64,000 bases of DNA from an uncultured Bacteroidia bacterium. GTDB lineage: Bacteria > Bacteroidota > Bacteroidia > Bacteroidales > Prolixibacteraceae. Each line of letters opens with the position of its first letter. The first letter of the stretch is position 1. Where the stretch lies: assembly GCA_903907075.1 (NCBI GenBank), contig CAIVMQ010000051.1:52193-116192 (forward strand). The letters run 5' to 3'. A program made the translations under genes and the position numbers. Shown piece by piece: positions 1-64,000 of the stretch. The notes under the pieces were generated by a model. That model saw nothing but the letters and a program-made list of their open reading frames with translations, searched no databases and was not told where the DNA came from.

Positions 1-1459
1 TAAATACCGTTCCTACCCGTTTTAATCCAGGATGCAGGGTTTGAATCAGCTTAATTAGCCCTTCAAAATCACTCATCGTAGATGTTCCGCAGAAATTACT
101 CAGATGATCAGTGTCCGATTTTCCCAATCCTGCAGCCATTGGATCACCAACATTGGAAAAAACAATCCTCGCCTCGGGCAACTTCTTGGCAAATAGCTGC
201 GCAGTAGGCGTTGAAAGGGCAAAAACCAAATCCCAGGTCTCATTACCGATCGTTCCGGCAATGCTGTTCAAGGTAGATATATCACCCTGTGCATTATAAA
301 CTTTCAATTTATAATCAGCCCCTTCAATTAGCTTCTTATCTTCCAATGCTTTGCGTATTCCTTTTTCACAATCTTCAGAATTTGGACTGTCGACATAATG
401 TACAAGGGCAAACTTTCGTCTATTAACTTCAGCAGAAGGTTCTTTTGCTGGAAGGTAAAGTTTGGGTATCGTTAGGCCAAGTACTCTGGCCTTTTCCATA
501 TTGATTATGACCTCCTCGTTTGAAAAGTTCTCGAGAGGAATCGTATCCGGTAAAGCACCGTTTAACATTAAAGCAATAAGGTTCGCTGAATGATAACCAA
601 CACCTTTCCAGCCTGGCCCGATAGCTGCCAAAGCACCCTTTGAGATCAGGGGTGAATCGTTTACAATCACCGGTATAGAACTCTTGCTACAAAGTCCTGA
701 TACGGCATCAAATGCCTGCGTTACAGTGTTGTCACCAGAGATAAACATCGCATCAATCCCTTTACTTAGAATAGCTTGAGTAGCCTGATAGACTTCTGAA
801 CTGTTTATTACCGGTATCTCAACCAGTTCAACATGTTTGTCTTGGGCCACCTTGCGCATAAGGCCAACCACACTCCGGGAGTTCGCCTCTGCATTGTTAT
901 AAATAGTCCCGATCTTTTTAACTCCGGGAACCGTTTCGAGAATAAACTGAATCGTTTTCTCAACAGGAGGAAAGGACCCAATTCCTGAAATACCTTTTTC
1001 ATGATCCCTATAACTCTTACCTGCACCTGCAGCTATTGGATCAGAACAAAATGTAAAAGCAACAGGATGCTTTTTGATCGTAGTCAATGCTCCGGTAACG
1101 CAAGGAGTCGATGTTACCAGTACCAGGTCGAGCACCTCGTTATCCATATTCATGAGTATCGGAGAGATATTTCCTATCTCGCCATTGGCATGAGATTCCA
1201 TGACTTTTAAATTTTTGCCCCGGTCAAAACCCAACTCCCCAAGACGCTTCCATAACCCTGAAAGCAATTCATCATGAGAAGCTTCAGGAGCAAAATAACA
1301 TAGACCCAGCGTATATTTTTTCCCCGGTACCGCTTCAGATCCAATCTGATTCGGAGTTGGCACCTTGCTCTTCTTTTTGTTTCTATTCTGCAGATCAGAT
1401 AGAAGTAAAATTGATGAAACAATGATTAACGCAAGAATCCCACGTGAAAATGATTTCAT
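1..1459 (-). CDS. ABC-type substrate-binding protein with two fused PF04392-like domains (3' partial)
   Basis: The reading frame opens at ATG 1459 and runs without a stop to the window edge, so the C-terminus is missing and the ORF track does not list it. It starts MKSFSRGILALIIVSSILLL, a signal peptide or N-terminal anchor. Residues about 45-340 look like an ABC-transporter substrate-binding protein of the PF04392 (TrpX-like) family: KYTLGLCYFAPEASHDELL, then VLVTSTPCVTGALTTI and GIGSFPPVEKTIQFI. A second homologous copy begins near residue 365 (RKFALVHYVDSPNSEDCEKG, VFALSTPTAQLFAKKLP, STMSDFEGLIKLI). The next gene upstream is a one-domain paralogue on the same strand, 269 bp away. A cognate permease and ATPase would lie beyond position 1 if present. 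The family is known for binding small molecules (some members aromatic amino acids); the ligand here is unknown. The family call is firm, the double domain is seen directly. Confidence 0.85.
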   Translation of the reverse strand, partial: MKSFSRGILALIIVSSILLLSDLQNRNKKKSKVPTPNQIGSEAVPGKKYTLGLCYFAPEASHDELLSGLWKRLGELGFDRGKNLKVMESHANGEIGNISPILMNMDNEVLDLVLVTSTPCVTGALTTIKKHPVAFTFCSDPIAAGAGKSYRDHEKGISGIGSFPPVEKTIQFILETVPGVKKIGTIYNNAEANSRSVVGLMRKVAQDKHVELVEIPVINSSEVYQATQAILSKGIDAMFISGDNTVTQAFDAVSGLCSKSSIPVIVNDSPLISKGALAAIGPGWKGVGYHSANLIALMLNGALPDTIPLENFSNEEVIINMEKARVLGLTIPKLYLPAKEPSAEVNRRKFALVHYVDSPNSEDCEKGIRKALEDKKLIEGADYKLKVYNAQGDISTLNSIAGTIGNETWDLVFALSTPTAQLFAKKLPEARIVFSNVGDPMAAGLGKSDTDHLSNFCGTSTMSDFEGLIKLIQTLHPGLKRVGTVF

Positions 1460-1728
1460 GATAAATTAATTCAAAATTTCAGGTTTGAGAGGCCGTATAA
1501 AATTAGATGATGCAATTTAAGGAAATTTTGATCATTAAAAAATCTGTTAATTTAAATTAGCTCAAAATTCATTTTCGCTATAAACTTCAATTACGTTCCA
1601 ATTTTGATTTAGCTATCCGACCTTGAACCCGGCAGGTATCTTACCATAAATAACTTATCGATTATAATTATTGCCATTGACTATCCTTTCAACAATGTAA
1701 TCCTAATTATTGAATAAGACGGTGAAAT

Positions 1729-2682
1729 TTAATTAATGATTCTGTTTGCTTTGCCGATTACTTTCTCAGGTATTGATAACCCTTGTTGTGCAGAGGCATT
1801 CCGATTAATAATCAGGTCGTATTTCAGTATTGGTTCAATCTTGTTTTGCGTGGGGGGTCTTCCTTTGAGAATTTCCACAGCCTTAAGTCCGGCGAGGTAA
1901 CCCCATTGATCGTAATTGACCCCTAGTCCAATTGAAGCGCCCTTTTCAGCTTGCAAAGGATCTGTAACAAACAACGGGATTTTATGATCGGCAGCCACCT
2001 TTGCCAAAACAGACAATCCCATATAAATCGTATTGTCAGCAGCTGCAACTAGTGCATCAATTTGTTGTCCTGCAAGATATTGACCTGCCTGAAGAATATC
2101 ATTCGAACTGGTTACCGATGCCGTGATAAGCGAAATTCCGCGCTGGCCAAATTCCTTGCTCAGCACTTTCACCGAATATTCGGCATTGGGTTCAGAATTA
2201 TTATAGGGTATTCCGACCCGTTTCAGATCAGGAACACATTCCAACATTAGGTTGACAAACGAACTGGCATCTAACGGATCGAAAACGCCATATAGATTTT
2301 CTGGGATTGTTTTAAAACCTATCTGTTCCGGACCAAAGGAAACCGTAAAAACGATCGGGATAGTTCTAATCGTCTGAGATGCTGCGGTCATACACGGAGT
2401 ACTATTTGTAATAACAAGATCCACATTTTGCGAAATAAAGGATTGTAAGATCGTATTAATCATCGAAAGATCGCCTTGGGCATTATTATCCAATATGTTA
2501 ATATTCTGGCCATTTACAAATCCTGAATCTGACAGTGCCCGAAAAAGACCAGATTTAGCCGCATCTAATACCTGATCCTGAGTGATCTGAATATACCCAA
2601 TTGTAATTTTACGCGGTGTTGTTTGGCATGCCGCAAGTGTGAACACAAAGGCAATAGTAAGAAAAAAAGGAAACCGGTTCAT
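1729..2682 (-). CDS. ABC-type substrate-binding lipoprotein (PF04392-like)
   Basis: A 317-residue protein beginning MNRFPFFLTIAFVFTLAACQ. LAAC is a good lipobox, so it is probably a lipidated periplasmic protein. The body is a single two-lobed binding domain of the PF04392 family: ITIGYIQITQDQVLDAAKSGLFRAL near residue 26, VDLVITNSTPCMTAASQTI near 85, PDLKRVGIPYNNSEPNAEYSVKVL near 150, and VNYDQWGYLAGLKAVEILKG near the C-terminus. Those blocks repeat the order seen in each half of the neighbouring fused protein, so the three domains are paralogues. No membrane or ATPase subunit is adjacent on the right-hand side. Such proteins also occur as orphan receptors for signalling proteins, so a transport role is likely but not proven. 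Confidence 0.88.
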   Translation of the reverse strand: MNRFPFFLTIAFVFTLAACQTTPRKITIGYIQITQDQVLDAAKSGLFRALSDSGFVNGQNINILDNNAQGDLSMINTILQSFISQNVDLVITNSTPCMTAASQTIRTIPIVFTVSFGPEQIGFKTIPENLYGVFDPLDASSFVNLMLECVPDLKRVGIPYNNSEPNAEYSVKVLSKEFGQRGISLITASVTSSNDILQAGQYLAGQQIDALVAAADNTIYMGLSVLAKVAADHKIPLFVTDPLQAEKGASIGLGVNYDQWGYLAGLKAVEILKGRPPTQNKIEPILKYDLIINRNASAQQGLSIPEKVIGKANRIIN

Positions 2683-3450
2683 ATCAACTGTTTCGTATTT
2701 AATTTTTATTCCCGAATAGCCTACTCGCCAAAGAAGGTAATAAGCTTATGGAATAAAATATTGCCGAAAGCTCGTTTCATTTCGTTTTTGGTTGAATCTA
2801 TGTATAAATAACTTTTTAAATTTTAATACAAAAAACTTAATATCAACACAATAAACAAAATAAAAACAAGAATTCATCAGCTTAAAATTTAGTACTATAA
2901 AAAATATTCCGTATCTTTTTTTAGTATTGAAGCTGAAGGTTATCAAGTCAGATTAACTATTCGTATTTAGAATATAACGTTTTCTAAAAATTAAATAGAT
3001 CCCGAAAGGATATTATTCTTAGCGTACGTTGGTCTATTTTGAGTATCAAAGATAGGATTAATTTCCTGCAACCAGGACGATTCGTTATTCATTGTGAACA
3101 ATTAAATAGGAACCAGTTTGCGAAAATACTGGCCGTAAAACAGTAAATCTGAAAACAAGGGTGGGTAAGAAGCAAGGGGAAAGAGGATAAGCCAAGTTCA
3201 ATATCTAATTGTAAAACAGTATATAACAAAATAATACTTGAACGATTTATTTGCATGTTGTCTATAAAAACTCGAATGCGCCAAGCAATCAAAAAATTAT
3301 AACCGCACTATAGGGTTAAGGCAAAATTGCCACTTAAAATTAACTGAAGAATGACAATAAGTCATAATTTAAATATTATTTTTAGGCTCTCATATTTTTA
3401 GGGATTAATCTTCAGTAATGTATTAATTTTTATTCTTAATTTAAATAATC
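2683..3450. other. AT-rich intergenic stretch, no supported gene
   Basis: This 768-bp gap separates a minus-strand and a plus-strand gene. The two ORFs listed here (60-70 codons, minus strand) are low-complexity, rich in F, I, K and N, and have no recognisable domain, so I treat them as chance frames. A short plus-strand frame near 3055-3142 (INFLQPGRFVIHCEQLNRNQF) reads more like protein than its surroundings but is too short to name. No hairpin terminator or clear TAnnTTTG element with a matching -33 box was found. Confidence 0.5.
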
Positions 3451-4290
3451 ATGAAAAACTTTTGTTTGAAACACTTATTTACAATAACGCTTGCAACCAT
3501 TCTGATGATTGGGTGTGCAAATTCCCCTAAACAGTCCAAAGAGACTAAATCCATAGAAAAAAATGGATCAATAGCAGCAACAGACACTGCTAATTTAAAG
3601 AGCAAGATTTTGGCAATCGTCACGAATGCGCCAAAAGGCTATGAATTGATTGAGATGCTAAATAATGCTGGCGCTTCTTACATGATTGACCTTACCCTTC
3701 CTGTTGAAAACGCTGAAAAAATGATATCCAAAAATTCGAAAAGTCTTGGAATCGGTTTTTATGCAGTTGACACAAAATATGCTTCAGTTTATAATCGGGG
3801 TGATATGGAGCTGAAGATTAATAAGGTACTACGTGGTCTTGTCTTAGATCTTGGAATAGGCGGTGAGTTCGAAGGCATAAAAAAATTAAATGCAAGAATA
3901 ACCAATAATCAATCAAATAAAGATTCTGTCAAAATCCTTACCAGCTTGATATTTAGTGAAGTTCATAAGCAGATGTCAGTAGGCACTCATTCCAAAATAT
4001 ATGGATTATCCATAATGGGTGCAAACGTTGAGGCATTATATATACTTACCCAGATATGTCTATATGCACATGACAACTATGAATTCCTTGAATTAATGAG
4101 CAATCAAAAGGCGCGTGTTTCAACCGTTTTTAAACTTCTGGAGGTTATGTCGGTAGATGAAACCATAAAGCCATATTTTGAAAGTATGAAACCAATTATG
4201 AAGTTCTTCGAAGAGACCAAAGTAATTGGTGATCCAGAACTTAAAATAATTGCACCCCAAATTCAAAAGCTACGAAATAGCATGATCTAG
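3451..4290 (+). CDS. Putative lipoprotein of unknown function
   Basis: A 279-residue protein starting MKNFCLKHLFTITLATILMIGCANSPK. The MIGC lipobox predicts lipidation and attachment to a membrane facing the periplasm. The mature part is mixed helical with blocks such as DLTLPVENAEKMISKN, GIGFYAVDTKYASVYNRGD and GLSIMGANVEALYILTQI. I do not recognise a family. It is followed immediately by a strong hairpin terminator, so it is probably a single-gene transcript independent of the ABC transporter downstream. A start further upstream is unlikely because the lipoprotein signal begins at this ATG. Confidence 0.75.
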   Translation: MKNFCLKHLFTITLATILMIGCANSPKQSKETKSIEKNGSIAATDTANLKSKILAIVTNAPKGYELIEMLNNAGASYMIDLTLPVENAEKMISKNSKSLGIGFYAVDTKYASVYNRGDMELKINKVLRGLVLDLGIGGEFEGIKKLNARITNNQSNKDSVKILTSLIFSEVHKQMSVGTHSKIYGLSIMGANVEALYILTQICLYAHDNYEFLELMSNQKARVSTVFKLLEVMSVDETIKPYFESMKPIMKFFEETKVIGDPELKIIAPQIQKLRNSMI

Positions 4291-4298
4291 TTAGTTCG

Positions 4299-4338
4299 AA
4301 ATCTACGGATATTGACAAGTACCAATATCCGTAGATTT
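4299..4338 (+). terminator. Factor-independent terminator after the unknown lipoprotein gene
   Basis: AAATCTACGGATATTG pairs perfectly over 16 bp with CAATATCCGTAGATTT around an 8-nt loop and is followed by a T. It starts 8 bp after the lipoprotein stop codon and ends 40 bp before the ABC transporter start, so it separates the two genes. Confidence 0.85.
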
Positions 4339-4378
4339 TAATCCTTTGGTATTCATCCGGTAGAAATTTAAATATGCA

Positions 4379-7300
4379 ATGAACGAGACAACCCTAAATG
4401 CCTTAATAAATCTTTTTGCCTTATTCTCTGCAATTACCGGTTCGAAAAAAGAAGATGCACTTCGGAATTTTTCCCAGTATCTTCAATTGCACCTGGGAAT
4501 CTCATCCTCTGACGAGTATCTGGAGTTATTTAAAGAGTTGCTTGATTTTTATGATCTTGATGGTGAATCACCCTTCACGGGCGATTTAGATGAGCAGGCT
4601 TTGGGAATCAGTACCCGGATCAAAGGGAGGCTTCAGAAGGATGAACAGATCATGGTTTTTCTCAGATTTCTCGAATTAGCCAAAGGAGGTGATACAGAAA
4701 GAGCAAGAAAACTATTTAATATCCTGGCACAAGTATTTGATATCAATGAGGCTGAAGTTGCCAAATTTATCGACTTTATCTTTCATACCTCAAACGATCA
4801 GGTTGATTCTGAGGATTTCTTACTGATTGACAATAAGGAAAAAACACCTGGCACCAGCTCCAAACACATCAGGAAAAAAAATATTGATGGCGATATTTTG
4901 TTTATGCGATCCTCGCAGATCGGACATTTTATTTTTATTTTACAGGGTAGGGAGGAATTGACGCTGGAAGGAAATCTTATTTTACCTGGACGTTTTTATG
5001 CATTCAGGGAGGGTGGGATTATACGAGGGCAACGTATAGAACCTATTTACCATATCGATATTGCGAATAGTTTTATAGACCGGAAAACAGATATCCAATT
5101 TGTATTTAGTGGCAATAATTTAGAATTCAGATTTCCAAACAGCAAAAACGGACTTTATAATTTCTCATTCGCTGAACACTCAGGACAATTAATTGCAGTT
5201 ATGGGAGGCAGCGGAGTTGGAAAATCTACGTTGCTGAATATTCTTAACGGGAATATTGTTGTCCAGCAAGGTGAAATTAAGATTAACCAGTTCGATATCC
5301 ATCGGAACAAGAAGGAAATTGAAGGTTTAATCGGTTTTGTTCCCCAGGATGATCTATTATTTGAAGACTTAACCGTTTGGGAAAACCTTAATTTTAATGC
5401 CAGGCTCTGTTTCGATGAATTATCAAATGCAGATATTGAGAAGAAGGTTTTTGATATTCTTAATGAGCTGGAGCTTTATGATTTCAAAGATCTCAAAGTC
5501 GGAAGCCCACTTAGAAAAACCATTAGTGGAGGTCAGCGGAAAAGGCTAAATGTTGCCTTGGAGCTTATCCGTGAACCATATATCCTTTTTGTTGATGAGC
5601 CTACTTCCGGTCTCTCCTCAACAGATTCGGAAATGGTGATGTTGCTGCTAAAACAACAGGCGAGGAAAGGTAAATTAATCATCGTTAATATTCATCAGCC
5701 ATCGTCAGCGATCTTCAAATTATTCGATCAGTTATGGATTATGGACAAGGGGGGTAGGCCAATTTACACTGGAAATCCCCTTGATGCAATAATATATTTC
5801 AAACAACAGGTAAATCATATAAATTCTGACACCTGCGAATGCTTAAATTGTGGCAATGTAAATCCTGAGCAGGTTCTTGAAATAGTGGAAACCAAACAAA
5901 TTAATAGTTCCGGATATTTCACTTCTGACCGGCGTTTTACGGCTCAATACTGGCATCAGTTATATCTGGAGAAGTCGAAAAAACTAGCGCAGGAAAGTCG
6001 TATACCTGATCCCCAATTGCCACAAACAGCATTTAAAAAGCCCGGATTATTCAAACAATTCAGGATTTTCTTCGAACGCAACCTCCGTATTAAGGTGACT
6101 GACAAGCAATATATGCTTGTTAACCTTATGGAAGCACCAATTTTGGCAATCATCGTGGCATATTTCACCCGCTTTGCGGTGAATAATGAATATGTTTTCT
6201 TTGAAAATAAGAGCCTGATATCCTACATGTTCATGTCAATAGTTGTAGTGCTTTTCATGGGGATGAGTATTAGTGCTGAAGAGATCGTGAAAGATCGTAA
6301 AATTTTACAGCGGGAATCATTTCTTAACCTAAGTCGATTTAGCTACATTAACTCGAAGGTCATTTTTCTAATCCTGCTGTCGGCATTTCAAGCCCTGAGT
6401 TTTGTAATTATAGGGAATTTGATCCTGGGTATCTATGGAATGAATATAACCTATTGGCTGATCCTATTTTCCGTTGCCGTATTTTCCAATCTGCTGGGTT
6501 TAAATATTTCTTCAGCATTTGATTCGGTTGTCACTATTTATATCCTTATTCCTTTGCTCCTCATTCCTCAGATCCTCCTCTGTGGTGTAATCGTAAAGTT
6601 TGATGATCTGCAAGACAAAAGTTCCCCGAAAGATGCAATTGTCATGGCAGGAGAAGTAATGGTTTCCAGATGGGCATTCGAAGCACTTGCTGTTGAGCAA
6701 TTTAAGAGCAATGTCTATATGGATCATTTTTTTGATTTAGAAAAAAAAATAGCCCAGGCACGCTTTCGTTCGGAAATTCTTATTTCTGATTTAATCGGCA
6801 AGATCGACCTTGTTACGGGATGGCAGAAAACGGGTAAGACCGCTGAGGAGATAGAAAAAAAGCTGGTTCTTATTAAGAATGAGATACAAAAACTTGACAA
6901 TGAAAATCAATTTGCCCCATTTAGTGAGATAAACAAACTCAACCCGGAGCAATTCAATTTTAATATTGCAGAACTTGCCAAAGACCATCTTAACAAGCTA
7001 AAAACTTATCATTCCGAAACTAGTGAAGCTCTTCAGAATAAAAAAGATAAAATCATTACTGATATTTCGCTTCAGAATGGAGAAAACTTCCTCTACAACC
7101 AAAAGATGAAATATTACAATAAATCTCTTGAAGTAATGGTCTTAAATGCTGAAGCCAAAGACTTTTACAGAGAAACTCCAGTGAGTATAATGCAAAAAGC
7201 AGCCCCAATTTACAAAGATCCTGATTTTAATAATGGAAGGGCCCATTTTCTGGCCTCCCAAAAACGAATTGCCGGAAAATTAGTTGACACTTTTTGGTTC

Positions 7301-7402
7301 AATCTTTCTGTAATCTGGTTGATGTGTTTAGCTTTATACCTGGCACTTTATTTCGATTGGATGCGTAAACTCCTTTCAATAAACATAATAAAGATAAAAT
7401 GA
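4379..7402 (+). CDS. ABCG-like ABC-2 type transporter, fused ATPase and permease
   Basis: A 1007-residue half-transporter with the ATPase ahead of the permease, as in the ABCG (White) family. Residues 1-135 form a helical acidic domain, perhaps TerB-like. The nucleotide-binding domain has Walker A GGSGVGKST near 276, Q-loop FVPQDDLLFEDLTVWENL, signature ISGGQRKRLN near 381, Walker B ILFVDEPTSGLSS near 402 and switch His in NIHQPSS. A cysteine-bearing linker (CECLNCGNVNPEQ, about 485) precedes the membrane part, which begins near 590 and has about six helices. Between the penultimate and last helices lies roughly 240 residues of charged, helical, probably coiled-coil sequence (about 770-970), longer than the usual ABCG loop. 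The last helix is at the extreme C-terminus. Substrate is unknown; export of a lipid or glycolipid is a reasonable guess only. It probably acts as a homodimer. Confidence 0.92.
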   Translation: MNETTLNALINLFALFSAITGSKKEDALRNFSQYLQLHLGISSSDEYLELFKELLDFYDLDGESPFTGDLDEQALGISTRIKGRLQKDEQIMVFLRFLELAKGGDTERARKLFNILAQVFDINEAEVAKFIDFIFHTSNDQVDSEDFLLIDNKEKTPGTSSKHIRKKNIDGDILFMRSSQIGHFIFILQGREELTLEGNLILPGRFYAFREGGIIRGQRIEPIYHIDIANSFIDRKTDIQFVFSGNNLEFRFPNSKNGLYNFSFAEHSGQLIAVMGGSGVGKSTLLNILNGNIVVQQGEIKINQFDIHRNKKEIEGLIGFVPQDDLLFEDLTVWENLNFNARLCFDELSNADIEKKVFDILNELELYDFKDLKVGSPLRKTISGGQRKRLNVALELIREPYILFVDEPTSGLSSTDSEMVMLLLKQQARKGKLIIVNIHQPSSAIFKLFDQLWIMDKGGRPIYTGNPLDAIIYFKQQVNHINSDTCECLNCGNVNPEQVLEIVETKQINSSGYFTSDRRFTAQYWHQLYLEKSKKLAQESRIPDPQLPQTAFKKPGLFKQFRIFFERNLRIKVTDKQYMLVNLMEAPILAIIVAYFTRFAVNNEYVFFENKSLISYMFMSIVVVLFMGMSISAEEIVKDRKILQRESFLNLSRFSYINSKVIFLILLSAFQALSFVIIGNLILGIYGMNITYWLILFSVAVFSNLLGLNISSAFDSVVTIYILIPLLLIPQILLCGVIVKFDDLQDKSSPKDAIVMAGEVMVSRWAFEALAVEQFKSNVYMDHFFDLEKKIAQARFRSEILISDLIGKIDLVTGWQKTGKTAEEIEKKLVLIKNEIQKLDNENQFAPFSEINKLNPEQFNFNIAELAKDHLNKLKTYHSETSEALQNKKDKIITDISLQNGENFLYNQKMKYYNKSLEVMVLNAEAKDFYRETPVSIMQKAAPIYKDPDFNNGRAHFLASQKRIAGKLVDTFWFNLSVIWLMCLALYLALYFDWMRKLLSINIIKIK

Positions 7403-7449
7403 TTGTGCGATGTGCATAATCTCCGTTAGAATCGGCACCGTAATCATTT
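7397..7449. terminator. Weak inverted repeat between convergent genes
   Basis: AAATGATTGTG and CGTAATCATTT can pair over 11 bp (two G-T pairs) around a long loop. It overlaps the ends of the transporter gene and of the broken hydroxylase gene and could act in both directions, but the loop is long and the call is tentative. Confidence 0.3.
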
Positions 7450-8172
7450 ACCAACTTTTCGCTCTAACGTATTAAATATTCTATCCCAAAAGGTAAAATA
7501 CAATCCATAATTGTTTTTAGAATTCTCATGATGCAGGTTATGATTTATTGATGTGTTTATCCATTGGCCAAGGAATGAATTGGTGATACGTTTTGGAATT
7601 AATTCATAGCCCAAATGCGCATAAATATTATATGAAATCTGTACCGACATAAAAAGAAAAAATGAAATTTTATGAATAGGAATTGTAGATACAATAATCA
7701 AAATCACTGCTCCTTCAATAATAGCTTCGGATGGATGGAAAGAGTATGCCGTAAACGGAGTAGGATTAGTAGATTTATGATGAACCAAATGCACTCGTCT
7801 GAATAGCTATCTGTGATGTAAGGCCCGGTGCATAAAATAAAAATAGGTATCGTGAATGATAATGGCCAGCACCACACTGAATAGCATATAGATCGTGCTG
7901 TGATCATGAATGTTGTCGTATATTTTGGTCCATTTTTTAAAATTAGCACCAAAAATTAAAAATCCATACCCTGCATAAATCAAGATGGTCAATAGTGAAT
8001 GTATAATTTCTCTAACATAGTCTTTAAGTTTTGGGAACTTCTGTTGTATTTTTAATTGGACCACCTTTAGGCTAAATATCTTATAAAAGAGCAAATAGGT
8101 CAAACCAGTTAGAATAAAATATCTTAAACAAAGAAATAACGCTAATACGATATAATTCTTTCCGGTAATCAT
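7444..8172 (-). pseudogene. Fatty acid hydroxylase / sterol desaturase family, broken by one in-frame TAG
   Basis: Two listed ORFs (8172-7807 and 7794-7444) lie in the same frame and are separated only by a TAG at 7807-7809. Joined, they give a protein of about 242 residues with four hydrophobic segments and the histidine clusters of the membrane di-iron hydroxylase family (PF04116): HDTYFYFMHRALHH, then after the stop LFRRVHLVHHKS, and NHNLHHE near the C-terminus. In this family the sequence at the break usually reads HHPKLFR, so the stop most simply arose by AAG to TAG at the lysine codon. No frameshift is needed and nothing else seems lost, so inactivation is recent or the stop is an assembly error. 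The family hydroxylates or desaturates lipids in the membrane. The start at 8172 gives MITGKNYIVLALFL. Confidence 0.85.
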
Positions 8173-8640
8173 GATTTATAAAATTGGGATTGTAACAGTG
8201 AAGACCTTTTCATTGGTGGAAGATTCTAAAATTTAGTTTATTTAATTACTTTTTAAAATGGTTTGGATTTTACATTGATGATCACCTAATTTGATGACTT
8301 CTGCTAATCAAATTTGAATTTAAATACTCTCAAAGATCTCTTTCTCATTAGAAATAGCCTGTCTAATTAATCAGTTAGCCATTTTGGCTGTTATTGAATC
8401 AATTAAATTCAACTAAAAAAATGCAACTTTTTGGTTTCGAAGTAGAATAAACTTCAAAACAGGGAGGGAATTTAATAATTTCCTTCTCTGTTTCTAGAAA
8501 ATAAGTTATTTTACCCCTAAAGTCCTAGTATAGCATCTTCTTTATGAACAAAGATATACTATTGAAATAGTATTGCAAAGTATTCCACCGTGAAGTTAAG
8601 CGCAATAGTTATTGACGATATTCTGTTTTAAGGCCTCCTT
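8173..8640. other. Intergenic stretch with an orphan stem-loop
   Basis: No gene is supported. The only clear structure is a 14-bp stem with two G-T pairs at 8457-8493: AAACAGGGAGGGAA pairs with TTCCTTCTCTGTTT around a 9-nt loop. It is not just downstream of any intact gene, so it may be the surviving terminator of a lost gene or part of the degraded mobile element that follows. Confidence 0.5.
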
Positions 8641-8920
8641 AGCCCTATGTAAATATGAGCTTAGAAGGGAAATAAGCCCAAGAATGTTCGATTTGAGCTA
8701 GAACTTAAGTCCAGGTTAATAATACTGATTGAAGCGGATTATACTCCTGAGCAAATTTCGGGAGTCTTTAAGAAAAAAGGTATTAAATCTATATCCAATT
8801 AAATGAATACTCAGTTTACTAGGGAAGATTAGAAGTAAAAAGGAACTCTGTTTACTCACCTAAGGCGAAAAAGAAGGAGGTATCGTAAACGAGAATCAAC
8901 CAATGTCAAAAAAATGTAAC
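8641..8920 (+). mobile_element. Degraded IS30-family transposase relic
   Basis: One plus-strand frame (starting at 8680) carries two collinear blocks that match the IS30 transposase core: RFELELKSRLIILIEADYTPEQISGVFKKKGIKSIS, where SPEQISG plus LKKEG...ISISHETIY is the family pattern, then KGTLFTHLRRKRRRYRKRES, where GGTLYxHLRRKGRRYRKRG is usual. Between them the same frame has stops TAA 8800, TAG 8830 and TAA 8836. Just upstream YELRREIS in another frame resembles the ISRELRRN segment of the N-terminal helix-turn-helix. The catalytic DDE region is gone and no terminal inverted repeats were recognised. The element is a fossil and cannot move. The family call comes from motif memory, so an alignment is needed to fix the limits. 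Confidence 0.62.
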
Positions 8921-9261
8921 ATCTTTTAATTGTTTTGCAACAAGTTTGTAACAATAATAATTGAAAATTTAGACTTTGAAAATGGATGTCTGGCAGAGGG
9001 GAAAGCGATAAAACGAACGCTAAAATATCTCATAAAATACTTATTATCAATATTTTATAAAAATATTTTAATTGTACATTAATTAGTATATTTGCACATT
9101 AGTTAAAAACGTGGAATAAACATAATTCGGAATTCTCTCCTACAGTGCCAGGATTAAAACACGATTAGAAATAAAACCGTTTTTCATAATTAGAGTGGAT
9201 GGAAATGTCTGATAGAAGTCCTATTCATTAATATGCATCGGTATAAAAACAACAATTTAGC
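8921..9261 (+). promoter_or_regulatory. Leader region of the Na/phosphate cotransporter gene with a possible -7 element
   Basis: No gene is supported in this AT-rich stretch. TATATTTG at 9087-9094 matches the Bacteroidota -7 consensus TAnnTTTG, but no TTTG stands at the expected 19-21 nt upstream, and the start codon is about 165 bp further on, so this would imply a long untranslated leader. Treat as a weak candidate. Confidence 0.3.
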
Positions 9262-10860
9262 ATGATTGAAATTATAAGCAGAGTCCTTTTAGGTTTGGGA
9301 TTAATGTTTACCGGAGTTCAGATGTTATCCGCTGGACTAAAACAAATGGGAAGCAGACCCTTCCGCATGTTTGCCGCAAAGTCAGCATCATCCAATGGCA
9401 AGGCGTTGTTATTTGGAATGGGTTCTGGGGTCATTATGCAGAGTACTTCGGCTGCACTGATGATCCTTGCAAGCCTTATCTCTGCAGCAATGCTCAATGT
9501 TCCTCAGGCAATCGCGATTTTAACAGGATTCAGCGTCGGGAATTGTGTATTATTATTCATCGTTTCAATGAATATTTCGGTCGGGATAATGTTCCTTGTG
9601 GGTGTTAGCGGGATTTCGATGTTTTTGACCAAGGATGAGAGATATCTTATCTATTTAAGGGTTGCACTTGGGCTAGGCTTGATTTTCTTTGGAAATATAA
9701 TGATGGCGGCAGGAGTTAAACCGTTACGTCAGGAGGCTTGGTTTGAAGGGGCGATGGAGTTTAGTCGCAATTATTCAATGCTTTCAATAATTGTTGGTGC
9801 CGTACTTGGGTTTATTGTACAATCATCTACGGCCGTGGGACTAGTTGCTATTGGGTTGGCAAGAGAGAATATACTCTCAGGGCCCCAAACATTTTTGTTT
9901 ATGTATGGTGCTGCAATAGGTTCAACGATGTTTAAGGTTTTGATAGGTCAAGCGTTTCGCGGAACATCACGGCAGCTTGTAAGATTTGTCAACATTTTTA
10001 ACGTTTTCGGGGCAACAGTTTTTATTCTTCTGTATTATATTGAAGTTTATTCTAATATACCCCTATTAATGGCAATGCTCAATTATTTCGAATTGGACCT
10101 TGTTCATCAGGCAGCTTGGGTATTCCTCCTTTTTAATCTCACCTCAGCGATTTTCTTCATCGCCATTAATGGCCCATTAACCCGCTGGTTGGCCAGATCA
10201 CTCCCTCCGTCGGAAGAGGAGGACTTGTCAATTCCCAAGTATATGTTAGAATCTAACGACCAGGATCCTGAAACAGCCATTGAGATGATCCATCTAGAGC
10301 AAATCAGGGAGTTGGAACAGATTGCCGCTTTTATTACAACGGCAAGAGAAAACTATCAGGGACCAGCATTGGCCTTGCGTCTTGAAGCATTCCAGTCCTT
10401 GGCAGGACAGGTCGCATCGTCGACAGCCGCTGTAGCAGCAATGCCCATGCTCCCAAAAACAACAAAAGAGCATGCTTACATCCAGACGCGTCAGACTTTA
10501 CTTGATCAGCTAGCTGAGAGTACTTTTTCTGGTGTGCAAATTATTATTCAGGCAAGGGCTTATTCTAATATGAGCGGACTGTCAGACGCATGTATGGAGT
10601 CTATTGAATTTCTGATTAATTTTGCCGCTGAAATAGAAAAATCAAAGGATGCCGATGATATTCAAATGATTCTAAATCTGAGTTCCTCCAGTGGACCATC
10701 AATGGAAAAGCTTAGAAAAGCCTACATTGAAAGTGATAAGCTCGACTCGGTACAAAGCAAAGGATGCCTACTTGATCTGACAATGGGGACTGAGAAAATC
10801 TTTTGGCTTTTAAACTGCATGATGGTCTATCTGGTTTCGGACACGGGAAAAGCGAATTAA
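9262..10860 (+). CDS. Na+/phosphate cotransporter family protein (PF02690) with PhoU-like tail
   Basis: A 532-residue inner-membrane protein. The first half is the repeated Na/Pi-cotransporter domain: GLGLMFTGVQMLSAGLKQMG at the N-terminus, the first signature QSTSAALMILASLISA near residue 57 and the second QSSTAVGLVAIGLARENIL near 190, with about eight hydrophobic segments up to residue 310. The C-terminal 200 residues are helical and soluble, resembling the PhoU-type domain often fused to bacterial NptA-like proteins. The expected role is sodium-coupled uptake or efflux of inorganic phosphate. Both QSS/QST signatures are intact. No phosphate regulon genes are adjacent; a secreted phosphoesterase lies 12 kb away. 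It sits alone, with a convergent receptor gene downstream. Confidence 0.92.
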   Translation: MIEIISRVLLGLGLMFTGVQMLSAGLKQMGSRPFRMFAAKSASSNGKALLFGMGSGVIMQSTSAALMILASLISAAMLNVPQAIAILTGFSVGNCVLLFIVSMNISVGIMFLVGVSGISMFLTKDERYLIYLRVALGLGLIFFGNIMMAAGVKPLRQEAWFEGAMEFSRNYSMLSIIVGAVLGFIVQSSTAVGLVAIGLARENILSGPQTFLFMYGAAIGSTMFKVLIGQAFRGTSRQLVRFVNIFNVFGATVFILLYYIEVYSNIPLLMAMLNYFELDLVHQAAWVFLLFNLTSAIFFIAINGPLTRWLARSLPPSEEEDLSIPKYMLESNDQDPETAIEMIHLEQIRELEQIAAFITTARENYQGPALALRLEAFQSLAGQVASSTAAVAAMPMLPKTTKEHAYIQTRQTLLDQLAESTFSGVQIIIQARAYSNMSGLSDACMESIEFLINFAAEIEKSKDADDIQMILNLSSSSGPSMEKLRKAYIESDKLDSVQSKGCLLDLTMGTEKIFWLLNCMMVYLVSDTGKAN

Positions 10861-11040
10861 ACCAATTGGCTATACCCTATTTTTGAGTAGGCTACAGTAA
10901 ACTTATTTTTCGAAAGGCCCCCATTTTATACCAATTCAGGTCTCGCTGATACCCCTGGCTTTCTATATTTTAGGGCCTAAAATTGCAATGCTATTTTGGA
11001 GAGTGAGAGGTAGAATCTGCAACACATCAAAAATATTGGT

Positions 11041-13296
11041 TTAGAAATTTCCCCTTAAAGCGATAAAAAAGTTTCTTCCCGAACCATTTATTCCACTTGC
11101 AAAGGTCCGATATTGGGCATCTAAGATATTGTCTATCCCTGTCTGAACGGTAATTATCTTATTTATCTTCCACGATCCGTGAAGGTTAAGGGTGTACCAG
11201 GCAGGCATGCCCAATGGTGTTGCATAATTGAGATTATCCTCGCCTGCGGAATCACTACAATAATCGGCCACTCGCTTCCATCCGTTAAAATTAACGAAAA
11301 ACTCCGAACTAAATTTCCTATCAGCATACGCAATCTGACCGCGCGCCATAAAAGGGGCAATGTGGTTAAGTGGCGTTTCGCCAGATGCGGCTTTAATCCT
11401 GCCATAGGTATAATTTATCATCGCAGAGATCGTAAGCTTATCGCTTTGCCTTGTGATCAAATTAGAAGAGAATCCATAGATATAGGCCTTACTCTTATTC
11501 TGATTAGAGACAACCTTACACATAAATCCATCATATAGGATGGAATCTTTTCCATTAAATTTATCGGCGGATGTTACTACTGCATCAACGAACTGGGTAT
11601 AATAGACCGAGCTCTCCCACCGTGTATTTTCAGTAAGGAGTCTAGTCATTCCGATTTCATAATTGATGGTTCGCTCCGGTTTTAGATTCACATTAGGGAC
11701 GATAACCTCGCCGGGTGAGGGAGCAAATATTTTGCTCATATCATCAACATTGGGAATTCGATATCCTGTAGAAACTAAGAAAGAGAATTTCAGATGATCA
11801 GATGGAGAATGGTTTAGCCCTAAGCTGCCAGAATAAACAGGCGTTTTTTGATCGATAGCATGATATGGAAGATTAAACTGAGTCGGCAGATCAACCAATG
11901 TGGAGTGCATCGTTGAATAGCCCGCCCGAACGCCATCGTTAAGAATCAGCTGTTCGCTAATTTTCCAGGTGTGAGAAAAATAGGCTGCCACGTTATTCAT
12001 ACGGTTTACGCCATCAGGGAAACGGGTATCTAATTTAGCGATCGATTCGGTGATGATATCGGTGGTATGGGCAGTTGATTTTAAATTGTTTAATTGCATC
12101 TCGGCACCAAAACGGATATTATGCGCATTGACGATTTTCTGAAAATCAAGATTAGCACCTAAAACGCCAACTCTTTCAATCCTATTTTTAAGAATATCAC
12201 TCCCAAAATTACGGTTATGACGACTCTCTTCAAGAGCCTGATAGTTTATCCCAAAATGGATATTCTGAAATTTACTGACAGGATTAGCCAGGTTCAACTC
12301 GTAAGCGGTAAGTAAACGGTTCTGAGGACCATAATACCATTGGGCACTCTTGAGGTTATTTCCTAGTGGGTCGGTAAGCCTATCATAACGTGGAACATTG
12401 CCAGATGTGGAGTACTGTATATTAATGCGATGAGTAAGATATTCATCTTGTTTAAATACCAATTTTTGCAAAAGATCGGATTGGTTGTATCCTGTACCTC
12501 TTTGAAGAAAGCGATTATCATTCTTAACCAGAGAATCTTTTATTCCAAAACGCTTTGCATAGTATGGCCTCTCACCGTAAGAGGAGCCATAAAATGGACT
12601 TTGATTTTTACCTCCCATAAGATCGCCAAAATTTGAATGACTCATAGAGGTGAGCGAGGCAAATCTTCTGGTTCCGTAATTGAGGTCTATGTGCGCCGTG
12701 GTCTCATGATCTGCAGTGCCAAAACGGCTCATCGCATTAACATTAACAATGCGATTTTGAACCCCCGAAGCCAGCACCGGATTCTTCGTAAACAGATGGA
12801 TAACACCCCCAAGAGCATCACTTCCATAGATCGTCGATGAGGGGCCGAAAAGAATCTCGATCCGATCCAAGACAGTGTTGTCCGTCTTAATAATATCCTG
12901 CAGATGACCTCCCCGATAGATTAGATTATTCATCCTCACGCCATCAATAACAATGACATTTTGATTGGCATCGAAGCCCCGAATATTGATGTCTCCACCG
13001 CCAAGCTGACTCTTTTGCACCGCAACATTACCCAGATTTAAGAGAACATCAGCGGTAGTCTGCGACTGTGAATTTGCAATCTCAGCAGCGGTTAAGACCT
13101 GAAACTGTTGTGCAACAGCCTTTTTTGTCTCTGCAATTTTATTAACAGAAAAAACAATCTCATTCAGATTAATGACTCTCAACGGTAAGGAGTCGTTGAC
13201 ACTATGAATCTGTGCATTCAAATTTGAAGTTCCAAAAAGAACCAGAATAATTAGGAACAAACAAACGCGCATTACATTAATTTTCAAACTTTTCAT
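11041..13296 (-). CDS. TonB-dependent outer-membrane receptor (not SusC type)
   Basis: A 751-residue protein with a signal peptide (MKSLKINVMRVCLFLIILVLFGTSNLNAQ). The plug domain spans about residues 60-170 and carries TTADVLLNLGNVAVQKSQLGGGDINIRGFDANQNVIVIDGVRMNN and the conserved end IEILFGPSSTIYGSDALGGVIHLFTK. The rest is a 22-strand type barrel ending in YRTFASGINGSGRNFFIALRGNF with a terminal aromatic residue. It lacks the N-terminal carboxypeptidase-like domain of SusC-type receptors, so it resembles metal, siderophore, haem or cobalamin receptors; the ligand cannot be read from sequence. The gene upstream (57 bp) encodes a small secreted protein, and both may belong with the amine cluster further upstream. 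A -7 element lies in the gap. Confidence 0.92.
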   Translation of the reverse strand: MKSLKINVMRVCLFLIILVLFGTSNLNAQIHSVNDSLPLRVINLNEIVFSVNKIAETKKAVAQQFQVLTAAEIANSQSQTTADVLLNLGNVAVQKSQLGGGDINIRGFDANQNVIVIDGVRMNNLIYRGGHLQDIIKTDNTVLDRIEILFGPSSTIYGSDALGGVIHLFTKNPVLASGVQNRIVNVNAMSRFGTADHETTAHIDLNYGTRRFASLTSMSHSNFGDLMGGKNQSPFYGSSYGERPYYAKRFGIKDSLVKNDNRFLQRGTGYNQSDLLQKLVFKQDEYLTHRINIQYSTSGNVPRYDRLTDPLGNNLKSAQWYYGPQNRLLTAYELNLANPVSKFQNIHFGINYQALEESRHNRNFGSDILKNRIERVGVLGANLDFQKIVNAHNIRFGAEMQLNNLKSTAHTTDIITESIAKLDTRFPDGVNRMNNVAAYFSHTWKISEQLILNDGVRAGYSTMHSTLVDLPTQFNLPYHAIDQKTPVYSGSLGLNHSPSDHLKFSFLVSTGYRIPNVDDMSKIFAPSPGEVIVPNVNLKPERTINYEIGMTRLLTENTRWESSVYYTQFVDAVVTSADKFNGKDSILYDGFMCKVVSNQNKSKAYIYGFSSNLITRQSDKLTISAMINYTYGRIKAASGETPLNHIAPFMARGQIAYADRKFSSEFFVNFNGWKRVADYCSDSAGEDNLNYATPLGMPAWYTLNLHGSWKINKIITVQTGIDNILDAQYRTFASGINGSGRNFFIALRGNF

Positions 13297-13323
13297 TAAT
13301 CATCTCTTTCTCTCCAGTCCTAT

Positions 13324-13331
13324 CAAAGATA
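13324..13331 (-). promoter_or_regulatory. Candidate -7 element for the TonB-dependent receptor gene
   Basis: On the minus strand this reads TATCTTTG, a full match to TAnnTTTG, 28 bp before the receptor start codon. No good -33 TTTG is seen, so it is only a candidate for a promoter internal to the cluster. Confidence 0.4.
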
Positions 13332-13353
13332 ATCTCAAAATAGAAAATAAATC

Positions 13354-13923
13354 TCATTGAGGAAGGGGACCTTTGAATTCAACACATGGAATCTCATTCC
13401 AAGAACAAAGCTTCTGGAAATTTACAGTCAGCGCTGAAGCTCTTCCCTCTCCGATTTCAAAAATAAAATCGGGTTGTTCATACCAACTTTGCAGGCACTC
13501 TTGTTGTATTACTGAGTAATTTGGTGTAGGGACAGAATAAATACGAAGCAGTTTATTCAAATAGGAGGTATCTTTTTTAAATTCATCAACGATGAAGTAT
13601 GTTCCGGATGGCAGCTGAACACTGATTTTTCCTACTGAATCGCTACAAGCCTCCATTAGCACCTCAGACGCAACTGTATTTTTATCCCCCTTTTTAATCA
13701 CTATTTTCTTCCCTGCCAGAGGCCGTGGAGTCTTCAATTCTCTAATCAGTTCCGGTGGGGGACTGATTCCTCCGCAATAGGAGGCAGTTTGAGTAACCAA
13801 AATCTCAATCGGGAATTGCATTGAAGGTGAATCAATTGTATTACTTACCGTTGTTTGCTGTAACCCATCACGGGTAAACCCAAGGCAAGCGGAGAGAAGA
13901 AAAACCAAAATTAAACTTCGCAT
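13354..13923 (-). CDS. Small secreted protein of unknown function, upstream of TonB receptor
   Basis: The listed ORF opens at 13947, but the second Met (13923) gives a cleaner export signal, MRSLILVFLLSACLGFT, so I prefer that start. LSAC would serve as a lipobox. The mature part contains SYCGGISPPPELIRELKTPRPLAGKKIVIKKGDKN and later VGKISVQLPSGTYFIVDEFKK, a pattern of a prealbumin-like or carboxypeptidase-regulatory-like beta-sandwich in small Bacteroidota secreted proteins of unknown role. Six cysteines follow the signal (YCGG, EACSD, QQECL, KLCSW, IPCVE), suggesting disulfides outside the cytoplasm. It lies 57 bp ahead of the receptor gene and 101 bp after the aldehyde dehydrogenase stop, so a partnership with the receptor is plausible but inferred from position only. 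Confidence 0.65.
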   Translation of the reverse strand: MRSLILVFLLSACLGFTRDGLQQTTVSNTIDSPSMQFPIEILVTQTASYCGGISPPPELIRELKTPRPLAGKKIVIKKGDKNTVASEVLMEACSDSVGKISVQLPSGTYFIVDEFKKDTSYLNKLLRIYSVPTPNYSVIQQECLQSWYEQPDFIFEIGEGRASALTVNFQKLCSWNEIPCVEFKGPLPQ

Positions 13924-14024
13924 AGATCCATCATTTAATATCGTCATAAGAATAAGAGCTAAAAAACTTATTCACAACAGGTCCAAAAAATCAATTTCTG
14001 AATTTCTTTAAACGAACAGTGTTA

Positions 14025-15389
14025 TCAGCTTCTTAAGTGGTAAGCCTTGGGCTGAGTAAACACGCGTAAACCCACTTTTGAGAGGGTGCTTCCAAAGCCA
14101 CTATGATTTCTTCCGCTCCATGGAAGTGCTGCACTGACTCTGTCGCAACAGTTCCAATATACCGTCCCTGCATTTAATTGCTGCTGTAATCCTAAAGCCC
14201 GCAGTTCATCGCGACAAAAAACGGCAGCGGTAAGACCATAGTGGGTATCATTCATTAATTCAAGTGCCTGAGCATCATCCTTCACTTTCATGATTCCGAT
14301 GATGGGGCCAAACGACTCTTCCATCATCACCTCCATTGTATGATCTACGTTAACTAATACAGTAGGTTCAAAATAGTTTCCATCCCCTGCAATGGATTTT
14401 CCTCCGCACTGCAGTGTTGCCCCTTTAGATAATGCATCCTTAACCTGTGCCGATAAAAAAGCCGGATGCTCCTTACGTGTTAATGCTCCAATATACGTAT
14501 TTTCCTGCATTGGTGTTCCAATCTGATATGATTTTACCTCAGCAACAAAAGCGGTTACATAGGCATCATAAACCTTCTCATGCACATATATCCGTTCGAC
14601 AGAACAACAGCTTTGGCCGTTATTATAAAATGCACCGTCAGCCGTATTTGCAGCTACCTTGGTAACATCATCGAGATCATCGGTAACATATAACGGATCT
14701 TTACCACCTAGTTCTAGTCCGCAAGGCTTCATCTTTTTACTCACCCGCTCATAGATATATTTTCCTGTTTTATATGATCCGGTGAAGAAATAACCATCCA
14801 GATCGGCGTTTAGCAATATCTCACCAGCCTCTTTTGCCCCAATAACGCACTGAAAAACCGCCTCTGGAACACCCGCCTGATGGAGGTATTTTTGAATCTC
14901 GAGCCCGGTTAATGTTGCCAGTTCAGAAGGTTTATAGAGCACTGCATTTCCTGCCAGTAAGGCCGGGACAAAAACATTCGTTCCTACAAGATACGGGTAG
15001 TTCCAGGCCGAAATATTGCACACAATACCCAACGGTTCGTAAGCAATCTTTTCGCGTGTTGAACCACTCTCAACGACCCACTCTTCAGCAAAGGCAGCAG
15101 CAGCATTGGCTGTCAGCCATTCAATTCGTGCAACAGCACCATTAATCTCATTTTTTGACTGTTGCAATGGCTTACCTACTTCACTGCTTAATATCTCAGC
15201 GGAGTTATTTATATGAGTCTGAAGAAGAGTTCCAAATTTTTGAAGAATTAATATTCGGGAATTAAGTGGCGTTGCAGCCCAACTCTTTTGACCAACTTTG
15301 GCAGTTGCTATTTTAGCATCTATTGTCTGTTGATCATCAGCAATCACCGAGGTGATCACTGCGTTTGTTGCAGGGTTTATTATGTTCAT
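14025..15389 (-). CDS. NAD(P)-dependent aldehyde dehydrogenase of a gamma-glutamyl-amine pathway
   Basis: A 454-residue ALDH-superfamily enzyme, cytoplasmic, with no signal. Core motifs are complete: NISAWNYPYLVGTNVFVPALLAGNAVLYKPSE (cofactor site), FFTGSYKTGKYI (Rossmann loop), GLELGGKDPLYV with the general-base Glu near residue 226, YNNGQSCCSVERIYV with the catalytic Cys near 260, and EESFGPIIGI. Its ATG overlaps the stop of the hydrolase gene as ATGA, so the two are translationally coupled. In context it should oxidise the gamma-glutamyl amino-aldehyde made by the alcohol dehydrogenase to the acid, the step of PuuC in the putrescine pathway. If the pathway substrate is ethanolamine, the product would be gamma-glutamylglycine. 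Substrate is inferred from neighbours. Confidence 0.9.
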   Translation of the reverse strand: MNIINPATNAVITSVIADDQQTIDAKIATAKVGQKSWAATPLNSRILILQKFGTLLQTHINNSAEILSSEVGKPLQQSKNEINGAVARIEWLTANAAAAFAEEWVVESGSTREKIAYEPLGIVCNISAWNYPYLVGTNVFVPALLAGNAVLYKPSELATLTGLEIQKYLHQAGVPEAVFQCVIGAKEAGEILLNADLDGYFFTGSYKTGKYIYERVSKKMKPCGLELGGKDPLYVTDDLDDVTKVAANTADGAFYNNGQSCCSVERIYVHEKVYDAYVTAFVAEVKSYQIGTPMQENTYIGALTRKEHPAFLSAQVKDALSKGATLQCGGKSIAGDGNYFEPTVLVNVDHTMEVMMEESFGPIIGIMKVKDDAQALELMNDTHYGLTAAVFCRDELRALGLQQQLNAGTVYWNCCDRVSAALPWSGRNHSGFGSTLSKVGLRVFTQPKAYHLRS

Positions 15390-16087
15390 TGTTTAAATTT
15401 TCTTGCTTCCTCAAAGAACCAATTCTTGATATTTTGAGAAAGCGGATTTATCTGTTTATTCTCAATCCGCTCAGGATGCCATTGAACAGCAATCATTGGA
15501 GATCGATCTTTCTTTTCTCTCCACTCGATCCCTTCAACGATTTGGTCATCGGAATAACAATTCACAATTAGCGATTCCGCGAGGCGATCTATGGCCTGGT
15601 GATGAGCGCTATTGGCAAGGCCGCTGTCTACACCACAGATAGTGTGTAGCAAAGAGGTATGTTCTAAAATTACCGGATGGATGTAATCGACACCATTCAT
15701 ATTTCGATGATTTTTCTCCCCTGCGGCCTCGAGGTCTGCAATAAGCGTACCACCTAAAGCAATATTTATAAGTTGAAGACCGCGGCAAATCCCTACCACA
15801 GGCATCCTTAGAGTTTGAGCCATTTCAAACAGATCAAGCTCAAAGCGGTCTCTGATTCTGTTCCATTCTTTGGGCTGATTTGGATACCTTTTTAATCCCG
15901 CGTCAAAAAAGAAAGGGTCAATATCTACCCCACCGGTAAGAAGTATTACATGACACCGTTTCAAATCATCGAGGTTTTGCTTCTCCCAAAAGAGTTCAAT
16001 GAACTCAACATCCGTAGAGCCCTCCAATATCCATGCAGGAAAATTGGGATACTTTGTTTCAGAGAAGCAGATACCGATTGTTATCAT
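15386..16087 (-). CDS. Gamma-glutamyl hydrolase, class I glutamine amidotransferase-like (peptidase C26, PuuD-like)
   Basis: A 233-residue cytoplasmic enzyme. Motifs are LTGGVDIDPFFF (residues about 51-62), the nucleophile elbow VVGICRGLQLINIALGGTLIADL with Cys near 99, and AVQWHPERI carrying the catalytic His-x-Glu. This arrangement is that of PuuD, which frees glutamate from gamma-glutamyl-GABA. Here it probably hydrolyses the gamma-glutamyl amino acid formed by the aldehyde dehydrogenase and recycles glutamate. It starts 12 bp after the alcohol dehydrogenase stop and overlaps the aldehyde dehydrogenase start by 4 bp, so it sits inside a tight operon. Functional class is firm; the exact amide is inferred. 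Confidence 0.9.
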   Translation of the reverse strand: MITIGICFSETKYPNFPAWILEGSTDVEFIELFWEKQNLDDLKRCHVILLTGGVDIDPFFFDAGLKRYPNQPKEWNRIRDRFELDLFEMAQTLRMPVVGICRGLQLINIALGGTLIADLEAAGEKNHRNMNGVDYIHPVILEHTSLLHTICGVDSGLANSAHHQAIDRLAESLIVNCYSDDQIVEGIEWREKKDRSPMIAVQWHPERIENKQINPLSQNIKNWFFEEARKFKQ

Positions 16088-16099
16088 AGTCGTAAAATA

Positions 16100-17239
16100 T
16101 TACAACGCCTTAGTATATAATAATTTAAAATCTTCGCGACTAACCGGCTTAGGGTTATTAGGATGAGCAAAATCAGCAAATGCGAGGTCTGCCAAAATTT
16201 CAATATGCGCTTCTTTTACACCTATACCACTAAGAGTTTTAGGAATTCCGAGTCTATCATTAAGGTCAAAAAGATATTCGATAACCCCCTCACCTGTTTC
16301 ATTTTTAACCCCGAGGGCCTTAGCCATGCGGACAAACCGATGTTCAAATCCGGCAAGATTAAATTGCATTCCATACGGAAGGTTTACCGCATTTGCCAAT
16401 CCATGATGGGTATCGAGGAGACTAGACAGGGGATGAGCTAAAGAGTGAACCACGCCCAGCCCTTTTTGAAAGGCTATCGCACCCATCATCGAGGCAAGCA
16501 ACATATTAGAGCGAGATTCGACATCGGGATTTTTAACCGCAGTTTCGATCGACTGTGCAATTAGGCGCATCCCTTCGAGGGCTATACCGTCGCAAAGTGG
16601 ATGGTAATTTTTTGCCAGGAAAGCTTCCATATTGTGCGTTAGCGCATCCATACCTGTGGCAGCCGTGATAAAAGAGGGAAGATCCATCGTCAACATCGGG
16701 TCGGCAAAGACTATCTTAGCCAATAATTTAGGGGAGAAGAGTATTTTCTTCTGATGGGTTTCATCATCTGCGATAATGGCCGAGCGGCCTACCTCAGATC
16801 CTGTTCCTGCCGTTGTAGGAATAGTGATAAAGTGAGGCACATCATTGGTGACGTAGACATCCCCACCGATTAGATCGTCGTATTTAAAAAGGTCTTCGCG
16901 GTGGTTAATCCGTAATAAGATCGCACGTGCCACATCAATTGCAGCACCTCCGCCAATACCGATGATACAATCGCATTGAGCGTTATCATAAGCGTCGCTC
17001 CCTTTATAAACATCACTCTTGACCGGATTTTTATGGATGTCGTGAAATACCGTCACCCGAAACCCCTGTGAAGTTAAGTCGGCCACAATCTGTTTAAAGA
17101 AATCTAGGCCTGCAATCGTGGGATCTGTAGAGATCAGCGGCTTTTTTAGCTGATTACTCTCTAGATAGGCTGGTAATTCAGCGATTACCCCCGCTCCAAA
17201 ACGGATGGTAGTGGGGAAATTAAATTGTGAAATTGACAT
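16100..17239 (-). CDS. Iron-containing (type III) alcohol dehydrogenase
   Basis: A 379-residue member of the Fe-ADH family (PF00465). It shows the NAD-binding GIGGGAAIDVARAI near residue 97, PTTAGTGSEVGRSAII near 141, and metal ligands in GMDALTHNMEAF (Asp and His), GVVHSLAHPLSS (His) and DTHHGLANA (His). It is cytoplasmic. Neighbours place it between a gamma-glutamyl-amine ligase and a gamma-glutamyl hydrolase, where the putrescine pathway instead has the FAD oxidase PuuB. An alcohol oxidation step means the glutamylated amine should carry a primary hydroxyl, as with ethanolamine or 3-aminopropanol. A gap of 184 bp separates it from the ligase gene upstream, so a second promoter is possible. 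Confidence 0.92.
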   Translation of the reverse strand: MSISQFNFPTTIRFGAGVIAELPAYLESNQLKKPLISTDPTIAGLDFFKQIVADLTSQGFRVTVFHDIHKNPVKSDVYKGSDAYDNAQCDCIIGIGGGAAIDVARAILLRINHREDLFKYDDLIGGDVYVTNDVPHFITIPTTAGTGSEVGRSAIIADDETHQKKILFSPKLLAKIVFADPMLTMDLPSFITAATGMDALTHNMEAFLAKNYHPLCDGIALEGMRLIAQSIETAVKNPDVESRSNMLLASMMGAIAFQKGLGVVHSLAHPLSSLLDTHHGLANAVNLPYGMQFNLAGFEHRFVRMAKALGVKNETGEGVIEYLFDLNDRLGIPKTLSGIGVKEAHIEILADLAFADFAHPNNPKPVSREDFKLLYTKAL

Positions 17240-17423
17240 GATGAAAGAGGATTTCTTGTTATTCTATTCTTGATATATTAACCAAAATTATTTTAAAAAG
17301 GGCTTAAAAAGAGGTAAGGTTCAAGAAAATCAAAATGGCCCCCCTTCGGAGTACTAATTTTATCTTTCCCATTTTCCCTCATTCTCACAGGAGGTTATTC
17401 AAATTAAAGTCCTTCGGACATGA

Positions 17424-18773
17424 TCAAATAATCTCGAAGTACCGTTTTGTTTCCCAGTCGGTAACTACTTTGGCAAACTGACGCACTTCCCAGTCGCGGG
17501 TTTGGGTAAAATGGGTTACAAAGGTCTCCCCGAATAACTCTTTTGCAACAGCCGAATTTTTCATTGCGTGATTGGCTTCATCGAGACTCTTGGGAAAGCG
17601 GCCATTGCGTTCATCGCGGTAGCCGTTGCCAGTAGTTTCATCCTGTAATTTCAGCCGATGTTTAATCCCGTAAAGACCCGAAGCCAGGCAAGCACTTAGT
17701 GCGAGATATGGATTGGTATCACTTCCGACCACACGAGTCTCGAGGCGACACGACTTGTTGCCACCTGTAATTGCGCGCAGCGCGACGGTACGATTATCGT
17801 TTCCCCAGGTCACTGTCGTTGGAGCCCAGGCTCCTTCAACAAGTCGTTTATATGAATTTATCGTTGGTGCAACCATTGGCAGGATATGGGGCAGGCAATA
17901 AAGCTGACCGGCAAGATAATGTTCCATGGTCTCACTCATCTGATGCTTTCCGGAAGGATCGTGAAAAACATTCGTCTTCTCTTTCCAGAGTGATTGGTGC
18001 ACATGACCGCTACAGCCGGGCAGATTTTCGTTAAACTTGGCCATAAAGCTGGCAAGAATTCCATGTTGATAGGCGATCTCTTTAACTGCAGTCTTAAACA
18101 GGGTAGCGTTATCGGCCGCCAAAAGGGCATCGCTATAGGTTATGGCCGCCTCGTAAACTCCTGGACCTGTTTCGGTGTGCAGCCCTTCGAGGGGAATATC
18201 AAAATCTTTAAGTTGATCAAAAAGGGCAGAGAAGAAATCGTTACGGGCGCTACTTCGCAATATCGAATAGCCAAACATCCCCGGTGTTAAAGGGGTGAGA
18301 TTACGACCCTCTTTTGCAGCAAAAGATTGCGGTGTCTCTTCAAAGTTAAACCACTCAAATTCCTGAGAACATTTTGCATGATAACCAGCATCGGTAGCTT
18401 GTCGAATTATTTTCTGAAGCAATTGACGTGGGCATATTGCCAGTGGATTACCCGCACCATCGATAAATTCACCGAGGAAAAAAGGGATTCCGTTTTCCCA
18501 AGGTATCTTCCGAAAGCTACTCATGCTGAGTTGAACTTTGGCATCAGGATAGCCAGTATGCCAACCGGTATAACTGGTATTATCATAAGCCAGGTCGTTC
18601 ATATCCCAGCCAAAGATTACATCGCAAAACCCCAGGTTACTAGTAGTGCTCGAGAGGAATTTCTCAACAGAAATATATTTCCCTCTCAGTACGCCATCGA
18701 TATCGGCAACAGCCACTTTAACCCTTCCAGAAGGGTGACTGCTTACATAGGCAATAATCTCTTCGTTATTCAT
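17424..18773 (-). CDS. Glutamine-synthetase-like gamma-glutamyl-amine ligase (PuuA/GlnA4-like)
   Basis: A 449-residue glutamine-synthetase-fold ligase. The N-terminal beta-grasp has VAVADIDGVLRGKYISVEKF, typical of the PuuA/GlnA3/GlnA4 group and unlike assimilatory GS. Catalytic-domain motifs are QEFEWF (metal Glu, about 140), GLHTETGPGVYEAAI (about 200), LPGCSGHVHQSL (metal His, about 250), and GNDNRTVALRAI with RLETRVVG (Arg and Glu of the active site, about 325-350). Such enzymes use ATP to join the gamma-carboxyl of glutamate to an amine (putrescine for PuuA, ethanolamine for GlnA4 of Streptomyces coelicolor). It is 60 bp downstream of the permease gene, with the ADH, hydrolase and ALDH following. 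I infer amino-alcohol glutamylation from that set; the amine cannot be read from sequence. Confidence 0.9.
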   Translation of the reverse strand: MNNEEIIAYVSSHPSGRVKVAVADIDGVLRGKYISVEKFLSSTTSNLGFCDVIFGWDMNDLAYDNTSYTGWHTGYPDAKVQLSMSSFRKIPWENGIPFFLGEFIDGAGNPLAICPRQLLQKIIRQATDAGYHAKCSQEFEWFNFEETPQSFAAKEGRNLTPLTPGMFGYSILRSSARNDFFSALFDQLKDFDIPLEGLHTETGPGVYEAAITYSDALLAADNATLFKTAVKEIAYQHGILASFMAKFNENLPGCSGHVHQSLWKEKTNVFHDPSGKHQMSETMEHYLAGQLYCLPHILPMVAPTINSYKRLVEGAWAPTTVTWGNDNRTVALRAITGGNKSCRLETRVVGSDTNPYLALSACLASGLYGIKHRLKLQDETTGNGYRDERNGRFPKSLDEANHAMKNSAVAKELFGETFVTHFTQTRDWEVRQFAKVVTDWETKRYFEII

Positions 18774-18833
18774 CTATGAATTATTTAATTTAATTCCTGC
18801 AAACAGCAGGATAAAAATCCGCAAGAATCTAAT

Positions 18834-20168
18834 TTACTGTAGATTACTATGTTTAGGATCGTGTTTATGTTCCTTCTTAAGTACTTTAAACAGGATAAAG
18901 AAGAAGAGTAAGATTCCAAAATAATAAAGTGCTAACAGTCCGTTTTCATAACATAAAGCAAGAATACAAATTACAGATAAGACTAAGGCAACAATTGGTG
19001 TAAACGGATAAAAAGGGACTACAAACGGGCGTGGCAGCTCAGGAGCGGATCGGCGCAGTTTAATTAGCGAGAGCATTGAAAATGCATATATTGTGAGTGC
19101 TCCAAATACCGAGATAATGATGATCTCGGCGGTTTTCCCGGTGCAGAGTATGATTATTCCGATAAAACAATTAAAGACAAGAGCGTTAGCGGGAGTCTGA
19201 AAGCCTGAATGGATAACACCCAAGAAACGCGGAGCATTGCCTATTTTTGCGAATTCATAGGTTGCCCGTCCACTTGCCAAAAATAATCCGTGGAAAGAAG
19301 CTATAAGCCCAAATAATCCTATGCCGATAAGCAATTTATAAAATAAATGATCGGAAGCAAAGACATGACCCAGAGCAAGAGGTAAAGGGGAGTCAGAACT
19401 ACTTCCATCGGCTGCATATACGATGAATTCCCATCCTCCGACACCTATAGCAGCCACAAACACAAGCAGACATAATATAACCAGTGTAATCAAAGCCCAT
19501 CTAAAGCCTTTAATAATATCTTTTTGCGGATTAATAGTCTCTTCTGCGACATTTGCCACCCCTTCAATACCTAGAAACATCCATATTGCGAAAGGAATAG
19601 CAGCAAAAGCACCGCTCCAGCCATGAGGAAATGGGTTTTCGGTAAAATGAGAAGCCGAGAAATGGGGCAAGGTAAGACTAGAGAAAAGAATCAGCTCACC
19701 AACGGCCAAGACAGTTACGAATAGTTCAAAATTGGCAGCTGCATTTATCCCGTAAATATTTAGTGCAGTGAAAAAAACGTAAATCACGATTGCAGATGCT
19801 AAGATTGGAATTTCAGGAAAAGCAAGGTGAAAATAAGCACCAACTGCCATTGCAATAGCTGGAGGAGCAAAAACAAACTCGATAATTTGTGCCAAACCTG
19901 TAATAAATCCCACATCCTTTTTAAAAGCACGTTCGGCATAATCATAGGCACCACCTGCTTTAGGTATTGCACAAGCCAATTCGGCATAGGAGAAGGTAAA
20001 GCAAGAATAGAGAATTATTACCAATACGGTGGCTAGCGCCATACCCAGCGTTCCCCCTTTCTCGAGCCCCAGATTCCAACCAAAATACATTCCTGAAATT
20101 ACATATCCTACTCCTAGACCCCATAATAATAAGGGGGTTAACGTTCTTTTAAGTGTGCCGTGTCTCAT
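18834..20168 (-). CDS. APC-family amino acid/amine permease, ethanolamine-permease-like
   Basis: A 444-residue inner-membrane protein with about 12 hydrophobic segments. The first segment reads LLLWGLGVGYVISGMYFGWNLGLEKGG, followed by FTFSYAELACAIPKAGGAYDYAERAFKKDVGFITGLAQIIEFVFAPPAIAMAVGAYF. The GYVISGxYFGWNxGL and IExxxAPxAIA blocks match the proteobacterial ethanolamine permease branch of the APC superfamily as I remember it, more than general amino acid permeases. Placed first in the cluster, it should import the amine that the downstream ligase glutamylates. A TATCTTTG -7 element lies about 60 bp upstream, in keeping with a transcript that begins here. Family is sure, substrate is an inference supported by the enzyme set. 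Confidence 0.88.
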   Translation of the reverse strand: MRHGTLKRTLTPLLLWGLGVGYVISGMYFGWNLGLEKGGTLGMALATVLVIILYSCFTFSYAELACAIPKAGGAYDYAERAFKKDVGFITGLAQIIEFVFAPPAIAMAVGAYFHLAFPEIPILASAIVIYVFFTALNIYGINAAANFELFVTVLAVGELILFSSLTLPHFSASHFTENPFPHGWSGAFAAIPFAIWMFLGIEGVANVAEETINPQKDIIKGFRWALITLVILCLLVFVAAIGVGGWEFIVYAADGSSSDSPLPLALGHVFASDHLFYKLLIGIGLFGLIASFHGLFLASGRATYEFAKIGNAPRFLGVIHSGFQTPANALVFNCFIGIIILCTGKTAEIIIISVFGALTIYAFSMLSLIKLRRSAPELPRPFVVPFYPFTPIVALVLSVICILALCYENGLLALYYFGILLFFFILFKVLKKEHKHDPKHSNLQ

Positions 20169-20228
20169 AAATAAGCCAAAAAATTGATACTGCTTTTCTA
20201 AATTCCCTTAATTTTAATAAGTCAATGC

Positions 20229-20236
20229 CAAAGATA
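20229..20236 (-). promoter_or_regulatory. Candidate -7 element for the amine-catabolic cluster
   Basis: The minus strand reads TATCTTTG, a full TAnnTTTG match, 60 bp before the permease start. No TTTG is present 19-21 nt upstream. Its position at the head of the five-gene cluster makes it the best promoter candidate. Confidence 0.42.
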
Positions 20237-20380
20237 AGATAGTTTTTTATTTCCATCTAAGACTATTAAAACTTTTTGGAATAGAAATAGGATCAAAAGC
20301 GAGGGTTAAAAATAGCACTTAAAAGCCTGATGTTCAATTGATTTTAATCTCCTAATAAACAAAATTTCGAATCATTGCTT

Positions 20381-21238
20381 TTAGCCGATTTCAAAACTTG
20401 TCACACCATAAAGCCTATCTAAGGGTAAATCAGGGAATGGGCCCGTGTACATCCGCGCGGTTTCGAAAGAGATGGTCATCTTATGCCGGATAGCTAATGC
20501 GACAGCATCATTATTGATTTCAGGGACGTCTAGGAAAACTAGGGAATCATTGGAGGCAAAAGATTTAAGTCCTAAGAATAGTAGTTCTGCATACTCAGGT
20601 TTATCGGCAAACAAGGGACCGATTTTAAATCCACTTCTACAGGTTCGGATTACACCATAACCCGCTACTTTTCCGTTATCAAGAATTCCTAATGCTTCGC
20701 TTTGTGGCTGCTCTACCCAACACTTCAAAAAATCACGGCGCAGGGCAGGGAAGAACGGTTTGTCATAGGCACACAGCTCTTCAAACGGGACAGTGTCAAG
20801 CCTGACAATAGCACTATTAGCGGGGAAAGTCCCTCCACCAAAGCCTTGATAGCGAATATTTCGATAGGCCATTTTAAAGCCGAGGCTCTGATAGTTTAAT
20901 TGCTTTTCTACAACGCCATCCAGACCCACATTACACCCTTCAAGATAGGCAAGAGCAGCCTTTCCAATCAGAGGGCCATAATTTTTCCCGCGGTATCCCG
21001 GCTTCACAATATAAAACCCTATAAATCCAAACGTAGAGCTATATTTTACAGCCGAGATAACCGCTATTGGAACGCCATCAAGCAAGCCAATAATAAACCC
21101 CGACGGATCTGCACGATAAAAGCATTGTGCATCATGCAGTCCGGGATTCCATCCTTCCGAAGCCGCCCATTCGATTGCTATACCAACCTCAGAAGGAGTC
21201 ATCCATCGCACTTCGAAATTTAGTTCACTCATAAACAA
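20381..21238 (-). CDS. GNAT family N-acetyltransferase with a second C-terminal acetyltransferase-like domain
   Basis: A 285-residue cytoplasmic protein. Residues 1-140 are a GNAT domain: substrate-side EWAASEGWNPGLHDAQCFYRADP, beta-4 FIGFYIVKPGYRGKNYGPLIGKAAL with the acetyl-CoA loop RGKNYG, and LDGVVEKQLNYQSLGFKMAYRNIRYQG. The C-terminal half (CAYDKPFFPALRRDFLKCWVEQPQSEALGILDNGKVAGYGVIRTC) matches the Acetyltransf_18 type domain commonly fused to this group. Either Met1 or Met3 (MSELNFEV) could be the start. The acceptor is unknown. It lies on the same strand upstream of the amine cluster but 212 bp away with a promoter candidate between, so it is probably a separate unit. Confidence 0.85.
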   Translation of the reverse strand: MFMSELNFEVRWMTPSEVGIAIEWAASEGWNPGLHDAQCFYRADPSGFIIGLLDGVPIAVISAVKYSSTFGFIGFYIVKPGYRGKNYGPLIGKAALAYLEGCNVGLDGVVEKQLNYQSLGFKMAYRNIRYQGFGGGTFPANSAIVRLDTVPFEELCAYDKPFFPALRRDFLKCWVEQPQSEALGILDNGKVAGYGVIRTCRSGFKIGPLFADKPEYAELLFLGLKSFASNDSLVFLDVPEINNDAVALAIRHKMTISFETARMYTGPFPDLPLDRLYGVTSFEIG

Positions 21239-21376
21239 TGGATTAATGTAATTTGGCTTGCGTAACCTGATAACATATTAATTCCTGCCGAAATAACAAT
21301 TCCAGACTCAACCGAAAACTAATAGAAAGATCTATAAATGATAGTTCTCCTATTTTAAAAAATCTTGAAATACCAA

Positions 21377-21916
21377 TTATAATTTTGATATCCGGTCAAA
21401 GGTTCCTTCACTTTTTTGAGTAACCACTCCGTCTAGTTTAACCGCGAAGTTTACCTTCATTGAATTTTCTCCCTTGAAAACCATATCAATGGTCTCGTTA
21501 TATTTCTTACCATCACGCAGGCTATTATGGCTTAACGCAAAATGGTCGGGAGATTTCCAGATGCAGAAGTGGTCATGAGCTGTTCCTGTATTGTCGACTG
21601 AATACCAATGAAGCTTTTTTGCAAATGGATCATAGCCAACAAGATTCGTGCAATAATAGTCACCAACTTCTTTACTTTTTGCAACCTCATCCATTGAAAC
21701 GCCATAACCGTCTCCAATTGAACGGATCGTAACGGTATAGTCAATTACATAGGTTTTACCTTCAGTAGTTAAATTTGCATTAGCGTGCCACGTTCCCATA
21801 TATTTGGAAAAGTTAGTAATACTCTGATCAATTTTCGGTGCCTGTTCCTGAGCATTGCCAGAGAATGCAAAGAGAATAATTAATACAGAGAGCCATGTTG
21901 TCCTTGTTTTTCTCAT
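21377..21916 (-). CDS. Secreted protein, DUF1579-like lipocalin-type barrel
   Basis: A 179-residue protein with signal peptide MRKTRTTWLSVLIILFAFSGNAQEQ. The mature part opens with ITNFSKYMGTWHANANLTTEGKTYVIDYTVTIRSIGDGYGVSMDE and continues in alternating strands (NLVGYDPFAKKLHWYSVDNTGTAHDHFCIWKSPDHFALSH), the pattern of small beta-barrel proteins annotated as DUF1579 or heme/lipid-binding-like. Likely periplasmic; ligand unknown. A strong Shine-Dalgarno, unusual in this phylum, precedes it. It is downstream of a terminator hairpin, so it is transcribed apart from the operon at 22088-26748. Confidence 0.72.
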   Translation of the reverse strand: MRKTRTTWLSVLIILFAFSGNAQEQAPKIDQSITNFSKYMGTWHANANLTTEGKTYVIDYTVTIRSIGDGYGVSMDEVAKSKEVGDYYCTNLVGYDPFAKKLHWYSVDNTGTAHDHFCIWKSPDHFALSHNSLRDGKKYNETIDMVFKGENSMKVNFAVKLDGVVTQKSEGTFDRISKL

Positions 21917-21922
21917 CTTAGT

Positions 21923-21929
21923 TCCTCCT
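21923..21929 (-). promoter_or_regulatory. Strong Shine-Dalgarno before the DUF1579-like gene
   Basis: On the minus strand AGGAGGA stands 6 nt before the ATG at 21916. Most genes in this window lack such a site, as is normal for Bacteroidota, so this one is worth noting and confirms the start. Confidence 0.6.
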
Positions 21930-22037
21930 AAATTTTAAGTAAAAGAGGTAAATTACACTAATTATTAGAGAATTACAACTAATTAATCGGGTTATAACCA
22001 ATCAGAGAACGTAGGCATAGAGAAAAGACAATATTGG

Positions 22038-22077
22038 GAAGAGATGGCAATACCACATACGTGATTGTCATCTCTTC
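22038..22077 (-). terminator. Terminator hairpin closing the esterase-phosphoesterase operon
   Basis: GAAGAGATGGCAAT pairs with ATTGTCATCTCTTC over 14 bp (one G-T) around a 12-nt loop. It begins 10 bp after the stop codon of the small membrane protein gene on the minus strand. Confidence 0.75.
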
Positions 22078-22087
22078 TCAGTTGATT

Positions 22088-22450
22088 TTATTTTGCTGCG
22101 TTATTTCTGGCCTTTCTTACGGCAATAAAGCTTTGAATAAAATAGACCATACTAACAGTACAGGAGAGCATCATAACCGCAACACGTGCAGCAGCACCAT
22201 TATCTCCGCGTCCAATTGCTCCAATAAGAGGCTTAATTAAAGCGATAATAAGGACAAATGTGAGTAATACGGCTAAATGGGAGATTACTTTATTTTCAGC
22301 TTTAACACCCTTTACAAAAGAGAGCAATAAAATTCCGGCAAATACAGGGATTAGTGCCGTTGGTGATGGGGTTAGTGATCCCATGTAACCCCAGAGACCA
22401 ACCAGAATAAGGACAAGAGCATTATACATGCTTACTGAATATACTTTCAT
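22088..22450 (-). CDS. Small four-helix membrane protein of unknown function
   Basis: A 120-residue protein made of four hydrophobic segments: MYNALVLILVGLWGYMG, ALIPVFAGILLLSFV, VISHLAVLLTFVLIIALIKPLIG and RVAVMMLSCTVSMVYFIQSFI, ending in a basic tail KARNNAAK. It resembles small uncharacterised integral membrane proteins found in Bacteroidota; I cannot name a family with confidence. It starts 92 bp after the phosphoesterase gene and is followed at once by a terminator, so it is probably the last gene of that operon. Confidence 0.72.
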   Translation of the reverse strand: MKVYSVSMYNALVLILVGLWGYMGSLTPSPTALIPVFAGILLLSFVKGVKAENKVISHLAVLLTFVLIIALIKPLIGAIGRGDNGAAARVAVMMLSCTVSMVYFIQSFIAVRKARNNAAK

Positions 22451-22542
22451 AACTTTAAATTATTTAACTAATTTGTTTAAGAACTAAATTATTAAGAGAT
22501 AACAACGAGCTATCACTGATTGTTCCAATTGGATTAAAATTC

Positions 22543-25230
22543 CTAATCTTCTTTTTCTTCGTGTTCATGGCCACTAAATTTTTTAGGATAGGACTCCTTC
22601 CCTTTCATTGCAAACCAGAGAATGCGGTTCATAAGATTGTCATCTCCAGCATCGATATGGTCAAATTGAGGCTCGAGGCTCTTACGTGCAAAATGGAGTG
22701 CCGCCCCTTTTAATTCGGCCAGACTCTTATTCATTTCATTCAATGGAATCTGATTCGCCACAGCATTAAATGGTGTGAAGTCGGGTGAAAAAGAGAAGCA
22801 ATCGAACATTGGCATTGCCGTTGCATCGCTGATATTCATAGGTGGTAATCCAAGGATCTGCTCTACGGTGCGAACCATAGAGACTTGATTATAATTTGTC
22901 CGGACTGTTTTCTTCAATCTGGAGTAAGGACTAACCACTGTACCTACCGTTCGGTAAGCCGACACATGATCCCAACCCGCTTGTGAATCATCTTCAGCCA
23001 TTAGAATAATGGTATTTTTCCAGAAACGGCTTTTCGAGATCGCCTCAACAATCTGACCATAGGCAAGATCATTATCAGCAACCATAGCGCGTGGGGTTGG
23101 GATTCCGGGACGGGTACCCGCAGTGTGATCATTTGAAAGGGCAACAACCATAAGTTCAGGCCATTGATCACCATCCAATTTATCATATGCGTTCATCTCG
23201 GCTATAAAGACCTTAGCTCTTTGAACGTCAGTAATCAAGTGGGTATCCGATCCGGGAAAATTCTGACTTAGGATCTTTTCGACCGTTTTTATGGTCGTGG
23301 TATTCTTAAAGTTTAGCGGTTCTCCCTTTTGGAATCGTTCATAAACAGAACTCCAGGTAATATTCTTATCGAGTTCAACATCGCAAGCTTCCCCATAAAT
23401 CCGAACACTCTTGCCATGTCTCAAGGCATTATCCCAGATAAAGCCGGTTGAGGGATATACTAATGCATCTCGCTGCACATGGGGATAACTTCTGATCCAT
23501 GCCCGTACATTTTTCTCGACATAATCGGTTACAATACCCATATCAGCCCATTGATGACCCTCGGCCGAACATTTTCCGGAGACATAAAAGTTATCCATCA
23601 ACAAGAAATCGGAAACTAATTTATGCGTATTTGGTGTAACAGTATTGCCAAAGGTACAAAGCGTAGAGTCGCCATCTCCTGTTTTAAGATCTCCCAGAAC
23701 CTGGTCATAGGTTCTATTTTCTTTAATTATATAGACTACATGTTTAAATACCGAAGGTTCTCCAATGCGCACCGGAACTGGCACAGGAGCGATATTCTTA
23801 CGGGGTAACTTATTTGTTAAAGCCAGCCTAGAAAATTGGTTTGCCTTCTCAACCTTAGCGGTATTTTTAAGCAACTGAGGCTGGTCAGGGACAGGGATTA
23901 CCGATACAGAAGCCATCATATGATGCGCATTATAGGAACTCTTACCCGTTATCTCAGAGATATCTGGGGTTCTTGCTCCTTCCGCTTCTATATTGGCAAC
24001 AAAGAGCAGGCTATCATGATAAATAGCCACACCTCCCGGATAGGCTCCTGTGGGGATAAAACCGGAGATTTTACTTTTATTCCCTTCTTTAGCCCCTTTG
24101 GAAGGATCAGCAAGAGAAACTACCGCAAGGGCATTGTCCATGCCGTTTGCAACGTAGAGCGTTTTCCCATCTGTTGTGATCCCTAAACCATTAGGAGAAT
24201 CCCCCCAATAATTATTTGTCGCACCAGAGAGGCGCACTGAAATCTCTTCTGATACCTGATCATTTTCGACATTAATGACCGATATTTTATCACTATTGGC
24301 ATTGGCAACATAGACAAATTTTTGCGCGGGATCAGCGAGGATATCATTAGGGTGCAGACCTACAACGATCTCCTTGAGAAGTTTTCCTGATTTGGCGTCC
24401 AATACAGACACTGTCCCTTCGCGTGTAGCACCGGTCTGGGGATCAACTTTTGCACTTCCCCATGGAACACCCGCAACATCAGGATCGTGCGCATCAGGAA
24501 CAGATCCGGCCCAATTGGAGACATAGAGTTTGCCATCAGCAGAGGTTATTCCAAAAGGAGCTACTCCAACCGGTACAGACCAAATAGTTCTTCCCGATTG
24601 GACATCTAATTTCTCAACGCTATTATTCCCATTTAAGACTACATAAATCACAGGAATACCGAGTTCAACGGCCACGATAATTTCATTTGGCAAAGCAGTC
24701 TCTGCGGGCTTAACAGGTTCAAATCCGAAAGTCTTAATAACCGAAAGTTTCTCTCCGTTCCACCTAGCCTGAACAACAAATGATTTGTCATTTTTCCCCA
24801 CCGCGCTCCAAAACAACTGGTAATCACTTCCTGATTTAAGCCACGAGATTCCCGAATAGGTATTCTGCAACCCCTCTTTTGTAAAATGACTCCTGAGGGG
24901 AAAGCGGGCTATAATTTTCTTGCTCTTCGGATCTATAATCACAACTGAATAACGTCCTTCCACAGCAATCCATTTTCCATCGGGAGAAGCTGAGCAGTCC
25001 AAGGCATGGTTCTCATCATCCTTATCTCCGAAATAAAGCTGTTCCCCTTCGGGATCAATCCAGCGGTTATAAGGCATCATGACCGGCAGCGTGTTACCTG
25101 CTAGGGTATTCTTCTCATATGAGGTGAGGTATTTCTTTTGTTGCCTGATATTCTTTCCCTGTTGTGCCGCTAATGGCAGAATTATAGAAAGGGTTAGAAT
25201 TCCGAATAGTTGAAGCCTAATGTTTTGCAT
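22543..25230 (-). CDS. Secreted YncE-type beta-propeller fused to phosphoesterase (PF04185) domain
   Basis: An 895-residue protein with signal peptide MQNIRLQLFGILTLSIILPLAAQQ. Residues about 50-430 form a seven-bladed YncE-like propeller with repeats such as VYVANANSDKISVINVENDQ and LYVANGMDNALAVVSLAD. Residues about 495-850 are a phosphoesterase of the phospholipase C/acid phosphatase family: FKHVVYIIKENRTYDQVLGDL (metal site, about 500), SAEGHQWADMGIVTDYVEK, LSNDHTAGTRPGIPTPRAMVADND (about 700) and ILMAEDDSQAGWDHVSAYRT. This two-domain layout is known in databases as bifunctional YncE/alkaline phosphatase family. It should cleave phosphate esters outside the cytoplasm, possibly lipid headgroups. 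It follows the esterase gene with only 3 bp between, so the pair is one operon. Confidence 0.92.
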   Translation of the reverse strand: MQNIRLQLFGILTLSIILPLAAQQGKNIRQQKKYLTSYEKNTLAGNTLPVMMPYNRWIDPEGEQLYFGDKDDENHALDCSASPDGKWIAVEGRYSVVIIDPKSKKIIARFPLRSHFTKEGLQNTYSGISWLKSGSDYQLFWSAVGKNDKSFVVQARWNGEKLSVIKTFGFEPVKPAETALPNEIIVAVELGIPVIYVVLNGNNSVEKLDVQSGRTIWSVPVGVAPFGITSADGKLYVSNWAGSVPDAHDPDVAGVPWGSAKVDPQTGATREGTVSVLDAKSGKLLKEIVVGLHPNDILADPAQKFVYVANANSDKISVINVENDQVSEEISVRLSGATNNYWGDSPNGLGITTDGKTLYVANGMDNALAVVSLADPSKGAKEGNKSKISGFIPTGAYPGGVAIYHDSLLFVANIEAEGARTPDISEITGKSSYNAHHMMASVSVIPVPDQPQLLKNTAKVEKANQFSRLALTNKLPRKNIAPVPVPVRIGEPSVFKHVVYIIKENRTYDQVLGDLKTGDGDSTLCTFGNTVTPNTHKLVSDFLLMDNFYVSGKCSAEGHQWADMGIVTDYVEKNVRAWIRSYPHVQRDALVYPSTGFIWDNALRHGKSVRIYGEACDVELDKNITWSSVYERFQKGEPLNFKNTTTIKTVEKILSQNFPGSDTHLITDVQRAKVFIAEMNAYDKLDGDQWPELMVVALSNDHTAGTRPGIPTPRAMVADNDLAYGQIVEAISKSRFWKNTIILMAEDDSQAGWDHVSAYRTVGTVVSPYSRLKKTVRTNYNQVSMVRTVEQILGLPPMNISDATAMPMFDCFSFSPDFTPFNAVANQIPLNEMNKSLAELKGAALHFARKSLEPQFDHIDAGDDNLMNRILWFAMKGKESYPKKFSGHEHEEKED

Positions 25231-25233
25231 TGA

Positions 25234-26748
25234 TTATTTTTTAGCCGCTTTTTCTGCTACCATCGTTATAACCGCATTATCACTCCATTCGGCACAGTGA
25301 CCCGCCATTGGGGTGAAAGAGATTTTTGCATCCGATTTTGGATTTTCAGTTTTGTCGAGATACATCTTCAGAAACCGTGTAGCCACATTCGAAAAAAGAC
25401 CATCCATATCGCCGGTCCAGATCCATATCTTCCCCTGCAGTTTAGGCCCTAGTGCAGACCAATTTTTCTGAAGTATCTTTTTGAGATCATACTTCTCCCA
25501 TTGTTCCGCTACCTTATGGTCGATTTTCCCGGTTATCGGATCAATCATCAACGAAGGGAGTCCATCCATACCTTTGGGTCCAAAAACAGCATTATAGGCT
25601 CCAAATTGTTCTCCTGAAATTAGGTAATTATTGGTCCTACTAAGCACATTCTCATCATGGATAGCCACCTCCATCGACCCTTTAGGTTCACCAAGTATTG
25701 AACGTGATTCGGGTTGAAGATATCCAAACCGGTTGATAAAAGCGCTTTCATCACTGTAAATATTAATAAGGCCATAATGCTCAAAATCAACAGGATCAGG
25801 GCTATAAGCCCATGCGCCATTGAAAAAATCGGGATAGAGAATCTGTAGCCCTAGCACTACCCATCCTCCGGTAGATGCTCCTGCCAAGAACCGCATTCCT
25901 GAATCTTTCTGATAGTGCACTAGTTTTTCAATTTCGGGTATCAGCTCTTCAGTAAGTGCTTTTCCACATGGGCCATTATTTTCGGAATCCACTTGATAAG
26001 AGTCTCCATAAGGACCTTGAGAATCAAGAAAGACATAGATTACCTGCGGGGCACTTCCTGAGAACCACCAGTCGGTAAATGTTGAATTCTTCATCATCCC
26101 ATTAACCCCATCATAGCGGCCATTTAAACCAGGTGCGCGATAACAAATCGGAAATGACTTATCCGGATTTTCAAAATAACTACTCGGTAGCAATAACGAA
26201 GCTTTTAAGTAGCGTGGGCGGCCCCAGAAATCAGAAAGCACCTTACTCTGAATAATCACCTTTTTTACATATTTATGCTCCACAATTTCATAAGGAGGGA
26301 TGATGGTATTGAGATTCAGTGAGAGGTTTAGAGCACCCGCAACAGTAACAGAATCTATATTACTATACATATTCCCGGGAACATTCGCTTGTCCGTCATC
26401 GATATTTTGTTTATAAACAGCCTGAAAATAGTATTTCTTAGGCAAAGGGATAAATCCTTCGGCCAGATCGGTATGAAGGATCCTTTTATCGCCTGAGTCG
26501 ACAAGATACGTAGAAGAGCCATCCCAGTTCTGTGGTGTAATTCCAACTGTTACATCTGCATTTCTACGCGGTTCTTTTCCACTCTGAGTCGTAAAATAGA
26601 GCAGCATACGCCCCCCCTTTACAAATGAAGATCTCATCTGCGGAGATAGCGAGATTTTAATTTTTTGAAATGGCAATTCCTCCGCAGATACCAGCACCGA
26701 AGATGCCACAAAAGAGAGGATTAATAATGTCTTGATTAGTTTACTCAT
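25234..26748 (-). CDS. Secreted esterase, alpha/beta hydrolase (putative esterase D/PF00756 type)
   Basis: A 504-residue protein with signal peptide MSKLIKTLLILSFVASSVLVSAEE. Residues 25-170 are a beta-rich N-terminal domain. The hydrolase follows: LKASLLLPSSYFENPDKSFPICYRAPG, VIYVFLDSQGPYGDSYQVDSENNGPCG, the nucleophile elbow FLAGASTGGWVVLGLQ with Ser near residue 291, WIWTGDMDGLFSN with the probable Asp, and MAGHCAEWSDN with the catalytic His near 487. It probably removes acyl or similar ester groups from sugars or lipids in the periplasm. The gene leads a minus-strand operon with the phosphoesterase. The natural substrate is unknown. Confidence 0.85.
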   Translation of the reverse strand: MSKLIKTLLILSFVASSVLVSAEELPFQKIKISLSPQMRSSFVKGGRMLLYFTTQSGKEPRRNADVTVGITPQNWDGSSTYLVDSGDKRILHTDLAEGFIPLPKKYYFQAVYKQNIDDGQANVPGNMYSNIDSVTVAGALNLSLNLNTIIPPYEIVEHKYVKKVIIQSKVLSDFWGRPRYLKASLLLPSSYFENPDKSFPICYRAPGLNGRYDGVNGMMKNSTFTDWWFSGSAPQVIYVFLDSQGPYGDSYQVDSENNGPCGKALTEELIPEIEKLVHYQKDSGMRFLAGASTGGWVVLGLQILYPDFFNGAWAYSPDPVDFEHYGLINIYSDESAFINRFGYLQPESRSILGEPKGSMEVAIHDENVLSRTNNYLISGEQFGAYNAVFGPKGMDGLPSLMIDPITGKIDHKVAEQWEKYDLKKILQKNWSALGPKLQGKIWIWTGDMDGLFSNVATRFLKMYLDKTENPKSDAKISFTPMAGHCAEWSDNAVITMVAEKAAKK

Positions 26749-26846
26749 GTGTACTAACGATGAATTAAAAATGTTTTTACTTTAAGGTAAACACTGCCCC
26801 AAGCTATGGGAAAAGGTTCAATTACTCGATCTAATTTAATAGATAC

Positions 26847-26854
26847 CAAAGATA
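26847..26854 (-). promoter_or_regulatory. Candidate -7 element for the esterase-phosphoesterase operon
   Basis: The minus strand reads TATCTTTG about 100 bp before the esterase start. A run of eight T residues, lacking the G of TTTG, ends 17 nt upstream of it. It lies in the divergent gap shared with the Lgt-like gene. Confidence 0.4.
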
Positions 26855-26920
26855 ATTAAATACCTTTCTGTAAAAAAAATCGTATATTTAATCATGAGTC
26901 TTAACTAATACCTTAAAGTC

Positions 26921-28714
26921 ATGCTTATTAACTCGACAAATGGTAGTTTTTTCTTCACCTTATTTTATACACTAGCCTTTCTGGCAACCTTTATTATTCT
27001 AATTACCGAAGGGTACAAACGTAAAATCCCTATCGTCTCATGGGTGCTCTTGTTAATCTTCTCTAAGATCGCCTTTATTGTAGGCACGAAAATTTTCACC
27101 TTCAACTATGACGAGTGGCGGATGATGATAACCCAAACAACACTCATCCCAACATCGGAAAAGATTCTTCTTGGAGGCTTACTCCTTGGATTATTTGCCC
27201 TAATTTCAGGTAAATATATCTTACGAATCAAACAAAATATTTTTAATGCCTTTGCCCTAGCACTTCCTTTAGGTATTGGAATTCAAAAAATTGGATGTTT
27301 CTTAAATGGGTGTTGTTTTGGCAATCCAACCTCTAGTGGGTGGGGTGTCCATTATGGGGTTAATACCCTACCTCACTATCATCAATTCAAAGCCGGACTT
27401 ATCGGATCGACTGATTTTATTTCGCTTCCCATTCATCCGGTTCAGCTGTATGAGATGGCAGGAGCTTTTATTGCCGCATTTTTAGTTTATAAAACACGCA
27501 AGTCATGGAAGGCAAATGGCAGTTTAGTTGTTTTTTCGATCTTCTGCTATAGTGCAGTCCGATTTATTGCTGAGTTTTTTAGAGCTGTTCCAGCTCATAC
27601 CATAGGAGGCGAAATGGCAGGACCACTTAACCAAATTCAATGGTTCATGCTACTTATGATGGCTGTATTATCTTTTATTTTACTTCAAAGAGAGCGACAA
27701 TTAAAACCTCATACTCAACTAGTATCGATACCGTTAGGAATACACACCTACTTTGGTGTATTTATACTGGAAGCCATACTTATAACCACCTTGCACAAAT
27801 GGTTCTCAACGTCTGAGCTAATATCGATCCTGTTAACATTTTTAATCTCTTCCCTGATTCTCTTTATATATCTTCTTCGAGAGATTGCATCTTCAAAGAA
27901 ACGGATTATTTATGCCGGATTACTACTTCTGCCACTTCTTATTACGAGCCAAACTATTCAACCGACCAAACGTGATTCGACATTGGTTAACCGAACGCGC
28001 AAAATCAGTCTGGGAATGAGCTCGGGGAGTTTTAAAAATTCTTTAAGCCGAATATCAGGGACAGATTCTGAAGGTTGTAACACCTATGAAACAGAGTATT
28101 TCAAACAAAAATACTCCCTTGGGGGGGCTGGATATTCTATAAAAGATGAATATCCCAACAAGAAATTCTCAATTACGTACGGTGCCAATCTCTATTTTGG
28201 ACAAAATAAACAACTTATTGAGTCGAGTGGCCTAGAAACAAAAACCATGCTGTATGGAATAAATCCCTATTTCAAATTAGATGCCAAGTGGTACGGTCTT
28301 GGCGGTGGAATACATACAGGAAACATACTGACCTACAAAGATCAAATCGTAGACTATGGTAGCTTGTCTACCGGGGTAGAAAAAAATGTTATTTTTCCTC
28401 AACTCTATGTGCGTTTAGGAAATTGGAAGAGTATCTTCATTGATTACCATTTAGGGGATCAGTTTCCATCTCCATTCCCCGCTTCTGTTCAGCAAATTGC
28501 TATTGGAACAGGCTTTGGATCTAACGATGTAAGTTTCAGGATTGGTGGAAATATCTCTCCATTGAGTGGAACTTTTGTATCTGCTTATTTTCCGTTAAGC
28601 GAAAGTCTTTTGATCGAACCATTTTTTGTATTTCAAGACTCTAAAGTAACCCATTTTGCTCTTAGTCTTCACTATAAATTATCTTCGACTTCATTTTACA
28701 AGAATAGACGCTAA
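26921..28714 (+). CDS. Lgt-like (prolipoprotein diacylglyceryl transferase family) membrane protein fused to a predicted outer-membrane beta-barrel
   Basis: A single 597-residue frame. Residues 1-320 are a polytopic Lgt-family domain with KIGCFLNGCCFG near 125, LPIHPVQLYEMAG near 175 and RFIAEFFR near 215. At the place of the essential HGG of true Lgt the protein has LLGGLLLG, so it belongs to an Lgt-like side branch and may not be the lipoprotein-maturing enzyme. Residues about 325-347 (SSKKRIIYAGLLLLPLLITSQTIQ) look like an internal signal peptide. The remaining 245 residues are alternating amphipathic strands (FSITYGANLYFGQNKQ, KWYGLGGGIHTGN, IFIDYHLGDQ, SLLIEPFFVFQDS) with an end KVTHFALSLHYKL, as in outer-membrane barrels. 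No internal start codon precedes the second part. A hairpin terminator follows. The substrate is unknown. Confidence 0.8.
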   Translation: MLINSTNGSFFFTLFYTLAFLATFIILITEGYKRKIPIVSWVLLLIFSKIAFIVGTKIFTFNYDEWRMMITQTTLIPTSEKILLGGLLLGLFALISGKYILRIKQNIFNAFALALPLGIGIQKIGCFLNGCCFGNPTSSGWGVHYGVNTLPHYHQFKAGLIGSTDFISLPIHPVQLYEMAGAFIAAFLVYKTRKSWKANGSLVVFSIFCYSAVRFIAEFFRAVPAHTIGGEMAGPLNQIQWFMLLMMAVLSFILLQRERQLKPHTQLVSIPLGIHTYFGVFILEAILITTLHKWFSTSELISILLTFLISSLILFIYLLREIASSKKRIIYAGLLLLPLLITSQTIQPTKRDSTLVNRTRKISLGMSSGSFKNSLSRISGTDSEGCNTYETEYFKQKYSLGGAGYSIKDEYPNKKFSITYGANLYFGQNKQLIESSGLETKTMLYGINPYFKLDAKWYGLGGGIHTGNILTYKDQIVDYGSLSTGVEKNVIFPQLYVRLGNWKSIFIDYHLGDQFPSPFPASVQQIAIGTGFGSNDVSFRIGGNISPLSGTFVSAYFPLSESLLIEPFFVFQDSKVTHFALSLHYKLSSTSFYKNRR

Positions 28715-28741
28715 ATCTTTTAAATAATCTTTACTTTCGCG

Positions 28742-28789
28742 AACAAAGGGTAAAACTAAAATAGCTCTATTTTTGTTTTACCCTTTGTT
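28742..28789 (+). terminator. Long terminator hairpin after the Lgt-like gene
   Basis: AACAAAGGGTAAAAC pairs perfectly over 15 bp with GTTTTACCCTTTGTT, and inside it AAAATAG pairs with CTATTTT after one T-T mismatch, leaving a 2-nt loop at the tip. It starts 28 bp after the Lgt-like stop codon. It covers the TTG codon listed as the start of the next ORF, which argues for the ATG at 28803 instead. Confidence 0.88.
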
Positions 28790-28802
28790 AAATACCTCTT
28801 GT

Positions 28803-29666
28803 ATGGGCAGACTACTAATATTTCTCTCGCTGATTCTATTTTTCATCTCCTGTAAGCGTGAAACTTTGGCGCCAATTCTCCCCACGCCTCCTGACTACTC
28901 AAAACCATTAGTCTATAAGGATGTTAGTTATGGCAGCCAATTGCTTCAAAAGATGGATATTGATCTTCCTGCAGGGAGAACCGTCGTATCTACGAAAACT
29001 ATCGTTGTTATTCATGGAGGCTCCTGGATCGAAGGAGACAAGGTTGATATGACTTTTGTTGTCGATTCAATTAAGAAACGAAATCCTGCTTATGCCTTTA
29101 TCAACCTCAATTATCGGCTTGCAATCAATGGTGCAAACGATGTTTTTCCGGCACAGGAACTAGATATAAAATCGGCTATCGAATTTTATCTGGCCAAATC
29201 GGCAGAGTACAATATCTCAAAAGATCTTATTGTCCTTGGAGCAAGTGCGGGTGGGCATCTGGCTTTGCTGCACAGTTATAAAAACGATCCAAATAAACAC
29301 GTAAAGGCAGTAGTTGATTTTTTTGGACCTACCGATCTGGTGGCCATCTGGAATGAAGGGTTTCTTATTCAATTTGGGCTTATTGTCGTTACCGGAGCCA
29401 GCTATACCTCTAATCCATCAATCTTCATACAATCAAGTCCAATCAATTTCGTCACCCCACAGAGCCCTCCGACGATTGCTTTACAAGGGGGATTAGACGA
29501 TATTGTGCTTCCTGAGCAAACCACTATGCTAATTACTAAACTCAATGCAAATAAAGTGGCCAATCAAGTGGTTTATTATCCCCTTGAGGGTCATGGATTT
29601 TCAGATGCCAATAATACCGATGCCCTTAATAAAATAATGCCATTTCTTTCAACCTATGCGAAATAG
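28803..29666 (+). CDS. Lipoprotein alpha/beta hydrolase (carboxylesterase type)
   Basis: The ORF track opens at a TTG inside a terminator hairpin; the ATG at 28803 gives a clean lipoprotein signal, MGRLLIFLSLILFFISCKRE, so I start there (287 residues). The mature protein is an alpha/beta hydrolase of the BD-FAE/lipase-2 kind: oxyanion motif VVIHGGSWIEGDK near residue 80, nucleophile elbow VLGASAGGHLALLH with Ser near 149, Asp in LQGGLDDIVLP and His in PLEGHGFSDANN. It should hydrolyse carboxyl esters at the cell surface or in the periplasm. Upstream and downstream genes are on separate units. Substrate unknown; a role in stripping acetyl or feruloyl groups from glycans is only a guess from the glycosidase genes that follow. 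Confidence 0.88.
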   Translation: MGRLLIFLSLILFFISCKRETLAPILPTPPDYSKPLVYKDVSYGSQLLQKMDIDLPAGRTVVSTKTIVVIHGGSWIEGDKVDMTFVVDSIKKRNPAYAFINLNYRLAINGANDVFPAQELDIKSAIEFYLAKSAEYNISKDLIVLGASAGGHLALLHSYKNDPNKHVKAVVDFFGPTDLVAIWNEGFLIQFGLIVVTGASYTSNPSIFIQSSPINFVTPQSPPTIALQGGLDDIVLPEQTTMLITKLNANKVANQVVYYPLEGHGFSDANNTDALNKIMPFLSTYAK

Positions 29667-29741
29667 AGCTTGCCTGTGCAAGATGAAAGTATGATTTGCT
29701 CCATTTAAAGATGCTCCATTTTTCGGTCGCAAATCAACTAT

Positions 29742-32700
29742 TTAATGTTTTAGATACACTATTTTAGATGGAATGAGCCGTACAGGCCCTAGCAATCCGG
29801 AGAGTGGTAATTGTTTAAATCCAAATTCCCGAGGGGATTCGGCATTCTCTTTTCCGCCTCCAAAACGGGAGATTAGCTCCTGAGGAACAGGCGGTGGCTC
29901 CTTCATCGCAGCGATTCGGTTTATTAAGGTATTGGTCACAAAGACAACAAGTTTATTCTCTCCAGATTTTACCGCATCGGTAACGTCAAGACGCTGTGAG
30001 CGCATCCAGCTTGTTCCCAAAGGGCGATTATTGAGACTTACCTCGGCAATATTTCCTACCTTACCTAAGTCAAGTTCTAATTTAATCCCTTTCTCACTAT
30101 ATTCAGAAGGAAGTTTAAAGCTGATCTCATACTTTCCGGTACCACTAAAGTTGCGAGTCTCGGCATTGTTGATCCACGAAAACAACGACTCTGATTTCGT
30201 GAAAAAGAGGGGGAAGCCAATCCCCTTAAGTTCAATGCTCCATAGTCCGGAGATAAGATAAGGGGCAGGAATACCGTTAATATCCGAAGTTATTCGCTGC
30301 ACCTCTTTACCTATATGGATGATTGAATGATAGCTTCCATTTTGTAATGCTATGGCACTTAACTTTTGTGCTCCATCCGTACTAATCTCGACTAAATCAG
30401 ATTCAGAAACATACGACGCCGGTTCTCCAGGTGAGAATTCAAGAAACATCGACTCATAAGGGGCAAGGTTAAGTGGAACTTTGATTCCATCCTTGGCTTC
30501 ACTAAACCCTAATACGGGGGTAATCTGACCAGTAAAAGGGTTCCATTTCCGAATTATTTTATTCTTAACCCTAAAAGTTACTGGCACAGCGCTCGGTTTA
30601 TCCTGAATATTCGAAACAAAATAGAAATCCTTTTCACCAACCTTTCGGTGAATAAATGTTAGGCCCTCATTTTTACGCATCCCCTCTGCCGCAAAGTCAA
30701 TTCCGAAATCAGGAGCTATATGCTTTCTGATTGTCTCCAAAAAAGGATCAAGAGCGCTGCTCCTTTTATCCCACCATATCTGACGGTCAATTACATTTTT
30801 GAGCTGATAGCTCCTTCCTTTGCCATACGAGTTCATGATCACACCCTGTTCAGCCCTGGGCTCCTTGAGACCATAGGGATTATCGGCCTTTCCCTCAGAC
30901 CATTTAGGCTTGTTGAAAATATTATCAACCAGCAACTTAACTTTCTCGTCAGATTCTTTATATCCAATAAATCCGGTGGACTTTTCAGGTAATCGTTCCA
31001 ATGAAATAACGATACCTCCACCTTCAACATACTTCTCGATAAATTCCAATGTTTTTAAGGGAATCGTTTCAACATTAGGAAGGATAAGAACTTTATAATG
31101 CATAGCTCGGATATTTATCTCATCGCCATCAGCAGTGGCAAGATTTTGCAGTGCATCGTCATTAATCAGATCATAATTATATCCGTTTGAAATAAGCAGT
31201 CCACCCAATTCGCCCCAGTTAAATTCACGAGTCCACTTGCGCATATTCATTACATTAATAGCCCACTGATTAGCCAACGGAGAATAAAGAGCTATATCAG
31301 CCGAAAAATTACCCTGCCTGAGCAGGTATGCTGAGCGGGCAATATATTCTGCCAATTTGGGGTAATAGTTCCACCACACATTCTGAGGCTGAATATAAGC
31401 TGCGAAAGGGAGAGAACGTGTTGGTGTAACTATTTTTTCGGGAGAGAAGTTGAATCCATGGTTGTAGAATTTCGTTGCTCCGGCCAATAAATAGCCATCA
31501 CTGGCGATCTTGAGCTCCTCAAGAGTTTCGCGATAACGCTCCCAATGGATGAAGGTATATACTTCGGCAGAAACCACTTTCCGGCCATAGATATGTGCCC
31601 CCGAAGCCACATATTGTTTTGGACCAATTCGAGTATCAAACCAGTCGGCTGCATCCTTTTCTCCTGCAGTAATCTCCATCTCGGGAATATGAGCCATCCC
31701 CGAACCTTCGATATTATCAGTATTGAAACCATACGCTTGTATCCGACCTTGAATATGATGATCCTCACACCATCCAAGGAATGTCTTGAAAAAAACATTT
31801 AAGCCGGTTTTGTGGAGAAATTCATTCACATCATACCGTATCTTGGGGGAGATTTCGCCAACATTCCACCATATTGCAGGTAGATACGGAGCCAGGTCAT
31901 AACCCTTTTGAACCTTAAATTCTTCGAGTAAACCAGTCGACCAGTTAATTCCACTCGAGAGACTTGCAAGCTCGAAGCTATCGGCGAAGAATGAATCGAC
32001 CGTTTTCCCAAATTCATCGCCGAAGGCACTATAAAACTTATTCCCTAGAAAATCGCAATAGCTCATCATCGCCGTTTTACTAAAATGATCCACCGCATTA
32101 CTGATCCCATTTTTCTTAAGCCAAAATGCCATAAGGCGCCACTCCCCCTCCGGTACTTTCCAGCTAATAGTCTTATCTGTTACTGTGGAGGTTAGGTTAA
32201 TTAAGGATTGCTCATCAATCTTTCCATCTTTATCAATCTTACCTGCAATTACAGCCAGTAAGCTCTCGTTACCGTCAAGTTTCGGAGTGTAAAATTCCCA
32301 CGACCGTTTTGTTTTGATTAAAAAATCGGGTAATACACCCTGGTAAGTTTGGTTGCCACTAAGATCTCTAAATGTAGGGACTAAGTCCTTACTCTTATCC
32401 TCCTCTTTAACCCATTCTCCACCAATAATCCAGCCCGGCCCACCAAAGTTAAGAGAGACCTCCATTCCCAGTCGTTTGGCTTCGCTTACCGTATGTTTTA
32501 ACACCTCCATAAACTCATCAGAGAGATAGGGAATATTCCCTTTTTGGTATACTTCCCCCATTGATATTTGTTCGACACCTCGAATGCCATGACTGCGCAT
32601 TTGTTCCAGTTCAGAAGTAATCTCCTTTTTAGACACTGGATTTCCGGGCCACCACCAACGGGTATGTGGCCAACAGTCGGCAGGAGGATTCTTAAAATTT

Positions 32701-32798
32701 TCCGCTATGGTATTCAGATCATTCGCGGCAAAAGGCTGGGCAACGGAGAATGCGGTATAGAACAGAAGAAATAAAAGAACAAGGTAATTTTTTTTCAT
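29742..32798 (-). CDS. GH106-like secreted glycoside hydrolase (alpha-L-rhamnosidase family or relative)
   Basis: A 1018-residue protein with signal peptide MKKNYLVLLFLLFYTAFSVAQ. The N-terminal TIM barrel opens with PPADCWPHTRWWWPGNPVSKKEITSELEQMRSHGIRGVEQI, the hallmark of GH106 and its relatives, followed by LGMEVSLNFGGPGWIIGGEWV. Mid-protein ARSAYLLRQGNFSADIALYSP and YKVLILPNVETIPLKTLEFIEKYVEGGGIVISLERLP form an amidotransferase-like fold common in such enzymes. The C-terminal 170 residues are a jelly-roll sugar-binding domain (GNIAEVSLNNRPLGTSWMRSQRLDVTD). GH106 enzymes release L-rhamnose from pectin side chains and other glycans. It is divergent from the beta-helix gene across a 330-bp gap and stands at the edge of the carbohydrate locus. 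Confidence 0.85.
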   Translation of the reverse strand: MKKNYLVLLFLLFYTAFSVAQPFAANDLNTIAENFKNPPADCWPHTRWWWPGNPVSKKEITSELEQMRSHGIRGVEQISMGEVYQKGNIPYLSDEFMEVLKHTVSEAKRLGMEVSLNFGGPGWIIGGEWVKEEDKSKDLVPTFRDLSGNQTYQGVLPDFLIKTKRSWEFYTPKLDGNESLLAVIAGKIDKDGKIDEQSLINLTSTVTDKTISWKVPEGEWRLMAFWLKKNGISNAVDHFSKTAMMSYCDFLGNKFYSAFGDEFGKTVDSFFADSFELASLSSGINWSTGLLEEFKVQKGYDLAPYLPAIWWNVGEISPKIRYDVNEFLHKTGLNVFFKTFLGWCEDHHIQGRIQAYGFNTDNIEGSGMAHIPEMEITAGEKDAADWFDTRIGPKQYVASGAHIYGRKVVSAEVYTFIHWERYRETLEELKIASDGYLLAGATKFYNHGFNFSPEKIVTPTRSLPFAAYIQPQNVWWNYYPKLAEYIARSAYLLRQGNFSADIALYSPLANQWAINVMNMRKWTREFNWGELGGLLISNGYNYDLINDDALQNLATADGDEINIRAMHYKVLILPNVETIPLKTLEFIEKYVEGGGIVISLERLPEKSTGFIGYKESDEKVKLLVDNIFNKPKWSEGKADNPYGLKEPRAEQGVIMNSYGKGRSYQLKNVIDRQIWWDKRSSALDPFLETIRKHIAPDFGIDFAAEGMRKNEGLTFIHRKVGEKDFYFVSNIQDKPSAVPVTFRVKNKIIRKWNPFTGQITPVLGFSEAKDGIKVPLNLAPYESMFLEFSPGEPASYVSESDLVEISTDGAQKLSAIALQNGSYHSIIHIGKEVQRITSDINGIPAPYLISGLWSIELKGIGFPLFFTKSESLFSWINNAETRNFSGTGKYEISFKLPSEYSEKGIKLELDLGKVGNIAEVSLNNRPLGTSWMRSQRLDVTDAVKSGENKLVVFVTNTLINRIAAMKEPPPVPQELISRFGGGKENAESPREFGFKQLPLSGLLGPVRLIPSKIVYLKH

Positions 32799-33128
32799 AG
32801 TTTATGATTTAAACTAATGGTATCTTAGGTTAAGTTGTAGATATATTTGGAAATTCCCAATATGGTACTATTCTAAATTTTTATTCTTTCGTTGGTCCAT
32901 TAGTCTGTTGCAAATTAATCGCATTTAACAGAAATGAACTTCACCAATATTAGCTCATTTCAATAGATAATTATCTAATTTTGATAAAATAGCTTAGAAA
33001 TTACGACAAATCAGTTAAAAAACTATAAAGAAAAGGCAAAAACTAATAGTTTCTGTTCGTCAAAAATAAATAAGTTTGAATTCTAAAACTTCCAACAACC
33101 ATCAGAATCTATACTTAGCACTAAAAAT
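32799..33128. other. Divergent intergenic region between GH106-like and beta-helix genes
   Basis: No gene is seen in 330 bp. For the plus strand TAAGTTTG at 33071-33078 is a full TAnnTTTG match 51 bp before the beta-helix start. For the minus strand TATTTTTG (33061-33068 read in reverse) also fits but is 260 bp from its gene. Neither has an obvious -33 TTTG. The two overlap closely enough that a single regulator could govern both directions. Confidence 0.4.
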
Positions 33129-36100
33129 ATGAATGTCTTGGCTAAACCTAATACTCACCTAATTTTGAAGATCAGGTTGCGATTTCTAACCGTACTTCTT
33201 TTAATCACAATGACAGGGCTTTATGTCCAAGGCCAGAGTGTAAAACCGTTAAGAGATGGCAAATTATTACGTGGCGATAAATGGCTTCCGTTTGGTTATC
33301 CTACACAGGCTGATTTCTATGTTTCGGTAAAAGGGAATGATCAATGGTCAGGAACACTGCCCGAGCCAAATTCGACTGCTACAGATGGTCCTTTTTTAAC
33401 AATTCGGCGTGCCCAAAAAGCAGTTCGAGAATTAAAATTAAAAGTCTTCTTCGCCAAGGATAAGCCGATAGAGAAACGGTGGATCGGCTCTCCCCATCCT
33501 CTGGGAAGAGGGAAAGATATTCTGGTTTATATTCGGGAAGGGCACTATGCCTTAAACCAACGGTTAGTTTTTGAGGCTGCCGATGGTGGCGAGCGCGTAG
33601 AGACAAATCTCCCAACAGGAGCTTTTGAATATCATAAATTAAAGGATCATTATGTAACCTATGCCTCTTATCCCGGAGAAAAACCGGTGCTATCGGGTGA
33701 GGTGCCCGTTGTGGGATGGAAAAAAAACGGCAAAATATGGAGTGCTCATTTTGAAGCCGATACTGTAGCAATGTTAGTGGCAAATGGCAAGAAGCAGACC
33801 CTTGCCCGAACACCCAATAGTGGTTATTTTACCCCGCCGGCAATATCAAAATCAACAAGTGAGCTTAATTTTAAGCCGGGAGATCTGATGCAGTGGAATG
33901 GGATGGAAGGGAACCGTGTGATCATGCTGTTACGCTGGCATACCGGCATCAATACATTTACTTCGATCGATGAAAAAACGGGTGTTGCGACATTTAAATC
34001 ACCTCAAGAGGGTGTCGTTATCGTTCCCCCAAGGTATTATATTGAAAATATCAAATCACTATTAGACGCTCCCGGTGAATGGTTCTTTGATAAAAAGCTT
34101 AAGCAGATCAGCTACATCCCTGAAGAAGGTCTCAACAATCCGAATCAGGCTCAGATGGGTGTGGCAAGGATTAATCAATTGATTGAAGTTCGCGGTAAAC
34201 TAGGGGCACCGGTTCGCAATTTACGAATCTATGGGTTGACTTTCGAAGGGACGATCCTTGGCAATACTATTTCAGCCTATAATTATGACGGTGTCGATGG
34301 ATCAACAGGTATTGCAGAGGCACCGGTAGCCTCCAACAGTGCCCTAAGTTTTGAGTTTGCCCATGCCTGTGAATTTGCAAACAGCGAGGTTCGTTCCTGT
34401 AATGGCACAGGGATAACCGTGAAAAAAGGGTGCTATCAAACGCGAATTATCAATAGTCGTTTTGATTCGTTAGACGACGGCGGTATTTATGTGAGTGGCT
34501 TTGCGAAACCGGGAGATGGGAGGGAGATTATTCGGGAAACACTAATCCAGTATAATAAGTTCTACAACTGCGCAGGGGTTAATATTTTGGCCAACAATAC
34601 GCTAATGACGAACATTTCTCATAATTATCTCACAAAAACTCGAGGAAGGTACGGAATCGATATTGGCGGATGGTCGAATCAGGAAGAGGCAATCGATGGT
34701 GGATATACCGTTGAATATAATCATCTTGATGATGTTCAGCGCGATGCAGACGATTCGGGAGCGATAAAAACCGCCGGGTTAACGTTTAATTCAGTAATAC
34801 GAAAGAATCTGATTCACGATGTACGGGCCGGATTTTTTAATGATAATGTTGGTTTCTGGTTTGATAATATGTCGTCAGCCTGGGTTTCGGAAGAGAATAT
34901 CTATTATAATCTGGAGCAAGGTGAGATGAAACTCTGTGCAGCACTTCTTGAGGACAATACCTACCGCAATAATTTTAAAATTGAAGCGCCAGCAAATAGT
35001 CCCGAAATAATTATTGATGGAGAACCCGAGTTTGAGATGAGCAAGCTGAATATCAAAGTCTCCTCGCCAACGCCCTCCGGAGCAGCCATAGCGGGAAGTG
35101 TTGTGACCGTTCAATCATCCGTGTACAATAAAGGAGCTACAGGATCTGAAGATATTGAGCTTTATCTTGACGGTAAGGTGTTTGAGAAAAAGCTTTTCCC
35201 TGTCATTAAAAACAATAGCCGAACCATTGAATTTGAGATCCGAATTTACGATGCGGGAGAGCATACCCTGACTATTGGTTCTGCACCTTATCAGAAATTA
35301 ACTGTCGAAGGGGTTAAGCCATTGATGGTTTTCGAGAATCTAACGTTATCGGAGGAGCGATTATTAAAAGGGGAGAAACTTAAAGCTACCGTTACCGTCA
35401 AAAACCTTAACGCGCAACCCGGGAAGATGATAGCAAACCTCATTCTTGATCAATTAAACATTCAGAATCAGACTATTGAACTAAATGGAAACGAATCAAA
35501 AGTGATTAACTTTGAGATTGAGCCTTCGGTAGGAAGCCATCAAGTCCAGATAGAAAATAGCGCGACGAAGAATATCACTGTTGTGGATGCGACAACTATT
35601 GATTTATCCCGGACTCCGTTACATCAATATTGTTCAGTTAAGGCTCAGCCTTATACTATTGAATCAAATGCCAACGAGAATAGGTATAAGATTACTGCAG
35701 GAGGATCTGATTTTTACCATGCCGAGGATTCGTATGCGTCGGTATATCTCAAAGGGTTAAAAGGGGATTTTGTAGCCACGGTAAAAATTAATCGGTTTGG
35801 AGATCTTACGCACGAATGGTTTCGTTCGGGGCTTTTTGTTCGCAACGATATATCGCAGAGTTTTGATGTCGAGCCTGGAAGCAAAGGATCTGTATTAGTT
35901 TTCGGAACCCCCGGCAGGGCTGGAATACAATATGACGAATTTGCAAATGGGTGTATGCACAAGGCAAGCAGCCAGAATCTTCCTGAGAATTCGAAAACGC
36001 CTCTTTATCTTAAGATGGTACGTCATGGCAACCATTTTAGTGGCTACATCAGTCTTGACGGAAAAAACTGGATTATTGAACGACACACCGCAGATATTCC

Positions 36101-36203
36101 TGGCATCAATAGCTCGGTAGATCTGGGACTTGCTGCCGGAGGGCCCGACAAGCGTCCTTATTGGGTTGAATTTACAGACTGGAAGATCGAAATAGCAAAG
36201 TAA
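33129..36203 (+). CDS. Secreted right-handed beta-helix protein, putative polysaccharide-active enzyme
   Basis: A 1024-residue protein with a long n-region signal peptide (RFLTVLLLITMTGLYVQGQ). The start of the mature part, ADFYVSVKGNDQWSGTLPEPN...DGPFLTIRRAQKAVREL, is the standard opening of parallel beta-helix (pectate-lyase-fold) proteins. Helix rungs run to about residue 620 and include FEFAHACEFANSEVRSCNGTGITVKKG and NSRFDSLDDGGIYVSGF. Residues 630-830 look like two CARDB/Ig-like modules (SSVYNKGATGSEDIELYLDGKV, TVTVKNLNAQPGK), and the last 190 a concanavalin-like domain (HEWFRSGLFVRNDI, HFSGYISLDGKNWI). The DDGG, DRDADDSG-like acid clusters may be catalytic. Relatives include GH141; I cannot assign a family. 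It leads a three-gene operon. Confidence 0.82.
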   Translation: MNVLAKPNTHLILKIRLRFLTVLLLITMTGLYVQGQSVKPLRDGKLLRGDKWLPFGYPTQADFYVSVKGNDQWSGTLPEPNSTATDGPFLTIRRAQKAVRELKLKVFFAKDKPIEKRWIGSPHPLGRGKDILVYIREGHYALNQRLVFEAADGGERVETNLPTGAFEYHKLKDHYVTYASYPGEKPVLSGEVPVVGWKKNGKIWSAHFEADTVAMLVANGKKQTLARTPNSGYFTPPAISKSTSELNFKPGDLMQWNGMEGNRVIMLLRWHTGINTFTSIDEKTGVATFKSPQEGVVIVPPRYYIENIKSLLDAPGEWFFDKKLKQISYIPEEGLNNPNQAQMGVARINQLIEVRGKLGAPVRNLRIYGLTFEGTILGNTISAYNYDGVDGSTGIAEAPVASNSALSFEFAHACEFANSEVRSCNGTGITVKKGCYQTRIINSRFDSLDDGGIYVSGFAKPGDGREIIRETLIQYNKFYNCAGVNILANNTLMTNISHNYLTKTRGRYGIDIGGWSNQEEAIDGGYTVEYNHLDDVQRDADDSGAIKTAGLTFNSVIRKNLIHDVRAGFFNDNVGFWFDNMSSAWVSEENIYYNLEQGEMKLCAALLEDNTYRNNFKIEAPANSPEIIIDGEPEFEMSKLNIKVSSPTPSGAAIAGSVVTVQSSVYNKGATGSEDIELYLDGKVFEKKLFPVIKNNSRTIEFEIRIYDAGEHTLTIGSAPYQKLTVEGVKPLMVFENLTLSEERLLKGEKLKATVTVKNLNAQPGKMIANLILDQLNIQNQTIELNGNESKVINFEIEPSVGSHQVQIENSATKNITVVDATTIDLSRTPLHQYCSVKAQPYTIESNANENRYKITAGGSDFYHAEDSYASVYLKGLKGDFVATVKINRFGDLTHEWFRSGLFVRNDISQSFDVEPGSKGSVLVFGTPGRAGIQYDEFANGCMHKASSQNLPENSKTPLYLKMVRHGNHFSGYISLDGKNWIIERHTADIPGINSSVDLGLAAGGPDKRPYWVEFTDWKIEIAK

Positions 36204-36214
36204 TCGTCTTATCA

Positions 36215-38038
36215 ATGAAGATATTTCTCTACATAGTTTTCGTTTATGGGTTATTTTCGACTCAGAGTTGTTCACAGTCACCGCGGCAGCCAAAGGATAT
36301 ACAGGCCCTTGCTATTGAGCGAAAATCAGATCTTAAACTTGGTGTGTATATTATCGCCCAAACGATTAATGAGCTATTTTCGACCGAAGAAGGGCGCAGA
36401 GAGGTGCTTTCAGTTTTGCACTGCAATGGAATTACCCGCATTTACCTCGAGGCCTATCGCAGTGGCTTAGTGATTTCACCAGAGCTATTGCGCAGCAGTG
36501 CTACGTTTCTCAAAGAAAATGGGTTTCAGGTGATAGGCGGCATAGCTACCGTTCCGGGATTAAATTACGGAGTTCAGCAGCAGGGACCCCTTGCCTGGTT
36601 AAACTGGCAAAGTCCCAAAACACAAAACGACATGCGCAAAATAATCGAAGAGTCGGCACCAATCTTCGATACCTTTATCATTGATGATTTCTTTTGCACT
36701 GCCGATACAAGTTTGGAATCTAAGCAAGCCAAGGGAGACCGTAACTGGTCAGAATACCGAAGAGCCCTTTTAACTGAGCTTGCAGAGTCTGTTTTTATCA
36801 AACCGGCAAAAGCGAAAAATCCGAATATTAAACTGATCATCAAATATCCACAGTGGTACGATCGCTTTCACCTCTTCGGATATGATGTGGCTACAGAGCC
36901 GAAGTTATTTGATGGCGTATGGGTAGGCACAGAGACCCGAGGTCAATATACCCAGCGATTTGGATTTATTCAGCCCTACCTGGGATTTATTAACTTTCGT
37001 TGGATCTCAACCTTGGCGGGCGATAAGATCGGAGGGGCATGGTTTGATCATGGCGACTGTACCGACATCGACTTTATCGACCAGGCCTATCAATCAGTAC
37101 TAGCAGGTTCCAAAGAGCTGGTATTTTTCAATTTCGACAGCTTTATTGCAGGGTACCCAGGTCACCATCTCTTGCGTCAGGATTTTGGAAAACTAGCCGA
37201 TCTGGCTAAGGCAGTAGCAAATAGTCCTATCATCGGACCAGTTGGATATAAACCTCCGAATAGTGATCCCGGAGGCGATCTTTACCTCATGGATTATATC
37301 GGAATGTTTGGGATATCTTTGATCCCAGATTCCCAATATCCGATTAATAGTAAGGTAATTTTTCTCCCCACACAGGCAGCTGCTGATCGTGAGATATACT
37401 CAAAGATTATGATTTCATTGGATCACGGCGCAAAAATCATCCTTACTTCAGGCTTTCTGGCCAATGTCTCAGAAGGGGAAAAACTCGCAAAGATTGCAGG
37501 AATCCAATGGCCGCTAACTCCCTTACAGAGCAGTACTGAAGCTATCGAAACTCAAGGTAGGATAGCAAAATTAAAATTTCCGTTACGTATGGATTATCAA
37601 ATTGTTCCATCGGGCGCAGATATTATGCTCCAAGCCAGCATCAAGCAACCATTTCTCACGCAGAAGGGGAATATTTATGTGCTCAACACGCATACCTTCT
37701 CGCAGCCCGATTTTGACGCTGTAGGTGAGGTATTACTAGCTCCGCGACAAATTGGATTACTCGAACTACCCCAGGAGTGGCTAAATACTATACGCGAAAT
37801 ATTTGCCAATACCGATGAACCAATCCTCGATGCCGCGTCTCGGGTAACGATGCAACAACTTAGCGACAAGAGCCTATTTATTCAAAATTATAACCAACAG
37901 GTGGAAACAGTAAAAATTCATTTTCCCAAAGCGCAATCGTATACCGATCGGTTAACCGGTAAATCAATACCGACAGTAGGAAAAACGATAGAATTATCGA
38001 TGTCGGCCCGCTCTCGAGTTTGGGTGATGGCTCATTAG
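36215..38038 (+). CDS. Putative TIM-barrel glycosidase-like lipoprotein of unrecognised family
   Basis: A 607-residue protein beginning MKIFLYIVFVYGLFSTQSCSQSPRQ, a probable lipoprotein although the lipobox TQSC is weak. Residues about 45-330 read like a TIM barrel: LGVYIIAQTINELF, ITRIYLEAYRSGLVISPELL, FDTFIIDDFFCTADTS (possible acidic active-site residues), IKLIIKYPQWYDRF, FDGVWVGTETRGQ and GGAWFDHGDCTDIDFIDQAYQSVLAGSKELVFFNFDS. Residues about 350-450 resemble the amidotransferase-like domain of GH42-type enzymes (SKVIFLPTQAAADREIYSKIMISLDHGAKIILTSGF), with a C-terminal beta domain after. No family signature is recognised. It follows the beta-helix gene by 11 bp and precedes the oxidoreductase by 46 bp, so all three are probably one operon on the same substrate. 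Confidence 0.78.
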   Translation: MKIFLYIVFVYGLFSTQSCSQSPRQPKDIQALAIERKSDLKLGVYIIAQTINELFSTEEGRREVLSVLHCNGITRIYLEAYRSGLVISPELLRSSATFLKENGFQVIGGIATVPGLNYGVQQQGPLAWLNWQSPKTQNDMRKIIEESAPIFDTFIIDDFFCTADTSLESKQAKGDRNWSEYRRALLTELAESVFIKPAKAKNPNIKLIIKYPQWYDRFHLFGYDVATEPKLFDGVWVGTETRGQYTQRFGFIQPYLGFINFRWISTLAGDKIGGAWFDHGDCTDIDFIDQAYQSVLAGSKELVFFNFDSFIAGYPGHHLLRQDFGKLADLAKAVANSPIIGPVGYKPPNSDPGGDLYLMDYIGMFGISLIPDSQYPINSKVIFLPTQAAADREIYSKIMISLDHGAKIILTSGFLANVSEGEKLAKIAGIQWPLTPLQSSTEAIETQGRIAKLKFPLRMDYQIVPSGADIMLQASIKQPFLTQKGNIYVLNTHTFSQPDFDAVGEVLLAPRQIGLLELPQEWLNTIREIFANTDEPILDAASRVTMQQLSDKSLFIQNYNQQVETVKIHFPKAQSYTDRLTGKSIPTVGKTIELSMSARSRVWVMAH

Positions 38039-38084
38039 AACAGAAAATATTGATCTTATATAACAACAAACTAAAACCTTTTTT

Positions 38085-39437
38085 ATGACAAATCTATCTC
38101 GCAGATCATTCCTTGCGAAATCTGCGGCAGTAGCTGCAGGAGCGGCATTACTTCCGGGACTCTCATCGTGCAAACCGGGGAAAGTTAATATCGCATTTAT
38201 TGGTGTTGGTGGTCGTGCACTGGACCATCATGCCGATTGTGCAACAGAAAATGTGGTTGCCTTATGCGATGTTAATGATATCGCTGCAGCAGAAGGGTTT
38301 AAGACCTTTCCAAATGCGAAAAGATTTAAAGACTTCCGGGTTATGTTCGATCAGATGGCCAATCAGATTGACGCTGTAATTATTGCTACTCCGGATCATG
38401 TTCACTTTCCTGCAGCCATGGCTGCCATGCAACTGGGAAAACATGTATATGTCGAAAAACCACTTGCACACAATATCTGGCAGATCCGCACACTTCGCAA
38501 AGCAGCCAAACATTACAATGTTATTAACACCATGGGGATCCAGGGGCATGCAACTATGGGAATTCGGTATGTCAAGGAGTGGTACGAAGCGGGCATCTTA
38601 GGTGAAGTAAAAGAGGTTCTTGCCTGGTTTGAAGGTCCACAATTTGATCCGAAAGGATACTTCACAAAACCAGAAAGCTATCCACCTAAAGAAGAGCCGA
38701 TACCTGCGACCTTAGACTGGAATACATGGGTAGGGCCGGCAGCAATGCGGCCATATAGCCCAATGTATCTTCCCCGTTTCTGGAGAAGTTGGTACGACTT
38801 TGGTAATGGTGGCCTAGGCGACTGGGGTTGTCATACCCTTGATGCCCCAAATTGGTCACTAGATTTAGGATTGCCACTTTCTGTTGATGCAACATTAAGA
38901 TCTCCTTCTGGCGAAGGCTTCGTGAGTGACAAATCAATTATTAAATTCGAGTTCGGTGCGCGTGGAGCTAAGCCACCAGTAACCCTAACCTGGCACGACG
39001 GTGGCGAGAAGCCCGAAAACAGACCTGAATGGGGATTAAAAACAATGCCTGGACGGGGTATGATTATGGTTGGAAGTAAAGCATCCTTAATAACTGGCGG
39101 TAGACCTGCCGATCCAAAACTACTTATCCCAGAGAATGACTGGAAGAATTTTCTCAAGAACATGCCGAAGCAGACCATTCCGCGTGTCGAAGGTGGACCA
39201 GTGGCTGAATGGATTAGAGCAATCAAAGGGACTGGACCAATTCCGGGTGCTAACTTTGAATATTCCGCACCATTAAGTGAATTAGCTGCTGTAGGAATTT
39301 TGGCTCAACGTTTCAATACCCGTTTTGAATACGATGCCGTTAACATGAAGGCAATTGGTCATCCAGAACTAGATCAGTTCATCAAAGAACCAGTCCGCGA
39401 AGGTTGGTCGTATGGCGAAGAGCTTTGGAAGAGCTAA
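38085..39437 (+). CDS. Tat-exported Gfo/Idh/MocA family oxidoreductase
   Basis: A 450-residue protein that starts MTNLSRRSFLAKSAAVAAGAALLPGLSSCKPG: a twin-arginine signal ending in a possible lipobox LSSC. The Rossmann domain follows with VNIAFIGVGGRALDHHADC and VVALCDVNDIAAAEGF, then AVIIATPDHVHFPAAMAAMQLGKHVYVEKPLAHN carrying the EKP motif near residue 125. The C-terminal half has the bacterial oxidoreductase domain (WYDFGNGGLGDWGCHTLDAPNWSLDLGLP). Tat export fits a protein folded with bound NAD(P) before transport, as in glucose-fructose oxidoreductase; GH109 enzymes use bound NAD+ for glycoside cleavage. It could be an oxidoreductase or an NAD-dependent glycosidase. A perfect terminator follows, ending the operon. 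Confidence 0.9.
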   Translation: MTNLSRRSFLAKSAAVAAGAALLPGLSSCKPGKVNIAFIGVGGRALDHHADCATENVVALCDVNDIAAAEGFKTFPNAKRFKDFRVMFDQMANQIDAVIIATPDHVHFPAAMAAMQLGKHVYVEKPLAHNIWQIRTLRKAAKHYNVINTMGIQGHATMGIRYVKEWYEAGILGEVKEVLAWFEGPQFDPKGYFTKPESYPPKEEPIPATLDWNTWVGPAAMRPYSPMYLPRFWRSWYDFGNGGLGDWGCHTLDAPNWSLDLGLPLSVDATLRSPSGEGFVSDKSIIKFEFGARGAKPPVTLTWHDGGEKPENRPEWGLKTMPGRGMIMVGSKASLITGGRPADPKLLIPENDWKNFLKNMPKQTIPRVEGGPVAEWIRAIKGTGPIPGANFEYSAPLSELAAVGILAQRFNTRFEYDAVNMKAIGHPELDQFIKEPVREGWSYGEELWKS

Positions 39438-39444
39438 AAGATCT

Positions 39445-39486
39445 GAGAATTAGGGGGCTGAATAGTTAATCAGCCCCCTAATTCTC
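39445..39486 (+). terminator. Strong terminator after the Gfo/Idh/MocA gene
   Basis: GAGAATTAGGGGGCTGA pairs perfectly over 17 bp with TCAGCCCCCTAATTCTC around the 8-nt loop ATAGTTAA, 7 bp after the stop codon. It splits the carbohydrate locus into two plus-strand transcription units. Confidence 0.92.
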
Positions 39487-39646
39487 TTGCTGTATCTCTG
39501 GATTGAATCGCCATAAGCTTACTTTTTAGAATGAACTACAGCTTATTGCATGCTTATTAAAGAATATCCAACTCTCTTTTGCTTTAGTTAAAATGGAGGA
39601 GATAGTGTTCTAAATTTTCAAATTCACCCATAAATGAGAAATTAAG

Positions 39647-40945
39647 ATGAATCGAAGACTGCTTATTATTAGTGCACTACTATCACTTTTGCTCAATTTT
39701 TCTTCTTACGGAGCTAAGCTCAAGGCTGGTGTGGCATCAATAGATATTACGCCTCCCATCGAGATGAAATATACCTTAGGGGGTTATGGAGAACGGATGA
39801 ACAAACCTGTTGAGGCTATTCACGATCCTATCTGGGCCAAAGCGCTGGCTTTGCAAATGGGGCAGAAGAAATATATGCTAATCACACTCGATCTGTTAGG
39901 GCTTCCTTCAAATGTCAAGGGTGATCTGCTCAAGAAAATCCCGGGAATGGGTTGGAATGCAGAAAATATAATGCTCCTTCCCAGTCACTCGCACGGAAGT
40001 CTTGAGATGGCAGCACTTAACAGCAAGAATATTTTAAATAACCCAAACCTCGGAATTTTTCAACCCGAACTGCTAACGTTTATCCTTAATAAACTGGAAA
40101 AATTAGTTCGGGAAGCGGATCAGAATTACCGGCCGATAAAAATAGCAACGGGAAGTGCAACCTTGGAAGGGCTTAACAGAAACCGCCGTAAAGATCCTGA
40201 TATCGATAAAGAACTGATCGTTACGCGTATCGATCTTAAAAATGGAGAGCCGTTGGCCGTTTTAGTAAACTGGACAGCCCATCCCACATTTATAAGTGGT
40301 CAGGATATGCTCCTCTCGGCTGAGTGGCCCGGATATTTACAAACTTACTTACAAGAGCTAATCGGACACGGCGTAACCGCAATGTATTTTAATGGATCTG
40401 AAGGTGACCAATCGACGGTGCTAGCCAGCGATAAGAAAGCATATGACAAAATAGAGATCTACGGTAAAGAAATTGCATCTAAAGCATTTAATTTATATAA
40501 TGCTATTAAACCAATTGAATCAAAGAAATTTAAATACAGTTATAATACCCTAAAATTACCTGAACATGTTGCCCATCCCTCCTTTATGAAAACCGGAGGT
40601 GAGGAATACGGATTAACAGAAAAGAGCGTTAAAATAGTAATGGATGTATTGGGACCAAGAGAAGTTGGATTAGGTGCTGTAAGAGTTGGAGATTTAATTA
40701 TCTCAGGAATACCCGGTGAGATGACAGCTATTTTAGGGCAAAAAATAAAGAAATCATTAAAAGGAAAAGGAATATCGTATGTGGCAATTGGCGGGCTCGC
40801 CAATGAATGGATAAGCTATATTCTCAGCCGCGACCAATACCTTCTTGGCGAGGGTTACGAATCGAGCGTAAGTTTCTACGGTCCCAACTTAGGAGCTGTA
40901 ATCTCTGATGAGGCAATAAAAATCGCGCAACCGTTAACACATTAA
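39647..40945 (+). CDS. Secreted neutral/alkaline ceramidase-like hydrolase, copy A
   Basis: A 432-residue protein with signal peptide MNRRLLIISALLSLLLNFSSYGA. It opens KAGVASIDITPPIEMKYTLGGYGERMNKP, the N-terminal signature of the neutral ceramidase family (PF04734). Metal and catalytic motifs are LLPSHSHGSLEM near residue 112, VNWTAHPTFISG near 210, NGSEGDQS near 249, IPGEMTAILGQ near 352 and QYLLGEGYESSVSFYGP near 400. True neutral ceramidases have an extra C-terminal Ig-like domain and are about 650 residues, so this is a single-domain relative. Many such proteins in Bacteroidota sit among glycosidases and may hydrolyse amide or ester bonds in glycoconjugates. It is 7 bp ahead of a close paralogue, clearly in one operon. 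Confidence 0.87.
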   Translation: MNRRLLIISALLSLLLNFSSYGAKLKAGVASIDITPPIEMKYTLGGYGERMNKPVEAIHDPIWAKALALQMGQKKYMLITLDLLGLPSNVKGDLLKKIPGMGWNAENIMLLPSHSHGSLEMAALNSKNILNNPNLGIFQPELLTFILNKLEKLVREADQNYRPIKIATGSATLEGLNRNRRKDPDIDKELIVTRIDLKNGEPLAVLVNWTAHPTFISGQDMLLSAEWPGYLQTYLQELIGHGVTAMYFNGSEGDQSTVLASDKKAYDKIEIYGKEIASKAFNLYNAIKPIESKKFKYSYNTLKLPEHVAHPSFMKTGGEEYGLTEKSVKIVMDVLGPREVGLGAVRVGDLIISGIPGEMTAILGQKIKKSLKGKGISYVAIGGLANEWISYILSRDQYLLGEGYESSVSFYGPNLGAVISDEAIKIAQPLTH

Positions 40946-40952
40946 AACAATT

Positions 40953-42263
40953 ATGAAAAATCAACTCTGTCTAATTCTTGCCTTGCTTATCTTTCCTTTC
41001 GCCACAGCAGTTAATGGGACGAATTTAAGTGCGGGTATTTCAACTATTAATATTTCCCCACCATTAGCGATGAAATTTGCCCTGGGAGGATATGGCGAAA
41101 GGATGAATAAACCTGCCGAAGGTATTCACGATTCAATTTGGGCCAAGGCACTAACCCTAAAATCGGGTAACCGAAAATATGCACTGATCACTCTTGACCT
41201 TCTGATGCTTCCCGACAATGTCAAAAGTGATCTGATTAAAAGGGTTCCAAAAATGGGATGGAACATGGGGAATATCATGCTGTTGCCCAGCCATTCACAT
41301 GGCTCTCTTGAAATGGATGCTTTAAACAGTAAAAACAACCTTAACAATCCAAATCTAGGTATTTTCCAACCTGAACTACTGGAATTTCTGATTGATAAAT
41401 TGGCTACATTACTAAATGAGGCAGACAAGAATTATCAGCCGGTGCGGATTGGCACGGGGAGTCAGGTGATTGAGGGTCTAAACCAAAATCGACGCAAAGA
41501 TCCGGAGATTGAGAAAGAACTTATTGTTACACGTGTTGACCTTGAAAATGGAAAACCACTCGCAGTTCTGGTTAATTGGACTGCACACCCCACTTTTCTG
41601 GATGGACCCGACATGCTCCTCTCTGCTGAATGGCCTGGATATCTGCAAACAAACCTTGAGCAGATGATTGGCAATGGAGTGACAGCGATGTATTACAATG
41701 GATCAGAGGGTGATCAGGCACCATTGTTAGAAGGGGCACAAACAGGGTATGAAAAAATTGAATCCTATGGCAAAAAAATAGCCGATCATGCATTTGATTT
41801 ATATAAAAAAATCAAATCACAAGAGTCCACCGAATTTAAATACAATTCCAATTCACTTAAATTACCTAAACATATTGCACACCCCTCATTTATGAAAACC
41901 GGAGGGGAGGAATACGGACTTAATGAAAAAACGGTCAAAATCGCGATGGATATGTTGGGACCAAAGAGAGTTATCCTTTGTGCCGTAAGGATAGGTGATT
42001 TAATTATTTCGGGGGCTCCGGGTGAGATGAGTGCAGTTCTTGGACAACATATTAAGAAGATATTAAAAGCCGACGGCATAAAATTCGTGGCCATCGGAGG
42101 GTTAGCCAACCAATGGATTAGCTATATCCTAAGTAAGGACCAATATCTCTATGGTGAAGGCTACGAATCTAGCATGAGCTTTTATGGCCCTAATTTAGGA
42201 GCCGTAATCTCTGATGAAGCAATAAAAATTGCTCAACCTCTAATTAAAAATGATAAAAATTAA
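40953..42263 (+). CDS. Secreted neutral/alkaline ceramidase-like hydrolase, copy B
   Basis: A 436-residue tandem paralogue of the preceding gene, similar along the whole length and at DNA level. The signal peptide is MKNQLCLILALLIFPFATAVNGT. The same motif series is kept: ISTINISPPLAMKFALGGYGERMNKP, LLPSHSHGSLEMDAL, VNWTAHPTFLDG, NGSEGDQAP, APGEMSAVLGQ and QYLYGEGYESSMSFYGP. All predicted zinc ligands and the candidate nucleophile Ser are therefore intact in both copies, which argues for two active enzymes, perhaps with different leaving groups. Its last codons overlap the start of the GH20/GH67-like gene by 14 bp if the longer start of that gene is used. Confidence 0.87.
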   Translation: MKNQLCLILALLIFPFATAVNGTNLSAGISTINISPPLAMKFALGGYGERMNKPAEGIHDSIWAKALTLKSGNRKYALITLDLLMLPDNVKSDLIKRVPKMGWNMGNIMLLPSHSHGSLEMDALNSKNNLNNPNLGIFQPELLEFLIDKLATLLNEADKNYQPVRIGTGSQVIEGLNQNRRKDPEIEKELIVTRVDLENGKPLAVLVNWTAHPTFLDGPDMLLSAEWPGYLQTNLEQMIGNGVTAMYYNGSEGDQAPLLEGAQTGYEKIESYGKKIADHAFDLYKKIKSQESTEFKYNSNSLKLPKHIAHPSFMKTGGEEYGLNEKTVKIAMDMLGPKRVILCAVRIGDLIISGAPGEMSAVLGQHIKKILKADGIKFVAIGGLANQWISYILSKDQYLYGEGYESSMSFYGPNLGAVISDEAIKIAQPLIKNDKN

Positions 42264-44595
42264 TGGTATGATAACCCGACTACTCCTAAGTATAATGCTT
42301 CTATTTTCGGCTGTAAGAGGTTCGGCACAGGTTATCGACCTGAGTAAAGCCAAAATAATATCGCCAGCGAATAGTCAATTTAACATAATAAAAACTTCTA
42401 TTCGCATGCTGCAAGAAGAGGTAAATAAGCGTACATCTATCAATCTTTCAAGCACATACTCGTGGATCAAAGAACCAATCATTGCATTGGCTACGAATCA
42501 GGATTTAAACCTGTATGGGATGGAGGTCCCTAAACGATCAGGGGTGAATTTACCAGAATCAAAACGTGAAGGTTACCGGATTTTTTGCGCCAAAAGAGAT
42601 GGGAAAGATGTGGTTTGGGTCATTGGTGCGGATGAGCGGGGAGTAATGTTTGGAGTTGGGAAATTGCTCCGAACAGCGATCATGAAGAAAAATAAATTTT
42701 CACTTGAAGGGGCACTGGATTTTGCCAGTTCACCTATGCAATCGATACGTGGTCATCAGTTAGGGTATCGCAACACCAATAATTCTTTAGACGCCTGGGA
42801 TGTAAAGAAGTACGAGCAATACATCAGAGAGTTAGTTATTTTTGGCACCAATGCCGTTGAGACTATTCCTCTGGACGATAACGATCATAGTCCGCTGATG
42901 CCTATACCACCTGCGGAGATGAACAGGCATATTAGTGAGATTTGTGCTGCCTATGGTATCGAAAACTGGATCTGGACACCGGCCACGATCGACTTAAAGA
43001 ATAAGGATTTACGTGAAAAAGAGCTTATAAAGAACGAGAAGATCTACAAAGATCTGCCTCAACTTGACGGGGTATTTTTTCCGGGAGGTGATCCGGGAGA
43101 TAACCATCCCCGAGAAGTTCTCCCATTCCTTAAAGAGCTGCATGAGAGGCTGATAAAATATCATCCAAACGCAGGTATTTGGATCTCGTTACAAGGGTTT
43201 AGTGAAGAACAGATCGATTATTTTTACACCTATCTGGATGAGCATAAACCGGATTGGCTAGCTGGAGTAGTCTCTGGACCGAGTAGTCCGCCAATTGCAG
43301 AGACCAGATTTCGTCTTCCGGCAAAATACAAACATCGCCAGTATCCTGATATAACGCACAATGTGAGATGTGACTATCCTGTTGTAAACTGGGATCAGGC
43401 TTATATGCTTACCATTGGTCGGGAGGGTATCAATCCGATGCCTAATTACTACGCTAAGATCCATCAGGCCTATGCTCAGTTTACCGATGGTTTTATCTCC
43501 TATTCGGATGGCATCCATGATGATGTAAATAAGGTAACCTGGAGTATGCGTGGGTGGGATATCGAAAACGAGCCAATTGATATTATGACCGATTACTGCC
43601 GCTTCTTTTTTGGCTTCGAGGTGGCTCAAAAGAGCGCAGCGGGGATTATGGCCCTTGAACAAAACTGGGTAGGTCCAATCCGGAAAAACGGCGCCATAGA
43701 ACCTACCTTTGAATACTGGGAAAACCTCGAGAAGGCAAATCCGCAACTTGCCAACAACTGGAGATGGCAACTCTTAGTCGTACGTGCCTATTACGACACG
43801 TACCAACGCAGAAGAAAGATTTATGAAGAAGGACTTGAGAAACAAGCGAATAAAATCCTTGCTACAGCCAATGAACTAGGCTCAGAAAAAGCGATGACCC
43901 AGGCATTGGAACTGGTAAATCTGGCTGAGACCAATCCGCAAAATCAGGATTTACACGCTAAGATTGTGAGCTATTGCGATCAACTTTTTAATTCAATTGG
44001 CTATCAATCGGATGTTGAAAAATACCATGCCTCTAATTCACAACGAAGCTGTATCCTACAATTTGTGAACTATCCGCTCAATAACCGCTGGTGGCTTGCT
44101 GATGAATTTAAGAAGATCAGTGCGATGGATAGTGAGGCAAAGAAACTTGAAAGACTTGAAGTTATTCGGAAATGGGAGAATCCGGGACCGGGAAGTTATT
44201 ATGACAATGTATCCAATATTGAAACGGGTCCACGTGTACTCACAATATCCGATGATGCAACAGATGTTGCGTGGTGGGAAGGGGGCAAAACACGAAAACG
44301 GCTCTCCTCTCAGCTCTTTCAGCAGCAACCAATATTGGAATATACGAACCTCGATTTAAATGGGAGGTATAACATCCGTGTGTCCGGTAGAGGAGAAGCC
44401 CTTCTGCGTGCCGATGGACTCAGACTCGATCCGATAGTTTACGATAAGGAGATTGGCGGTTTTAAGGAGTTTGTAGTTCCAAAAAACCTCACTCAGGATG
44501 GCACGTTAAGAGTTACCTTTGACAGGCCCGAGGAGTCGCATATCAGGTGGAGCAGTCAGTCGCATGTCTCCGATGTGTGGCTGATCAAAAAATAA
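42250..44595 (+). CDS. Secreted GH20/GH67-like putative glycosidase, copy A
   Basis: A 781-residue protein. The longest start (42250) overlaps the previous gene; Met7 (42268) lies just past its stop and gives the neat signal MITRLLLSIMLLFSAVRGSAQ. Residues 25-150 are the alpha/beta domain that precedes the barrel in GH20, GH67 and GH115 enzymes, ending VWVIGADERGVMFGVGKLLR. A TIM barrel follows (about 165-470): SIRGHQLGYRNTNNSLDAWDVKKYEQYIRELVIFGTNAVETIP, YGIENWIWTPATIDL, LDGVFFPGGDPGDNHPREV, AGIWISLQGFSEEQ and DGFISYSDGIHDDVNKVTW. The C-terminal 300 residues are helical then beta. The acidic GGDPGDNHP and GIHDDVNK clusters are candidate active-site segments. The reaction is not known. Confidence 0.78.
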   Translation: MIKINGMITRLLLSIMLLFSAVRGSAQVIDLSKAKIISPANSQFNIIKTSIRMLQEEVNKRTSINLSSTYSWIKEPIIALATNQDLNLYGMEVPKRSGVNLPESKREGYRIFCAKRDGKDVVWVIGADERGVMFGVGKLLRTAIMKKNKFSLEGALDFASSPMQSIRGHQLGYRNTNNSLDAWDVKKYEQYIRELVIFGTNAVETIPLDDNDHSPLMPIPPAEMNRHISEICAAYGIENWIWTPATIDLKNKDLREKELIKNEKIYKDLPQLDGVFFPGGDPGDNHPREVLPFLKELHERLIKYHPNAGIWISLQGFSEEQIDYFYTYLDEHKPDWLAGVVSGPSSPPIAETRFRLPAKYKHRQYPDITHNVRCDYPVVNWDQAYMLTIGREGINPMPNYYAKIHQAYAQFTDGFISYSDGIHDDVNKVTWSMRGWDIENEPIDIMTDYCRFFFGFEVAQKSAAGIMALEQNWVGPIRKNGAIEPTFEYWENLEKANPQLANNWRWQLLVVRAYYDTYQRRRKIYEEGLEKQANKILATANELGSEKAMTQALELVNLAETNPQNQDLHAKIVSYCDQLFNSIGYQSDVEKYHASNSQRSCILQFVNYPLNNRWWLADEFKKISAMDSEAKKLERLEVIRKWENPGPGSYYDNVSNIETGPRVLTISDDATDVAWWEGGKTRKRLSSQLFQQQPILEYTNLDLNGRYNIRVSGRGEALLRADGLRLDPIVYDKEIGGFKEFVVPKNLTQDGTLRVTFDRPEESHIRWSSQSHVSDVWLIKK

Positions 44596-44722
44596 TCCAG
44601 AAATTAAATAAACAGTAAAAATCAAAAATGATCACCTAATTTCAATTCTTAAATTCATCTTAAACAACATTAAGTAACAATTCAACAAATCAATATAACT
44701 AAATAATTAGCAATAAATTAAA

Positions 44723-47062
44723 ATGAAAAGAATAATTAATTCCTGGCTGACAGCAGCGCTTGTCGTACTCGTAGCCTCATGTACTGGCGAGGCAAATCAA
44801 AAGCTTGATTTATCGAATGCGGCAATTCTTATTTCTCAGAAAATAGATTCTCCGATCAAAGAAACAGCAGGTATAATTCTGCGTGAAGAGATTGGCAAAC
44901 GAACAGCCTTAGCGCTAAAGGAGGAGAACAACTGGAGAAGCAATACGATCATTGCATGTGCACGTGTCACGGATAGTGATTTATTCGGAGAGTCAATTCC
45001 CAAGCGAGAAGGGGCTAATTTACCCGAGTCCAAGAGGGAGGGTTATCGTCTGTTTCATGAAATCAGAAACGGGAAGAATATCCTATGGATTATTGGAGCC
45101 GATGATCGGGGTATTATTTATGGCATAGGGAAATTACTTATGACTGTTCAAACGCGAGACAAGCAGATCACTTTAGCGGCAGGCACTGATGTTGCTTCAT
45201 CGCCCGAATATTCGATTCGAGGTCATCAATTTGGCTATCGTATGACGGCTAATTCATGGGACTCATGGACCATTGCTCAGTTCGATCAGCATATTCGCGA
45301 GCAGGTCCTTTTTGGGGCAAACAGCATTGAAGGGATTCCCTTTCAAGACGAACGTATAGACACGCTAATGAAATATCCACGTTCAGTGATGAATGTAGAG
45401 CTGAGTAAAATATGTGATAAGTACGGTGCTGATTACTGGGTGTGGGCGGCTGCCGAAGTAGATTTGAAAAACAAGAAACAACGTCAGGATCTATTGGATA
45501 AATACGAAATCTTCTTCAAGGAGTGCCCCCGTTTTGACGGTGTATTTTTCCCAGGTGGTGATCCTGGCGATAACCATCCTTCTGAGGTGATGCCCTTTCT
45601 TGAAGATATGACTGCCATACTGCACAAATATCATCCCAAAGCAGGAATGTGGATCTCACTCCAGGGATTCAACAAGGAAAAGGTAGATTATTTCTTTAAA
45701 TACCTGGAGGAGAAAAACCCCGACTGGCTTACTGGTGTTGCCAATGGACCGAGTAGTCCACCGATTAGCGAGGAGCGTGAGCGTTTACCCAAAAAATACA
45801 AACTTCGCTCCTATCCCGATCTGACTCATACCGTGCGTTGTCAATTTCCGGTGAAGAAATGGGATCAGGCATTTGCGTTAACTGAAGGGCGCGAGTGTAC
45901 CAATCCGCAGCCGATGTATTACGCCGAAGTTCACAATCATGATGCTCCATTTACGGATGGTTTCATATCCTATTCGGATGGTGTTCATGATGATGTGAAT
46001 AAAATTGTCTGGAGCCAGATGGCCTGGAACACAAAAAATAACGTGAGAAGTGTCGTTGTTACCTATTGCAGTTTCTTCTTCGGATCACAAATTGCCGATG
46101 AGGCTGCTGACGCTATTCTTGCGCTGGAGCAAAACTGGGTTGGATCACTTACCGGAAATCCGTTAATAGAAAAAACCTTGAATCGCTGGAAAAAACTCGA
46201 GAGTGAGAATCCTCAGCTTTCAGCTAACTGGAGATGGCAGCAACTGGTTATGCGTGCCTATTATGACGCGTATATTCAGCAACGACTTGCCTACGAGAAG
46301 AAGCTTGAGGCGGAGGCCAACGATATACTAGCTAATGCAAAAACTGCTGGCGCCGATAAGTCGATGGATTCAGCTTTAGCACATATCCAGCTAGCGGACA
46401 AAGAATTTGTCGCACAGGATTTAAAGCAAAAAGCAATTCAATATATCGATGATTTGTATAAATCTGTAGGATTGCAAACCAGTGTGAAACTTTACAATGC
46501 TGCCGGTGCCGAGCGTGGTTGCGTGCGCGACTTTATCGATTATCCACTCAACAACAGGTGGTGGCTCGAAGATGAGTTTAAAAAGATTAAAGAACTTAAG
46601 TCAGAGGAGGAGAAGCTGACGAAAATCGAGTTTATTCGAACTTATGAGAATCCCGGAGAGGGGAGTTTTTACGACAATATCTCAAGTACCGATGCCAAAC
46701 ATGTAACTTCAGAAACGGAAGACGCGATTGACTACCTTTGGGAGAATGACGGAATAAGCCGAAAACGCCTCTCTACGCAACTCTTCCAGTTCACTCCTGA
46801 GTTACAATACACAGAACTTGATCCCAATACAAACTACCTAATTCGGGTCTCCGGATTCGGAGAGGCTCTCTTGCGCGCGAATGGAGAACTTCTAAAACCT
46901 ACGAAATACGAAAAAGGATTCGAGCACTTTAAAGAATTCCCCCTTTCAAAAACATTGTTAAAGGATGGCAAACTGAAAATCACATTCGATAAACCAAACG
47001 AAGAAAATATGAACTGGAGAAGTCAATCGAGGGTAACCGATGTTTGGGTTCTCAAACAATAA
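44723..47062 (+). CDS. GH20/GH67-like putative glycosidase, lipoprotein copy B
   Basis: A 779-residue paralogue of the previous gene, collinear throughout: NILWIIGADDRGIIYGIGKLLM, YSIRGHQFGYRMTANSWDSW, FDGVFFPGGDPGDNHPSEV, AGMWISLQGFNKEK, NGPSSPPISEERERLPKKY and DGFISYSDGVHDDVNKIVW are all conserved. It differs at the N-terminus, where MKRIINSWLTAALVVLVASCTGEANQ ends in a good lipobox (VASC). The first copy would be released into the periplasm and this one anchored, possibly on the cell surface. The 127-bp AT-rich gap before it has no terminator. A hairpin follows the gene. Confidence 0.78.
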   Translation: MKRIINSWLTAALVVLVASCTGEANQKLDLSNAAILISQKIDSPIKETAGIILREEIGKRTALALKEENNWRSNTIIACARVTDSDLFGESIPKREGANLPESKREGYRLFHEIRNGKNILWIIGADDRGIIYGIGKLLMTVQTRDKQITLAAGTDVASSPEYSIRGHQFGYRMTANSWDSWTIAQFDQHIREQVLFGANSIEGIPFQDERIDTLMKYPRSVMNVELSKICDKYGADYWVWAAAEVDLKNKKQRQDLLDKYEIFFKECPRFDGVFFPGGDPGDNHPSEVMPFLEDMTAILHKYHPKAGMWISLQGFNKEKVDYFFKYLEEKNPDWLTGVANGPSSPPISEERERLPKKYKLRSYPDLTHTVRCQFPVKKWDQAFALTEGRECTNPQPMYYAEVHNHDAPFTDGFISYSDGVHDDVNKIVWSQMAWNTKNNVRSVVVTYCSFFFGSQIADEAADAILALEQNWVGSLTGNPLIEKTLNRWKKLESENPQLSANWRWQQLVMRAYYDAYIQQRLAYEKKLEAEANDILANAKTAGADKSMDSALAHIQLADKEFVAQDLKQKAIQYIDDLYKSVGLQTSVKLYNAAGAERGCVRDFIDYPLNNRWWLEDEFKKIKELKSEEEKLTKIEFIRTYENPGEGSFYDNISSTDAKHVTSETEDAIDYLWENDGISRKRLSTQLFQFTPELQYTELDPNTNYLIRVSGFGEALLRANGELLKPTKYEKGFEHFKEFPLSKTLLKDGKLKITFDKPNEENMNWRSQSRVTDVWVLKQ

Positions 47063-47144
47063 ACGGAAGATTCTTTAATCGATATTTACAGCTTCAGATT
47101 AGTCCAGATTACAAAATCATGATGTGCTTTAAATAGAATATTTC

Positions 47145-47193
47145 ATACCTCTTTTGAATCAGCGCCTAAGGGTTGTTAATTCAGAAGAGGTAT
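47145..47193 (+). terminator. Probable terminator after the second GH20/GH67-like gene
   Basis: ATACCTCTTTTGAAT pairs with ATTCAGAAGAGGTAT over 15 bp with one G-T pair, around a 19-nt loop, 82 bp after the stop. Its right arm overlaps a -7 element, so terminator and next promoter may be interlocked. Confidence 0.6.
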
Positions 47194-47198
47194 ATTTG
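47191..47198 (+). promoter_or_regulatory. Candidate -7 element for the DapA-like gene
   Basis: TATATTTG matches TAnnTTTG in full and lies 34 bp before the DapA-like start. A TTG sits 15 nt upstream, closer than usual. It overlaps the end of the preceding hairpin. Confidence 0.4.
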
Positions 47199-47232
47199 TT
47201 AAAACTTCATAACAGAGGTCAAGAATAAATAC

Positions 47233-48141
47233 ATGAAAGAATTATACCCACTCAACGGAATCGTAACGGTATTAAACACCCCGTTTAAGTCGGACGATTC
47301 AATTGATTTCGGGGCCCTAAAACACAATATCAGGGAAGCGATAGCTGCTGGCGTTGCCGGATTTTTAGTCCCTGCGATGGCCTCCGAGGTATACAAGCTT
47401 TCCGAAACCGAGCGATTAAATATGGTTGAAGCAGTCTTGCAAGAGGTTCAAGGAAGGGTGCCTGTTATCGCTGGTGCTGGAGAGATCGATTTATCGCGAA
47501 CCAAAAAATTATTGAAAGCGTATGTGGATTTAGGTTGTAGAAATGTGCTTTTCCAGATCCCCTATGAAAATGACATTCAGTTTAAGGATCATTTTATGAA
47601 CCTTGCAGATATAGATCTGGATATGATTATGCTACAGGACTGGAATGCCTCCGGCTATGGGCTTCCTGATGGGCTGATTTGCGAACTATTTGAGACTGTT
47701 CCCGCTTTTCGATGTCTGAAAATCGAAACCGTGCCGGCGGGAATTAAATACTCACGGATACTTGAGCTCACTCAAGGGCGATTAAATATCAGCGGCGGCT
47801 GGGCTGTTACTCAAATGACTGAAGGGCTAAGGCGCGGAGTTCATGCGTTTATGCCAACGGGAATGCATTGGATCTATGCCAAAATCTATGCCCTTTGGAA
47901 GGAAAATAAAGAAGAGCAGGCAACCGAGTTATTTCAAATGATATTACCTGTGCTTAGTTTTTCTAACCAGCACCTCGATATCTCGATCCACTTTTTTAAA
48001 CGATTGCTTTATAATCAGGGGATTTATCCAACAGATCGTGTGCGTGATCCAATCCTCCCATTCGACACTATTCACAAACAGATAGCCGATAAACTTATTG
48101 ATCAAATTATACCTTTAGAGAATTATCTTAAAGAGAAATAA
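47233..48141 (+). CDS. Dihydrodipicolinate synthase/N-acetylneuraminate lyase family aldolase, atypical active site
   Basis: A 302-residue cytoplasmic TIM-barrel protein of the DapA family: LNGIVTVLNTPFKSDDSIDFGALKHNIREAIAAGVAGFLVPAMASEVYKLSETER at the start, VIAGAGEIDLSRTKKLL near 78, and the Schiff-base lysine in FRCLKIETVP near residue 161. In ordinary members a tyrosine stands in a YNVPxRTG-type strand before the lysine; here that strand reads MIMLQDWNASGYG, so the usual catalytic tyrosine is absent. DapA itself is therefore unlikely. Given its place among secreted glycosidases it may split or dehydrate a sugar acid (2-keto-3-deoxy type) derived from the substrate. It is the only cytoplasmic enzyme in the plus-strand run and starts 40 bp before the propeller gene. 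Confidence 0.85.
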   Translation: MKELYPLNGIVTVLNTPFKSDDSIDFGALKHNIREAIAAGVAGFLVPAMASEVYKLSETERLNMVEAVLQEVQGRVPVIAGAGEIDLSRTKKLLKAYVDLGCRNVLFQIPYENDIQFKDHFMNLADIDLDMIMLQDWNASGYGLPDGLICELFETVPAFRCLKIETVPAGIKYSRILELTQGRLNISGGWAVTQMTEGLRRGVHAFMPTGMHWIYAKIYALWKENKEEQATELFQMILPVLSFSNQHLDISIHFFKRLLYNQGIYPTDRVRDPILPFDTIHKQIADKLIDQIIPLENYLKEK

Positions 48142-48180
48142 GCACCTTAAACACGAGCTATAACACTCAAAAAACACACT

Positions 48181-50337
48181 ATGAAACACCTTGGATTTGC
48201 AATTGCCTTAGTATGTGTAATCTTTCTATCCTCAACAAACAAATCTATTGCAGAGCCTGTTGCCGGTATCAAGGAGGGTAAATATCTTCAGGAGATCAAG
48301 AGCGAAGTGAAACTTCCAAATCAGGCAGAGACTCCGGTAATCAACTTATTTAATGAGCACAACCAATTCGTTGTGGTAACTGTAAATGGGGTCTTTCGAA
48401 CTTTGAATGGGAACTGGAGTGGCGAACCTTTTGGTGCAGGATGGCGTACTTCCGCTATAGACAGTCGTGGTAAAATCTGGTTGGCGGCTATTCACTCGAT
48501 ACAAAAGGAGGGTGATTCTCAACAAATTGATTTACCCGATTATGCACTTAATGACACCATCACTTGCATGACCTGGGAGGATGATAAGACATTACATGTC
48601 GGTACAAACCACAATCTTTTGACATTTAGTGGTGTTTGGCAATCCCTTTCTATTGCCAAGGGAAAGAAAATTACTTCAATTCTTACGGATACAACGGGTG
48701 ATCTTTGGGTTGCCACCAATGATGGCCTACTACGCCGAATGAATGGTAAATGGGTAAATCTTGATGATGACCTGATGGCAGCGGGTCTGAAACGGAGCTA
48801 TTTTGCTCTCGAGAATGGCTTCCTCAACGGTGATCTGCTATTTGGTGGGTTATTCTCTGTGGGATGCATTGCAAAAGATGGAAATCATTGGCTCTTAAGA
48901 GGCTCTGATGGGTTACCTTATGGTCCCATTACTACCATCCGAAGCCTAAAAAATACACTTTGGCTGGGCACAGACCGCGGCGTAATTAAAAAAGATAAAA
49001 ACTGGCACTATTACAACGGCAAACGGTGGCTTGCTGACAATAAAGTCAATGACATCCTACCGATAGACCCGAATACCACCTGGGTGGCTACAGCAAAAGG
49101 TATCAGCCAGATCCAGCAGGTTGAGATGACCCTTGCCCAAAAAGCTCAGGCCTTTGAGCAGCGGATTAAACTACGTCACGATCGATACGGATTAGTGAGT
49201 GGCTCGCGTTTAAAGATCCAGGGTGATCTTTCATCGAGTGAAACTGGTACCGATGATAATGATGGTCTCTGGACAGCGATCTATCTCGCGGCTGAATCTT
49301 ATCGATATGCCGTGACCAAGGATCCCGAAGCTAAGAAATGTGCCATAAAGGCTTTTGAGGCCATGGAGCGGCTCGAGGCCATTACAGGTGTCTCCGGATT
49401 TCCTGCGCGCTCTTTCGTATCTATAAATGAAGATACGGGTAAAGGTGGCGAGTGGCATCTAACTCCCGATAAGAGATGGAAATGGAAAGGAGACACAAGT
49501 TCAGATGAGATTGTTGGCCATATGTTTGCCTATCCCCTCTTTTATGACTTAGTTGCCGAAGGAAAGATGAAAGAGCGGGTAAAAAGCCTCGTTCAACGAA
49601 TTATGGACCATATAGTTGATCACAATTTTCAACTCGTTGATCTCGATGGCAAAGCTACACGATGGGCCGTCTGGACCCCCGATTCAATCAATTACTCCAA
49701 TAACTGGTGGTATGAGCGAGGGATCAATTCGATGCAGATTCTGGCCTTTCTCAAGGCAGCTCTTCATGTCACAGGTGATCAGAAATTTGAAAAAGCATAT
49801 CAGACATTGATCCAAAAACATCATTATGCAGAAAATATAGTTCCGCAAAAGATGTATGGACCATTCGACATAAACCATTCGGATGACGAACTGGCCTTTT
49901 TGCCGAATTACATCTTGTTAAGATATGCCAATGATTCGAAATTACTCCCTACCTACCTCAAGAGTACACAACGAAGCTGGAAGGTTGAACAACCCGATCG
50001 GATACCTCTATGGAATATCATATCGAGTGTAGCCCTTAAAAAAGATTGCGATTTAAAGATTGCATTAGAAGAGCTTCAGCAGATACCGATGGATTTGATA
50101 ACCTGGCGAATGGAAAATAGTCACCGCTGGGATCTTCCCGAAGATCAACTAAGTGATCGTTTTGGAAAGCCACAGGCAATCCACCCTATTCCGACCCCTG
50201 AGCGTGGAATAGCAAAATGGAATAGCAATACCTATCTGTACAATTCGGGCAATGATGGCTATGGAGAAGACGATGGAGCCTACTTTCTTTTACCTTATTG
50301 GATGGGGAGATATCACCATTTATTAATTGAAAACTAA
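48181..50337 (+). CDS. Secreted beta-propeller plus alpha/alpha-toroid protein, copy A
   Basis: A 718-residue protein with signal peptide MKHLGFAIALVCVIFLSSTNKSIAE. Residues about 50-310 are propeller repeats of the two-component-regulator type (LWVATNDGLLRRMNGKWVNLDDD, LWLGTDRGVIKKDKNWHYYNGKRW, WVATAKGISQI). Residues about 325-718 are helical hairpins of an alpha/alpha toroid (DDNDGLWTAIYLAAESYRYAVTKDPEAKKCAIKAFEAMERL, SSDEIVGHMFAYPLFYDLV, NSMQILAFLKAALHVTGDQKFEKAYQ), a fold shared by many lyases and glycosidases. The conserved end GYGEDDGAYFLLPYWMGRYHHL is shared with the paralogue. Unlike hybrid sensor kinases that use such propellers, no membrane helix or kinase is present, so it is likely an enzyme or glycan-binding protein. 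Function unknown. Confidence 0.8.
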   Translation: MKHLGFAIALVCVIFLSSTNKSIAEPVAGIKEGKYLQEIKSEVKLPNQAETPVINLFNEHNQFVVVTVNGVFRTLNGNWSGEPFGAGWRTSAIDSRGKIWLAAIHSIQKEGDSQQIDLPDYALNDTITCMTWEDDKTLHVGTNHNLLTFSGVWQSLSIAKGKKITSILTDTTGDLWVATNDGLLRRMNGKWVNLDDDLMAAGLKRSYFALENGFLNGDLLFGGLFSVGCIAKDGNHWLLRGSDGLPYGPITTIRSLKNTLWLGTDRGVIKKDKNWHYYNGKRWLADNKVNDILPIDPNTTWVATAKGISQIQQVEMTLAQKAQAFEQRIKLRHDRYGLVSGSRLKIQGDLSSSETGTDDNDGLWTAIYLAAESYRYAVTKDPEAKKCAIKAFEAMERLEAITGVSGFPARSFVSINEDTGKGGEWHLTPDKRWKWKGDTSSDEIVGHMFAYPLFYDLVAEGKMKERVKSLVQRIMDHIVDHNFQLVDLDGKATRWAVWTPDSINYSNNWWYERGINSMQILAFLKAALHVTGDQKFEKAYQTLIQKHHYAENIVPQKMYGPFDINHSDDELAFLPNYILLRYANDSKLLPTYLKSTQRSWKVEQPDRIPLWNIISSVALKKDCDLKIALEELQQIPMDLITWRMENSHRWDLPEDQLSDRFGKPQAIHPIPTPERGIAKWNSNTYLYNSGNDGYGEDDGAYFLLPYWMGRYHHLLIEN

Positions 50338-50373
50338 TAATTTAGGAAGCTCAGTATAAATAAGGGGTTTAAT

Positions 50374-52545
50374 ATGAGTATCATAAAAGTATTTCTTATC
50401 CTTCTCGTGCTTACCATCTCTGCAAATGGGATGCCACTGAATGCCCAGGGCACTGCCGGCGTTCAATTAAAATCCTATTACCAGGAGGTTAAGACTGATT
50501 TAAGACTACCGGACAAGGCCTCGCCCACGATTATCAAACTCATTAAAGGTTCAGATCATCTTGTTGTTATTACCTCAAACGGCGTATTTAGGTATAAAAA
50601 TGGAACTTGGAGGGGCGAACCATTTGGAAGTGATTGGAAGAGTGCCACAGTCGATACAAAAGGGGCCATATGGCTTGCCTCTGCACAGAACATTCAGCGC
50701 GAAGGAGAAGTGACGAACTTACTCCTTCCCGAATTTGCTCAAAGAGACACCATTCTTTCGCTATTCTGGGAAGATGGAGAGACGTTACAGGTAGGGACGA
50801 CCAATGGACTATTAACCTACGACGGGAGTTGGAATTCTGTACCTATCACGATCGGAAAGCGAATAAATTCAATTGTTAATGATCACCTTGGGGATCTTTG
50901 GCTGGCAACCAACGATGGGTTAATTCGACGAATTGCACAAAAATGGTTCAATCTGGATGATCATATAATGGCCCAAGGCCTCAAGCGCCACTATTTCTCC
51001 CTTGAGAGTAATTCGGATAAAAAAGAGGTGCTCTTCGGAGGACTTTTTGCACTTGGGTGCATTTCAGAAGCGGGTGATGATTGGCTATTAAGAGGTGCCG
51101 ATGGTCTCCCCTACGGCCCAATTACCACAATCCACAGCAATGAAAAAACACTATGGCTTGGAACGGATCGCGGAGCGATTAAAAAGGATGCTAAATGGCA
51201 CTATTACAATGGCAAACGGTGGCTTCCGAGCAATAAAGTGAACGACATTCTCACCGTTAACGCACACGAAACGTGGATAGCTACAAATAAGGGAGTTAGC
51301 ATAATCTCAGAGACCTCTATGACACTGGATCAAAAGGCAAAAATATTTGAGAAACGGATTAAATTAAGGCACGACCGCTATGGTTTAATCAGCCGATCGC
51401 AATTAACGACTCCGGGCGATCTATCGTCCAGTAAGACCTTAACGAATGACAACGACGGACTGTGGAGTTCAATCTATCTGGCTGCCGAATCATTCCGATA
51501 TGCAGTCACCAAGGATCCTCAGGCGAGAAGTCGTGCTGCCCGAACCTATGAAGCGCTGGAGCGGCTTGAAACCGTTACCGGAATACCTGGGTTACCGGCC
51601 CGCTCATTTGCAGCAGCGGGCGATACGGTCATCCAGTCGCGCTCGCCACATCCCAAGAAGTGGCATCTCTCGAACGATGGGAAATGGCAATGGCTTGACG
51701 ATGCCAGTTCAGATGAACTTGCGGGCCACATGTTTGCGTTCGCACTTTATTATGACCTTGTTGCCGATGCAAAAACGAAGCAGCGGATAAGAGGGCTTGT
51801 TGATCGAATCATGACCCATATTATAACGAATAATTTCCAACTCATTGATTTCGATGGAGAGCCAACCAAATGGGCAATCTGGAATCCCGATTCACTGAAC
51901 AACATACCGGGAAGGTGGTACGAACGGGGTACAAACTCGCTACAGATACTCTCATTTTTAAAAACAGCGGTGCACATTACCGGCGATCAGAAATTTGAAA
52001 AGGCGTACGAGTTTCTGATACATAAACATCATTATGCACAGAATACGCTTGAGGCCAAGCGAGCTTATCCGTTTGAGAATAGCCATTCCGATGACATCTT
52101 AACCTATCTCCCCTATTACAATCTCTTAAAATATTCGGCTGAACCCGAATTACGGAAGATATATCTCCAAAGTTTGGACCGCGCATGGAATATTGCCCGG
52201 CCAGAGAAGACACCCCTGTGGAATATCATTGCCACAGTTTCGCTAATGAAAGAGTGTGATATACTACTCGCCAAGGAAGAACTGGAACTTATACCTATGG
52301 ATATGATTACCTGGACGATGGAGAATAGTCACCGTTGGGACCTCCCCTCCGATCAGCTTTTGGACCGTTCACAAAAAAGGCAATCGACCCGAATAATTCC
52401 GACTCCCGAAGCGTCAATAATAAAGGCGAATTCGAATCCACGCGAATATGATTCAGGTTCGGATGGGGCTTATGAGGATGACGGGGCCTATTTCTTACTC
52501 CCCTACTGGATGGGGAGATACCATAGGCTGTTTGTCGATAATTAA
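50374..52545 (+). CDS. Secreted beta-propeller plus alpha/alpha-toroid protein, copy B
   Basis: A 723-residue tandem paralogue of the preceding gene, with signal peptide MSIIKVFLILLVLTISANGMPLNAQ. The layout is the same: propeller blades LWLATNDGLIRRIAQKWFNLDDH and LWLGTDRGAIKKDAKWHYYNGKRW, then the toroid with NDNDGLWSSIYLAAESFRYAVTKDPQARSRAARTYEALERL, DELAGHMFAFALYYDLVA and the terminal YEDDGAYFLLPYWMGRYHRL. Conserved acidic and aromatic residues (NDNDGLW, SSDE, EDDGAY) are kept in both and are the best candidates for a catalytic or metal site. The genes are 36 bp apart and surely co-transcribed. No terminator was recognised in the 219 bp before the convergent gene. Confidence 0.8.
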   Translation: MSIIKVFLILLVLTISANGMPLNAQGTAGVQLKSYYQEVKTDLRLPDKASPTIIKLIKGSDHLVVITSNGVFRYKNGTWRGEPFGSDWKSATVDTKGAIWLASAQNIQREGEVTNLLLPEFAQRDTILSLFWEDGETLQVGTTNGLLTYDGSWNSVPITIGKRINSIVNDHLGDLWLATNDGLIRRIAQKWFNLDDHIMAQGLKRHYFSLESNSDKKEVLFGGLFALGCISEAGDDWLLRGADGLPYGPITTIHSNEKTLWLGTDRGAIKKDAKWHYYNGKRWLPSNKVNDILTVNAHETWIATNKGVSIISETSMTLDQKAKIFEKRIKLRHDRYGLISRSQLTTPGDLSSSKTLTNDNDGLWSSIYLAAESFRYAVTKDPQARSRAARTYEALERLETVTGIPGLPARSFAAAGDTVIQSRSPHPKKWHLSNDGKWQWLDDASSDELAGHMFAFALYYDLVADAKTKQRIRGLVDRIMTHIITNNFQLIDFDGEPTKWAIWNPDSLNNIPGRWYERGTNSLQILSFLKTAVHITGDQKFEKAYEFLIHKHHYAQNTLEAKRAYPFENSHSDDILTYLPYYNLLKYSAEPELRKIYLQSLDRAWNIARPEKTPLWNIIATVSLMKECDILLAKEELELIPMDMITWTMENSHRWDLPSDQLLDRSQKRQSTRIIPTPEASIIKANSNPREYDSGSDGAYEDDGAYFLLPYWMGRYHRLFVDN

Positions 52546-52764
52546 AACGCGGTCTAGAATTGTAGCTTCACAGTGCTGTCACCATTCAGAAATTTAGTGC
52601 CAATTAGTCAATCCACTACCTAATTCTCAAATTCAAGAACCTACTTAATAAAGCTTATCACAGGTTCAGATGGGGCATTAAAGACATAGAAAGAAACTCA
52701 ATACTTTAGTGTAAGATCCCTAATTAAAAAGGATTTACTATTTAATCGAGGATATTAAATCTTC

Positions 52765-54396
52765 CTATTTTTTTAATTCTTCAGCCTGTTTTTGCATTTG
52801 TCTCCAATATGCATCAGGGCCAAATCGTTTTCGTTTCATTGGATAAGAACCATCGTCCATTCCGAGGGTAAGTAAAGTTGTAAGGACAATTAGAATTGGA
52901 ACAACGCTCCACCATCTCCAGAATTTCCAGCTCAGATTCCATTTTTTATCTTCGGGAAATGACACCGGTGTCGGAGGGCTTTCGAGATGATCTTTATTTC
53001 CTTCTGTTGTTATCAATATGAAAATAGTCAGAAATGCTAAAAAGAAATAACTCACATACTCAATAACATTATTTCCTGGTTTCCAGTCATTTATCCGGTG
53101 ACCGGCAATTCCAACAAGGCTAATTGTAATCAAGATCATAAATAGTACAATTCCTTTTTCAACTGCCGTTTTCGGAACCAGTATCAGTTTTCCTTTATGA
53201 TACAGCCACATACAATAAATCACTACGCCAATACAGAATAAGGCCGTAAGTAGAAACCATTGCCAGGCAAATAATCCATAATTGGGGCCATCGGGAAGAA
53301 TATGGTAACGATTACCCCAGTCGATTACATTCTTCTGTAAGTTCAAAACCATCATTACAATTACAAGGAAGAAAGCAGACAACAGATCAAGGTGCTTTTT
53401 ATTCCCGTCATCTGGTATTTTTGCCAGTCCTCCTTTGATGAATTTGGCGATTCCAAGAGCTATTCCCAGCCCCATAAAGAAGCCAAAACCTTCTTCGGCT
53501 AATTTCCATGCGAACACGGAAGGAATTCCCAGCCACCCTATCCGCACTGGCAGATGAATAAAAACGGCGATGATATATGCGATTGGACCTATCAGCATGG
53601 CATAATTGGTAAACATCAAAGCTGCCCTGTTTTTTTGGTTATAGTGGTGCACTAATAATACTACCAGAATTCCCAGATTGCCTCCCCAGCTTTCACTCCT
53701 GTTTGGTGGTGCTAGCTCTAATCCGCCAAATTTGGTTAAAGTAAGATATCCGACCCACCAGCCAACAGCGCATCTAACGTATAAAGCAGCTTCTTTCCTC
53801 TCTTTCGGACGTAACAGCCAATAAACGGATGAGATCAATAGTGTAGTGAGGGCTGCAAACCATTCACTATCGTTAAATACCTCAACACCAAAACGCTGAA
53901 AAGCAATATTTTGATCAGGAAGAAGTACGAAATACAGGTACTCAAGAAACCAGAAGCTAGCAATTACCAACGCTACATGGACATATTTTTCCAGTTCTGA
54001 GATTCTCTTTGTAAAAGCGAGTGCAAGGATAGCTGCACCTACCCCTGTCCAGAGGAGAGCGATAAAGCCAAATCCAAAATAACCATAAGCAACATCTGGG
54101 AAAGAATCAGAAGTAATGTAATAATTGTGTTCCATATAACTCATTGAACCGCCAAATGACCATCCAATTGCGCCAAATAAACCAATGATCAAAGTTCGAC
54201 GATACCAGTCTTCTCTTCCGGATCCAAATACGGCAGCCATAGCCATCAAGGCTCCGGGAAGCATTGCCCCGGCCTCATGTCCATAATTACCACGCCATCC
54301 CCAGCCAAATGCCATTACTACTGCGCATAACAAAGCCATTGACGTGATACCTGGCTTTAAAAAATTTGAAAAATTAAATTTAGTGTATGCCTCCAT
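52765..54396 (-). CDS. Polytopic inner-membrane protein of unknown family
   Basis: The listed ORF starts at 54468 inside the upstream gene; Met25 (54396), 7 bp after that gene's stop, gives MEAYTKFNFSNFLKPGITSMALLCAVVMAFGWGWRGNYG and is the better start (543 residues). About 13 hydrophobic segments are visible, with conserved-looking loops MAFGWGWRGNYGHEAGAMLPGALM and GWSFGGSMSYMEHNYY near the N-terminus and a charged C-terminal tail (RKRFGPDAYWRQMQKQAEELKK). I cannot place it in a known transporter family. Tight coupling to a secreted sialidase-fold protein and the lack of any other transporter in the locus make a role in importing the released sugar a fair guess; an acyltransferase or sensor role cannot be excluded. 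Confidence 0.75.
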   Translation of the reverse strand: MEAYTKFNFSNFLKPGITSMALLCAVVMAFGWGWRGNYGHEAGAMLPGALMAMAAVFGSGREDWYRRTLIIGLFGAIGWSFGGSMSYMEHNYYITSDSFPDVAYGYFGFGFIALLWTGVGAAILALAFTKRISELEKYVHVALVIASFWFLEYLYFVLLPDQNIAFQRFGVEVFNDSEWFAALTTLLISSVYWLLRPKERKEAALYVRCAVGWWVGYLTLTKFGGLELAPPNRSESWGGNLGILVVLLVHHYNQKNRAALMFTNYAMLIGPIAYIIAVFIHLPVRIGWLGIPSVFAWKLAEEGFGFFMGLGIALGIAKFIKGGLAKIPDDGNKKHLDLLSAFFLVIVMMVLNLQKNVIDWGNRYHILPDGPNYGLFAWQWFLLTALFCIGVVIYCMWLYHKGKLILVPKTAVEKGIVLFMILITISLVGIAGHRINDWKPGNNVIEYVSYFFLAFLTIFILITTEGNKDHLESPPTPVSFPEDKKWNLSWKFWRWWSVVPILIVLTTLLTLGMDDGSYPMKRKRFGPDAYWRQMQKQAEELKK

Positions 54397-54403
54397 ATTT
54401 CGA

Positions 54404-56284
54404 TTATTTTGAGACAGCACTAAACTCGTCAATATAAAAGCGGGCATTTGCAACCGGCACATCGGCACCGTTAAGAGGAGCTGCCGGAGCTTGGTTTGGG
54501 GTTTTACGGCTTGGGGTATCCCGATACGGACCGGTACGAAAAGAGATCCGCTCTACGGACTTCACAGCTTCAGCAAGTTGACCATTTTTCAACATATTTT
54601 TACCGTTAATGGCTACAGAATAACTACCAAAGAGTTTAGTATCGATCGAAATACTCAGCTCATACCACTCTGCTGATTTATATTCTTGAAGAATCACTTT
54701 TTTGTTTCCCTCAATAGCCTCAATAACTCCCTGATCGTTAAAACTTATCCGCACGGGACGATTGCCATATCTATCTGTTACATCAATATCAAGTACTCCC
54801 TCCTTGGCTTGGCCGGGGAAAACTTTTACCCTAATTTCAGCTGCTGCAGTCTCTTCAAATACCCGAATAGCTCGTGCATAATCATACGGATCTTTATCCT
54901 GCAGCAATAGGCTTTTATTGCTTGTCGAAGGAAAATCGACCACGTCAACAGGTGCCCATTGGGGAGCATAGATGTTCCATTCATCGATCGTTCCTCCTGT
55001 ATTAAGGTTATCAAATGCATCATTTACAACACCCTTAACACTATATCGTATTGGCAAAGGAATTCTACTGATCCATATATCCTCTTTATTCATACTATAT
55101 GACAGCCACATATCGTTACCAGGAGGATTGCCATTACCCTCATCAATCCCTCGCATATAGCACGGTCCAAAATCTTTCCACCTCCCCATAAAGCGACGCG
55201 GTGGAACTTCTCCCTGCACCAGTATCATAGTGTCAAATATTATTCCATCATCACTCGATGTAATAATCAAGGGATAACGGTATTCGTCCATCTCTATTGG
55301 ATTGTAGCAAAGCGCATAGCGACCATCTTCTGTTGCTTGTCCCCACATTTTACCTCCAGGCATTATTAATGTTGGAGATTTTACCGGATCGCTGAAATGA
55401 ACTCCATCGTCTGATAATGCGCACAAGGAGCGTTTCCATAAACCAACAATCTTTCCATCTTTCCGGTGGAAATAATTAAATGCTGATCCTGATTTAGCAT
55501 TCGCATAAAACCCGTCGAGGCCACGATCTTCGTCCCACCATTGCATGGTTTTAAGTTTATCAGCCAACAGGGAGCTACAAGCTGCAATAAAACCTTTATC
55601 GGGAGATTTGGTATAAAACGGATAGCTGGTATTCGATTCATTCCAGTTGGCGTGGCTGGTATATCGAATAAAATAAATTGGGCCATAAGATCCATCTTTA
55701 AAAGCCTCACGAACCACACGTCCGATACCCCCTTTTTGAAATGGGTCTTCGGAATGTCCATAGAACCCAAGGACTAACAATCGGCCATCGGGTGCCACAT
55801 AAAACCCCATACGTTGATGCATCATATATCCGTTATACCCTTCAGGGATTTTCACCCCCGGGGGAGCGATGTAGGGAGGAAAAACAACATCGGGTTTCTT
55901 CCAGGTGCGGCCATCGGTGGAGGTTGTAATCAATGTTTGTCCTGGAGCAATATGTTCATCGACAGGATTGCTTAGATATTGCTGATAAAAATGGTTGTTC
56001 CAGTAACAAAGATTAGACCCATGATTGTAAGTCCAGCCATGATCATCCGACCATTCGGGATGCCTTCTGTTTGCACGCATCGTCTGATGGCTCTCGGTAC
56101 CTATTGCATACCGCAATCGTCCTTCATGAACATTTGGATCTATGGTGACGCCTCCAACATAACGAATCGGTTCATTCACACTTCCCGTTTGGGCTGCCAG
56201 ATGATTCGACAAGAAGGATATTACGATAAAAGAAAGGATAAAGGAGAAGCAGGAAATTTTATTGGAATTAAAAGAATATATCAT
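54404..56284 (-). CDS. Secreted sialidase-fold (BNR-like) propeller protein with C-terminal jelly-roll
   Basis: A 626-residue protein with signal peptide SCFSFILSFIVISFLSNHLAAQ. Residues about 35-420 are a six-bladed propeller of the sialidase/arabinanase kind: WSDDHGWTYNHGSNLCYWNNHFYQQYLSNP, QTLITTSTDGRTWKKPDVVFPP (Asp-box-like), GLWKRSLCALSDDGVHFSDPVKSP, and LIITSSDDGIIFDTMIL (Asp-box-like). Residues about 425-620 form a beta-sandwich (DPYDYARAIRVFEETAAAEIRVKVFPGQ ... ARFYIDEFSAVS) seen in glycan-binding or lectin-like domains. It may be a glycosidase or carbohydrate-binding protein; no arginine triad of true sialidases was recognised with certainty. It heads a two-gene minus-strand operon with the polytopic membrane protein. 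Confidence 0.78.
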   Translation of the reverse strand: MIYSFNSNKISCFSFILSFIVISFLSNHLAAQTGSVNEPIRYVGGVTIDPNVHEGRLRYAIGTESHQTMRANRRHPEWSDDHGWTYNHGSNLCYWNNHFYQQYLSNPVDEHIAPGQTLITTSTDGRTWKKPDVVFPPYIAPPGVKIPEGYNGYMMHQRMGFYVAPDGRLLVLGFYGHSEDPFQKGGIGRVVREAFKDGSYGPIYFIRYTSHANWNESNTSYPFYTKSPDKGFIAACSSLLADKLKTMQWWDEDRGLDGFYANAKSGSAFNYFHRKDGKIVGLWKRSLCALSDDGVHFSDPVKSPTLIMPGGKMWGQATEDGRYALCYNPIEMDEYRYPLIITSSDDGIIFDTMILVQGEVPPRRFMGRWKDFGPCYMRGIDEGNGNPPGNDMWLSYSMNKEDIWISRIPLPIRYSVKGVVNDAFDNLNTGGTIDEWNIYAPQWAPVDVVDFPSTSNKSLLLQDKDPYDYARAIRVFEETAAAEIRVKVFPGQAKEGVLDIDVTDRYGNRPVRISFNDQGVIEAIEGNKKVILQEYKSAEWYELSISIDTKLFGSYSVAINGKNMLKNGQLAEAVKSVERISFRTGPYRDTPSRKTPNQAPAAPLNGADVPVANARFYIDEFSAVSK

Positions 56285-56458
56285 CTACTGTAGATTTTAA
56301 TAATCGGGCTGAATTATCTCAAAACTACTAAATATTTCGAATTTAATTGGATAGAGATTAGCGAATCTTGCTCTCTGATTCATCAATAGGTCACTATGGC
56401 CGACCAATCGTGGCTGCTAATTAAAACGAGTTATCGCTAAAACTTATTCGCAGCACAC

Positions 56459-57634
56459 TCAGCAGTATTTTTTTATTGCTTCGACGGCTTCTTCTGAGCC
56501 CATCGCGGCAGCTTGTTGAAAGTCGAGCGCTGCCTCATGTTGCTGACCTAGATCGAGACGTGTAAGTCCACGATAATACACCGACGCTGCATCGTTGGGA
56601 TCTAACTCCATAGCTTTGGTAAAGTCAGCTACTGCGCCGCCATATAACTTCAGGTTACATTTGGCATTACCCCGGTGCTGATAGACCAATGGATAATTTG
56701 GATCAAGCTCGATGACCCGTGAATAATCGGCTACAGAACCTCTGAAATCCTGCAATGCATTTTTCGCAAAAGCTCTACTATACCAAGCGAGAACATCATC
56801 GGATTCAAGATCAATAACTCGTGAATAATCGGCAACAGCCCCAGCATAGTCCTGAAGGTTTCCTTTCGCATGACCTCTGAGATTATAAATCAAGGTGTAT
56901 TTAGGACTTAAGGATAAGACGCTGGAGTAGTCGTCGATGGCACCACGGTAGTCATAGAGCGAATTTTTTGCCAATCCACGGTTATAATAGGCGATTACAT
57001 CCTCCGAATTTATGGTTATGGCCATAGTAAAATCACGAACTGCCCCATCAAAATCCTCGAGTGCTTTCTTGGCCAATCCTCTACTGCAATGAGCCATTCC
57101 ATCGTAAGGCTCGAGAGAAATTACACGCGAATAATCGGCTATTGCCCCCTTGTAATTACGCAGAAAGAAATTACTGACTCCACGGTTATAATAAGCTTCG
57201 ATATGGAGTGGATCAATAGCTATAGCAGCGGTATAGTCGACAACTGCACCGCGGTAATCCTCGATGGCATTTTTGGCATAACCTCTATTGTATAAGGCTG
57301 TTGCGTCTTCAGCATCGACAGCTATTGCGGCGGAATAATCGGCAATAGCCCCGCGAAAATCAGCAATAGCATTTTTTGCATTTCCCCGATTATTATAAAT
57401 CTCTATGTAGTTTGGATCGAGATCCAGGGCAAAGTTATAATCCGCAATAGAACCCTGAAAATCGTCCAGATTATATTTAGCATTACCTCTGTTGTAATAA
57501 TATTCAGATTCTTGTGGCGCAAGAACGATGGCCGAGGTATAATCGGCAATAGCACCGGTATAATCCTCAACAAGAAATTTTTCATTTCCAGTGTTATTAA
57601 AATCCGATGCTTCATTAATCTGCGCACTAACCAT
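56459..57634 (-). CDS. TPR-repeat protein with eleven tandem repeats, probably exported
   Basis: The 391-residue frame is almost wholly tetratricopeptide repeats: eleven 34-residue units of the type RGNAKxxLxDFxGAIADYxxAIxLDPxxxxAYYN, ending AMGSEEAVEAIKKYC. The repeats are also visible as about 102-bp DNA repeats. Such proteins act as protein-interaction scaffolds. The annotated ATG (57634) gives MVSAQINEAS, which looks like the end of a signal peptide. The same frame continues upstream to a stop at 57671-57673 as NQIPLLKFILLAMVSAQ, a convincing signal core, but no ATG, GTG or TTG occurs in it. Either a rare start codon is used or the original start was mutated. No partner gene is adjacent. 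Confidence 0.85.
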   Translation of the reverse strand: MVSAQINEASDFNNTGNEKFLVEDYTGAIADYTSAIVLAPQESEYYYNRGNAKYNLDDFQGSIADYNFALDLDPNYIEIYNNRGNAKNAIADFRGAIADYSAAIAVDAEDATALYNRGYAKNAIEDYRGAVVDYTAAIAIDPLHIEAYYNRGVSNFFLRNYKGAIADYSRVISLEPYDGMAHCSRGLAKKALEDFDGAVRDFTMAITINSEDVIAYYNRGLAKNSLYDYRGAIDDYSSVLSLSPKYTLIYNLRGHAKGNLQDYAGAVADYSRVIDLESDDVLAWYSRAFAKNALQDFRGSVADYSRVIELDPNYPLVYQHRGNAKCNLKLYGGAVADFTKAMELDPNDAASVYYRGLTRLDLGQQHEAALDFQQAAAMGSEEAVEAIKKYC

Positions 57635-57941
57635 AGCTAAGAGTATAAACTTTAATAAGGGGATTTGGTTCTATATACTATCATTACAATAACCACAGGT
57701 AAAAAGTTTAACCGGATTGGAAATAGCTCGTCGAATTTGAATGACAAGAAAGAATTTCTAAATAAGTTGCTTATGAACTTCCAAGCAACCATTGCATTTT
57801 AATCGACATAGTTGCCCTATTTATTTAACTAAATTCTTTGAAATACAGTGAAATTATACTATTATTGATGAGTGAAATATAATCAACATAAGATATTTTT
57901 AAACCATGATCATATGTTAATCATCACCTAATTTTTAAACC
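57635..57941. other. Divergent gap between TPR and DUF1080 genes
   Basis: About 307 bp, AT-rich. The first 36 bp continue the TPR frame and encode a signal-peptide-like segment without a canonical start. The remainder shows no gene, hairpin or full TAnnTTTG element. Confidence 0.5.
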
Positions 57942-58985
57942 ATGAAGACTATTTTTCGTTATTTGGGAATTGTTTTGGCGTCGTTGTCGATTCTTTCGTG
58001 CAATGTTAAGACTAAAGTTGAACCTGTTAAGAAAACAGAGGTCAGTGATTTTTTTGGGCAGTGGACCATTGATATCCGCGGTGGAAGTGTTGGCTGGCTA
58101 GAAGTTCGTCAGGAGAAGGACTATCTTGATGCCGATTTGCTTTGGGGCGGAGGAAGTGTAGTGCCTGTATCAAGTGTATATTTAAGTGAAGATAAAAATC
58201 TAATCGTCACACGTGTTGATAAGGTTATTCGAACTAAAGATGCAAACAACGAACCGATCCGTACCCAGATGAATACCAATTGGTTAGTCGTTCAGCGCAA
58301 AGGGGATAAGATTGTTGGGATTTTATATAATCCACGCCGGGATGGAAGTGGTGTTGACACTACCTCCTTTGTAGGGACAAAATTACCTGCTCCACCGGCC
58401 GTTCCGGATCTTACCAAGTTAAAGTTTGGAACACCGATTGCCCTTTTTAACGGTAAAGATCTTACGGGCTGGAGATTGATTAATGAGAAACAGAAGAATG
58501 GATTTTATGTTGAAAACGGACTTTTAACAAATAATCCTGTTCAAGTTGAGGGTGCACCTCGTGTAAGTTATGGCAACCTAAGGACAGATCAGGAATTTGA
58601 AGATTTCAATCTTACCCTTGAAGTGAATGTTCCAGAAGGGTCTAACAGCGGTGTTTACCTGCGTGGCATGTATGAGGTTCAGGTTATTGATTCCTATAAA
58701 AACAAGTTAGATCCTCATAATATGGGGGCTGTGTATAGTCGTATCACCCCTTCAGTAAGTGCAGAGAAACCCGGAGGAAGCTGGCAGACAATGGATATCA
58801 CCCTGTGTGATCGTCATGCTACGGTAATTTTAAACGGAGTAAAAATCATCGATAATCAGCCTATTTATGGCCCAACAGGTGGAGCAATGAAATCTGATGT
58901 GTTTTCACCAGGACCTATCTATCTTCAGGGAGATCATGGTAAGGTATCCTACAAAAATCTCATTCTTATCCCAATCATCAAGTAA
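57942..58985 (+). CDS. DUF1080 (3-keto-disaccharide hydrolase family) lipoprotein
   Basis: A 347-residue protein starting MKTIFRYLGIVLASLSILSCNVKTK, with ILSC as lipobox. Residues about 30-150 are a beta-rich extra domain (FFGQWTIDIRGGSVGWLEVRQEKDYLDADLLWGGG). The DUF1080 jelly-roll (PF06439) spans about 160-345: GTPIALFNGKDLTGWRLINEKQKNGFYVENGLL, DFNLTLEVNVPEGSNSGVYLRGMYEVQVIDSYKN, WQTMDITLCDRHATVILNGVKIIDNQPIYGPTGGAM and GPIYLQGDHGKVSYKNLILIPI. Members hydrolyse 3-keto-glycosides made by Gfo/Idh/MocA-type oxidoreductases, so a functional link with the Tat-exported oxidoreductase 19 kb away is conceivable. It is transcribed alone and closed by a strong hairpin. Confidence 0.88.
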   Translation: MKTIFRYLGIVLASLSILSCNVKTKVEPVKKTEVSDFFGQWTIDIRGGSVGWLEVRQEKDYLDADLLWGGGSVVPVSSVYLSEDKNLIVTRVDKVIRTKDANNEPIRTQMNTNWLVVQRKGDKIVGILYNPRRDGSGVDTTSFVGTKLPAPPAVPDLTKLKFGTPIALFNGKDLTGWRLINEKQKNGFYVENGLLTNNPVQVEGAPRVSYGNLRTDQEFEDFNLTLEVNVPEGSNSGVYLRGMYEVQVIDSYKNKLDPHNMGAVYSRITPSVSAEKPGGSWQTMDITLCDRHATVILNGVKIIDNQPIYGPTGGAMKSDVFSPGPIYLQGDHGKVSYKNLILIPIIK

Positions 58986-59081
58986 GGATAGAAAGTTCGC
59001 AACTGTGCAGTCCTATTAAAATTCTAATTTCTATTAACTTATAGGAATTAGATCGAGCAGCTGAGTGAGTTATTCAACTAT

Positions 59082-59126
59082 ATTACATCATAAAAGCCTC
59101 CATGACAGAGGCTTTTATGATGTAAT
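59082..59126. terminator. Perfect bidirectional terminator hairpin
   Basis: ATTACATCATAAAAGCCTC pairs perfectly over 19 bp with GAGGCTTTTATGATGTAAT around the 7-nt loop CATGACA. It lies in the 311-bp gap between the convergent DUF1080 and protease genes, and A/T-rich outer arms allow function in both directions. The rest of that gap holds no supported gene; the 104-codon ORF at 59065 starts within the hairpin and overlaps the protease gene. Confidence 0.88.
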
Positions 59127-59296
59127 GTTCAAAATTAAATTTGAAGTCATAGAAATTTATCCAATACGAATAAGGTTTTTTAATACAATACCATTAAAAT
59201 ACCAACCATTTTCCTTATCCGTAGAATGGGAAATTCCTAAAAAATTGAATTCATCCTTATTCTCAATACATAGACGATATAACTTTTATCGCCAGC

Positions 59297-60694
59297 TTAG
59301 AATCCACTTACATTCAACCTTCCTCCTGTTACACATTTACCTGAAAGAGATGCGGTTGGAGTTACAGCTGCAAGAATAGCTGCTTTTATCTGAGCAGCTG
59401 TTGAACCGGGATGCGTTGAGGCATATAAAGCTACAGCACCAGTCACATGAGGCGTCGCCATTGAAGTTCCGCTATAGCTGGCATATCCTGAAGCAACTGT
59501 CTTTTTAGACGATACCGGAACGGATGAATAGATTGCTTCTCCGGGAGCACCTAAATCGACCTTTGTTGCTGCATAATTTGACCAGCTCGACAATGCACCT
59601 ATTGAATTGATTGAAGCGACAGCAATAATATTTTCATTTGCATTTCCGGACGGATAACTGGTTGTCGATTCAGTATTTTTCCCATCATTACCCGCAGCTG
59701 CAATAAAAAGGATATTTGCGGCTTTTGCCCGCTCAATAGCGTCATAGAGTCCTTGCGAGTAGCCTCCTCCACCCCATGAATTATTCGTTGCCACAATATT
59801 GACCGGATTATTGGCGCGGGTTTTTAGATTCGTGAAATAATCTACGGCTTTAATTGCATTAGCAAGGGTTCCGCCATTGTTTCCAAGAAATTTTGCATTT
59901 AGAATCTTCACATTCCAGCAAACGCCTGCAACACCTTTGCCGTTACCACCAACTCCGCCAATAGTACCCGCTACGTGTGTTCCATGATCATCGCTAACCC
60001 CATCGAAAACAGAATTGTTATTTCCGGCAAAATCCCATCCATATACATCATCTTTATATCCATTACCATCATCATCGATGCCATTTCCGGCAATCTCACC
60101 CGGATTTTTTCCTGCATTAGCTGCAAGATCTTCATGGGTGTACATATAGCCTTCGTCAATAAGTCCTATATAAACAGTCGCTGATCCGGTATGGCCATTA
60201 GCCCATGCCTCGCCGGCATGACTGCCATAGGTATTTGTTTTTAACGGAGAGGCATCGCCATACATGCCCCACAATTTGCCATTGGTATAATAGGTGTCGT
60301 TCGAATTAATCTGGTGCGTATAAATGTAATTGGGTTCTGCATATTCTACTTCAGGAAGCCCTTTCATAGCTGTAATTGCATCATCTACTGTACCCGGCAT
60401 TGAAACTACTGCAATCCCCTGATTATCGCCTCGTCGGGTCATCTCATCGGTAAGTATCCGATCTCTGTGTTTTCCTTTAAATTTTCCAAAAACACGTATT
60501 TTGTTCGTTTCATCCACCCCCTTCTTAAACTTAACAAGTACCTCATTGGGGACCATGTCGTAAACTTGTTTCAGATTTGCGCTCTTCAGCAGTGCAGCAT
60601 TATCCTCCGGTTGAAGGAATTCAGTGTGTTTAACACATCCGGCAAGAACGATTAACATCAGTAGTGCCGAAAAAAAACTAATTTGCTTTTTCAT
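59297..60694 (-). CDS. Subtilisin-like serine protease (S8 family), lipoprotein
   Basis: A 465-residue protein with a lipoprotein signal, MKKQISFFSALLMLIVLAGCVKH (lipobox LAGC). Residues about 45-130 are a fervidolysin-like propeptide (MVPNEVLVKFKKGVDETNKIRVFGKF ... GLPEVEYAEPNYIYTHQ). The catalytic domain is complete: Asp in YIGLIDEGYMYTHEDL near residue 178, His in DDHGTHVAGTIGGVGGNGKGVAGV near 237, oxyanion Asn in NNSWGGGGY near 305, and Ser in YSGTSMATPHVTGAVALYAS near 411. It should be an active, surface or periplasmic endopeptidase. Length is minimal, with no sorting tail of the Por secretion system. It is a single-gene unit with a TAAATTTG -7 element 29 bp upstream. Confidence 0.93.
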   Translation of the reverse strand: MKKQISFFSALLMLIVLAGCVKHTEFLQPEDNAALLKSANLKQVYDMVPNEVLVKFKKGVDETNKIRVFGKFKGKHRDRILTDEMTRRGDNQGIAVVSMPGTVDDAITAMKGLPEVEYAEPNYIYTHQINSNDTYYTNGKLWGMYGDASPLKTNTYGSHAGEAWANGHTGSATVYIGLIDEGYMYTHEDLAANAGKNPGEIAGNGIDDDGNGYKDDVYGWDFAGNNNSVFDGVSDDHGTHVAGTIGGVGGNGKGVAGVCWNVKILNAKFLGNNGGTLANAIKAVDYFTNLKTRANNPVNIVATNNSWGGGGYSQGLYDAIERAKAANILFIAAAGNDGKNTESTTSYPSGNANENIIAVASINSIGALSSWSNYAATKVDLGAPGEAIYSSVPVSSKKTVASGYASYSGTSMATPHVTGAVALYASTHPGSTAAQIKAAILAAVTPTASLSGKCVTGGRLNVSGF

Positions 60695-60722
60695 GGTTGA
60701 TATTTTAATTAAATCGTCTTAC

Positions 60723-60730
60723 CAAATTTA
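60723..60730 (-). promoter_or_regulatory. Candidate -7 element for the subtilisin-like protease gene
   Basis: The minus strand reads TAAATTTG, a full TAnnTTTG match, 29 bp before the start codon. A TTTG is present 14 nt upstream, nearer than the usual 19-21 nt. Confidence 0.45.
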
Positions 60731-60876
60731 AGTCACATTCTTCCCAAAGATTCGACTTTTTGAAGAAATATTTCAATTAACATACAACTTGGAAAGGATT
60801 AGAAATCCAGGCCCTTATTTTTTTATTTTCTGCATATCAGCAAATTAACATAACATAAGTAGAATAAACCTAATTT

Positions 60877-63240
60877 CTAATTTACCAAACCTTCAATACG
60901 AACACCCCACTTCTTATTTGGCACCGGACCCATCTCGAAAATAAGGAGGCCACCTTCGATGATCTGCTGATGAGAGAGCTGGGGACTGTTCAATGGTTTG
61001 CCATTTAATTCGGCGGACTGGATATAGATATTTGATTTCGAATTGTTATTCGCCTTAATAACGAATGTTTTTCCATCACCCAGATTGATTGTAATCTTAG
61101 TAAATGTTGGGGAACCGATCGCATAATTCAAGCTGCATGGCGTAACGGGATAGAATCCCATAGTACTAAAGACATACCAGGAGGATAGTGATCCCATATC
61201 CTCATTACCACAGAGTCCACCGGCACCTGTCTTATAGAGTTTTTCGCAGATAAACCGGATATAAGATTGCGTTTTCCATGGCTCGCCAGAATAATCGTAG
61301 AGATAGGCAATATGATGAGACGGTTGATTTCCCTGTACGTATTGTCCGATAGTCCCTACTGTTCCCACATATTTAAGACCGGCTTCACTGGGGGCCATAG
61401 TAAAGAATGTATCGAGTCGTGAGTTGAAATTCTTGCTTCCCCCCATCAATTTAATCAGACCCGGGATATCTTGCTGAACATTCCACAGGTAAGGCCATGC
61501 ATTCGATTCTGTAAAGTGTCTGTTAGGCATTCGGCCAATTAGCAGCGGATCAAAGAAGGCATACCAGGAGTGGTTCCCCTGTGTGTTGGTCTCCAAAAGG
61601 CGATCGGGAGAAGGGAGAAGATCGAGGAATTTTCCATCTGCCAAACGGGGCCTCATAAACCGTGTTTCAGGATCCCAGAGATTAACATAATTTCCTGCGC
61701 GAGTCATAAAATAAGAATAGTCGTCTGTTTTTCCCATTGATTTTGCCATCTGGGCAAGGCACCAGTCATCGAAAGCAAATTCAAGTGTGCAGGAGGCCGA
61801 TTCTTTATCCAAATCTGCAGCGACATAACCAAGGGTCATATATTCCTTCAAGCCTACCCGTGCCGCACCCAGTGGCACCGGAGGCTTAGGCTCTTCTGTC
61901 GCCTTAAGTTTCATAGCCTGATAGACAAACTCCGCATCAAAATCGCGAAATCCCTTAAGATAAGCATCAACAACGATAGGAATCATATGGTCTCCAATCA
62001 TCCCCTGACTAAACCGGTTATAGATATGCAGACCAGGAACCCAGCCGTATTCCCGAATCTTAGCCTCTACCGATTTCATCAGATCGTTAACGTGATCACG
62101 GTTTATAATGGTTAATAGCGGATGTTGAGATCTAAAGGTATCCCAGGTTAGAAACGAATGGTAGAAATCGTAGCCTTTAGCGGTCTGGATCTTATCATCC
62201 ATACCGAAATATTTCCCATCAACATCCTGAAAAATATTCTGAGAAACCAGTGAGCGGTAGATTGCGGTATAGAATTTCTGACGGTCGTTTGCCGTGGCAC
62301 CTTCCACTTGAATAGCATTAAGTTCTTTAGTCCAAACTTTTCGTGCCTGCTGATGAGTTTTCTCAAAGTCCCAATGGGGAATCTCGGCCTGCATATTTTT
62401 GCGTGCCCCTTCAAGGCTGACATACGAGATGGCTAGCTTTACCAATACTTGCTCGTTATTTTGAGTATTATACTGCACAAAGGCACCAATTTTATGCCCC
62501 TGTTCGCCACTTTTCATGGGATAGATTCCACCGTCTGACTCAGGTGATTTATAGGTGTTATCAAAGGTGCCATAGTACAAAAACGGTTTACTGAAATGGG
62601 CCACAAAATAGATATTCCCATTGGTGTCAACTGATTTTCGGGACCCTTCAATAACTGTGTCGCTCACAATACTTAAGTGTGCATCGTTGTTGGCATTCTT
62701 ACCATTTATATCGTGCCCAAGATCGAGTATAATGCGCGAAAACTGGGACTTGGGAAAGGTATAGCGATGAAAAGCCACGCGCTGCGTAGTGGTCAACTCT
62801 ACATTAACCTGATAATCCAAAAGTCTGACTTGATAATATCCCGGAGAAGCTTTTTCATCGTCATGGCTATACCGGGATCGATACCCTTCATCGGGCTTAT
62901 TTTTATCCCCGGGAATAACTTGCAGCTGCTGGTGTACCGTTGGCATCAGAAGGATCTCCCCTCCACTGCCTCCTCCATGGGTATGGCTAAATCCCATAAT
63001 ATTATCGTCGGTATAGATAAATCCTTTACGATAAAGCCAGCCTTGGTTATGGGTATCAGGGCTCACATGAATCAGCGAATAAGGGACGGTGGCCCCAGGA
63101 AAGACATCTCCGTAGAAGTCGGTACCAATAAATGGATCGACACTATCAATTGGGTTGATCTCCTTTTGTGCATAGCCATAATTAGGGATACTCAAAAGAG
63201 CGAGTAGAACGGCGAACGCAAGAAAATACTTAAGTGTCAT
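60877..63240 (-). CDS. GH92 alpha-mannosidase, secreted
   Basis: A 787-residue protein with signal peptide MTLKYFLAFAVLLALLSIPNYGYAQ. It has the full GH92 layout: N-terminal beta-sandwich with DSVDPFIGTDFYGDVFPGATVPYSLIHVSPDT and MGFSHTHGGGSGGEILLMP, then the (alpha/alpha)6 barrel with SFLTWDTFRSQHPLLTIINRD near 365, SASCTLEFAFDDWCLAQMAKSMG near 485, and GLCGNEDMGSLSSWYVFSTMGFYPVTP near 690. GH92 enzymes are calcium-dependent exo-alpha-mannosidases acting on N-glycan or fungal/yeast mannan linkages; the linkage cannot be read from sequence. The barrel Glu/Asp set looks intact. It lies 25 bp downstream of another GH92 gene, so the two are co-transcribed. Confidence 0.95.
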   Translation of the reverse strand: MTLKYFLAFAVLLALLSIPNYGYAQKEINPIDSVDPFIGTDFYGDVFPGATVPYSLIHVSPDTHNQGWLYRKGFIYTDDNIMGFSHTHGGGSGGEILLMPTVHQQLQVIPGDKNKPDEGYRSRYSHDDEKASPGYYQVRLLDYQVNVELTTTQRVAFHRYTFPKSQFSRIILDLGHDINGKNANNDAHLSIVSDTVIEGSRKSVDTNGNIYFVAHFSKPFLYYGTFDNTYKSPESDGGIYPMKSGEQGHKIGAFVQYNTQNNEQVLVKLAISYVSLEGARKNMQAEIPHWDFEKTHQQARKVWTKELNAIQVEGATANDRQKFYTAIYRSLVSQNIFQDVDGKYFGMDDKIQTAKGYDFYHSFLTWDTFRSQHPLLTIINRDHVNDLMKSVEAKIREYGWVPGLHIYNRFSQGMIGDHMIPIVVDAYLKGFRDFDAEFVYQAMKLKATEEPKPPVPLGAARVGLKEYMTLGYVAADLDKESASCTLEFAFDDWCLAQMAKSMGKTDDYSYFMTRAGNYVNLWDPETRFMRPRLADGKFLDLLPSPDRLLETNTQGNHSWYAFFDPLLIGRMPNRHFTESNAWPYLWNVQQDIPGLIKLMGGSKNFNSRLDTFFTMAPSEAGLKYVGTVGTIGQYVQGNQPSHHIAYLYDYSGEPWKTQSYIRFICEKLYKTGAGGLCGNEDMGSLSSWYVFSTMGFYPVTPCSLNYAIGSPTFTKITINLGDGKTFVIKANNNSKSNIYIQSAELNGKPLNSPQLSHQQIIEGGLLIFEMGPVPNKKWGVRIEGLVN

Positions 63241-63265
63241 AGCCTGTTTTTTAGGTGTTAAGTTC

Positions 63266-64000
63266 TTAGTTACTCATCGAAGGGGGAGCATCCTGTGGTT
63301 TAATACCCCATTTTTTATTTGGAAGTGGCCCCATCTCAAAGGTAACCACGCCACCTGCAGTAATCTCCTGATGTGAAAGCCAGGTTTTTGTCATTGGTTT
63401 GCCATTGAGAATGGCCGACTGGATATATTTATTATCGTGTGAGTTATTATTTGTGCGAATTGTAAAGGTTTTGCCATTTCCAATCGTTATAGTAACCTTT
63501 TCAAACAACGGACTTCCAATAGCATAATAAGGACTGCCGGGGGTTACGGGGTAAAATCCCATAGAACTTAAGACGAACCACGAGGAGAGTGAACCCATAT
63601 CTTCTTCTCCGCATAAACCACCGGAGCCTGCGCGATAAAGTTCTTCGCAGACCTGCCTGGCCCGTTGCTGTGTTTTCCAGGGCTGACCGGCAAAATCGTA
63701 GAGGTAAGCCACATGATGAGAGGGCTGATTACCCTGAAAATATTGCCCGATAGTTCCAGCAACACCATCATATTTGGGAGGTGTGATATTGGGAGACATC
63801 TCAAAGAAGGTATCTAATTTAGCACTGAATGGTGCATTCCCGCCAAACAGATTTATCAACCCTTTTACATCATGCTGAACAGCCCAGATATATTGCCAGG
63901 CCGTCGATTCGGTATAATGACGGTTTGGACGTTCACCAAGCAGAAGAGGGTCGAAGTATTTATACCAGCAGTGATCTCCCGCTTTCACAATTTCCTGTTC
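63266..64000 (-). CDS. GH92 alpha-mannosidase, C-terminal part (5' truncated by window end)
   Basis: The frame is open to position 64000, so the listed start at 63988 (GTG) is only the first start-like codon inside the window. The visible 244 residues match the C-terminal third of GH92: HCWYKYFDPLLLGERPNRHYTESTAWQYIWAVQHDVKGLINLFGG, GLCGEEDMGSLSSWFVLSSMGFYPVTPGSPYYAIGSPLFEKV, and TAGGVVTFEMGPLPNKKWGIKP. It aligns over its full length with the end of the downstream GH92 gene, so the pair arose by duplication. Its first codon lies outside the window. Confidence 0.93.
   Translation of the reverse strand, partial: EQEIVKAGDHCWYKYFDPLLLGERPNRHYTESTAWQYIWAVQHDVKGLINLFGGNAPFSAKLDTFFEMSPNITPPKYDGVAGTIGQYFQGNQPSHHVAYLYDFAGQPWKTQQRARQVCEELYRAGSGGLCGEEDMGSLSSWFVLSSMGFYPVTPGSPYYAIGSPLFEKVTITIGNGKTFTIRTNNNSHDNKYIQSAILNGKPMTKTWLSHQEITAGGVVTFEMGPLPNKKWGIKPQDAPPSMSN

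Follow-up and report, generated by a model that had tools for sequence, protein, structure and literature searches.

Results

Two tandem genes for secreted propeller-toroid proteins

The window, that is, the whole stretch of 64,000 nucleotides analysed here from an uncultured bacterium of the Prolixibacteraceae (Bacteroidota), contains two adjacent genes whose products can be aligned end to end with 57% identity, the start of gene 2 lying 36 bp after the stop codon of gene 1. Their features are the following (numbering of residues as in gene 1, counts over homolog toroids as defined below):

48181..50337, + strand: gene 1, secreted propeller-toroid protein of 718 aa (ORF, alignment, AlphaFold2)
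48181..48255, + strand: signal peptide of gene 1, about residues 1-25 (N-terminal hydropathy peak; helix 2-18 in the model)
48268..49128, + strand: seven-bladed HTCS-like beta-propeller of gene 1, residues 30-316 (profile, model, Foldseek)
49009..49047, + strand: blade 6/7 motif YYNGKRWLADNKV (Y277, R282, W283), retained even where blades 1-5 are missing
49129..50334, + strand: (alpha/alpha)6 toroid of gene 1, residues 317-718 (AlphaFold2, Foldseek)
49255..49266, + strand: D359-N-D361-G, at the start of toroid helix 361-379 (92/93 homologs)
49498..49509, + strand: S440-S-D442-E443, at the start of helix 441-457 and followed by H447 (S440 and D442 in 93/93, E443 in 91/93)
49876..49887, + strand: H566-S-D568-D569, at the start of helix 567-582 (D568 in 92/93)
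50116..50133, + strand: loop motif N646-S-H-R649-W-D651 (R649 in 92/93, D651 in 93/93)
50374..52545, + strand: gene 2, tandem paralog of 723 aa with the architecture of gene 1 and its key residues retained
50461..51321, + strand: propeller of gene 2, residues 30-316 (aligned to gene 1)
51322..52542, + strand: toroid of gene 2, residues 317-723 (aligned to gene 1)

Both proteins open with a hydrophobic signal sequence, as judged by hydropathy, and neither shows a second hydrophobic or membrane segment beyond it; no lipobox is seen in the signal peptide of gene 1. Pfam searches detected no kinase, regulator or any further domain in either protein, and the stop codon follows directly after the toroid. 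The AlphaFold2 model of the whole gene 1 protein reached a pLDDT of 94.1 and a pTM of 0.91. An earlier note on this DNA, made from the sequence alone, had described two such reading frames, with a propeller joined to a toroid and no kinase, and this description is borne out by the ORFs, AlphaFold2, Pfam and Foldseek.

A sensor-type propeller that is partly lost

Profiles of the family retrieved from the PDB the sensors BT4663 (4a2l), BT3049 (3v9f) and BT4673 (3ott) of hybrid two-component systems (HTCS), with E-values down to 1.5e-39, and Reg_prop repeats of Pfam were matched in 44 of 57 family members, the single window proteins giving only marginal matches. Seven blades were built by AlphaFold2 for residues 30-316, and HTCS sensors rank first when the whole model is compared with Foldseek, all of which agrees with the likeness of the propeller to periplasmic HTCS sensors pointed out in the earlier note.

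The homolog alignment identifies blades 1-5 as the least conserved region of the family. Every member has residues aligned to blades 6-7, which carry P246, W261, G267, Y277, R282, W283, T304 and G307. In the family tree, from which the two sequences of the window were removed by de-duplication and which includes their closest relatives (L039, L040 and L041), a clade of 21 sequences, mostly from Acidobacteria and Verrucomicrobia, is missing blades 1-5 in almost all its proteins, according to both tree and alignment. These short proteins have a signal peptide, next a stretch of some 100 residues that includes a Y-F-x-G/S-K/R-R-W/Y-L-P-D-D motif, and then the toroid. One Elusimicrobia sequence (L095, n=1) appears without any blades, and some other short rows of the alignment are contig-end or frameshift fragments.

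As one clade has lost blades 1-5 and kept blades 6-7 together with the toroid, these last two elements make up the core unit, and part of the family can do without the full propeller. The variation or loss of blades 1-5 also makes it less likely that glycan binding depends on the propeller. The earlier note had proposed the propeller as the glycan binder, and an essential role of this kind is not supported in view of the absence of these blades in about 20 relatives. Glycan binding by the propeller could apply to full-length members, but it cannot be a general mechanism.

A toroid without a match in the sequence families searched

Foldseek comparison of the full-length model gave essentially propeller matches only, so that the toroid had to be modelled separately (residues 317-718, AlphaFold2; pLDDT 93.0, pTM 0.94). 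Against the PDB this model yielded 21 matches at E < 0.001, namely 19 AGE-type epimerases/isomerases, one GH88 enzyme and one terpene cyclase, followed by GH146, GH76 and GH9 enzymes. The nearest fold was that of the cellobiose 2-epimerase 3vw5 (E 8.7e-6), and other near folds were those of GH88 4q88, GH146 6yqh and GH76 4v1s, with TM-scores of about 0.4-0.5 and identities of ~10% for the best matches. Structure prediction and comparison with toroid lyases, the check proposed in advance, thus confirmed the toroid and found no polysaccharide lyase among its best 50 PDB folds. No meaningful match was obtained among predicted viral structures, nor any match in plasmid and phage collections.

Sequence searches with the toroid gave no match in Pfam, NCBIfam or the PDB, even with a 57-member profile. 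In pairwise profile comparisons (hhalign) with families gathered from related genomes, the highest probability was that for GH88 (PF07470; 63%, covering 127 columns only), followed by AGE (PF07221; 46%), neither of which gave a Pfam match, the heparinase N-terminal toroid (Hepar_II_III type; 31%), GH76 (28%) and GH127 (15%); as a control, GH88 against AGE reached 93% with identical settings. These low probabilities, together with the fold matches, indicate a six-hairpin-type sugar-enzyme fold that is a member of no tested family, and with a TM-score of ~0.5 the chemistry is not fixed by fold kinship.

Conservation was analysed over 93 distinct homolog toroids with a reporting limit of 88%. The residues D359, N360, D361, G362, R410, W425, S440, S441, D442, E443, H447, T493, W495, Y549, D568, R649, D651, E674 and Y706 are kept in 90-93 of them. 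The DNDGLW and SSDE blocks, which the earlier note had singled out, are almost invariant (D359, D361, S440 and D442 in 92-93/93), whereas its third block, EDDGAYF, is conserved among close relatives only: G699 is present in 84/93 and the acids fall under the 88% limit, with the invariant Y706 in the same helix. A canonical Ca2+ motif Dx[DN]xDG was considered for DNDG and rejected, because its first Asp is not conserved. H447 is the only histidine of the toroid that comes close to invariance when the level is set at 95%, H333 being present in 87/93. In (alpha/alpha)6 enzymes the loops at helix starts line the active-site end of the barrel, and the location of D361, D442/E443 and D568 at helix starts of the model suggests that these acids would cluster at one end of the toroid. 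Altogether, the Reg_prop and HTCS matches, the toroid seen by AlphaFold2 and Foldseek and the conserved residues show that this is a true protein family and not a chance likeness.

Family size and distribution

A pattern scan that took one genome from each species found at least 576 relatives. They occur in more than ten phyla overall, and the taxa concerned include Bacteroidota, KSB1, Poribacteria, Armatimonadota, Verrucomicrobiota, Planctomycetota, Acidobacteriota, Elusimicrobia, Caldithrix and Paenibacillus, among others. Within Bacteroidota the family is rare and patchy, the toroid profile being found in 7 of 396 sampled genomes, several of them with up to four copies among the matches listed; a tally of 128 genomes was set aside, as it consisted mostly of propeller-only matches. 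Most genomes of the host genus carry several copies (up to eight matches), and the present one carries six.

Gene neighbourhood

The genes around the tandem pair in the window are the following:

29742-32798, - strand: GH106 rhamnosidase
starting at 33129: beta-helix GH141-like protein
36215-38038, + strand: protein of 607 aa without a Pfam match, belonging to the conserved cluster
starting at 38085: TAT-type Gfo/Idh glycoside 3-dehydrogenase-like protein
starting at 39647 and 40953: two ceramidase-like proteins
42250..47062, + strand: two paralogous tandem GH67N/GH20b-like proteins of 780 aa (the second starting at 44723)
47233..48141, + strand: DHDPS/NanA-superfamily aldolase, directly upstream of gene 1 (~40 bp)
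52765-54468, - strand: membrane protein with the motif GWG-RG-YGHE-GAM and no Pfam family
54404-56284, - strand: stand-alone homolog of BT1020 residues 24-604, without the C-terminal barrel (E 1.8e-135)
57942..58985, + strand: protein with a 3-keto-disaccharide hydrolase domain (PF06439), also belonging to the conserved cluster

A TPR protein sits between the homolog of part of BT1020 and the 3-keto-disaccharide hydrolase, after which come a peptidase and a GH92 enzyme. The core gene order of this cluster is conserved in related genomes, and close relatives also conserve the aldolase as upstream neighbour. A URO-D superfamily protein lies between the aldolase and the family gene in several relatives (L043:214-1431, L044:1196-2287, L226:14153-15124); it is possibly a methyltransferase, which could indicate an O-methylated sugar or another methyl donor. 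The GH67N/GH20b-like pair gives sub-threshold Pfam matches only, and its second copy no PDB match; its link to propeller-toroid genes recurs in Bacteroidota, Caldithrix (L079) and Acidobacteriia (L090), and it is a candidate uncharacterised glycosidase family tied to the propeller-toroid family. The ceramidase-like proteins and phosphatase neighbours prompt the speculation of a ceramide- or glycosphingolipid-type substrate. As for the membrane protein at 52765-54468, an N-terminal motif like its own was seen by eye in a protein encoded beside the family gene of a Planctomycetota MAG. In another family of the order, a relative with 37% identity is encoded close to a ceramidase-like gene (the loci noted for motif and relative are L108:1861-3342 and L230:9585-10874).

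A locus syntenic with the window cluster in a congener (G399:C40) contains five family loci, one of them interrupted, together with GH127, GH92, 3-keto-hydrolase and phosphatase genes; its continuation reads GH92, the third family gene, GH127, phosphatase, two more family genes (including the interrupted one) and a SusD-like gene, the last assigned by eye from position and sequence. One family copy of this locus (L224:6853-8953) is split over two frames by an in-frame TAA and is probably a decaying duplicate. In the genome of the window itself, paralogs adjoin GH78 alpha-L-rhamnosidases (contigs C9 and C99), GH127 (C77) and a SusD-like gene (C37). Glycan-degradation genes next to the family in the genus thus comprise GH127, GH92, GH78, GH106 and 3-keto-glycoside genes, and GH78 occurs within 8 kb of 12 of the 62 family genes, against 2.5 expected, an excess that comes mostly from one inherited locus.

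Most relatives outside Bacteroidota are solitary and have no conserved operon partner. Weak links that recur across phyla involve GH67N-like (L079, L090), Gfo/Idh (L070, L108), GH141-like beta-helix (L102), GH84 (L077, L088) and GH20 (L068, L102) proteins, with a sulfatase also among the neighbours. In Paenibacillus (L085, L096, L100), the family gene is flanked by a histidine-phosphatase-like and a PhyH dioxygenase-like gene, and the conserved cluster to which they belong also includes metallophosphoesterases.

Discussion

A putative glycan-cleaving toroid

A sensor-type propeller joined to a toroid with no kinase, the lack of a Pfam or NCBIfam family covering this toroid and the glycan-degradation neighbourhood made a new lyase or hydrolase, as put forward in the earlier note, a fair guess. 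The position of the toroid outside Pfam and NCBIfam and its neighbourhood uphold it, whereas the lyase half is the weaker one, with no lyase among the best 50 folds. With moderate confidence, the proteins can be assigned to an uncharacterised carbohydrate-active family in which the toroid, with its carboxylate-rich site, is a secreted catalytic domain that cleaves glycans, probably by hydrolysis. The sugar-enzyme fold, the near-invariant acids, the glycan-degradation neighbours and the variable blades 1-5 argue for this reading; against it stand the lack of a homolog of known function, best folds that are epimerases at a TM-score of ~0.5, the few operon partners outside Bacteroidota and a GH78 link in the genus that is mainly one inherited locus.

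The acid-rich end of the toroid would be the active site. Its substrate would be a complex glycan, probably one that contains rhamnose and/or uronate, in which it would cleave a glycosidic bond, most likely by acid/base hydrolysis. Blades 6-7 would pack on the toroid and help to shape the substrate cleft, blades 1-5 would be an accessory part, perhaps for stability or specificity, and the tandem and multi-locus paralogs would each cut different linkages of one substrate. A wider and more tentative proposal, somewhat less likely than not to hold, is that the toroid founds a new CAZyme family spread over more than ten phyla. The catalytic unit of this family would include the last two blades of the sensor-derived propeller, which would have been trimmed to just those blades in the mostly Acidobacteria/Verrucomicrobia clade, and the enzymes, alongside 3-keto-glycoside chemistry, would complete the breakdown of a rhamnose/uronate-rich glycan.

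Hydrolysis is more likely than elimination for this family. A poly- or oligosaccharide lyase of toroid fold would remove the proton beside the uronate carboxylate and eliminate the 4-O-linked sugar, giving unsaturated or 2-keto-3-deoxy acids that would pass to the adjacent DHDPS-family aldolase. The conserved position of this aldolase, the invariant Tyr (Y549, Y706) and near-invariant Arg (R410, R649) and His (H447) of the toroid, and nearby rhamnosidases and GH67N-like proteins suggestive of a uronate-containing substrate are consistent with such a reaction. Toroid lyases, on the other hand, use sets of an Asn/Arg/His neutraliser and a Tyr/His base, and the conserved set found here consists mainly of carboxylates; moreover, the heparinase toroid profile scores no better than GH88 or AGE, and a GH88 unsaturated uronyl hydrolase was not found in this genome, which leaves a lyase unlikely.

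Less likely still is a non-catalytic secreted sensor or binding protein, in which the HTCS-like propeller and a degenerate toroid would serve glycan capture or signalling. The propeller is clearly of HTCS type, but the acidic set of the toroid is what is most conserved across more than ten phyla, as is typical of catalysis, while the propeller can be lost and no kinase is fused or adjacent. Membership of an already characterised CAZy family with neither a solved structure nor a Pfam model seems improbable to the same degree, given a toroid without Pfam, NCBIfam or PDB sequence matches and literature searches that found no paper with the propeller-toroid architecture. The least probable alternative, a periplasmic sugar epimerase or isomerase akin to AGE/cellobiose 2-epimerase and acting on reducing ends, draws on AGE-family epimerases as best toroid folds, but these reach a TM-score of only ~0.5 and a profile probability of 46%, their catalysis uses several His where H447 is the nearly invariant one here (H333 in 87/93), and AGE enzymes are usually cytosolic whereas the propeller-toroid proteins are secreted.

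If the toroid is indeed glycan-cleaving, it would represent an unclassified enzyme family, hundreds of whose members occur in bacteria of soil, fresh water and the subsurface and have in many cases probably been described only through their sensor-like propeller repeats. It would also help to identify the glycan targeted by multi-paralog clusters that pair 3-keto-glycoside genes with rhamnosidases.

Comparison with known systems

A described enzyme family with the full architecture, which would have spoken against novelty, was sought in Pfam, NCBIfam, the PDB and the literature, and none was found; in particular, literature searches retrieved no described protein combining an HTCS propeller with a toroid. 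The toroid family, its fusion to an HTCS-type propeller and the two-blade form appear to be undescribed, as judged against these sources and not against CAZy profiles. PorZ of the T9SS shows a weak likeness in its propeller, with NCBIfam matches below cut-off (a score of 12 for the window proteins against the PorZ cut-off of 260 bits), and is without a toroid. GH88/GH105 and AGE enzymes share the six-hairpin toroid, a similar size and conserved residues at helix starts, and differ in their motifs, with ~10% identity, TM-scores of about 0.45-0.5 and profile probabilities of 63% and 46% for GH88 and AGE, respectively.

The closest layout is that of BT1020 of Bacteroides thetaiotaomicron (PDB 5mqr), a GH142 enzyme with an (alpha/alpha)6 barrel (PMC7263609). 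This glycan-degrading beta-L-arabinofuranosidase likewise joins an N-terminal beta-propeller (PF24067) to an (alpha/alpha)6 catalytic barrel, so the architecture is not unprecedented. However, 5mqr is matched by the family profiles of neither domain at E<10 and lies outside the best 50 folds of the toroid, which makes BT1020 and the propeller-toroid proteins different sequence families. Finally, the HTCS sensors BT4663, BT3049 and BT4673 have the same type of propeller by sequence and fold, but with more blades and with membrane, kinase and regulator parts, whereas the proteins of the window consist of a single seven-bladed propeller and a toroid, an arrangement that, if the proposed function is true, would show the reuse of an HTCS-type propeller inside an enzyme.
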